A stretch of DNA of 33,049 nt from contig JALHSU010000134.1 in NCBI GenBank assembly GCA_022865345.1, forward strand, positions 1-33,049, given 5' to 3'. Below the pieces are notes generated by a model. That model was not told the origin of the DNA and did no database searches. It was given only the letters and a program-made list of their open reading frames with translations. The position numbers and the translations under genes were made by a program. Position 1 is the stretch's first letter. Each line of letters begins with the position of its first letter. Shown here one piece after another: positions 1 through 33,049 of this stretch. This DNA is from Candidatus Zixiibacteriota bacterium. Lineage in GTDB: Bacteria > Zixibacteria > MSB-5A5 > RBG-16-43-9.

Positions 1-47
1 CAACTGCTTAGCAGGCAGCTGCCTTCAGCCATCTCGGCCACCTCTCC
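1..47 (-). tRNA. tRNA-Ser(GCU), 5' part only, cut by window edge
   Basis: Read on the minus strand from base 47, the sequence begins GGAGAGG (acceptor 5' strand), then TG, then the D-arm with the A-box-like GGCCGAG...GGCTGAAGGC. The anticodon arm follows: stem GCTGC/GCAGT around the loop CTGCTAA, which gives anticodon GCU (serine AGC/AGU codons). The D-arm and sequence match bacterial tRNA-Ser. The variable arm, T-arm and 3' acceptor strand lie outside the window. The identification rests on sequence resemblance and the drawn anticodon stem; the long variable arm cannot be seen. Confidence 0.85.
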
Positions 48-346
48 GGGAAATACAGTTTGGAGTTTGTTTGTTTGGAGTTTGGAGACCACTCAACCCC
101 ACAACACCTAACTCAAGGTTTAGGAGTCTACAAGTTTAAGAGTTTAACCGACCCATCCCTACAACTCCAAAAAATATCGCTAATTTTACAAAGAGCAAAT
201 TCGAACTTGATTTTAAAAAACCCTTAAACCTTATTTGAATTTCTTCGCTAAGAACAAGAAACTTCCACCGCAAACTTATTCTATTTACGGATGCTTCAAT
301 ATATAAATAAAAAATTATCAGAAATCAACTACTTTTATTCATAAGT

Positions 347-423
347 TAAACCCACGTTGAGGGCAACCCATACGGGCAAGCTGTGGGTTTACCAATTTGT
401 AGGGACGAGGAAACCTCGCCCCT
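347..423. repeat. Composite two-hairpin repeat, copy 1
   Basis: The left part is an imperfect hairpin with arms TAAACCCA...TGGGTTTA enclosing GTTGAGGGCAACCC. The right part is a CGAGG-AAA-CCTCG hairpin inside GGGACGAGG...CCTCGCCCC. The same two hairpins in the same order recur at 20691-20775, so this is one repeat unit rather than two chance palindromes. Confidence 0.6.
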
Positions 424-436
424 CGGTTTTTTGTAG

Positions 437-457
437 CGTCGGGTTTCATATCCGACG
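437..457. repeat. Short palindrome CGTCGG...CCGACG
   Basis: Inverted arms of six bases (437-442 and 452-457) are separated by nine bases. The unit lies in line with the other intergenic palindromes of this region. No T-run terminator tail suits ftsZ transcription at this distance. Confidence 0.4.
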
Positions 458-500
458 TTTTGTTTTATTTTGGATGTTCGGGAGATATTTAAGAACAAAC

Positions 501-524
501 AGGGGCGTTCATTTGAACGCCCCT
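501..524. repeat. Perfect palindrome AGGGGCGTTCA-TT-TGAACGCCCCT
   Basis: An 11-base inverted repeat with a two-base centre. It shares the outer GTAGGGGC/GCCCCTAC style with palindromes at 5744-5805, 28495-28521 and 29009-29036, suggesting a family with a conserved rim and a variable interior. Confidence 0.55.
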
Positions 525-560
525 ACAATATAAAACATAGACAGAAGGTCAATCCTCTTA

Positions 561-582
561 CCTAGGTTGAGGGCAACCTAGG
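561..582. repeat. Hairpin CCTAGGTT...AACCTAGG around GAGGGC
   Basis: Eight-base perfect arms (561-568 and 575-582) enclose GAGGGC. The core GGTTGAGGGCAACC is the core of the composite repeat at 347-423 and 20691-20775, so this looks like a related or partial copy. Confidence 0.5.
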
Positions 583-630
583 GCTACCGAGTTCCCCACG
601 TAGGAGACAACATGGATCTACCAAGTTTTT

Positions 631-727
631 CGTAGGGCAGCCCTTCAGAGTTGCTCCTTTTCTTTTTCGTAAGGCTGAAGTCTTCACCAGGATCCTGTGG
701 ACAAGACCTTGATGGCCTTGCCCTACG
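631..727. repeat. Element with arms CGTAGGGCA / TGCCCTACG, copy 1
   Basis: Perfect nine-base terminal inverted repeats (631-639 and 719-727) enclose about 80 bases including AAGGCTGAAGTCTT. The unit at 9451-9530 has the same outer arms and the same AAGGCTGAAGTCTT interior, so these are two copies of one element. A further palindrome, GGACAGGG...CCCTGTCC, lies immediately beside it at 732-752. Confidence 0.55.
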
Positions 728-800
728 TATCGGACAGGGACAAGCCCTGTCCCTACTTGTCTTGTCTCAAACTCCAAACGAACAAACTCCAAACTCTCTT

Positions 801-1949
801 CTATCTCCCTTCCTGTTTCCTGAGATAAGCTGGTATCTCCAGGTCATCCTGGGAAAAAGCCGCATCCCTGTTTTTAGGCACAAGGATCTGCTGGGTTGTG
901 CTCTCTTTTTTAAGCGGACGCGGTTTCTCAAAGACCAGCTTGCGCGAGGAAAACAGGTCGTGTTCTGATTCCGGCTCTTTTTTCAGGGCTGAACTTCCGA
1001 AACCGGTCGCAATCACCGTCACCCTGATCTCGTCTCTTAAGAACTCATCGATAACTGCTCCCCAGATGATATTTGCTTCAGCTCCAGCTGCCTCTACTAC
1101 GACTGAGGAAGCTTCGTTCACCTCAAACAGGGTCATCTGCGGACCTCCGGTCACGTTCACCAGAACACCTTTTGCTCCGGAGATGGAGACATTTTCCAGG
1201 AGCGGACTGGCGATAGCTTTCTGAGCTGCCTCTTTAGCCCTGTTTTCCCCGGATGCATAGCCGGTTCCCATAAGTGCATCACCCATCTCCGACATGATCG
1301 TTTTCACGTCTGCGAAATCCAAATTGATCAGACCGGGCACGGTGATTAAGTCTGAGATCCCTTTGGTGGCTTGAAGCAAAACCTCGTCTGCAAACCTGAA
1401 AGCCTCTAAAAGCGTGGTCTCCTTCTGCACCACAGAGAGAAGTTTCTGATTCGGTATAATAATCAAGGTGTCAACCCTCTGCTTCAGCTCCTCAATCCCC
1501 TGCAGGGCTTTTGCCATTCTTTTCTTTCCCTCGAAATCAAACGGCTTGGTTACCACTGCAATGGTCAAAGCACCTAATTCTTTAGCGATCTCCGCAATTA
1601 TGGGTGCTGCACCAGTACCGGTTCCTCCACCCATCCCTGCGGTGATGAAGACCATATCCGTACCAGCTAATGCCTCTGCTACCAGCTCCCTGTCCTCTTC
1701 AATTGCCCTCCTGCCGATCTCCGGATTGGAGCCTGCTCCCAGACCTTTGGTCAGCTTGGCTCCGATTTGGATTTTCTGGACCGAGCGGGAGTTATCCAGA
1801 GCCTGGGCATCTGTGTTGACCGAGATAAACTCCACCCCGGATAATGATGCATCTATCATCCGGTTAATTGCGTTACCGCCCGCACCTCCCACGCCCACCA
1901 CTTTCATCCGCGCATATTCCTGAGCCCCTATGTCTAACTCGAAGAACAT
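801..1949 (-). CDS. ftsZ: Cell division protein FtsZ
   Basis: Tubulin-like GTPase that polymerises into the cytoplasmic Z-ring at the division site. The 382 residues show the N-terminal nucleotide-binding loop [13 protein letters not shown] (19-31), the tubulin signature GGGTGTG (107-113), the T7 catalytic loop NLDFAD (209-214), a variable linker, and the conserved C-terminal peptide [12 protein letters not shown] (368-379). That peptide is the docking site for FtsA and other partners. The ATG is preceded by a strong GGAGGT at good spacing. It is the last gene of the dcw run and is separated from ftsA by 165 bases holding a palindromic repeat and its own candidate promoter. Length and motifs are normal for the family; the identification is secure. 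Confidence 0.98.
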
Positions 1950-1971
1950 AACTGACCTCCTGTCTTAAGAG

Positions 1972-2000
1972 ATTTTATATTTCTTTATCATTCCTGCCAA
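1972..2000 (-). promoter_or_regulatory. Candidate sigma-70 promoter for ftsZ
   Basis: On the minus strand TTGGCA (1995-2000) is followed after 17 bases by TAAAAT (1972-1977). The predicted start is about 15 bases before the ftsZ ATG and just upstream of its GGAGGT. An internal promoter for ftsZ is common in dcw clusters. This assignment is by sequence match only. Confidence 0.4.
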
Positions 2001-2010
2001 AGTGAACGAG

Positions 2011-2089
2011 CCTGGCCGGGCAAGGTGCCCGACCTACGAAGACCGTGAACTTATATTTCATCAATTCTCGTAGGCGGGACCAGCCCCGC
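2011..2089. repeat. Palindromic repeat (GGCAAGGTGCCCGACCTACGA type), copy 1
   Basis: GGCAAGGTGCCCGACCTACG (2019-2038) is followed by A and, after 28 bases, by TCGTAGGCGGGACCAGCCCCGC (2068-2089, arm TCGTAGG). The CCTACGA/TCGTAGG arms can pair. A second copy with the same arms is at 18093-18175 near the other end of the dcw cluster, so the cluster has related copies at its two ends. Confidence 0.55.
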
Positions 2090-2114
2090 ACACATGAGCT
2101 TTTCAAAGATCTCT

Positions 2115-3347
2115 TTATAAATATTCTCCAAAAAAGTTTTTTACCCTCTGAGCGACCCGGTTGAAAAGCCTTCCATTAGCTCCCTTTCTGAATTTCCCCT
2201 GGTAATTTCTTAGCCCGTAAAGAACCAACCCGATTCCTGTGGTATTCACCGGATTAACCGCTATGTCTAAAAGACCGCTCACCCCTTTAACTTCGCCCTT
2301 TTTTACCGGCATATCAAAAACCTGCTCAGCTAAATCCTCTGTCCCTTCTAAAAGAGAGCCTCCACCAGTCAGCACAACCCCGGTTGCCAAAATATCTGAG
2401 AAACTTGTCTTCTTCAGCTCTCTCAAAGCCAGACTGAAAATCTCCTCCATCCGTGGCTCGATTATAGCGGCTAATATGCTTCGGGAAACTTCCCTTGGCT
2501 CTCTTGCACCCACTCCAGGAACTTTTATCATCTCCTCAGGATCAGCCAAGGAAGCCAAGGCACAGCCGTAATTTTTTTTCAGTTCTTCAGCCTGCTCGAC
2601 TGGAGTTCTCAAACCTATGGCTAAATCGTTAGTCACGTTCCTCCCGCCTAAGCTTATGACTGCAGTGTGCCTTATGCAACCATCGTAGAAAATTGCCAGA
2701 TTAGTAGTTCCTCCACCTATATCAATCAGGACAACTCCCGACTCTATCTCCTCTGGCGTAAGTAGAGCCTGGCTTTCTGCCAGGGGTTCTAAGACTAAAT
2801 CTAAAAGCTCATACCCTGCCCGTTTCACACTGCGGTGGATATTTTGGGTCGAGGTGACTGAGCCGGTGACTATGTGAACCTCTACTTCCAATCTCGTTCC
2901 TCCCATTCCTCTGGGGTCTTTAATACCGGACTGGTCATCCACGGTGAACTCCTGGGGAAGCACATGAATTATCTCCCGGTCCATCGGGATAGCAACAGTT
3001 TTGGCAGCCTCAATTGCTCTTTCAATTTCAGACTGGGTGATCTCATGGTCCTGACGGGTTACAGCTATAACCCCGCGGCTGTTGATGCTGCGGATATGGT
3101 CGCCGGCTATGCCAGCATAAATCGATTCAGCTTTCACCCCTGCCATAAGCTCCGCGTCCTGGACCGCTTTGATTATCGAGTTAACAGTCTGCTCCAAATT
3201 CACCACCACCCCCCGCTTCAATCCTTCTGCCGGGGCTGTTCCTAACCCGATGATCTTCACCTTTCCTTCTTCGTCTACTTCCCCGATCACTGCGCCTATC
3301 TTGGTCGTGCCTATATCTAAACCTACAACCACGTTATCTTTTCCCAT
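2115..3347 (-). CDS. ftsA: Cell division protein FtsA
   Basis: Actin-like ATPase that tethers FtsZ filaments to the inner membrane and recruits later division proteins. The 410 residues contain the phosphate-1 motif GLDIGTTKIGAVIGE (9-23), the SHS2 (1C) domain around 80-165, the phosphate-2 motif IDIGGGTTNLAIF (208-220) and the adenosine motif TGVVLTGGGSLLEG (322-335). The C-terminal amphipathic membrane helix LFNRVAQRVKNFFGEYL is at the very end. The ATG has GGGGAG upstream. It lies between ftsQ and ftsZ as in most dcw clusters. Confidence 0.97.
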   Translation of the reverse strand: MGKDNVVVGLDIGTTKIGAVIGEVDEEGKVKIIGLGTAPAEGLKRGVVVNLEQTVNSIIKAVQDAELMAGVKAESIYAGIAGDHIRSINSRGVIAVTRQDHEITQSEIERAIEAAKTVAIPMDREIIHVLPQEFTVDDQSGIKDPRGMGGTRLEVEVHIVTGSVTSTQNIHRSVKRAGYELLDLVLEPLAESQALLTPEEIESGVVLIDIGGGTTNLAIFYDGCIRHTAVISLGGRNVTNDLAIGLRTPVEQAEELKKNYGCALASLADPEEMIKVPGVGAREPREVSRSILAAIIEPRMEEIFSLALRELKKTSFSDILATGVVLTGGGSLLEGTEDLAEQVFDMPVKKGEVKGVSGLLDIAVNPVNTTGIGLVLYGLRNYQGKFRKGANGRLFNRVAQRVKNFFGEYL

Positions 3348-3404
3348 AGCTTATCTCCCCTGCAAGCTTTTATACCGCCTGAACGGCAGTATAAAGGCTT
3401 CTTT

Positions 3405-4130
3405 TTAGAGGCTTTTCCTTGCTTCTTTAAAAATTACCTGGTCCTTGAATCTGAAATCAAGGCATGAGCATTCCTCAACTACTAATGCTTTTTCTAACCA
3501 GACGAATCTTTCGATTTTTTTTTGAAAATCTCCTGTCCCGAAAAAGATCCTGGCGCCGCTTTTCACTAGAATGACTACTAAATTATCCTTATCCTCTAAA
3601 TCTATCTCTGAAATTTGATCCAGAAACTCGGGTAGTTTTTCCCTTACTGCTTTATAAAAGGCTAAGGCTTCCTCGATTTTTGGCTCCTCTGCTCTGCTGT
3701 AAGGTTTAAAGCTTCTGGATTTTATCCCGTTAACAATTGGCAAATCATAGGCTTCCCCTTCTCTTAATGGGATGATCTCCCCCTCCAATGATAGGCCGCA
3801 CAGCTGGGGCGAAAGGTTTAAGATTAAATCAGGTTTTTTCTCCTCTATCCTTATGGCGATTTTATCTGGAAGGATCCTGTAAGTCTCAACGGATTTCACC
3901 CTCTGATCTTTTTCTATCTTCCTTTCGATATCCCCTAAGTCGATTTTGAAAATGTTCTGCTTCAATCTCAAATTCGCCAACTTGAGCACCTCATCCTGGC
4001 TTAAACCTTCGTTTCCAGTTATGTCCAGGTTTTTCAGACCGAAAAGAGTTGACTCGGTGAAAAAAAGCTCAACCCCTCTCAGCCAGAGAAAGAGCAGCAC
4101 CAGAACTCCTGCGATTGCTGCTTTTTTCAC
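3405..4130 (-). CDS. ftsQ: Cell division protein FtsQ/DivIB
   Basis: Bitopic inner-membrane division protein linking early and late divisome proteins. The 241 residues show a short cytoplasmic N-terminus, one membrane segment (about 5-20), a POTRA domain (about 28-98, containing GLKNLDITGNEGLSQDEVL and VETYRILPDKIAIRIEEK), and a beta-domain to the end. The start is GTG, overlapping the murC stop by four bases (GTGA), with the purine-rich GAGGGGGAGAG just upstream. murB and ddl, which often separate murC from ftsQ, are absent here. Confidence 0.93.
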   Translation of the reverse strand: MKKAAIAGVLVLLFLWLRGVELFFTESTLFGLKNLDITGNEGLSQDEVLKLANLRLKQNIFKIDLGDIERKIEKDQRVKSVETYRILPDKIAIRIEEKKPDLILNLSPQLCGLSLEGEIIPLREGEAYDLPIVNGIKSRSFKPYSRAEEPKIEEALAFYKAVREKLPEFLDQISEIDLEDKDNLVVILVKSGARIFFGTGDFQKKIERFVWLEKALVVEECSCLDFRFKDQVIFKEARKSL

Positions 4131-5515
4131 CTCTCCCCCTCTTTTAAGGATAAGAGCAGATTCTCACCCACCTTGAATATGTCTCCTGCCCCTAAGGTTA
4201 TCACCATATCCCCTGATTTTAAGATTTTTTTAAGGAAGGGGATTGTCTTCTCTTTCTCCGGTATATAGAAAACCTCCTTATGCCCGTATTCTCTCGCCTG
4301 TGAAGCAACAAGCTCACCGGTTATCCCTGGGATAGGCTCTTCCCTGGCTGGATAGACATCTGTTACGATCAATATGTCCGAGTCGAAAAAAGATTTGCCA
4401 AACTCTTTATAGAAATCCCTGGTGCGGGAATAAAGATGAGGCTGGAAGACAGCTATGGTCCTTCTTGACCATCCATCCCTTGCAGCTTTCAATGTAGCTC
4501 TTATCTCTGTGGGATGGTGTGCATAGTCATCTACAACCATCACCCCGTTTATAATCCCTTTGATTTCGAATCTCCTGCTAACTCCTTTGAATTCTGATAG
4601 GGCTTTTTTCATCTTGTCAAAGGGTATCTCAAGTTCCAATGCCACACAGATTGCAGCTAAAGAGTTTTTGACATTATGGATTCCGGGAACAAACAGGGAG
4701 ACTTCTCCTAAATCTTTGTCCTTATGCCTTACCTTGAAACGGCTGCCATTTTCTTTGAGCATGAATGAATGAGCTACCAGGTCAGCCTGGGGAACCAGCC
4801 CGTAAGTGATTATAGGCCTTTCTATCCTGGGCATTATCTCCTGAATGGTCGCCTCATCCAGGCACAAAATCACGCTTCCATAAAAGGGAACTTTATTGAC
4901 GAATTCTGTGAAAACCGATTTTATCTCCTCTAAATCCTTGTAATAATCCAGATGCTCAGCTTCTAAGGTAGTGACCACAGCAATCGTAGGTGTAAGGCGC
5001 AAAAACGAGCGATCGAACTCGTCTGCCTCAGCTACCAGGTATTCACCCTGACCTAATTTGGCATTGCTCCCTAAGTTTGTGACCCTCCCACCCACGATAA
5101 TGGTCGGGTCTAATCCAGCTTCTGTTAAAATCTGGCCTATCATCGAGGTGGTAGTTGTCTTTCCGTGAGTCCCTGCTACACCGATGCCGAATTTCATCCG
5201 CATCAGCTCGCCCAACATCTCCGATCTTCTTATCACCGGGATTTTGTTCTCCTTGGCTAAAACTACTTCTGGATTCGTATCTTTGACTGCTGAGGAGATG
5301 ACCACAACATCCGCTCCTGCGACATTCTCCCTCTTATGCTCCAGGAAGATCTTAATGCCTAATTTTCTCAACCTTTCAGTTGATTCAGAGCTTCTTATGT
5401 CTGACCCGGAAATTGAATATCCTAAATTCCAGAGGATCTCGGCAATGCCGCACATCCCGGTCCCGCCTATCCCCACAAAATGAAGCTTTTTTACCTTTTT
5501 GAATTGCATCATCAT
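4127..5515 (-). CDS. murC: UDP-N-acetylmuramate--L-alanine ligase MurC
   Basis: Cytoplasmic ATP-dependent ligase adding L-alanine to UDP-MurNAc, the first amino acid of the peptidoglycan stem. The 462 residues show the N-terminal nucleotide-sugar fold (FVGIGGTGMCGIAEIL, 13-28), the ATP loop GTHGKTTTT (115-123), the central EADEFDRSF motif typical of MurC, and DDYAHHPTEIRATL in the C-terminal domain. The first codons are ATGATGATG, so the exact start could be any of three; the ribosome binding site is weak (AAGAAG). It overlaps ftsQ by four bases, so the two are translationally coupled. Confidence 0.97.
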   Translation of the reverse strand: MMMQFKKVKKLHFVGIGGTGMCGIAEILWNLGYSISGSDIRSSESTERLRKLGIKIFLEHKRENVAGADVVVISSAVKDTNPEVVLAKENKIPVIRRSEMLGELMRMKFGIGVAGTHGKTTTTSMIGQILTEAGLDPTIIVGGRVTNLGSNAKLGQGEYLVAEADEFDRSFLRLTPTIAVVTTLEAEHLDYYKDLEEIKSVFTEFVNKVPFYGSVILCLDEATIQEIMPRIERPIITYGLVPQADLVAHSFMLKENGSRFKVRHKDKDLGEVSLFVPGIHNVKNSLAAICVALELEIPFDKMKKALSEFKGVSRRFEIKGIINGVMVVDDYAHHPTEIRATLKAARDGWSRRTIAVFQPHLYSRTRDFYKEFGKSFFDSDILIVTDVYPAREEPIPGITGELVASQAREYGHKEVFYIPEKEKTIPFLKKILKSGDMVITLGAGDIFKVGENLLLSLKEGER

Positions 5516-5535
5516 ATTTCACTTCTTCTTAGTTC

Positions 5536-5590
5536 CTCGTTGGGTCTCCTGACCAACGAGGCTCCGTTGGTGAGAACACCAACGGAGAGC
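5536..5590. repeat. Double-hairpin repeat (CTCGTTGG / CTCCGTTGGTG), copy 1
   Basis: Two adjacent hairpins: CTCGTTGG...CCAACGAG, then CTCCGTTGGTG-AGAA-style loop-CACCAACGGAG (arms 5562-5572 and 5578-5588, perfect). A near-identical unit is at 9640-9693 and half a unit at 21562-21579. It starts 20 bases upstream of the murC ATG. Confidence 0.7.
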
Positions 5591-5600
5591 ACTTTCATCA

Positions 5601-5685
5601 GTCATTGCGAGGAGTCCGCACGGACGACGAAGCAATCTGAACTAAGTAAACGGATTGCTTCGCCCTTTCGGGAACTCGCAACGAC
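5601..5685. repeat. GTCATTGCGAG...CTCGCAACGAC element, copy 1
   Basis: An approximately 85-base palindromic element. The ends GTCATTGCGAG and CTCGCAACGAC are inverted, with an inner inverted pair AGCAATC/GATTGCT. A better preserved copy is at 9535-9620. I recognise this type as a widely distributed MITE/REP-like intergenic element, from general memory rather than a search. Confidence 0.7.
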
Positions 5686-5743
5686 GTTTGTTATTTCTTA
5701 TTATCTTCCTTTTTCAGTCTTCCATTTTCCTTTACTTAGCCCG

Positions 5744-5805
5744 CGTAGGGGCGGAGCTCATCTCCGCCCTAAGGTGTGCGGGTGGAGGCAAGCTCCGCCC
5801 CTACG
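5744..5805. repeat. 15-bp perfect inverted repeat CGTAGGGGCGGAGCT / AGCTCCGCCCCTACG
   Basis: Arms at 5744-5758 and 5791-5805 are perfect over 15 bases, with a 32-base interior that also has TCTCCGCCC/GGTGGAGG. The right arm ends one base before the murG stop codon region. It may act as a transcript-stabilising hairpin or attenuator between murG and murC. Confidence 0.65.
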
Positions 5806-5806
5806 A

Positions 5807-6904
5807 CTATTTCTTTAAGAGTTCCTCCATCTCATCCACAATTTGAGAAGCTGCCATTGGTTTAGCTAAAATTTTTGCATTTCTCGACATCTCTTTCAAT
5901 CTGTTTTCATCCTTCAAGAGCCCCACAATCAGAATTGCCAGATTCTCACCTTTTAGCTCCTTTTCTAATATCACTTCAGCCGCACCTTTTTCTTTTAAGG
6001 ACATAGCATTATATCTCTGATGGTCTGCTGTGGCAAAAGGATAAGGGATAAGAATCGAGGGTTTGCCGCAGGCGGTCACCTCAGCTAAAGTCAGAGCACC
6101 AGACCTACAAACCAGCAAATCAGCAACGGCATAAGCTGAGCTCATATCCTGGATAAAAGGAAGTATTGTTGCGTTTAAGTTTACACCTTTCATAAAATCT
6201 CTGATCTCCTCAAAATCCTTACTTCCTGTCTGCCAGAGAATCTGAATATCTCCAGCCTGTTCCAGATAACTAATCCCTTCCCTTATGGCTTGATTTATCC
6301 TTCTTGAACCCTGACTGCCACCCAAGATGAAGACTGTTTTCTTGTCCGGGTTCAGATTGAACTTTCTTAGTCCTTCTTCCCTGTTCCCGGAGATGATCTC
6401 TTTTCTGATAGGATTACCTAATACCCTCAACTTTCCCTTCAAAGGAAAGTACCTGGTCGAATCTTGGTATGAAAGACAAACCCGGTTGGTAAATAAGGAC
6501 AAAATCCTGGTAGATATGCCCGGATAAGAATTTTGTTCCTGAATTAGCGTTTTCTTTCCCAGCAAGCTCGCCATTAAAAGAACAGGCAGGCTTACATAAC
6601 CTCCGGTACCAACCACAATGTCAGGTTGATACTTTCTCAAAACCGTTCTTGATTCCAGAAAACTTTTCAGTATGTAGAAAGGCAAAAAGAAAAGCTCTTT
6701 TCTCAGACTGCGGGCTAATCCTTTAGCGGAGATGAACTCCAAATTGAAATTATTTCTTGGAACCAATTCCTTTTCCAATCCTTTCCTCGTGCCGATGAAA
6801 AGTATCTCCGAGTCCGGAAACCGGTATTTGAACTCATTGGCAATAGCAATCGCCGGGTAGATATGCCCTCCGGTTCCTCCTCCAGCTAAAATCACTTTTA
6901 GCAT
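5807..6904 (-). CDS. murG: UDP-GlcNAc:undecaprenyl-PP-MurNAc-pentapeptide transferase MurG
   Basis: Peripheral inner-membrane glycosyltransferase that converts lipid I to lipid II by adding GlcNAc. The 365 residues contain the N-terminal glycine loop LAGGGTGGHIYPAIAIA (6-22), the second loop VGTGGYVSLPVL, GGSQGSRRIN (195-204) and the donor-binding RSGALTLAEVTACGKPSILIP (267-287) with ATADHQRYNA. The ATG overlaps the ftsW stop by seven bases. It is followed by about 290 bases of repeats rather than directly by murC. Confidence 0.97.
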   Translation of the reverse strand: MLKVILAGGGTGGHIYPAIAIANEFKYRFPDSEILFIGTRKGLEKELVPRNNFNLEFISAKGLARSLRKELFFLPFYILKSFLESRTVLRKYQPDIVVGTGGYVSLPVLLMASLLGKKTLIQEQNSYPGISTRILSLFTNRVCLSYQDSTRYFPLKGKLRVLGNPIRKEIISGNREEGLRKFNLNPDKKTVFILGGSQGSRRINQAIREGISYLEQAGDIQILWQTGSKDFEEIRDFMKGVNLNATILPFIQDMSSAYAVADLLVCRSGALTLAEVTACGKPSILIPYPFATADHQRYNAMSLKEKGAAEVILEKELKGENLAILIVGLLKDENRLKEMSRNAKILAKPMAASQIVDEMEELLKK

Positions 6905-8010
6905 AACCTCCTGTGTATCTTAAAATCCCTTTGTCTGGAGATATTCAGGATTATCCCCACACCTGCCAGATTGAAAAAAAGAGAAGTTCCTCCATAACTT
7001 AAAAAAGGCATCGGTATTCCCGTGGTTGGAAGTAGTCCTAAAACCACGCTTGAATTTATGAGAAAATTTATGAAGATGGTAAAGGTAAGCCCAAAAGCAA
7101 GGTAATAACCTAACAGGTCCGGCGCTCTCTGGGAAATCTGAATACCTCTCCAGGCTAAAAGAAAAAATAGGATTAAAATGCCTGCTACCCAGAAAAAACC
7201 TCCCTCTTCACCGATTGTAGCCAGGATGAAATCAGTATGAGGTTCCGGCAGAAAGAAAAGTTTCTGCCTGCCCTGACCTAACCCTACGCCGGTTAATCCG
7301 CCATTACCCATAGACAAAACCGATTGTTTGAGCTGATAACTTCCCTGTAACGGGTCATTAAGGGCTTTAGCATAATCTATTATCCTGTCTTTTTCGTACC
7401 CGGTTAAAAACACAAATAAAAGCCCGATGACTATAACGGGAACAGTGATGAATAACAGATAACGCAATTTTACTCCAGATAGATAAAGCAGAACCAGGGA
7501 ACTTAAAACCAGGGTAAAAAGCCCTCCCAGGTGAGGCTCTTTCAAGAGAAGCAGACCTGACACTCCTAAAACCACCAGGTAAGGCAGGAGCAGATGTTTG
7601 AACTGTTTTATCTTCTCGCCTTTTTTAACCAGGGTAAACGACATAAATAGGATAAAAGAATACCTGAAAAATTCGCTGGGCTGAAACCCGATAGGGCCAA
7701 TCCGAATCCATCTTTTTACCCCTTTGGTCGGGTCCAAGAACAACACCAGGACCAGAAAAATCGCCGATAGAAAAAGACAAACATACGATATCTTTTTAAG
7801 GCGATGGTAATCTGTCTTCATTAACAGGAATAAACCCACAGAGGAGACAATAAGCCAGGAGAGCTGTCTGATTAGAAAAAAGGATGAGTCCTTCTTCATT
7901 TTGAAATCAGCCAGTATGGCGGAGGCAGAATAGATCATTATCATTCCCAGGAAAACCAGGATTAGAACGATAGCAATCAACATGAAATCAGGCTTGGACC
8001 GGTCAGTCAT
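6898..8010 (-). CDS. ftsW: Lipid II polymerase FtsW (SEDS family)
   Basis: Polytopic SEDS glycosyltransferase that polymerises lipid II with its partner class B PBP at the septum. The 370 residues have about ten membrane segments. Family motifs are GPIGFQPSEFFRYSFI (105-120), GVGLGQGRQKLFFLPEPHTDFI (241-262 region, with the essential Asp of HTDF at 260) and GIPMPFLSYGGTSL (331-344). The position inside the dcw run between murD and murG, with the PBP upstream, supports FtsW over RodA. The ATG sits in an ATGACTGA overlap with the murD stop, behind AGGGG. Confidence 0.95.
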   Translation of the reverse strand: MTDRSKPDFMLIAIVLILVFLGMIMIYSASAILADFKMKKDSSFFLIRQLSWLIVSSVGLFLLMKTDYHRLKKISYVCLFLSAIFLVLVLFLDPTKGVKRWIRIGPIGFQPSEFFRYSFILFMSFTLVKKGEKIKQFKHLLLPYLVVLGVSGLLLLKEPHLGGLFTLVLSSLVLLYLSGVKLRYLLFITVPVIVIGLLFVFLTGYEKDRIIDYAKALNDPLQGSYQLKQSVLSMGNGGLTGVGLGQGRQKLFFLPEPHTDFILATIGEEGGFFWVAGILILFFLLAWRGIQISQRAPDLLGYYLAFGLTFTIFINFLINSSVVLGLLPTTGIPMPFLSYGGTSLFFNLAGVGIILNISRQRDFKIHRRLC

Positions 8011-9406
8011 CTCTTTTCCCCTTTAGATTCAGGACCGCTTCTTTAAAAACCCTTCCTCGGTGCTCATAATCTTTGAACATATCGAAACTGGCGCAGGCAG
8101 GGGAAAGCAAAACGCAGTCACCCTTATCCGCTTTTTTGAACCCTAATTCTACTGCTTCCTGCATAGACTCGACTATGCATGTAGGCACCAGCTCACCTAA
8201 GGCATTTTTTATTTTCTCTTTTGCCTGGCCTAAAAGGATTAGTCCTTTAACCTTCGATTTGACTAACCCCCTCAATTTCGTAAAATCTCCGCCTTTATCC
8301 TTACCTCCGGCGATGAGAAAAACCGGCTCTTTTATGCTCTGCAGGGCATAGAAAACAGAATCAACATTGGTGGCTTTGGAATCATTAACGAATCTTACCT
8401 GGTCGATTATGGCAACTTCTTCTAACCGGTGTTCGACCCCTTTGAAACTTCTCAGGGTTTTTTCCATTGAATCTTTTTTCACGCCTAAGACAGCACTGAT
8501 GGCACAGGCAGCGCAGGCATTGGACAGATTATGTGGCCCCTTGATCCTTATCTCTTCTAACGGGATTATCTCTTCAGCTTTACCATTGAGCTGAAACACT
8601 AAGTTTCCATTTCTGACGTAGGAGCCAACCTTCAATTCGCTTTTAGTGCTGAAAAACAGGCTTTTTGCCCGGGACAGAGGTGCCAGGTTTGAGGTTATCG
8701 GATCATCCCAGTTTAAAACGACAAAATCATCCTCGGTCTGATTCTCGAAAATCCTCAACTTGGCATCAGTATAGCTTTTCATATCAGGGTAACGGTCAAG
8801 ATGGTCAGGGGTGATGTTCAAAATTGCCGAGACCTTCGGCTTGAACTCCTCGATTTTCTCCAATTGAAAACTGGAGACCTCCAGAACGATTATACCTTTG
8901 CTGGAAACCTCCTGCACCACACTTGAGAACGGAACACCGATATTTCCCGCCACTTTTACCTCCCTTCCATCCTCTTTTAATATCTCACCCACAAGAGTAG
9001 TAGTGGTTGTCTTGCCGTTTGAACCGGTAATACCTATGATCTGAGCTTCGCAAAGCCAGTAGGCTACCTCCATTTCCGAGAAAATCGGTATTCCTTTGTT
9101 CTGAGCTTCAATCAAGACCGGTAGATCAGAGGGTATACCCGGACTTATGATCAGATAGTCCTTATGTTCAATGGATTCTTTCGTGTGTCCTCCGGTCTCA
9201 TAGTCTATTTCTGAGTTTTTCAATTCTGTAATCTCTGAAGATAAGCTTTCCTTATCCTTCTTTTCTGTCAAGAAAACAGAAGCACCCAGGCTCTTCAAAA
9301 CCTTAGCCAGAGCCATACCAGACCGAGCCATCCCGAAAACAGAGATTTTTTTCCCTCTAATCCGATCCACTCTCACGCATACCTCATCCGAACAAAGCGC
9401 TCTCAA
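8003..9406 (-). CDS. murD: UDP-N-acetylmuramoyl-L-alanine--D-glutamate ligase MurD
   Basis: Cytoplasmic ligase adding D-glutamate to UDP-MurNAc-L-Ala. The 467 residues show an N-terminal Rossmann fold (KKISVFGMARSGMALAKVL, 19-37), the ATP loop GITGSNGKTTTTT (125-137), LEVSSFQLE in the central domain and NDSKATNVDS, a MurD hallmark, in the last third. The chosen TTG start has GAGGGG four bases upstream. An in-frame GTG ten codons later (9376) with GAGG upstream is an alternative and would give a more usual N-terminus. It follows about 400 bases of repeats after mraY. Confidence 0.95.
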   Translation of the reverse strand: MRALCSDEVCVRVDRIRGKKISVFGMARSGMALAKVLKSLGASVFLTEKKDKESLSSEITELKNSEIDYETGGHTKESIEHKDYLIISPGIPSDLPVLIEAQNKGIPIFSEMEVAYWLCEAQIIGITGSNGKTTTTTLVGEILKEDGREVKVAGNIGVPFSSVVQEVSSKGIIVLEVSSFQLEKIEEFKPKVSAILNITPDHLDRYPDMKSYTDAKLRIFENQTEDDFVVLNWDDPITSNLAPLSRAKSLFFSTKSELKVGSYVRNGNLVFQLNGKAEEIIPLEEIRIKGPHNLSNACAACAISAVLGVKKDSMEKTLRSFKGVEHRLEEVAIIDQVRFVNDSKATNVDSVFYALQSIKEPVFLIAGGKDKGGDFTKLRGLVKSKVKGLILLGQAKEKIKNALGELVPTCIVESMQEAVELGFKKADKGDCVLLSPACASFDMFKDYEHRGRVFKEAVLNLKGKRDD

Positions 9407-9450
9407 TTTTTCCCCTCAAACCCTTTAGTCCTCGAATCTTTTATTTTTTT

Positions 9451-9530
9451 CGTAGGGCAAATCTCAAGATCCACCTTGGACCTTCAGGTTTGTTTGTCTT
9501 CTATCTCGCAAGGCTGAAGTCTTGCCCTAC
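9451..9530. repeat. Element with arms CGTAGGGCA / TGCCCTAC, copy 2
   Basis: The left arm CGTAGGGCA (9451-9459) matches TGCCCTAC (9523-9530). The interior carries CAAGGCTGAAGTCTTGCC, as in the copy at 631-727. The inner sequence AAGGCTGAAGTCTT is a smaller imperfect palindrome shared by both copies. Confidence 0.55.
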
Positions 9531-9534
9531 CACC

Positions 9535-9620
9535 TGTCATTGCGAGGAGTCCGTAGGACGACAAAGCAATCTTCACAGTATAGGGGATTGCTTCGCCCCC
9601 TATGAGGGCTCGCAATGACA
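9535..9620. repeat. TGTCATTGCG...CGCAATGACA element, copy 2
   Basis: Perfect ten-base terminal inverted repeats (9535-9544 and 9611-9620) and inner arms AAGCAATC/GATTGCTT. The 86-base length and the internal GAGGAGTCCG and GCTTCGCCC blocks match the copy at 5601-5685. There is no transposase, so any movement would need one supplied in trans. Confidence 0.75.
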
Positions 9621-9639
9621 GCATAATTTTTTACCGCTG

Positions 9640-9693
9640 CTCGTTGGTCTCCTGACCAACGAGGCTCCGTTGGTGAGGACACCAACAGAGAGC
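9640..9693. repeat. Double-hairpin repeat (CTCGTTGG / CTCCGTTGGTG), copy 2
   Basis: Nearly identical to 5536-5590: CTCGTTGG-TCTCCTGA-CCAACGAG followed by CTCCGTTGGTG...CACCAACAGAG. One base change in the right arm (C to A at the ACGG/ACAG position) weakens the second stem slightly. Confidence 0.7.
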
Positions 9694-9721
9694 AAGGCCT
9701 TGACATACACACCTTTTGTAT

Positions 9722-9775
9722 GTTCTAACCGACTTTAGTCGGGTCTTTTCTTACGCCACTGAAGTGGCTTTGAAC
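9722..9775. repeat. GTTC-GACTTTAGTC-...-CACTGAAGTGG-GAAC element, copy 1
   Basis: Two small hairpins, CCGACTTTAGTCGGG and GCCACTGAAGTGGC, lie inside GTTC...GAAC ends. The copy at 12330-12412 has the same two hairpins in the same order with an extra insert between them. Confidence 0.6.
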
Positions 9776-9809
9776 TAAATTTGTTTTTCCTTTGAACTTT
9801 TGAACTTTT

Positions 9810-10898
9810 TTATCTTATCTTTAGAGTACTTAACGTCAAAAGCGCAAATATCGCTCCTGCTATCCAGAATCTGACCACCACTTTCGGCTCCTGCCAGCCG
9901 GAAAGCTCAAAATGATGATGCAGAGGTGCCATCTTGAAAATCCTTTTGCCTTTACTGCACTTGAAATAGACCACCTGGAGCATAACTGAAAGCGCCTCAG
10001 CCACAAAAACTCCGCCGACTATCACCAGGAGCAGCTCTTTTTTTACCAGAACAGCCAACAAACCTAAGGAGCTTCCCAAAGCTAAAGCTCCGGTATCCCC
10101 CATAAAGACCTTTGCTGGATAGGAGTTGAACCATAAGAAACCTAATGCCGCTCCTATTAAAGTCCCGCAGAAAATAGTTAACTCACCAGCCCCTTCTAAA
10201 TAAGTAATGCCTAAATATCTGGAAAAATCCGTCCTTCCTGTAACATAGGCTATACCAGCAAAGGCGATTGCGCATAGCCCGGCCAAGCCTATGGCTAATC
10301 CATCCAGCCCATCAGTCAAATTGACCGCATTGGATGAGCCAGTCAGGACCAGCATCACAAATGGAATGTATAAAATCCCGAAGTCCAGGAAGTAGCTTTT
10401 GAGAAAAGGTATCTCAGTGGCAGTATCAAAATTGCGCGAGGGCGGAAAAAAATAAAGGAGCGCTCCTATGATTAAGCCCAGACTCACCTGTCCTATTAAT
10501 TTTTTCCTGCCAACCAGTCCTTTGCGCTGGTGTTTTATGGCTTTGAGATAATCATCCATGAACCCGATCGCACCGGTCCAGGCAGTTGCCAGAAGAATCA
10601 GCTGTATATACCGGTTGCTCAGATCAGCCCAAAGGGCAGTGGGCAGCAAAACTGAGAAAAGGATTATCAGTCCGCCCATAGTTGGCGTCCCCTCCTTCGT
10701 CAGATGGGTTGCTGGCCCCTCTGCCCTTATCTTTTCCTTCACCTGTTTTTCCCTGAGTTTGCGAATGAAGTAGGGTCCCAGAATCAGACTTATCAAAAGA
10801 GCAGTGACTGTAGCATAAGCGCTGCGGAAAGTTATATATTTAAACAGGTTAAAAAAACTTATATGCTTGCTTAAGGGATATAACAAATGATAGAGCAT
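9810..10898 (-). CDS. mraY: Phospho-MurNAc-pentapeptide transferase MraY
   Basis: Polytopic inner-membrane enzyme transferring phospho-MurNAc-pentapeptide from UDP to undecaprenyl phosphate, forming lipid I. The 362 residues have about ten membrane segments. The catalytic motifs are GFMDDYLK (112-119, Asp pair), SNAVNLTDGLDGLA (189-202), the Mg-binding MGDTGALALG (266-275) and the cytoplasmic MAPLHHHFELSGW (323-335). The ATG lies one base after the murF stop, so the two are coupled. Length is standard for the family. Confidence 0.97.
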   Translation of the reverse strand: MLYHLLYPLSKHISFFNLFKYITFRSAYATVTALLISLILGPYFIRKLREKQVKEKIRAEGPATHLTKEGTPTMGGLIILFSVLLPTALWADLSNRYIQLILLATAWTGAIGFMDDYLKAIKHQRKGLVGRKKLIGQVSLGLIIGALLYFFPPSRNFDTATEIPFLKSYFLDFGILYIPFVMLVLTGSSNAVNLTDGLDGLAIGLAGLCAIAFAGIAYVTGRTDFSRYLGITYLEGAGELTIFCGTLIGAALGFLWFNSYPAKVFMGDTGALALGSSLGLLAVLVKKELLLVIVGGVFVAEALSVMLQVVYFKCSKGKRIFKMAPLHHHFELSGWQEPKVVVRFWIAGAIFALLTLSTLKIR

Positions 10899-10899
10899 T

Positions 10900-12315
10900 T
10901 TAGCTTTTGACCGGATAAAGTTTTTTCAAACCATCCACGACTGCTTCCAAGCCTATTTTCCTTGAGCCTTTGAAAAGGACCACATCCCCGGGTTTCAAAA
11001 TCTCCAGAAGCTTTTCCAGGAGAGATTTTTTATCTTGAAACGAGAATATATTTTTTTTCTCAAAACCTTTATCTTTGGCCCCTTGGGCAATTCCTGAGGA
11101 GAGCCCTCCAAAGGTAAAAAGGTAATCTACTTCACATTCCTTGACTTTTTCACCAATTGTTTTGTGAAATTCCAAAGATTTTTCGCCTAACTCTAACATA
11201 TCCCCTAAAACTGCCACTTTATTTCCAGAAGTCTTCATCCCTTTAAGGGTTTCTAAAGCCATCCCCATTGAAGTAGGGTTAGCATTATAGGAATCGTTTA
11301 AGATTTTTATACCATCTACTTCAGACAGTTCCATTCTTAACTCAAAAGGAGTATAATTTTCCAGAGCTTCTTTAATTTTTTCCCCCTCTATCTTGAGGAT
11401 CGATGCTGCCGAAAATGCGGCTAAGGCATTATAAACATTATGTTTCCCTAAGAGCTTAATAGTAATTGGAAATGAATTATTTACAGAAAACGAGAAAAAT
11501 CCATTTCCGTTTTGAATTATGTTTTTCGCTACGAAATCAGCTTCTTTTTCCAGGCCGAAAGTGTAGACTTTTCTTTTCTCAATTTTAACTCTTTTTGAAA
11601 GCCAGGGGTCATCTGCATTCAGGACTATCTTTCCTTTTTCATCCATATTCTCTAAAAGCTCAAATTTAGCCTGAGCAATTTTTTCTAAGCTTCCCATAAA
11701 CTCTAAATGAGCTGGACCTATATTGGTGATCAGTCCCGTGTCAGGATTTGCCATTCTGGTCAAAATTCCTATCTCTCCTGGCTGGTTCATCCCCAATTCC
11801 AGGACCAACACTTCAGTCTCAGAAGTAATCTTAAGCAGAGTCAAAGGAACCCCCACCTGATTATTGAAGCTTTTTTCTGAACGGAGGACTTTATACTTTT
11901 TCGAAAGAACCTCTGCTATCATCTCTTTGGTAGTGGTTTTACCATTTGTGCCGGTGATAGCCACTACTTTGACATTAAATTTATCCCGGTACCATTTTGC
12001 AATCTCTTGCAGGGCAGTTCTGGTATCTTTAACCAGAACCGCCCTTTTCCCTGAGGTGGAAGATATGTAGGGAATTTCTCTATCTGTTAATTTGTCTTCT
12101 GAAATGATTACACAGGATGCCCCTTTATCCAGGGCCTGTTTTATGAAGTCGTGTCCGTCATACTTCTCACCTTTTATGGCGATGAAGAGATTCTGGGGCT
12201 CGATCGTTCTGGAATCAATAGACAACCCTTTAATCCGGAAATCCGCAAAGGGTCCTTCAGGAAATGGTTTCCCTTTAACTATGTCTAAAAGCTCTTTATA
12301 TCTTATTTCTATCAT
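10900..12315 (-). CDS. murF: UDP-MurNAc-tripeptide--D-alanyl-D-alanine ligase MurF
   Basis: Cytoplasmic ligase adding D-Ala-D-Ala to complete the UDP-MurNAc-pentapeptide. The 471 residues show the N-terminal substrate domain (GLSIDSRTIEPQNLFIAIKG, 30-49), the ATP loop AITGTNGKTTTKEM (119-132), the central LELGMNQPGEIG and the MurF-type DSYNANPTSM. The D-Ala-D-Ala ligase gene (ddl) that makes its substrate is not in this window. It is separated from murE by 80 bases occupied mostly by a hairpin repeat. Confidence 0.97.
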   Translation of the reverse strand: MIEIRYKELLDIVKGKPFPEGPFADFRIKGLSIDSRTIEPQNLFIAIKGEKYDGHDFIKQALDKGASCVIISEDKLTDREIPYISSTSGKRAVLVKDTRTALQEIAKWYRDKFNVKVVAITGTNGKTTTKEMIAEVLSKKYKVLRSEKSFNNQVGVPLTLLKITSETEVLVLELGMNQPGEIGILTRMANPDTGLITNIGPAHLEFMGSLEKIAQAKFELLENMDEKGKIVLNADDPWLSKRVKIEKRKVYTFGLEKEADFVAKNIIQNGNGFFSFSVNNSFPITIKLLGKHNVYNALAAFSAASILKIEGEKIKEALENYTPFELRMELSEVDGIKILNDSYNANPTSMGMALETLKGMKTSGNKVAVLGDMLELGEKSLEFHKTIGEKVKECEVDYLFTFGGLSSGIAQGAKDKGFEKKNIFSFQDKKSLLEKLLEILKPGDVVLFKGSRKIGLEAVVDGLKKLYPVKS

Positions 12316-12329
12316 AAATCTATCTTTTT

Positions 12330-12412
12330 GTTCAGACTGACTTTAGTCAGGTTCTTTTTTCCTCTCCTTCGTAAGGAGAGGGTGAGGTTACGCCACTAAA
12401 GTGGCTTGGAAC
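12330..12412. repeat. GTTC-GACTTTAGTC-...-CACTAAAGTGG-GAAC element, copy 2, overlapping the murE 3' end
   Basis: The hairpins CTGACTTTAGTCAG (12337-12350) and GCCACTAAAGTGGC (12392-12405) match the pair at 9722-9775. Between them is a further hairpin, CTCTCCTTCGTAAGGAGAG. The right end runs past the murE stop codon, so the element encodes the last few residues and the stop of MurE. Confidence 0.65.
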
Positions 12413-13880
12413 ACGATTGCACCCGACCTGATTTCTTTAACTCATCTTCTACAATCTCTCGCTCGCTGAAATGGAGCTTCTCTTTACCAATTATCTGATA
12501 ATCCTCATGCCCTTTACCTGCTAAAACGATGGTGTCGTTTTCTTTTGCTCTTCTCAGGGCAGAGATAATTGCCTCTTTCCGATCCAGGATTACTTCCACT
12601 TTTGATCTATCAGAAACCCCTTTTAGTATCTCTGCGATTATTTCCTTCGGATCTTCGCTCCTCGGATTATCCGTGGTAAGCATCACAAAATCTGCCAGAT
12701 TACTTGAAATCCTGCCCATAATTTCTCTTTTTGTCCTGTCCCTGTCACCCCCGCATCCGAATAAGAAGACTATCTTTCCCTTTGTCATTTTTCTAACTGT
12801 TAGGAGTAGGTTCTCAAAGGCAAAAGGAGTATGAGCATAGTCGATTATCACCTTGAAATTCTGACCTGACTCTATTTGCTCTAGTCTACCCGGAACTCCG
12901 GAGAAACTCTCTAAACCTGTCTTGATTTTTGAAAGACTCGTTCCGGTAACAAAAGCGGAGGCAACGGCGGCTAAGGCATTGTAGATATTCACATCGCCTA
13001 AGACCTTCAAGTTTATATCCAGATCACCTCCCGGGGTAACCAGTTCTAATTTGAACCCTGAATCAGTCTGGGAACAGGTCTTTACATAGAAATCTGCTTC
13101 TTTGTTTTTCAATGAGTATGTCAATCTTACCCCTTTGCTGACATTATAGAAGTATTCCCATTCCGGATCATCCAGATTGATCACCGCATAACTGTCATCT
13201 TTAAGATTCTGGAATAGAATCCCTTTAGCCTCCCTGTAAGATTTCATATCCTTGTGAAAATCTAAGTGTTCCGGATTCAGGTTGGTGAAGACCGCCACGT
13301 CGAAATCCACCATCTTAACTCTGTTCAGGACTAAGGAATGAGAAGAGACCTCCATCGCCACAGAAGTAACCTTTTGCTTGAGCATCTCGTAAAACATCCT
13401 CTGCAAATCAAGTGATTCCGGGGTGGTATTTGCAGCCGGGATTTTTTTATCACCTATATGGTAAGCTATAGTCCCGATTAAACCTGTTTTCTCTGCATCT
13501 TTTTCCCAGATAGATTTAAGCATGTAGGTGATGGTGGTCTTGCCGTTGGTTCCGGTTACTCCAACTACTTTCAGCTTAGAGGAGGTATAATCATAGTACA
13601 AAGCAGAAATTAGCGACAGGGCTTCTCTTGAGTCTTTCACTTTTATCTGAGCCTTTAAAGGGTAGTCGCCTTTTTTTTCTAAGACGCAGGCAACAGCCCC
13701 TTTCTGGATAGCGGAGTTTATATATTTGTGCCCATCCTGCTCAAATCCGGACATGGCGAAAAAAAGGTCGTCTTTTTCTATCTTTCTTGAATCATATTCT
13801 AATTTATTTATGTTACAATCGATGTCTCCGTAAATCTCCTTCTCCGGAAGCACCTCCAGAAGTTTCTTCAGTTTAGTCAT
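12396..13880 (-). CDS. murE: UDP-MurNAc-L-Ala-D-Glu--meso-diaminopimelate ligase MurE
   Basis: Cytoplasmic ligase adding the third stem residue. I place the start at the ATG overlapping the PBP stop (ATGACTAA), giving MTKLKKLLEVLPEKE, the usual MurE N-terminus. A GTG at 13913 would add 11 unlikely residues and has a poorer binding site. Numbering from the ATG, motifs are the SR of EYDSRKIEKDDLFFAMSG, the ATP loop GTNGKTTITY (110-119), MEVSSHSL, and DNPRSEDP at 404-411. DNPR is the established signature for meso-diaminopimelate rather than lysine specificity. The last residues (SKPL) and stop come from a palindromic repeat. Confidence 0.95.
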   Translation of the reverse strand: MTKLKKLLEVLPEKEIYGDIDCNINKLEYDSRKIEKDDLFFAMSGFEQDGHKYINSAIQKGAVACVLEKKGDYPLKAQIKVKDSREALSLISALYYDYTSSKLKVVGVTGTNGKTTITYMLKSIWEKDAEKTGLIGTIAYHIGDKKIPAANTTPESLDLQRMFYEMLKQKVTSVAMEVSSHSLVLNRVKMVDFDVAVFTNLNPEHLDFHKDMKSYREAKGILFQNLKDDSYAVINLDDPEWEYFYNVSKGVRLTYSLKNKEADFYVKTCSQTDSGFKLELVTPGGDLDINLKVLGDVNIYNALAAVASAFVTGTSLSKIKTGLESFSGVPGRLEQIESGQNFKVIIDYAHTPFAFENLLLTVRKMTKGKIVFLFGCGGDRDRTKREIMGRISSNLADFVMLTTDNPRSEDPKEIIAEILKGVSDRSKVEVILDRKEAIISALRRAKENDTIVLAGKGHEDYQIIGKEKLHFSEREIVEDELKKSGRVQSCSKPL

Positions 13881-15927
13881 CTGATCTGCACTCCAGAAAA
13901 CAGGTTTCCCCACCTGTAAGTTTCGTTCCAGGCAAGGGAGCCTGCTTTATCACTTTGCCCGAACCCTGCAGCTTTACTGTAATTGAATAAGAGCTTAAGA
14001 GCTTGACAGCTTCCCTTACCGTGGAGCCAGTTAAATCCGGCATGATTTTCCGGTCCTGCAACAGTTTCAAATCCTTTATCTCACTGCCAGAATCTATCTT
14101 CCCCTTTAGAGAAGTAACATCCTGCTCATTCAGCCGTACCTTATGAAGTGTTGCTGCTTGAACGGCTGATTTTTGTCTTTCTGAATCCTGTTCCCTGGAG
14201 GCAACTGAAAAGGAAACCTGTGGCTTTTCAATTTTATTTTTCACCAGTAGATTTTCAGATGGGATTATTTTCTCAGTCACTCTCTTGAAAGCCGGACCTG
14301 CTGTCTGGCCTCCATAATGCATCCCTTTAGGCGAGTCCAGCATGATAAACCCGACCATCTGAGGATTTTCTGCCGGGAAAAAACCTACAAATGAAGCGAT
14401 ATATTTACCCTTCTGGTAACCTCTTTCTCCGACTTTAGGCTTCTCAGCGGTGCCGGTCTTTCCGGCTATATTTACCCCTTCTATTTGCACTGTATTCCCT
14501 GTCCCGTCAGTGACCACACCCCTCAAGAACTCAGTTAAAAGATAAGCGGTTTTTGGCTCTAACGCTCTTCTGAGCACGGTAGGCTGGAACTCCTGAGCAA
14601 CTTTTCCCTCCTCATCCAGAATCGCTTTCACCACATAAGGTTTAAGAAGAAGACCACCATTGGCTATGGCAGCATAGGCACATACAAGCTGGATCGGGGT
14701 AACTGAGACGCCCTGACCAATGGCAAAAGTTGCGGTAGTGATGTCAGACCATTTCTTAGCAGAGGAAGGAAAAAGTCCTTTCGCCTCTCCTGGTAGGTCT
14801 ATTCCGGTTCTCTCTCCAAATCCGAACCTCTTAGCATAATCTAAAAGGTTCTCGTCACCGACCTCCATTGCCACCTTGGCCATACCTATATTGCTGGATA
14901 ACACCACACAGTCTTTAAAAGTTAGCCAGCCATATTCGTGAATATCGTGGAACGTCTTTTTCCCGATCTTGAACTTACCCTTCTCGGCAAAAAGCGAATC
15001 TTCAGGCTTTTTTATCCCTTTTTCCAGCGCGGCCGCAACTGTGATTATTTTAAAAGTAGAGCCTGGCTCGAAATTGTCGCAGACTAATCTGTTTTTAAGC
15101 CTCAGTTCAGAAGATGTGTTCTCTGCATTTTCTTTTGAGATATATGCCATAGCCAGGATCTCTCCTGTGCTCGGGTTTAGAAGAATGCCGGAACCAGCTT
15201 CTGAACCGGTAAGTTTAATGGAGTTCTTCAGTTCATCTTCTAATTTAGCCTGAAGGTCTAAATCCAGAGTCAACACCAGGCTTTTTCCGCTCTGTGGATC
15301 CACCAGAGGGTACTCCCTTATCTGGTATGAGTTTCCCCAGGCGTCCTTCTGAAAAATTCCCTTCCCGTCCTTTCCGGATAGGAACTGGTTATACTGATAT
15401 TCTACGCCAGCAGAACCCTTATTATCTATGTCCGTGAAGCCTATCAGGTCGCAAGCCAAAGGATAATAAGGATAACTCCTTTTGGTCTCTTCCTGCACGT
15501 ATATCCCCTTTAAACGCCAGCTTTTTACCTTTTCAGCTTCCTCTTTTTCGCACTTCCTTTTTAGCCAGACAAACCTTTTTCCATCCTGACATAGGGAACC
15601 TTTGATTTCCTGGTCACTTTTTTCAGACAAAGCGGAGAAACGGTTTGCCACCAGGCTCTTATTGGCGACACTTTCCGGCACCGCGAAAAAAGACTCAGCC
15701 GGAAGGTTAAAAGCCAAAATCTTCATATTCCGGTCATAGATCACTCCGCGTCTTGCTTCTAACTTCATACAGACCTCCTGCTGGCGTAAAGCAAGTTTCT
15801 GGATTTGCGCACTCTTGACTACCTGGAGCTGAAAAACCCGCAGAAGTACCGCCAGGGTGAAAAGGACTGCTAACAGAAAAAGAACCGTGCTTCTTCTTCT
15901 GAGTTCCGATTTTTTCTTAGAGGTCAT
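13873..15927 (-). CDS. ftsI: Septal class B penicillin-binding protein with C-terminal PASTA domain (FtsI/SpoVD type)
   Basis: Periplasmic transpeptidase that crosslinks septal peptidoglycan with FtsW. The 684 residues show one N-terminal membrane anchor (about 13-35), the dimerisation domain starting RRGVIYDRNMKILA (59-72), and the transpeptidase domain with the catalytic Ser290 in STFK, SSN at 344-346 and KTG at 490-492. A single C-terminal PASTA domain (about 626-680, MPDLTGSTVREAVKLL) follows a low-complexity linker (560-620). A PASTA tail is typical of SpoVD or PBP2x-like proteins and of several candidate-phylum FtsI proteins. It overlaps ftsL by 11 bases. Confidence 0.95.
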   Translation of the reverse strand: MTSKKKSELRRRSTVLFLLAVLFTLAVLLRVFQLQVVKSAQIQKLALRQQEVCMKLEARRGVIYDRNMKILAFNLPAESFFAVPESVANKSLVANRFSALSEKSDQEIKGSLCQDGKRFVWLKRKCEKEEAEKVKSWRLKGIYVQEETKRSYPYYPLACDLIGFTDIDNKGSAGVEYQYNQFLSGKDGKGIFQKDAWGNSYQIREYPLVDPQSGKSLVLTLDLDLQAKLEDELKNSIKLTGSEAGSGILLNPSTGEILAMAYISKENAENTSSELRLKNRLVCDNFEPGSTFKIITVAAALEKGIKKPEDSLFAEKGKFKIGKKTFHDIHEYGWLTFKDCVVLSSNIGMAKVAMEVGDENLLDYAKRFGFGERTGIDLPGEAKGLFPSSAKKWSDITTATFAIGQGVSVTPIQLVCAYAAIANGGLLLKPYVVKAILDEEGKVAQEFQPTVLRRALEPKTAYLLTEFLRGVVTDGTGNTVQIEGVNIAGKTGTAEKPKVGERGYQKGKYIASFVGFFPAENPQMVGFIMLDSPKGMHYGGQTAGPAFKRVTEKIIPSENLLVKNKIEKPQVSFSVASREQDSERQKSAVQAATLHKVRLNEQDVTSLKGKIDSGSEIKDLKLLQDRKIMPDLTGSTVREAVKLLSSYSITVKLQGSGKVIKQAPLPGTKLTGGETCFLECRSDD

Positions 15928-16357
15928 GTTTTATTTCTTTAGCTGGCAATCTTTTCTCTTCAAAAGGATAAAGTTTTTTCCCGAAATTTTTTAGCTTGAC
16001 CCACAGGTTCGCAGTAAGATTTGACTTTTTTGGCTGCTGTTCATACACTCGCTGAATCTGATATTCAGTGGGATGGACCAGTTCTAATTTCTCCTGGGAG
16101 ATTTTCTCTATTCTCTCAAAGGATGAGAGTTCCGAGGTCTCCAGGGTGAGGTATTTATATTTTTTTTCCTCTTCAGCCAGGAGTTTTTTTTGTTCCTGTA
16201 TCTCTTTTAATAGCTTTATGACCTTAACCCTCTGCCAGACATAAAGGATTGAAAAAACGATCAGCACCAGCAGAGCCAGATAAAAAAACTTATGGCTATA
16301 CCCTTTAATCCGCTTCTTTTGCGGTTTTGGCCTGTAAAAGAATTTGAATTCTGACAA
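15917..16357 (-). CDS. ftsL: Cell division protein FtsL-like
   Basis: Small bitopic protein expected to join FtsB/FtsQ and activate FtsW-FtsI. The 146 residues show a basic N-terminus (RPKPQKKRIKGYSHK), one membrane segment (about 26-42), and a heptad-rich coiled coil (about 45-75). The family-typical close is FERIEKISQEKLELVHPTEYQI (80-101). The tail of about 45 residues beyond that is basic and longer than in most FtsL. Sequence conservation is low, so the call rests on architecture and on its place between rsmH and the septal PBP. The start is TTG with GGGAG five bases upstream. Confidence 0.85.
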   Translation of the reverse strand: MSEFKFFYRPKPQKKRIKGYSHKFFYLALLVLIVFSILYVWQRVKVIKLLKEIQEQKKLLAEEEKKYKYLTLETSELSSFERIEKISQEKLELVHPTEYQIQRVYEQQPKKSNLTANLWVKLKNFGKKLYPFEEKRLPAKEIKHDL

Positions 16358-16390
16358 GCAAGCTCCCTGCTTCTTCCACCTCAGACCGGG

Positions 16391-17338
16391 TTATCCGATC
16401 TTTTCTGCTACCCTTAATTTTGCGCTTCTGGCTCTTGGATTTTCTTCGATCTCTTTCTCATCCGGAATAACCGGTTTCCTGGTCAGGATTTTCAGCACTT
16501 TCTTTCCTCCGCAGGTGCAGACTGGAAAATCCGGTGGACAGGTGCATCCTTTAGCCAGTTCAGAGAATCTACTCTTGACGATTCTATCTTCCACGGAATG
16601 ATAGGAGATAACGCAGACCCTTCCTCCCGGAGCTAAAGCTTCAATCCCGGCATCCAGCCCATTTTTTAATTCAGAAAGCTCATCATTTACCTCAATTCTT
16701 AAAGCCTGAAAAATCCGGGAAAGAGTTTTGATATCGCCCTTCGTTTTTAATATGCTTTTCACTATATCCTTGAGTTCTTTGGTGGTTTCTATCTTTTTTA
16801 TTCTCCTGTTCTGGACAATTGCCTGAGCTATCTTTTTAGAAAACCTTTCCTCCCCATATTCTTTGAAAATCCTGGTAAGTTCTTCAGCTGGATATTCATT
16901 TACGACATCTAACGCTATTGTTCCTTCACTCTGGTCAAATCTCATATCCAGTGGACCATATATAGAGTAGCTAAAACCTCTTTCCGGATTCTCTAATTGA
17001 TAAGAGGATAGACCCAAGTCAAATAGGACCCCGCTTATCTTCTCTAAATTCAGGCTTTTTAATATCTCAGGAAGATGGCTATAACTCTGACTGAAAAAAT
17101 CCACCTTCTTTCCAAACCTCCTGAGTCTTTCTTTTGAAATCCTTAAAGAATCGCTATCTCTATCAATCCCTAAGAGCTTTCCTCCCTCATTCAGCTCTTC
17201 TAAAACCGCTTCTGCATGTCCTCCGGTTCCCAGGGTCGCATCGACATATGTTCCTGACCTGTCAGTAATTAGACATTCAATTACTTTCTCTTTAAGTGCC
17301 GGTTTATGGTAAATCGTTCCAATCCTCGATCTCTTCAA
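16391..17338 (-). CDS. rsmH: 16S rRNA (cytosine(1402)-N4)-methyltransferase RsmH (MraW)
   Basis: SAM-dependent methyltransferase acting on C1402 in the 16S rRNA decoding centre. The 315 residues contain the SAM motif VDATLGTGGHAEAVLE (32-47), GIDRDSDSL (58-66), GVLFDLGLSSYQLENPERGFS, LDMRFDQSEG, RIFQALRIEVNDEL and ISYHSVEDRIVK. A CxC...CxC cluster (CTCPPDFPVCTCGGK) follows, as in many family members. The start is TTG, overlapping the mraZ 3' end by 35 bases, with GAGGAG four bases upstream. It is the second gene after mraZ, the conserved order. Confidence 0.96.
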   Translation of the reverse strand: MKRSRIGTIYHKPALKEKVIECLITDRSGTYVDATLGTGGHAEAVLEELNEGGKLLGIDRDSDSLRISKERLRRFGKKVDFFSQSYSHLPEILKSLNLEKISGVLFDLGLSSYQLENPERGFSYSIYGPLDMRFDQSEGTIALDVVNEYPAEELTRIFKEYGEERFSKKIAQAIVQNRRIKKIETTKELKDIVKSILKTKGDIKTLSRIFQALRIEVNDELSELKNGLDAGIEALAPGGRVCVISYHSVEDRIVKSRFSELAKGCTCPPDFPVCTCGGKKVLKILTRKPVIPDEKEIEENPRARSAKLRVAEKIG

Positions 17339-17765
17339 CTATCTCCTCAATCGGTTTTTCTCCTTCTCCACCTTCCTTATACTTCTTGAACAACTCTGGA
17401 TTCCAGAGCTCGATCCGATCTGGTAACTTGATTATTCGCACTTCTTTTTCTATTTTGGCGTCTGCCAGAAGCTCTTGCGAGATACTCATCCTTCCCTGTT
17501 TATCTAACTGAGATTCAGTGGCATTTGAGAAAATGATTCGTAAGTAGCGTCTTATATCCTTTTTATTTGAACGCAGTTTTTTAAGTTTTCCGATGAAATT
17601 ATCCCATTGATCCATAGAATAGACTGCCAGACAACCTTCCAGCCCGACCGTTATCATATAAGTATCGCAAAGCGTTGAACTATTAGTTTTTCTGAATTTA
17701 GCTGGAAGGCTAACTCTCCCTTTGTGGTCGAGTGAGTAATTATAGGAATTTTTGGTGAGGGGCAT
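17304..17765 (-). CDS. mraZ: Transcriptional regulator MraZ
   Basis: DNA-binding regulator that controls its own dcw operon. The 153 residues hold two SpoVT/AbrB-like half-domains, each with the family core: LDHKGRVSLPAKFR (about 12-25) and LDKQGRMSISQELL (about 91-104). The C-terminal stretch after 130 is acidic (EEIVEEIEDWND). The ATG is preceded by an A-rich leader without a clear Shine-Dalgarno sequence. Three 10-bp direct repeats overlapping the predicted transcription start directly upstream fit MraZ autoregulation. Cytoplasmic ring-shaped oligomers are known for the family. Confidence 0.95.
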   Translation of the reverse strand: MPLTKNSYNYSLDHKGRVSLPAKFRKTNSSTLCDTYMITVGLEGCLAVYSMDQWDNFIGKLKKLRSNKKDIRRYLRIIFSNATESQLDKQGRMSISQELLADAKIEKEVRIIKLPDRIELWNPELFKKYKEGGEGEKPIEEIVEEIEDWNDLP

Positions 17766-17786
17766 TTTTATCTATTTTTAGGTTTT

Positions 17787-17816
17787 GTTTGCCACTGCTT
17801 GCCACTGCTTGCCACT
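17787..17816 (-). promoter_or_regulatory. Putative MraZ operator: three AGTGGCAAGC direct repeats
   Basis: On the minus strand AGTGGCAAGC, AGTGGCAAGC and AGTGGCAAAC follow each other exactly, with a 10-base period (17816-17807, 17806-17797, 17796-17787). MraZ is known to bind several direct repeats with a G-rich core spaced one helical turn apart just upstream of mraZ. The repeats begin one base after the -10 box, so a bound oligomer would cover the transcription start. Confidence 0.75.
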
Positions 17817-17817
17817 A

Positions 17818-17846
17818 ATATTATCTTATGTTTGTTCTATTGTCAA
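17818..17846 (-). promoter_or_regulatory. Main dcw promoter upstream of mraZ
   Basis: On the minus strand a perfect TTGACA (17841-17846) is followed after 17 bases by TAATAT (17818-17823). The overlapping GATAAT (17820-17825) is a better hexamer but only 15 bases away. The predicted start falls inside the first operator repeat and gives a leader of about 45 bases. Direct sequence match; not experimentally supported here. Confidence 0.7.
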
Positions 17847-18226
17847 GGAAAAAATTAAAAATTCTAATTTTTTTTTAGATTCCCCAAGTATTGGAAACTC
17901 ACCACTATTTATAGGAGCCTTCCCCCTACATCTTGATTCAAATTCTAATCCTTGTAATCACGAAAAAAATAACTTCTTCACCTGAAACAGAATATAAGAA
18001 TCTTCAAAACATCCGCTTGAAGTTTTATATGGCAAGCCTTTTGCCATATACTTATTGATAAATCCTAAAGAAGCTCTGATGAAGTCGCGGAGCATGGTCT
18101 GGCAAGGTGCCCGACCTACGAAAAATAACACATTTATCCATTTCGTAGGCGTCCCGCCACGGCGGGACCAGCCTCGTAAGTTAAGGTTCTCATAGACTTC
18201 TTAAAAAACCTGGAGGGGGAGTAGTT
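17847..18226. other. Divergent intergenic region between mraZ and the C25 protease gene
   Basis: An AT-rich stretch to about 18020 with no gene is followed by a palindrome ATATGGCAA...TTGCCATAT (18027-18049) and a second copy of the CCTACGA/TCGTAGG repeat. I see no convincing sigma-70 promoter for the rightward C25 gene, although the palindrome lies where one might sit. Confidence 0.5.
18093..18175. repeat. Palindromic repeat (GGCAAGGTGCCCGACCTACGA type), copy 2
   Basis: GGCAAGGTGCCCGACCTACG (18101-18120) followed by A repeats copy 1 at 2019-2039 over 21 bases, and TCGTAGGC (18143-18150) provides the opposite arm. Copy 2 carries an extra hairpin, GTCCCGCCACGGCGGGAC (18151-18168), before ACCAGCC, where copy 1 has only GGGACCAGCC. 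Confidence 0.6.
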
Positions 18227-20656
18227 TTGGCTAAGAAATTCTTTTTAAGTTGTGTAGTTCTTTCGATATTACACTCATTTTGTTTTTCACAGTCGACCTA
18301 TCAAGTAAATTTCTCAGAAGAAGAGCTTCAATTTCAGAAAAAAGGTAATTATGATTATATTCAGCTAAAAAAAGGTGAATCCGAGGAAGAGATTGAAAAA
18401 CCTGTACTTCCTTTCAGGATTTTTAACCTTTTAATTCCTGAGAATAAAGTCGTCGATACGGTTCTGTGCGAGACTGAGAACGAGAAGCTTCTCGGAAACT
18501 ATTTTATTTGCCCTGGTTTTAGAAAAGAGAAAACCGATGGAATGCCAGTCGAGGATTTACCTGTATTTGACTCTACAGTTTACTTCTCTGATGAGGTGTA
18601 TCCTCAAGAACCATATAAGATTATAAGCTCAGATTATTTAGAGGGGAATCATATTTTGAGCCTGGCTTTATATCCTTTAAAGTATTTTCCGAAATCCCAG
18701 AACCTTTTATTAAACAAGAGCTTAAAGCTAACCATCATTCTAAAGGAAGCTCCATCGAGAAGAGTTTATCCTAAAATAGGTTTAGAGGAAAAAAATAGAC
18801 TGTCAGCAGCTTTTCTTGGTGATTTACTTTACAATCCTGAAGAGCTTCCTCAATATTCCCGCACGCCTGAATACAAAGCCGGAGCCTCGGATCAACCTGT
18901 ATATCTAATAATCACTTCAGAAGAGTTGAGGAATTCCTTTTTCCCTCTGATTGAATGGAAAACTCAAAAAGGGTTAAGGGCAAAGATCGTTACGACTGAT
19001 AGCATAATGAATTCCTGTAGTGGCAGAGACCTCCAGGAAAAAACCAGAAATTTCCTGATCCAATCTTATCCTGATGGTCTTTTGTGGATCCTTTTAGGTG
19101 GAGACGGAGATATAGTCCCGTTCAGATACGCCTACCATGCCAATACCTCTTCCCCCATTCCGATTATTGACCAGCAGATCTGCGACCTTTATTATGCGGA
19201 TTTAGATGGAGACTGGGATAAAGATGGAGATGGGGTTTATGGGGAGCCGACTGATGATTCTCCTGACTTGTATCCTGAGCTTTTTGTCGGGAGAGCACCT
19301 GTAAAAACTCCAGAAGAAGCGGACGTTTTCGTCCAGAAGATAATAAATTACGAGAAAAACCCGGGGTCTGGTGATTATTCCTTTCTCAAAAAAGCGTTGT
19401 GGCTAAGCTCTGACCAGATGAGAGACTGGGAAACAGTCGGACAGCATACTTTGGTCTCCCAGCAGGTCGACCAGAGTTTTTTCCAGGACCTGCAGAGTTT
19501 AGTAGAATCTCCTTCAGGAAGTGCTGAAAACCCCACTGATCCCTCAGGCTCAAAATGTATTGAGGTTCTAAATCAGGGATGGGGAATAATCGGGGTATTT
19601 GCTCACGGGAAATCAAACGGTTTTGTCGCCAGTTCCAATCTTATAAACCAATGGCCCAAAAGCTGTGTTTATTCGGATTCCAATATCGATGATGGCAATG
19701 GTCATTTGAATAACCTGAATAACAGCAATAAGTTAGGAATCATTTACTCGATTTCCTGTGACCAAACCGCGCTGGATGTTGAAACTGAGCCGACTTTAGG
19801 AACTCCGCCCTGTATAGGAAAAAGTTTCCTGATCTCCAAAGATAAAGGAGCAGTCGCCTTTTTAGGGTATTCCCGCTGGGGCTGGGTTTCTACCTCTTAC
19901 AAGTTAGCTTCAGAATTTATGAAAAATCTTTTCAAACCTGAATATGAATATCACATCGGAATAGCTGAAGCCTTTTCAAAAACAGCCTACTCAATTTACA
20001 GGGACTTGAATTACGGACATAACCTCTTAGGTGACCCGGAGATGCAAATCTGGACCGAAGTACCTTGTTCTCTTGAAGTTAATTACCCTTATGATCTCTC
20101 ATCCGATTCTATCTTTATCGTGCAGGTTAAAGTAAAAGGATTACCATTGCCTGATGCAAAAGTAGTTGTAAGCCAAAAGGATACACTCTTTTTCACAGGT
20201 ATAACGGGTCAGGAAAGCAATACTTCCATCCCTCTTTTAAATTTAAGACCGGGTGAGGTTAACCTGACTGTTACTAAACACAACTTTTTACCTTTTGAAG
20301 CTAAAATGAACCTTAGTGCCAAATCAGATGTAAAAGATTCTGATAAAGGATTAGATCTAAACCTCTCCCTGGGACTTAACTATCCTAATCCCTTTAACCC
20401 CTCGACCACCATCCCCTTCAAAGTTGGGAGTTTGAAGTCTGGCGTTGGGAGTCCCCTCCTCACATCCCTGAAAATCTACAATATCCTCGGACAATTGGTG
20501 AGGACTCTGGTGAACGATGAAAAACTTCCTGGAAATTACCAGGTCATCTGGGATGGAAAAGACCAAAGGGGAAACTTGGTGTCATCCGGGATTTACTTCT
20601 ATCAGTTAAGGGCTGGTGATTATCAGGAAACTAAAAAGATGAGTCTGGTGAGGTAA
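18227..20656 (+). CDS. Exported C25 (gingipain-type) cysteine protease with FlgD-like Ig C-terminal domain
   Basis: Predicted secreted or surface protease. The 809 residues begin with a signal peptide (about 1-21, ending CFSQ). A propeptide-like beta region runs to about 220, then the C25 domain (about 224-610) with YLIITSEELRNSFFPLIEWK, an Asp/Gly-rich segment DLDGDWDKDGDGVYGE (325-340, possibly Ca-binding), the catalytic His460 in GVFAHGKSNGF, Cys511 in YSISCDQTALD, and HNLLGDPEMQIW. An Ig-like spacer (about 615-695) leads to a FlgD-type C-terminal domain (about 715-809) with NYPNPFNPSTTI and GIYFYQLRAGDY. That domain is widespread on exported proteins of FCB-type phyla; a sorting or anchoring role is inference. 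The start is TTG behind GGAGGGGGAG. A repeat-like insert lies at 734-746. Confidence 0.88.
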   Translation: MAKKFFLSCVVLSILHSFCFSQSTYQVNFSEEELQFQKKGNYDYIQLKKGESEEEIEKPVLPFRIFNLLIPENKVVDTVLCETENEKLLGNYFICPGFRKEKTDGMPVEDLPVFDSTVYFSDEVYPQEPYKIISSDYLEGNHILSLALYPLKYFPKSQNLLLNKSLKLTIILKEAPSRRVYPKIGLEEKNRLSAAFLGDLLYNPEELPQYSRTPEYKAGASDQPVYLIITSEELRNSFFPLIEWKTQKGLRAKIVTTDSIMNSCSGRDLQEKTRNFLIQSYPDGLLWILLGGDGDIVPFRYAYHANTSSPIPIIDQQICDLYYADLDGDWDKDGDGVYGEPTDDSPDLYPELFVGRAPVKTPEEADVFVQKIINYEKNPGSGDYSFLKKALWLSSDQMRDWETVGQHTLVSQQVDQSFFQDLQSLVESPSGSAENPTDPSGSKCIEVLNQGWGIIGVFAHGKSNGFVASSNLINQWPKSCVYSDSNIDDGNGHLNNLNNSNKLGIIYSISCDQTALDVETEPTLGTPPCIGKSFLISKDKGAVAFLGYSRWGWVSTSYKLASEFMKNLFKPEYEYHIGIAEAFSKTAYSIYRDLNYGHNLLGDPEMQIWTEVPCSLEVNYPYDLSSDSIFIVQVKVKGLPLPDAKVVVSQKDTLFFTGITGQESNTSIPLLNLRPGEVNLTVTKHNFLPFEAKMNLSAKSDVKDSDKGLDLNLSLGLNYPNPFNPSTTIPFKVGSLKSGVGSPLLTSLKIYNILGQLVRTLVNDEKLPGNYQVIWDGKDQRGNLVSSGIYFYQLRAGDYQETKKMSLVR

Positions 20657-20679
20657 CCCACCTTGCCCTCAAGGTGGGT
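20656..20679. terminator. Palindrome ACCCACCTTG-CCCT-CAAGGTGGGT at the end of the C25 gene
   Basis: Perfect ten-base arms with a four-base loop begin at the last base of the stop codon. There is no strong T-run, so this may be an mRNA 3'-end stabiliser or another copy of the interspersed palindromes. The arm CCTTGCCCTCAAGG recurs at 21493-21507. Confidence 0.4.
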
Positions 20680-20690
20680 CAAAATTGATC

Positions 20691-20775
20691 AACCCAGGTT
20701 GAGGACAACCCTACGGGCAGGCTCTGGGTCTACCATTTTCTCACTCCGTACAGGGCGAGGGAACCTCGCCCCTAC
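20691..20775. repeat. Composite two-hairpin repeat, copy 2
   Basis: AACCCAGGTTGAGGACAACC...CTGGGTCTACC is followed by GGCGAGG-GAA-CCTCGCC. The order and core sequences match 347-423, including ACGGGCA(A/G)GCT between the left arms. Confidence 0.6.
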
Positions 20776-20787
20776 CGCGCGTCTGAT

Positions 20788-21447
20788 TTATCTCAATATA
20801 TAAAACAACAGAATCCCAGCTAAAAACCCTCCTATATGAGCAAAAAAAGCAACCCCTCCTGCGCTCTGAGCACCTAAAGACGGAAGAGCATATATCAACT
20901 GCAGTATAAACCAGAATCCGAGAACAAAAAATGCTGGTATCTTTATTATCCTGGCAAAGAATCCGAAAAAGACCAGAGTCAACACCCTGGCATAGGGAAA
21001 TGCCACCATATAAGCCCCCAACACCCCGGCAATAGCTCCTGAGGCTCCGATCATTGGCACTGTAGAATTGGGTGAAGTCAGTATATGCGAGAAGCTGGCT
21101 GCCAGACCTGAGATCAGATATAAGAGGATGAACTTAAATCTGCCTAATCTGTCCTCCATGTTGTCTCCGAATATCCATAAGTAAAGCATATTCCCCAAAA
21201 GATGCAGAAAACCCCCGTGAAGAAACATGGAGGTAAAAAGGGTCAGAGGAACAGGGAAAGTGGCATAATGGGTCACTTTACCAAGGTGTGTAATCTTGTA
21301 AGGTATCGCACCATATTTAAGCACAAGTCCTTCTACTCCAGGACCTAAGGAAAATTGATATAGGAAAACCAGGACATTTATCCCGATGAGCAGAGGAGTT
21401 ACTATTGGTTTCTTATAAGAAGGTATGTCGTCTTTTAGCGGAAGCAT
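20788..21447 (-). CDS. Rhomboid-family intramembrane serine protease
   Basis: Integral membrane protease that cleaves transmembrane substrates. The 219 residues have six or so membrane segments. Landmarks are the L1-loop and TM2 motif MFLHGGFLHLLGNMLYLWIFG (74-94, with His82 and Asn86), the catalytic Ser136 in GASGAIAGVLGAYM, and the catalytic His204 in FFAHIGGFLAGI. The C-terminus ends straight after the last helix, and there is no zinc finger or cytoplasmic domain. The ATG has only a weak GGA upstream. The substrate is unknown; no anchored partner can be named from this window. Confidence 0.92.
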   Translation of the reverse strand: MLPLKDDIPSYKKPIVTPLLIGINVLVFLYQFSLGPGVEGLVLKYGAIPYKITHLGKVTHYATFPVPLTLFTSMFLHGGFLHLLGNMLYLWIFGDNMEDRLGRFKFILLYLISGLAASFSHILTSPNSTVPMIGASGAIAGVLGAYMVAFPYARVLTLVFFGFFARIIKIPAFFVLGFWFILQLIYALPSLGAQSAGGVAFFAHIGGFLAGILLFYILR

Positions 21448-21632
21448 TTGTTTTTTTCCATTGAACTTTTGAACTTTTTTTCAGTATTCCAGCCTTGCCC
21501 TCAAGGTGGGAGCATTTCTTAGGGTAAAGCTAAAGCTTTACACTCCAATTTTAATCTCTCAGTTGGTCTCCTCACCAACGAATTCTTTCCCTTTGACCCT
21601 TTATCCCTTGAACTCTTTAACCTTTGAACTGT
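21448..21632. repeat. Gap with fragments of several repeat families
   Basis: This 185-base gap holds a TTGAACTTTTGAACTTTTTT tract at its left end and CCTTGCCCTCAAGG. It also has the palindrome GTAAAGC-TAAA-GCTTTAC (21524-21541), half a double-hairpin repeat (GTTGGTCTCCTCACCAAC, 21562-21579), and another CTTTGACC/CTTGAACTC/CCTTTGAAC tract before the M23 gene stop. No gene is present. Confidence 0.6.
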
Positions 21633-23354
21633 CTAAATTATTTTAAACCTGCTTTTGATTATTTTGGTATTTCGCATCCTGTCCTGAGCCTTGATAACCA
21701 GTTTGTGCCATCCAAGAGACAAAACCTTTACAGGTTTGCAGATTAAAATGAGTTTTTCGGGGTCATACTCCGGTATCTGCCAATCCCCGTCCAGGTAAAC
21801 CTCTATATCCTGATCATTTCCTATTCCCGATAGGTCATCTGAAACCCTTGCGGATATGATTATCTTTTTTACGCTTATCTTTTGACCCGGTTTTGGATAA
21901 AGCTCTCTTATCTCCGGAGTTTTCCTATCCTCTAAGAGCACGTAGGTTGACAGATCTCGCACCTCTCCGGAAATCGAATTGTTTGCGGTATCTATTTCAT
22001 GCCCTGTGAATTTATATGCGCTGTCAAAGAACTCATATAGTCCGGTTTTTGCCAGTCGACACTTGCCTTTCGTGCATCGGATAGTGATTTTTGCATTTCT
22101 GGCTAACGGGACATCTGACGGCAGAAAAGAATAAAAAGAGCTTCTCAGCCTAGCATTTCTGGGTAAGCCTAATTTCTTAACCTGCAGGGCAATCTTTCTA
22201 AAAACCGAGCCTGAGTCTATCTCAACACTCGCCAGTCCATCCTCGCTCTGTGTGATTATTTTGTCCTGGTTTATGGTCATAAAAAGTCTGGGATTTTCAG
22301 TCTTCAAAACCTCATATACGCGCGGACGAATTGCCTTCAGAACCAGCTTTGACCTGGAGATATTTCCAGGGGCATCAAAAGCTAAAATTACGAGCTGATG
22401 AAGTCCGCTGTCCGGAAATTCGAGAAATCCTCTGTTTATGGAATGATACATAGGCAAATCATTGCCATAATCCAGATAGAGCTTATAAAACTCTCCTTCT
22501 TTCTTCTTCAGTAGCCCAAAATCACGGTCCAGCTCAACTTTCCAGCTACTTTCGAAATCTACGGTATCATAATGAGTGGAGAACACCAGCAGACTATCCA
22601 GGAAAAGCTCCAGTTTGTAGACTCCAAACCTGCTCCCTTTTTCTGCCATCTGATCATAAGCTGAGATTTCGATACCAATATTTCTTTCCACAATCGGGAT
22701 TTCTGTTGAGGAATAAACTTGTTGCTTGGAATCAAAACGCAGAGGATAAATCATGATATTTGTTGAGTCATCCACATACGAATTCAGGTTTAAAGGTCTT
22801 ATCCCTATGCTGGTGAAGACCGGAGGGATTGTATCCGGGATTGAAAACCCGGATGTGAGTGGATTTAACGGCCTATTCTTCTCATCCCTGATTTCAAAAT
22901 GAAAATGAGGCTCTCCAGTTCCAGTCTCACCCGAATATCCGATCAGCTCACGCTGTTCTATCCAGATTGTATCCTGGAGGAAAATATCCACCCTATATCT
23001 TTTATTTTTCAACTGTTCATCAGTCACGATTTTCTTTAGCTTCTCCGAAAAATCTGAAAGGTGAGCATACAGGGTAAGTTTTCCATCCGGGTGTTTTAGA
23101 TAAACGGCTTTGCCATAACCCCACCAGGAGGCAAAAAGACGGTATACCCAGCCGGATTTTGCAGCGTAGACCTCAAGCCCGGTCTTCTCCCCGGTCTTAA
23201 AATCGATACCTGAATGAAAATGAAAGTTTCTATGGTCGGCAAAGATCGAAGAAAGCTCCCTGCTTTCTTTAAGTGGGAAAATATATCCTTCTTGAGAAAA
23301 AGAGAGGGTGAACAAGCATAAAGTCAAGAACAGGCAGAAAATCATCTTCTTCAT
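21633..23354 (-). CDS. Exported M23 (LytM-type) zinc metallopeptidase with long C-terminal extension
   Basis: Predicted periplasmic or envelope peptidoglycan endopeptidase or a regulator of one. The 573 residues start with a signal peptide (about 1-20, LSFSQ). The M23 domain follows directly (about 22-167) with all zinc and catalytic landmarks: HSGID (His47, Asp51), YAHLSDF (His98) and PHFHFEIRD (His150, His152). The remaining 400 residues are beta-rich and include Ig-like segments such as TPEIRELYPKPGQKISVKKIIISARVSDDLSGI. The domain order, peptidase first and long tail after, is uncommon among M23 proteins but seen in FCB-type genomes. Intact ligands argue for an active enzyme. Confidence 0.88.
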   Translation of the reverse strand: MKKMIFCLFLTLCLFTLSFSQEGYIFPLKESRELSSIFADHRNFHFHSGIDFKTGEKTGLEVYAAKSGWVYRLFASWWGYGKAVYLKHPDGKLTLYAHLSDFSEKLKKIVTDEQLKNKRYRVDIFLQDTIWIEQRELIGYSGETGTGEPHFHFEIRDEKNRPLNPLTSGFSIPDTIPPVFTSIGIRPLNLNSYVDDSTNIMIYPLRFDSKQQVYSSTEIPIVERNIGIEISAYDQMAEKGSRFGVYKLELFLDSLLVFSTHYDTVDFESSWKVELDRDFGLLKKKEGEFYKLYLDYGNDLPMYHSINRGFLEFPDSGLHQLVILAFDAPGNISRSKLVLKAIRPRVYEVLKTENPRLFMTINQDKIITQSEDGLASVEIDSGSVFRKIALQVKKLGLPRNARLRSSFYSFLPSDVPLARNAKITIRCTKGKCRLAKTGLYEFFDSAYKFTGHEIDTANNSISGEVRDLSTYVLLEDRKTPEIRELYPKPGQKISVKKIIISARVSDDLSGIGNDQDIEVYLDGDWQIPEYDPEKLILICKPVKVLSLGWHKLVIKAQDRMRNTKIIKSRFKII

Positions 23355-23408
23355 ATTTCATCAATAAACAGATTTATTCTGCAATGTCAATTTTTTTTGA
23401 AAAAACAC

Positions 23409-23438
23409 TTGACAAACCAACTTGGTATTCTTTAGTTA
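23409..23438 (+). promoter_or_regulatory. Candidate promoter for the beta-propeller / S8 gene pair
   Basis: A perfect TTGACA (23409-23414) lies about 85 bases before the ATG at 23499. The -10 region is poor (TAGTTA after 18 bases), so only the -35 box is convincing. Confidence 0.3.
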
Positions 23439-23498
23439 TGGTTGAATTCTTATCAATCATATCATTAGGAAAAGAATCTATCAACTGAAGGAGTTGAT

Positions 23499-24581
23499 AT
23501 GAAGCGTGAAATCTTTTGGGGAGTTACTCTCCTGATAATTTTATCTATTTTTATTTTCTATTCTAATTGCACCAAGAATTCTGTCCGTTACGAGTTTATA
23601 AAAGACTATTACTTATACACAAGTGGGGGCTTTAGTTCAGACATTACAAAGTTGATCTATGTCATCTCGACCCAGACAGATTCACTTGTGGATTCAATCT
23701 CCCTTGGTCCCTATAACTGGCCTGGTTATTTAGCCTTATCTCCGGACAAAAGAACGTTATATGTACTTGTTAATGTCTTTGACACCACGTCTTCTTCTTG
23801 GTCTTCTATTTATTATGAGATAGATACCCGAACCAAAGTTACAAAATACATTGGGCCTAATAGTAGCACTGTGATTTCACCGGATGGAAGATATCTATTT
23901 CAGTACGAAGGGGAATTCAGGATTTTGGATGCCTCTACGCATCAGCTGGTTTATGCGGAGAGCACCATCTTTCTACCGGGTTGTTTTGACCGAACTGCTC
24001 CCTTAGCTTACGGTAAAGTTGGGGGGGAAATGAAAGTATTCAATTATCAGACTAAATGCTTTGTTCGTTCTTTTAACATTCGTCTGCGGGATGGAAGAAT
24101 ACCAGGGTTACTTGATTATCAGTTGTCTCCGGATGGCAAGATTCTGTATTACCTTGGTCGCACCACCTGGGAATTTTATTTCTGTGTTTTTGATATTGCC
24201 CAGGATAGCTTGTTAGTTCAACTTGAGATAAATTCAGGTGGCCAATTAGGAATTAAGCCTGACGGGAGCGCAGTCTATCTGACGGACCCTGGTGGAGGAG
24301 GCTCCTGTATGTCGATTGAACCCCCACCAACGGAGAAACTGGGCGTTTTCGATACTAAGACTAATACTCCCTTGCCCAGTATTGACCTTACTTCACTCAG
24401 GGATTCGCTGGACCCGGTACCTGTTAAACCTTTTTTCATAAGGATAACCCCTGATGGAAAAAAAGCCTACCTGACTGTATGCTCAAGTCGGGTGCTGGTG
24501 ATTGACCTGGAGAGAAATGAGCCTCTTAAGGTGATAGCTGTTCCAAAGCCTCACCAGGGCCTGGATATCATGGCCCTGTGA
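23499..24581 (+). CDS. Exported YVTN-type beta-propeller protein, function unknown
   Basis: A 360-residue protein with an N-terminal hydrophobic segment (about 6-21) and Cys24 (YSNC). This resembles a lipoprotein signal without a canonical lipobox, so a lipid anchor is uncertain. Propeller-type repeats are visible as (S/K/T)PD(G/K) blade turns near residues 81, 127, 210, 253 and 317, each followed by a (L/A)Y(V/L)-like strand, as in LALSPDKRTLYVL and RITPDGKKAYLTV. The ATG has GAAGGAG five bases upstream. It ends 41 bases before the S8 protease gene, and the two are probably co-transcribed. A binding or scaffold role is possible; no enzyme motif is visible. Confidence 0.75.
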   Translation: MKREIFWGVTLLIILSIFIFYSNCTKNSVRYEFIKDYYLYTSGGFSSDITKLIYVISTQTDSLVDSISLGPYNWPGYLALSPDKRTLYVLVNVFDTTSSSWSSIYYEIDTRTKVTKYIGPNSSTVISPDGRYLFQYEGEFRILDASTHQLVYAESTIFLPGCFDRTAPLAYGKVGGEMKVFNYQTKCFVRSFNIRLRDGRIPGLLDYQLSPDGKILYYLGRTTWEFYFCVFDIAQDSLLVQLEINSGGQLGIKPDGSAVYLTDPGGGGSCMSIEPPPTEKLGVFDTKTNTPLPSIDLTSLRDSLDPVPVKPFFIRITPDGKKAYLTVCSSRVLVIDLERNEPLKVIAVPKPHQGLDIMAL

Positions 24582-24622
24582 GTGCGTGTGTAGTCTTGAA
24601 CCTTTTTGAAAGGAGGTGAAAA

Positions 24623-26506
24623 ATGCTTTCACTGAGACATTTTCTAGTAATAACAGTGCTGACAACAGCAGTCTTACCATGCTCTCGAGTCTGTGCTCAG
24701 AATGTATACTATTATTCTTACGAGGTGAAGAAACCCTTAGCGCTTTCACAAGAGAAGGTTACTATCAAGTTCTTGCCAACAATGACCCAAGACAGCGTAA
24801 ACAATTTTATTTTCTCCGAGGCCGCCTTTGACCAAAATGTGGAACCAGAACCAACAATGGAAGACTTTTTGGTCCTGCATGTTTTACCGGGTACCGATAT
24901 TGAAAGTTTGATTCAAAAACTCAGAGCGAAGAGTGAAGTCGTCATGGCAAATCCCGTTTACTCGACGTTAGACCCTATGGAATGTCTCGTTACAGATCAG
25001 TTCGTTGCTCAATTTTATCCTTCGGTGTCCCGTTCCTATATCGACAGCCTGAACGTTGAACATGGGGTTATCATCGTCGATTCAATACCGGACTTTCCCA
25101 ATTTTTTCATCTTGAAGCTTACTGGCTCTATTGATAAAGATGTGTTACAAACTGCTAATAAGTACAATGAAGATTTGTCCACCTATTATTCACACCCTGA
25201 TTTCATAATAGAGATCGTCTTGACCTCGTTTACTCCCAACGATTCATTTTTTCAGCATCAGTGGAATTATGAAAACACGGGCCAGATTGGTGGAAAGATC
25301 GATGCGGATATAGATGCTCCTTTAGCCTGGGAAATATGCAAAGGCAATGCAGATTTGCCAATTGCTGTTATCGACGATGGAGTCGAGCTGCATGAGGATT
25401 TGCCTAACTTGGCACAGGGATATGATGTTGTAGGATATAATACTTTTCACCCACAAGAAGACTGGGACCCGACGCCCGGTGATTATTGCGCACATGGACA
25501 AATTTGTGCCGGTCTTATTGCCGCTACCCAAAACAATTCCCTTGGAATATCAGGTTTGGCTCCCCTTTGCCCAATAGTTCCAATTAAGAACTCTGATGAC
25601 TCTATGTGCTACCCGTGGAGGTTTACTACACAAGTGGTTACAGCTTTCGCTATGGCAGGAGCCTTGGGTGCGAAAATAGCAAGTAACAGTTGGATAATAA
25701 CCACTTGCGACTCCACGCCTTGGCCAGATATAATCGAAGCGATTAATTTCTTCATCCGTCCAAAACCTTCCAATCCTGAAGGAGGCGTAGTGGTGTTCTC
25801 AACTGGCAACTTCGGAGGTTGTATATTCTTCCCCGCTAATATGGACTCCGTAATAGCAGTTGGTGCTTCAGACAGTCTGGACAGATACTGGTCTTATAGC
25901 TCCTACGGACCTCAATTGGCGGTGTTAGCGCCAAGTGGATATATTAATCTTGAAGGAGATATATGGAGTACGGATCTTATGGGAGCAAGAGGTTATAACC
26001 CTCATTTCCCAGGTCCTGCGAATGTAAATTATACTGCCAGATTTGGTGGGACTTCAGCAGCATGCCCTCAAGTGGCAGCGACTGCAGCCTTAATAAAGGC
26101 ACAATGGTGGCGTCTCTATCCCGCTCTTCCTTGTTCCAGCTATCAGGTAAAGGAAATAATTGAAAAATCCGCTGAAGACTCCTGTTACCTTTTTCAAGCC
26201 GGCGGTCCAGATACTACTGAATGTTTCAGCCTGCGTTATGGTTATGGTAGGCTGAACGCCTTTCGCGCGCTTTTGGCCATCAGTCGTGGAGATGCGAATA
26301 ACGATAAATCTCTAACTGTGGGGGATGTAACCTATCTGGTAAACTTTTTATTTAAGCATGGTCCGATACCGGTTCCGGTTGTAGAAATGGGGGACGCAAA
26401 TTGCGATGGGAGTGTTACTGTTGCTGATGTGGTGTATCTAAATGCTTATCTCTTTCGAGGGGGACCGAAACCAAAAATTTGCTATAAATATCCCCACAAC
26501 TATTAA
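24623..26506 (+). CDS. Secreted S8 subtilisin-like protease with C-terminal dockerin pair
   Basis: The 627 residues comprise a signal peptide (about 1-25), an N-terminal pro-region to about 205, and a subtilase domain with Asp251 (AVIDDGVELH), His291 (CAHGQICAGLIAA), Asn396 (STGNFGG) and Ser478 (GGTSAACPQVAATAA). After a short link come two dockerin-type Ca-binding repeats, GDANNDKSLTVGDVTYLVNF (556-575) and GDANCDGSVTVADVVYLNAY (590-609). The family consensus around the His and Ser is HGTHVAG and GTSMAAP; here HGQICAG and GTSAACP deviate, with cysteines at 289, 295 and 481. The ATG follows AGGAGGTG. A dockerin implies a cohesin partner or a Ca-stabilised tail; no cohesin is in this window. 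Confidence 0.9.
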   Translation: MLSLRHFLVITVLTTAVLPCSRVCAQNVYYYSYEVKKPLALSQEKVTIKFLPTMTQDSVNNFIFSEAAFDQNVEPEPTMEDFLVLHVLPGTDIESLIQKLRAKSEVVMANPVYSTLDPMECLVTDQFVAQFYPSVSRSYIDSLNVEHGVIIVDSIPDFPNFFILKLTGSIDKDVLQTANKYNEDLSTYYSHPDFIIEIVLTSFTPNDSFFQHQWNYENTGQIGGKIDADIDAPLAWEICKGNADLPIAVIDDGVELHEDLPNLAQGYDVVGYNTFHPQEDWDPTPGDYCAHGQICAGLIAATQNNSLGISGLAPLCPIVPIKNSDDSMCYPWRFTTQVVTAFAMAGALGAKIASNSWIITTCDSTPWPDIIEAINFFIRPKPSNPEGGVVVFSTGNFGGCIFFPANMDSVIAVGASDSLDRYWSYSSYGPQLAVLAPSGYINLEGDIWSTDLMGARGYNPHFPGPANVNYTARFGGTSAACPQVAATAALIKAQWWRLYPALPCSSYQVKEIIEKSAEDSCYLFQAGGPDTTECFSLRYGYGRLNAFRALLAISRGDANNDKSLTVGDVTYLVNFLFKHGPIPVPVVEMGDANCDGSVTVADVVYLNAYLFRGGPKPKICYKYPHNY

Positions 26507-26529
26507 TAAGATTAAACCCTTTTTTCGAA

Positions 26530-26562
26530 AAAACCGGGATTCACAAAAAGCCCGGTTTTTTT
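26530..26562 (+). terminator. Intrinsic terminator after the S8 protease gene
   Basis: Stem AAAACCGGG (26530-26538) and CCCGGTTTT (26551-26559) with a 12-base loop, running directly into a T-run ending at 26562. It lies 24 bases after the stop codon and closes the propeller-S8 transcript. Confidence 0.85.
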
Positions 26563-26603
26563 GTATTTACCGATGAATTTGGTGTTTCAATCCCAAAAAC
26601 CTC

Positions 26604-26631
26604 TTGCCATTTAGAGAATACAAATTATATT
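26604..26631 (+). promoter_or_regulatory. Candidate sigma-70 promoter for the parvulin-type folding factor
   Basis: TTGCCA (26604-26609), 16 bases, then TATATT (26626-26631). The predicted start is about 50 bases before the ATG at 26689, just after the upstream terminator. Confidence 0.5.
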
Positions 26632-26688
26632 AGTCATCCGTATAAATATATGGTTTTTCAAAAGATATAAAAAAGGAGAGAAACTTTT

Positions 26689-28488
26689 ATGATGAAGACA
26701 ATGCGCAAGATGACCCGCTCAATTTTGTGGATAGTGATTGCCGCCTTTGTGGGAACCATAGTCTTTGCCTGGGGGATGGAGTTCACTTCAAGAAAATCAA
26801 AACAGGGGGTCATCGCGGTGATAAACGGAAAAGATATACCTTACCAGTCGTTCCAGTATCTATATGAGCAGAAGCTGAGGGATGCAGAGAAAAAGTCCGA
26901 CGAGGTCACTGACCAGGTAGCTAAAGACCTGAGAGATCAAGCCTGGTCAGAGTTGGTTGACCAGACCCTTCTCGCCCAGGAGGTGAAGAAAAAAGGGATA
27001 GTCATTACCAACAAGGAGCTTTACGAGTTTATGAAAAGATTCCCACCCAAGGAGATAATGGAAAGCGAGGGTTTCCAGACCAATGGAAAGTTCGATTACA
27101 ACAAATACCTGCAGGCCCTGACCGACCCAAGAGTGCCCTGGGGTCAAATAGAAGGGCTGATCAGGAACCAGCTCATGGTTGGCAAACTGCAGGAGAGCAT
27201 AATCGGCTCAATTCGCATAAATGACCAGGAGGTCTACAGAAAATATGTGAATGATAACCAGAAAGTCAGGGTGAATTATATCTTCGTCCCCACTACAGAG
27301 TTTCCTGCCTCGGGTATAAAACTCGACCAGTCAGAAATTCAAAAATACTATGACGAAAATAAAGATAAATTCAAGATGACAGAAAGGGCGATCTTGAGAT
27401 TCGTGGAATTTCCCAAAGCCCCTTCTAAGGAGGATGAAGAGAAGACGAAATCGAGACTTGTGGAGATCCGGGACCTGGCTCTAAAAGGGGAGGATTTCGC
27501 TGGATTGGCAAAAGAGTATTCTGAGGACCAAGCCACCAAAAAGAATGGAGGAGATTTAGGCTGGTTTAGAAAAGGATCAATGAAGAAGTCGTTTGATGAA
27601 GTTGCCTTTACCTTAAAACCGGGTGAGATCTCTGAGCCAGTGAAGACAGAGTATAGCTTCTACCTGATAAAGCTACTGGATAAAAGAAAAACTAAGGAAG
27701 GAGAAGAGATTCACGCCAGCCATATTGCATTAAAAGTAGCCCCTTCTGAGGTGACTTTTAACAAAATCAAAAGCAGGATAGATGAATTTTTGCTAAAAGC
27801 CAGAAAGATGGGTTTCGATAAGGCTGCGGCTGAAGAAAAACTTGACGTCAAGGAAAGCGGGATGTTCATTAAAGGTAGTTTTATTCCCGATTTAGGCTTT
27901 TCAGCAGAGGCAAACAAATTCGCCTTCGAGAACAAACCTGGTAAGATTAGCGATCCGATAGAATCTCAGGTTTTCTACTACGTAGTACAGGTAAAGGAGA
28001 GGAAACCGGCGGGGATACCTCCTCTCTCTGATGCTGAGCCTTTTGTCAAACAGGCTCTTTTGAATAAGAAACAATACGAATTGGCTTATCAGAAAGGCAC
28101 CAAAATCTACGAAGAGATAAAGAAGGGCAAGGATTTCAAAAAAGCAGCAGAAGAAAACAACGAAAAAGTCATGGACTCAGGCGAGTTTTACAGGAGTTCT
28201 TACGTTTCCGGAGTAGGTCAAATCCCGGAGTTTGCCGGTACTGCTTTTGCCTTAAATGAGAAGGGCCAGGTTTGCTCACCAGTTGAATTGACCACAGGGA
28301 CTTATATATTACAACTGGTATCGAAATCTGCAGTTAACGATAGCCTTTATCAGACTCAAAGCGATTCTCTTAAGGTCAACCTGCTGCGTAGAAAACAATA
28401 TGATTTCTATACTCAGTGGTTTGACAACCTGAAAAAGAACGCCAAGATACAGGATTTCCGCGACCAGTATTATAAAGAGACCTATTAA
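26689..28488 (+). CDS. Membrane-anchored SurA/PpiD-type peptidyl-prolyl isomerase (foldase)
   Basis: Predicted periplasmic chaperone for exported proteins. The 599 residues have one N-terminal membrane anchor (about 12-29), then a SurA_N/PpiD-like helical domain (about 40-195) starting VIAVINGKDIPYQSFQYLY. A parvulin (rotamase) domain follows (about 230-333) with FAGLAKEYSEDQATKKNGGDLGWFRKG, GEISEPVKTEYSFYLIKL. Two further degenerate parvulin-like copies follow (about 340-437, PGKISDPIESQVFYYVVQV, and about 470-545, GQVCSPVELTTGTYILQLV). A basic C-terminal helix closes it. The PpiD-like anchor-plus-N-domain suggests inner-membrane attachment. AGGAG lies about 10 bases before an ATGATG. Exact paralogue (PpiD, PrsA or SurA) is uncertain. 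Confidence 0.88.
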   Translation: MMKTMRKMTRSILWIVIAAFVGTIVFAWGMEFTSRKSKQGVIAVINGKDIPYQSFQYLYEQKLRDAEKKSDEVTDQVAKDLRDQAWSELVDQTLLAQEVKKKGIVITNKELYEFMKRFPPKEIMESEGFQTNGKFDYNKYLQALTDPRVPWGQIEGLIRNQLMVGKLQESIIGSIRINDQEVYRKYVNDNQKVRVNYIFVPTTEFPASGIKLDQSEIQKYYDENKDKFKMTERAILRFVEFPKAPSKEDEEKTKSRLVEIRDLALKGEDFAGLAKEYSEDQATKKNGGDLGWFRKGSMKKSFDEVAFTLKPGEISEPVKTEYSFYLIKLLDKRKTKEGEEIHASHIALKVAPSEVTFNKIKSRIDEFLLKARKMGFDKAAAEEKLDVKESGMFIKGSFIPDLGFSAEANKFAFENKPGKISDPIESQVFYYVVQVKERKPAGIPPLSDAEPFVKQALLNKKQYELAYQKGTKIYEEIKKGKDFKKAAEENNEKVMDSGEFYRSSYVSGVGQIPEFAGTAFALNEKGQVCSPVELTTGTYILQLVSKSAVNDSLYQTQSDSLKVNLLRRKQYDFYTQWFDNLKKNAKIQDFRDQYYKETY

Positions 28489-28494
28489 GAACTT

Positions 28495-28521
28495 GTAGGG
28501 ACGGGTTTACCCCGCCCCTAC
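28495..28521. repeat. Palindrome GTAGGGACGGG...CCCGCCCCTAC after the foldase gene
   Basis: Eleven-base arms with one mismatch, six bases after the foldase stop codon. It has the GTAGGG/CCCTAC rim of the interspersed palindrome family. It may form a transcript end, although no T-run follows. Confidence 0.5.
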
Positions 28522-28565
28522 CATTTTCAATTACAAAAGTTATAGGGGTTCAAATTTTTGAAACC

Positions 28566-28979
28566 CTACTTTTTTCTAAAACCTATTTTCCTCTCAACTT
28601 CAACAGGAAATGTATAATTTTGGTAACATTTAATTTTATTTGGGTCATAAGGACAACTGTTTGGAGTATTAGCAGGGTCCAGCACCAAATCTAAAGTCCC
28701 GGACTCAGGAAAAGCTCCTTTAGAAAATTTTTCTTCAAAAAGTCTTCGTGCATATTCACAAAGAACTTTCTCCAAGTCATTGTTTGAAAATCGCCAAATG
28801 ACCTTTTGTGGACCAGAACAAAAAATATTTACTTGATAAATTTTTCTATATTGTTTTTCTTCAGACTGATTTATCTTTTCCGCAGGAATAGTCTCAATTT
28901 GCATACGATATTCTACATTAGACGACCAGGATGGCGTAATATTAAGAAATTCTTTTATCAAGCATTTATATTGTCTCAT
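28566..28979 (-). CDS. Hypothetical protein, 137 residues
   Basis: I do not recognise this protein. It is a plausible gene because the ATG is preceded by a good AGGAG at seven-base spacing and because the frame has no rival. The product is soluble, has no signal peptide or membrane segment, and contains five scattered cysteines. Part of it (QVNIFCSGPQKVIWRFSNND) suggests a small beta-sheet. Its codons are noticeably more AT-rich than those of its neighbours, which hints at separate origin. It sits alone between two palindromes (28495-28521 and 29009-29036). Confidence 0.6.
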   Translation of the reverse strand: MRQYKCLIKEFLNITPSWSSNVEYRMQIETIPAEKINQSEEKQYRKIYQVNIFCSGPQKVIWRFSNNDLEKVLCEYARRLFEEKFSKGAFPESGTLDLVLDPANTPNSCPYDPNKIKCYQNYTFPVEVERKIGFRKK

Positions 28980-29008
28980 TTATTTCTCCTATTAATACCT
29001 GTGAACAG

Positions 29009-29036
29009 GTAGGGGCACAGCATGCTGTGCCCCTAC
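29009..29036. repeat. Perfect 28-bp palindrome GTAGGGGCACAGCA/TGCTGTGCCCCTAC
   Basis: Fourteen-base arms with no loop, lying between the hypothetical gene and the transglutaminase stop codon at 29046. It shares the GTAGGGGC rim with 501-524 and 5744-5805. Confidence 0.6.
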
Positions 29037-29045
29037 AGATTTTTC

Positions 29046-30707
29046 TTATTTCTTAGGCTGGCAGGTTTTTGCTGATTCGATCCGCTCCTGTTCGGAAAGT
29101 TGTTGTTCTGATAATGGTAACCATTCACCGATATGCTCAGCAAAAACTTTGCATTTACCAGAAGAAGTCCAGGTCTCATTTGAATTGTAATTCCACTCTA
29201 AATACTCTGAGCCTCCACCTCCCACAGTAGTGATCAAATAGCGATTAGCCAAATTCCCGAAATAAGCTGCCTGGGCTTCAGGCGAGGGCTGATCTCCTCC
29301 AGAAGGGTCTACCGGAATCCAGCCGTAATTGGGAAGATAGACTTCGCACCAGCGGTGAAAAACATCATCCGTTGAAGCATCATCCCCCCGTAGGGCCACT
29401 GAGCCTTGATACCTTGCAGGAATACCGGCAGCCCGACACAGAGCGATGAAGACAAAGCTGTATTCAGAACAGGAGCCGGTCCCTCTTTTTAAGACGGTTG
29501 GCGCGATATTCCAGCCTCCAACCAATTCATAACGCATCTTATCCTGAACATAATCATAAATCTTCCGGGCAATCCAGTAGGGGTTTTTCTCATCACCAAT
29601 TGCCTCAGCCGCAGACTTTTGAATGAAAGGATCAGAGATCGAGTATTTGGTATCATCCACTAAATATTTTTCCTTTATCTCTTTGGGTATATCTTTTAGA
29701 CTCCCCACTTTTTCAGGAAAAATAAAGTACTTGGTCGAATAAAGTTTAGCTTTGACTTTCATCGAAGCAGTTACAAATTCTGTGGCTTTCACTTCTTTAT
29801 AATGATAATGTGCCACCTTCTGCCCCCACCTGTCAGTGAGAATGTCTGAAGGTTCAGGCATAAACTCTATTTTACCTATTATTTTCTGATTATCCAGGTC
29901 CTGGGGGATGGCTAAATAGATGTCCAAATCCTCTAAGGTTCCGGGACCATAATTTCTCACCTGATTGGTATACTCCAGAGCTTCTAACTTTTCATTTGTG
30001 CAGACTAGCTTGTCTTTGTCTCCGATTTTGATCTTGTAAATTTTGTCTGTCTGATAATCCACATTCCAGAGGTTTTTACCATCCCAGGCAAGGCCCCGGG
30101 CATAAGGACCAGGCGCATCGAAGAATAGGATAACCTCTCCCTTATCAGGCGTAACCATATAAATCTTGTTAGACGTCCTGTCAGAAACCCAGAGATATTT
30201 GCCATCAAAAGCTAATCCCTGAATGTCTGATGATGGAGCAGGGATAGTGGTAATGGTTGTTCCGTCTTCAGTGCTTATTTTATTTATCTCCCTGGCCAAA
30301 TTATCCGCCACCCATAAAAACTTTCCATCCCAGGCTAAAGCTTTGGGACTGGACGAAGGAGAGGGAATAGTCTTCAAGGCTATCCCGGTCTGGGGGTTAA
30401 CTTTGAAGATCAGATTCTCTTCATTGTCCAGACACCAGAGATATTTCCCGTCCCAGGCTAAGCCTACGGGCTGGTAACCTGGAGCTGAAATTGTCTTACT
30501 GACTGTGCCATCTTCCGGTTTTATTGCATAGAGCGAATCAGTTTTTCGATCAGCCACCCATAGATTTTTTCCACAGAAGACCACACCAGTGGGGCAGGGT
30601 GCCGGGGTGGCGAAGGAAGTATCCACCTCTCCAGTATAGGCAAAAACCTCAATCCAGGAGAAAACCAGCCAAGCCAAAGTCAACGAAACAATGATGTTTT
30701 TTTTCAT
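29046..30707 (-). CDS. Exported beta-propeller--transglutaminase-like protein
   Basis: Start placed at the second ATG (30707), where GGAGG lies five bases upstream; the ATG at 30719 overlaps that site. Numbering from 30707, a signal peptide (about 1-23) precedes four or five propeller repeats of about 42 residues (about 36-228), each with GLAWDGKxLWVxD (for example GLAWDGKYLW, ALAWDGKFLWVAD). A middle region follows (about 240-360), then a transglutaminase-core domain (about 370-475) with Cys413 in GTGSCSEYSFVF, His451 in VFHRWCEVYLPNYGW and Asp467 in PVDPSGG. The Cys-His-Asp triad is intact. Many bacterial family members are proteases or amide hydrolases rather than crosslinkers, so the reaction is open. 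Confidence 0.88.
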   Translation of the reverse strand: MKKNIIVSLTLAWLVFSWIEVFAYTGEVDTSFATPAPCPTGVVFCGKNLWVADRKTDSLYAIKPEDGTVSKTISAPGYQPVGLAWDGKYLWCLDNEENLIFKVNPQTGIALKTIPSPSSSPKALAWDGKFLWVADNLAREINKISTEDGTTITTIPAPSSDIQGLAFDGKYLWVSDRTSNKIYMVTPDKGEVILFFDAPGPYARGLAWDGKNLWNVDYQTDKIYKIKIGDKDKLVCTNEKLEALEYTNQVRNYGPGTLEDLDIYLAIPQDLDNQKIIGKIEFMPEPSDILTDRWGQKVAHYHYKEVKATEFVTASMKVKAKLYSTKYFIFPEKVGSLKDIPKEIKEKYLVDDTKYSISDPFIQKSAAEAIGDEKNPYWIARKIYDYVQDKMRYELVGGWNIAPTVLKRGTGSCSEYSFVFIALCRAAGIPARYQGSVALRGDDASTDDVFHRWCEVYLPNYGWIPVDPSGGDQPSPEAQAAYFGNLANRYLITTVGGGGSEYLEWNYNSNETWTSSGKCKVFAEHIGEWLPLSEQQLSEQERIESAKTCQPKK

Positions 30708-30737
30708 ATAAGCCTCCATTTAAATTTTCTAAATTTT

Positions 30738-30765
30738 AAAATATCTATTAAATTTTAAGAGTCAA
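30738..30765 (-). promoter_or_regulatory. Candidate promoter for the propeller-transglutaminase gene
   Basis: On the minus strand TTGACT (30760-30765), 16 bases, then TATTTT (30738-30743), about 25-30 bases before the GGAGG and the start at 30707. It lies in a very AT-rich tract, which raises the chance of a false match. Confidence 0.4.
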
Positions 30766-30858
30766 GAAATTAAAATAAGAATTTTCATTATGGAATTTAT
30801 ACCTCCAGTGTAGGGATGCGGTCTTGACCCAACCAAAGTTGGGGCACTCAAAGAGAAA

Positions 30859-30885
30859 ACCCCGGCTTCAGAGTGAAACCGGGGT
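30859..30885 (-). terminator. Intrinsic terminator after gdhA
   Basis: Stem ACCCCGG/CCGGGGT (30859-30865 and 30879-30885) with a 13-base loop. On the minus strand the stem is followed by TTTTCTCTTT. It lies about 30 bases past the gdhA stop. The opposite strand has only TATTTTAT after the stem, so any rightward activity would be weak. Confidence 0.7.
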
Positions 30886-30915
30886 ATTTTATATCTTCCT
30901 GTCCTTTTCAACGGA

Positions 30916-32172
30916 TCATGGGAAAATCCCTCTTTTTTGTAGGGCAGTAGCCACTTTGTTCACTGCTAACATCATTGCCCCGTTCCTCATGTCCACTTTC
31001 TTCTCTCTGGAGAAATCCCAGACCTCTGCAAAACTCTTGGACATCACCTCTTCGAGTTTTTTATTCACCTCCGCCTCATTCCAGAAAAAGGATTGCAGGT
31101 CCTGAACCCATTCGAAATAAGAGCAAGCCACGCCACCAGCATTGGCTAAGATATCCGGAATCACAATGGTTCCCTTTTCGGATAGAATCTTATCCGCCTC
31201 CGGCGTAGTCGGTCCGTTGGCTCCTTCGGATATTATCTTGGCTTTTACGTTTTTAGCATTTTTCTCAGTTATCTGTCCCTCTAAAGCAGCTGGAACAAGA
31301 ACATCGACGTCCAGAGTCAGAAGCTTCTCTGAGGTTATCTCCTCAGCCCCTTTTTCGCTGTAACCTTTGAGCAGATGATTCTTGGAGGTCTCAACATACT
31401 TATTGATTACTTTGATATTCAAACCATTGGGGTTATAAAATCCGGTGGAGACATCGTTCACTGCAACTATCTTGCAGCCTTCCTGCTCCAAAAGGGTGGC
31501 CGAGATCGAGCCAACATTACCATAACCCTGAACCGCAACCGTACATTTCTTGATATCCTTTTTCAACCTCTTCAGAAGTTCGCGAGTGCAGATCATGACT
31601 CCCCTGCCAGTCGCTTCCTTTCTTCCGAGGGAACCTCCTAACTCGATCGATTTCCCGGTGACCACACCCGGTGCGCAGTAACCCTTGAACATACTGACCG
31701 TATCCATCATCCAGTCCATGGTAGAAGGTCCGGTGTTCACATCCGGAGCCGGTATATCTTTTTCCGGGCCGATCAAGGGCAAAATCATAACTGTAAACCT
31801 GCGGGTCATCCTGCGAACCTCTGCCTCGGACATCTTAAATGGATCGACCTTTATTCCTCCCTTACCTCCACCATAAGGGAGATTTACCACTGCACATTTC
31901 CAGGTCATCCAGGCGGCTAAGGCTTTTACCTCATCTATGGTAACATCCTGATGATACCTTATACCACCTTTGCACGGTCCCCTGACACTGCTGTACTGAA
32001 CCCGGTATCCAGTAAAGACCTCAATCCTGCCGTCGTCCATAACTACAGGCACTGAGACCTCCAGGGCTCTTTCCGGCTGGCTGAGGACTTTCAGGATACC
32101 TTTATCCAGCTTCAACTTGGCGGCTGCATCTTTCAACTGTTGAGTCGCCATTTCGAACGGGTTAACACTCAT
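30916..32172 (-). CDS. gdhA: Glutamate dehydrogenase (Glu/Leu/Phe/Val dehydrogenase family)
   Basis: Cytoplasmic NAD(P)-dependent enzyme interconverting glutamate and 2-oxoglutarate plus ammonia. The 418 residues show the substrate domain with Lys68 (PCKGGIRYH), Lys92 and the catalytic Lys104 (PYGGGKGGIKVDP), Asp144 in PEKDIPAPDVNTG, and the Rossmann motif VQGYGNVGS (214-222), then ISEGANGPTTPEAD and DILANAGGV. The length and NAD-fold suit the hexameric type of about 420 residues, not the 450-residue enterobacterial class. Cofactor preference cannot be read with certainty. The ATG is preceded by GGAGG and a near-consensus promoter. Confidence 0.95.
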   Translation of the reverse strand: MSVNPFEMATQQLKDAAAKLKLDKGILKVLSQPERALEVSVPVVMDDGRIEVFTGYRVQYSSVRGPCKGGIRYHQDVTIDEVKALAAWMTWKCAVVNLPYGGGKGGIKVDPFKMSEAEVRRMTRRFTVMILPLIGPEKDIPAPDVNTGPSTMDWMMDTVSMFKGYCAPGVVTGKSIELGGSLGRKEATGRGVMICTRELLKRLKKDIKKCTVAVQGYGNVGSISATLLEQEGCKIVAVNDVSTGFYNPNGLNIKVINKYVETSKNHLLKGYSEKGAEEITSEKLLTLDVDVLVPAALEGQITEKNAKNVKAKIISEGANGPTTPEADKILSEKGTIVIPDILANAGGVACSYFEWVQDLQSFFWNEAEVNKKLEEVMSKSFAEVWDFSREKKVDMRNGAMMLAVNKVATALQKRGIFP

Positions 32173-32249
32173 GGTTTAACCTCCAGATATTTGTTTGTAA
32201 AAACATCCATTCGCCTTCTATTCCAGAAAGCTTGTGAAATTTGTAACAA

Positions 32250-32278
32250 ATAATAATAGGTTAATGTTTTAATGTCAA
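32250..32278 (-). promoter_or_regulatory. gdhA sigma-70 promoter
   Basis: On the minus strand TTGACA (32273-32278), 17 bases, then TATTAT (32250-32255). The predicted leader is about 70 bases, ending in GGAGG before the ATG. Confidence 0.7.
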
Positions 32279-32508
32279 TTATTTTTTCTAGTAAAAATTA
32301 GTTTTTTGGGGATTTCGGAGTGCAAACCCTTAGGTTTACCCTGATATTGCTATGCCATAGGCAGATCTGCCTATGGAGTAATTTTTACTCCAGTTAATGT
32401 AGTTGCCCAATTCATGGTGCATTTTTGGCTCGATAAATCGAGCAACAACAGTCTTACGAGAGATTTTCGAAATTCGATGATAAATCTGGGGGAACAGTCA
32501 AAACGGGG
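32279..32508. other. Gene-free spacer between gdhA promoter and atpC, with hairpins
   Basis: No gene is present. It contains a perfect palindrome CCATAGGCAGA/TCTGCCTATGG (32355-32376), a hairpin GGAGTAA-TTT-TTACTCC (32375-32391), and GCTCGAT-AA-ATCGAGC (32430-32445). They lie downstream of the atpC stop. None has a clean terminator T-run on the minus strand; the middle hairpin is the likeliest to end atpC transcripts. Confidence 0.45.
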
Positions 32509-32925
32509 CTAAGTTGTTTTCTCTTTTATACATTCTTCGCAAACTGCAATCCTGTTCTGAGCTCTTTTAAGGGCTGCTGTTGCTCGAGGGATATCGATAT
32601 CTTTTTCTTTTGATTTTATCCTTTGCCTTGCTCTTTCCAGAGCTTTTGTTGCTCTTTCTAAATCGATATCTTTAGCAAACTCTACTGAATCTGCTAAAAT
32701 CACTACTTTATTTTTCAAAACCTCCAAAAACCCACCGCTTACAGTCATTACAGTCTCAGCATCACTCGAATTCTTGACGGTAATCTTTCCCGGGACTAAA
32801 GCAGTGATCAAGGGAGCATGGTCAGTTAGAATACCAAGATACCCTTCGATACCCGGCGCAATAACTGAGGATACCTCTTCCTCATAGAAGGTTTTCTCCG
32901 GGGTTACAATGCTTAGTGGAAACAT
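32509..32925 (-). CDS. atpC: F1Fo ATP synthase epsilon subunit
   Basis: Central-stalk subunit of F-type ATP synthase that couples rotor to catalytic head and can inhibit ATP hydrolysis. The 138 residues show the N-terminal beta-sandwich (MFPLSIVTPEKTFYEEEVSSVIAPG, LGILTDHAPLITALVPGKI, SGGFLEVLKNKVVILAD) and a C-terminal helical hairpin with alternating charge (LERATKALERARQRI, PRATAALKRAQNRIAVCEE). The ATG has no obvious Shine-Dalgarno. Usually atpC follows atpD directly; here a consensus promoter stands between atpC and whatever lies beyond the window. Confidence 0.95.
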   Translation of the reverse strand: MFPLSIVTPEKTFYEEEVSSVIAPGIEGYLGILTDHAPLITALVPGKITVKNSSDAETVMTVSGGFLEVLKNKVVILADSVEFAKDIDLERATKALERARQRIKSKEKDIDIPRATAALKRAQNRIAVCEECIKEKTT

Positions 32926-32997
32926 TTTGATTCGCTACTCGCTTTTGGCTGTTGCTTGTCGCTATTAGTCTCTCAAATTATTCATCTTCAAGTTGAA

Positions 32998-33026
32998 ATT
33001 ATATTAAAGAATACTTCTTTTGTCAA
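32998..33026 (-). promoter_or_regulatory. Consensus sigma-70 promoter for atpC
   Basis: On the minus strand TTGACA (33021-33026), exactly 17 bases, then TATAAT (32998-33003): a perfect match to both hexamers and to the optimal spacing. The leader to the atpC ATG is about 65 bases. Confidence 0.8.
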
Positions 33027-33049
33027 CGTTTTCCTTATGAAATGTAGCG

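Follow-up and report, generated by a model that had tools for sequence, protein, structure and literature searches.

What do three 10-base direct repeats at the promoter of the division and cell-wall (dcw) operon do in a member of Candidatus Zixiibacteriota, and does this phylum read them through a MraZ recognition code of its own? We examined these questions in a contig of 33,049 nucleotides (JALHSU010000134.1), hereafter the window, meaning the whole stretch of DNA that was analyzed. Our findings suggest that the repeats very probably constitute the autoregulatory MraZ operator of the dcw operon, a sequence-based reading that is well supported by their position, 10-bp pitch, genome-wide uniqueness, conservation and standard MraZ architecture. 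The site is well conserved but ordinary, with a layout like that of E. coli and many other bacteria.

Promoter, repeats and operon

The following elements were identified at and downstream of the promoter, all of them on the minus strand:

17841..17846, minus strand: -35 hexamer TTGACA (read directly; promoter scan 10/12, spacer 17)
17818..17823, minus strand: predicted -10 hexamer TAATAT (read directly; promoter scan)
17807..17816, minus strand: putative MraZ box 1, AGTGGCAAGC (sequence and pattern search)
17797..17806, minus strand: putative MraZ box 2, AGTGGCAAGC (sequence and pattern search)
17787..17796, minus strand: putative MraZ box 3, AGTGGCAAAC, one change relative to AGTGGCAAGC (sequence and pattern search)
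17304..17765, minus strand: mraZ, 153 aa (Pfam PF02381, E 1.9e-28; TIGR00242; E. coli alignment; PDB matches)
801..17338, minus strand, same as mraZ: the rest of the dcw operon, comprising rsmH, ftsL, an ftsI-type PBP gene, Mur ligase genes, mraY, murD, ftsW, murG, murC, ftsQ, ftsA and ftsZ (profile searches)

The two hexamers are 17 bp apart, and on the minus strand a single T (17817) separates the -10 from box 1, the array thus opening one base past the -10. The boxes follow each other at a pitch of exactly 10 bp, with GTGG cores at +31, +41 and +51 counted from TTGAC. Judging from the position of the -10, transcription is predicted to start at about 17810-17811, inside box 1. A stretch of 21 nt lies between the end of box 3 (17787) and the mraZ ATG at 17765. 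These observations agree with the first-pass annotation, which had described three 10-base repeats at 17787-17846, a TTGACA promoter with repeats that begin one base after the -10 and cover the predicted start, and an mraZ without a clear Shine-Dalgarno. Its coordinates are exact, with two perfect copies and one bearing a single change; direct reading and the promoter scan bear out the promoter and the placement of the array; and the Shine-Dalgarno-like words GGAG, GAGG and AGGA are absent from the last 20 nt before mraZ in 4/4 members of the family of this genome (f1).

The identity of the first gene is clear, as the protein exceeds the cut-offs of both family profiles (PF02381, 98.7 bits against 23; TIGR00242, 116 bits against 98.35), and the PDB entries that it matches best are MraZ structures, 1n0e, 9qlr, 9qlg and 9sx6 among them. 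Both conserved loops, DxKGR17 and DxxGR92, are present with invariant R17 and R92; in the alignment with E. coli MraZ (26% identity), R17 falls on E. coli R15 and R92 on the second loop. The gene opens an intact mraZ-to-ftsZ operon and is followed by rsmH. Genomes of the same genus (Zixibacteria RBG_16_43_9 and Zixiibacteriota C20_concoct.bin.73) have 95% identical MraZ and 89% identical RsmH, and MraZ identity is about 47% between families f1 and f2.

Conservation of the array and comparison with known MraZ sites

By itself, the word AGTGGCAAGC is nothing unusual in the window (3 occurrences at up to one mismatch, 1.5 expected). The phased pattern GTGG-N6-GTGG-N6-GTGG occurs once in the 2.86-Mb genome, before mraZ, and its reversed-pattern control does not occur at all. 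The first-pass annotation had proposed a check of whether relatives that retain mraZ also keep the repeats, and they do: the exact triple is present in 6/6 genomes of f1 and f2, and degenerate forms are found in part of the class. Across the 11 genomes of the order that were scanned, the exact triple of these families stands only before mraZ, and the control gave 0 throughout. The sister species G002 carries four boxes, and therefore yields two overlapping triple matches, with an unchanged distance between promoter and first box. The genome scan returned no exact triple in family f3 of the same order, where 2/3 of the members read have weaker phased GTGG/ATGG arrays and a long leader.

A motif-free test gave the same pattern. 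With relatives' loci gathered using rsmH, we deduplicated the 200 bp upstream of mraZ from 109 members of the class and from 57 genomes belonging to other phyla, and tallied all repeated 4-mers for each spacing between 5 and 35. GTGG at spacing 10 ranked first in both sets. In the class it formed pairs in 63/109 and triples in 11/109 sequences, counts that are not independent events because 46/109 come from one family; in the other phyla, pairs were found in 49/57 and triples in 34/57. At neighboring spacings in the class, GTGG was repeated in 0 (spacing 9) and 3 (spacing 11) sequences. The spacing-10 pattern also appears in members of f1, f2, f6, f8, f12, f14 and f18. At least two GTGG in register are present in 70/109 class members, some with degenerate or shifted boxes, and TTGAC lies upstream of mraZ in 105/109, the remaining 4 sequences being without this anchor.

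The position of the boxes relative to other signals varies as well. In many f10 genomes, the first box lies inside the -35/-10 spacer, about +9 from TTGAC. In 42/58 genomes of f10 and f17 (e.g., L042, L045 and L056), the last box continues without a gap into the Shine-Dalgarno, giving GTGGAGGA a few nucleotides before the start codon, so that operator and ribosome site overlap.

The closest known counterpart is that of E. coli K-12, whose leader we read directly upstream of b0081 (NC_000913). There, TTGACA is followed by AGTGGGAAAT, TGTGGGGCAA and AGTGGGAATA, with GTGG at +37, +47 and +57 from TTGAC. Both sites thus have a TTGAC -35 and three (A/T)GTGGG or AGTGGC boxes, respectively, at 10-bp pitch, downstream of the promoter core and before mraZ-rsmH; they differ in the first GTGG (+37 in E. 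coli, +31 here), in the base after GTGG (G there, C here) and in the SD-like GGGGTGAGG of the E. coli leader, which has no equivalent in the window. Similarly, B. cenocepacia MraZ binds, by gel shift, a fragment with four 7-nt GTG repeats separated by 3-nt spacers, and these repeats are located past the -10, over the dcw transcription start (PMC7761207). This is the same layout as in the window, with four repeats instead of three. The GTG motif is conserved in the MraZ sites of B. subtilis, E. coli and mycoplasmas (PMC7761207). Mollicute boxes, as quoted from Fisunov 2016 in PMC8475190, are AAAGTG[T/G] direct repeats, which in M. genitalium are described there as occurring in the genome solely before mraZ. 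They share with the window direct GTG repeats before mraZ, but their core is AAAGTG[T/G] and not AGTGGC.

These comparisons bear on a further proposal of the first-pass annotation, that the GTGG core differs from an enterobacterial TGGG core, is closer to the GTG-type box of Mollicutes and may reflect a MraZ code particular to this phylum. The TGGG core is part of the E. coli GTGGG, and the GTGG of the window is therefore the same core, present in E. coli K-12 three times at 10-bp pitch; moreover, AGTGGC is nearer to the E. coli AGTGGG than to AAAGTG[T/G]. GTGG is also used by Clostridia, Selenomonadales, Patescibacteria, KSB1 and others. A phylum-specific code could be read from the GTGGC of this genus as opposed to the GTGGG of E. 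coli, but the core is identical in E. coli and other phyla, and the following base is mixed both in non-class genomes and in the class (A 0.31, C 0.12, G 0.37, T 0.20). Among close relatives, C is confined to the genus itself, and the sister genus already differs, with G, G and T. We therefore regard a separate code as very unlikely: of the earlier proposal, the autoregulatory site stands as a prediction from pitch, uniqueness and conservation, and its extension to a code of the phylum's own does not.

Distal palindromes and the divergent peptidase gene

Farther upstream, within the same intergenic region, two imperfect palindromic copies lie 21 bp apart:

17889..17906, no strand assigned: copy A, minus-strand reading AGTGGTGAGTTTCCAATA (motif search; hold-out PWM p = 0.008, the lowest value that 120 shuffles allow)
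17910..17927, no strand assigned: copy B, minus-strand reading AGGGGGAAGGCTCCTATA (PWM; weaker than copy A)

The pair recurs at the 21-bp offset in 4/4 members of f1, and a motif search of the 105 bp before the -35 recovered the palindrome with a log-likelihood of 173, against 71-82 in shuffles. This revealed a 22-bp palindrome that is also present at non-mraZ genes, and we consequently dropped our first reading of the distal CCTATAAATAGTGG as a second promoter carrying a single MraZ box.

Both copies fit TATGGGAAATTTCCCATA, a motif that recurs across the class ahead of genes for pilins, flagellins and secreted proteases. Summed over genome scans, the palindrome TATNGGNANNTNCCNATA has 92 sites in 127 class genomes, compared with 14 when the pattern is reversed as a control. 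Among the 76 sites that were read, 61 lie between genes; 20 precede pilin-like genes, which carry an N-methylation motif in those scanned, 10 precede subtilases and 4 precede flagellins. Palindrome loci are the window (17889-17927), L200, L216, L220, L222, L223, L226-L230, L234-L246, L251 and L255-L281; L200 is a perfect copy in the genome of the window, between a pilV-like gene and a subtilase. A one-mismatch search of this genome gave 187 matches, not above the 238 of its control. Using a PWM trained only on the class-wide genome-scan sites with f1 left out (threshold p ≤ 0.05), matches upstream of mraZ were obtained in f1 (4/4), f6 (3/3), f7 (3/4), f8 (4/4), f13 (3/3) and f18 (4/4); the counts were 1/45 in f10 and 0/12 in f17.

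The divergent neighbor of mraZ (window 18227-20656) encodes a C25-type (gingipain-like) secreted peptidase, as it does in two scanned relatives, and this mraZ/C25 peptidase pair is an unusual conserved neighborhood. Similar-looking proteins were seen in other relatives, and the loci across the class with such an upstream neighbor of mraZ are L004, L009, L015, L027, L030, L033 and L044. With peptidase start codons picked by eye, the palindrome is 177-199 bp from the peptidase start in 11/13 genomes other than the window, whereas it can be anywhere between 103 and 260 bp away from mraZ in the same set. The steadiness of the first distance against the variability of the second weakens the reading that the palindrome serves mraZ and leads us to regard the peptidase gene, with moderate confidence, as its target. 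The longer distance in the window would be explained by a REP-like segment with two inverted arms, GTGCCCGACCTACGAAA and TTTCGTAGGCGTCCCGCC, which was noticed by eye at about 18060-18180 and separates the palindromes from the peptidase gene.

The palindromes are thus probably not part of the MraZ operator. They could act on both divergent genes, and in most genomes that have the palindrome there it lies 42-67 bp upstream of the mraZ -35. That a second regulator besides MraZ also controls the dcw operon of f1 and several other Zixiibacteriota families through 17889-17927, as a TATGGGAAATTTCCCATA operator, is a tentative suggestion that we hold to be unlikely; if true, it would couple division-gene expression to a surface-lifestyle regulon of type IV pilin, flagellin and secreted proteases. 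The palindrome element is more unusual than the MraZ boxes.

Two further observations concern this region in other families. In some f10 genomes (L218, L234 and L258), the palindrome lies between a gene for a WYL-domain transcription factor and a divergent gene for a "TLVQCSIKKP" protein; the WYL-domain factor is a candidate link to the palindrome regulator. In f10, f15, f16 and f17 (e.g., L081, L069 and L048), another distal motif before mraZ, TACTCATTGA-N9-AGTTA, stands in place of the palindrome. Relative to the mraZ TTGAC it is found near -51, -61 or -71, positions that differ by full turns of the helix, as expected of an activator site. An exact-pattern search for this f10-type motif gave no match, the pattern being too strict.

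Proposed repression by MraZ, rival readings and significance

MraZ proteins form ring-shaped oligomers. By analogy with the family, each subunit of a probably ring-shaped oligomer would occupy one GTGG box, one box per helical turn and all on the same face of the DNA. Since the boxes run from the end of the -10 over the predicted transcription start, bound MraZ would keep RNA polymerase from melting the promoter or escaping from it. The expected outcome is negative feedback, limiting mraZ and the downstream division genes, with the repressive sign carried over from E. coli as an assumption. According to the account quoted in PMC8475190, overexpression of MraZ in M. gallisepticum went along with increased FtsZ.

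The repeats could alternatively act in the mRNA leader, for instance as a hairpin or attenuator. Given their position, at the predicted start or past it, at least two copies would be transcribed; yet folding of the leader does not exceed that of shuffled sequences (z = +0.82), and some boxes in other class families sit untranscribable between the -35 and -10 in the same 10-bp register, which makes an RNA element very improbable. The array might also belong to another protein that uses GTGG repeats, such as DnaA, whose box is TTATCCACA, i.e., TGTGGATAA. TGTGG is common to both, and a few Patescibacteria copies read GTGGATAA, but class boxes show a fixed 10-bp pitch and no preference for ATAA after GTGG, those of the window are GTGGCAAGC, and the array tracks mraZ and is absent elsewhere in these genomes; we consider DnaA an extremely remote candidate. 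Lastly, replication slippage could have left a meaningless tandem repeat at a promoter by chance, as the change from three to four copies between sister species might hint. Slippage alone, however, would give identical units and no confinement to mraZ, whereas in distant relatives the six bases outside GTGG are different and just the core and the pitch are kept. The conservation of GTGG before mraZ across phyla refutes this reading, to which we give almost no credence.

An operator bound by MraZ would carry an autoregulatory circuit already known from bacterial cell division into a phylum that is little studied and mostly uncultured. The comparisons also point to the GTGG box at 10-bp pitch as the common MraZ operator, in place of separate codes for each lineage. 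These genomes differ naturally in having three or four boxes and in whether the boxes follow the -10, lie within the -35/-10 spacer or extend into the Shine-Dalgarno, and such differences are ready material for testing how feedback strength may depend on box number and position.
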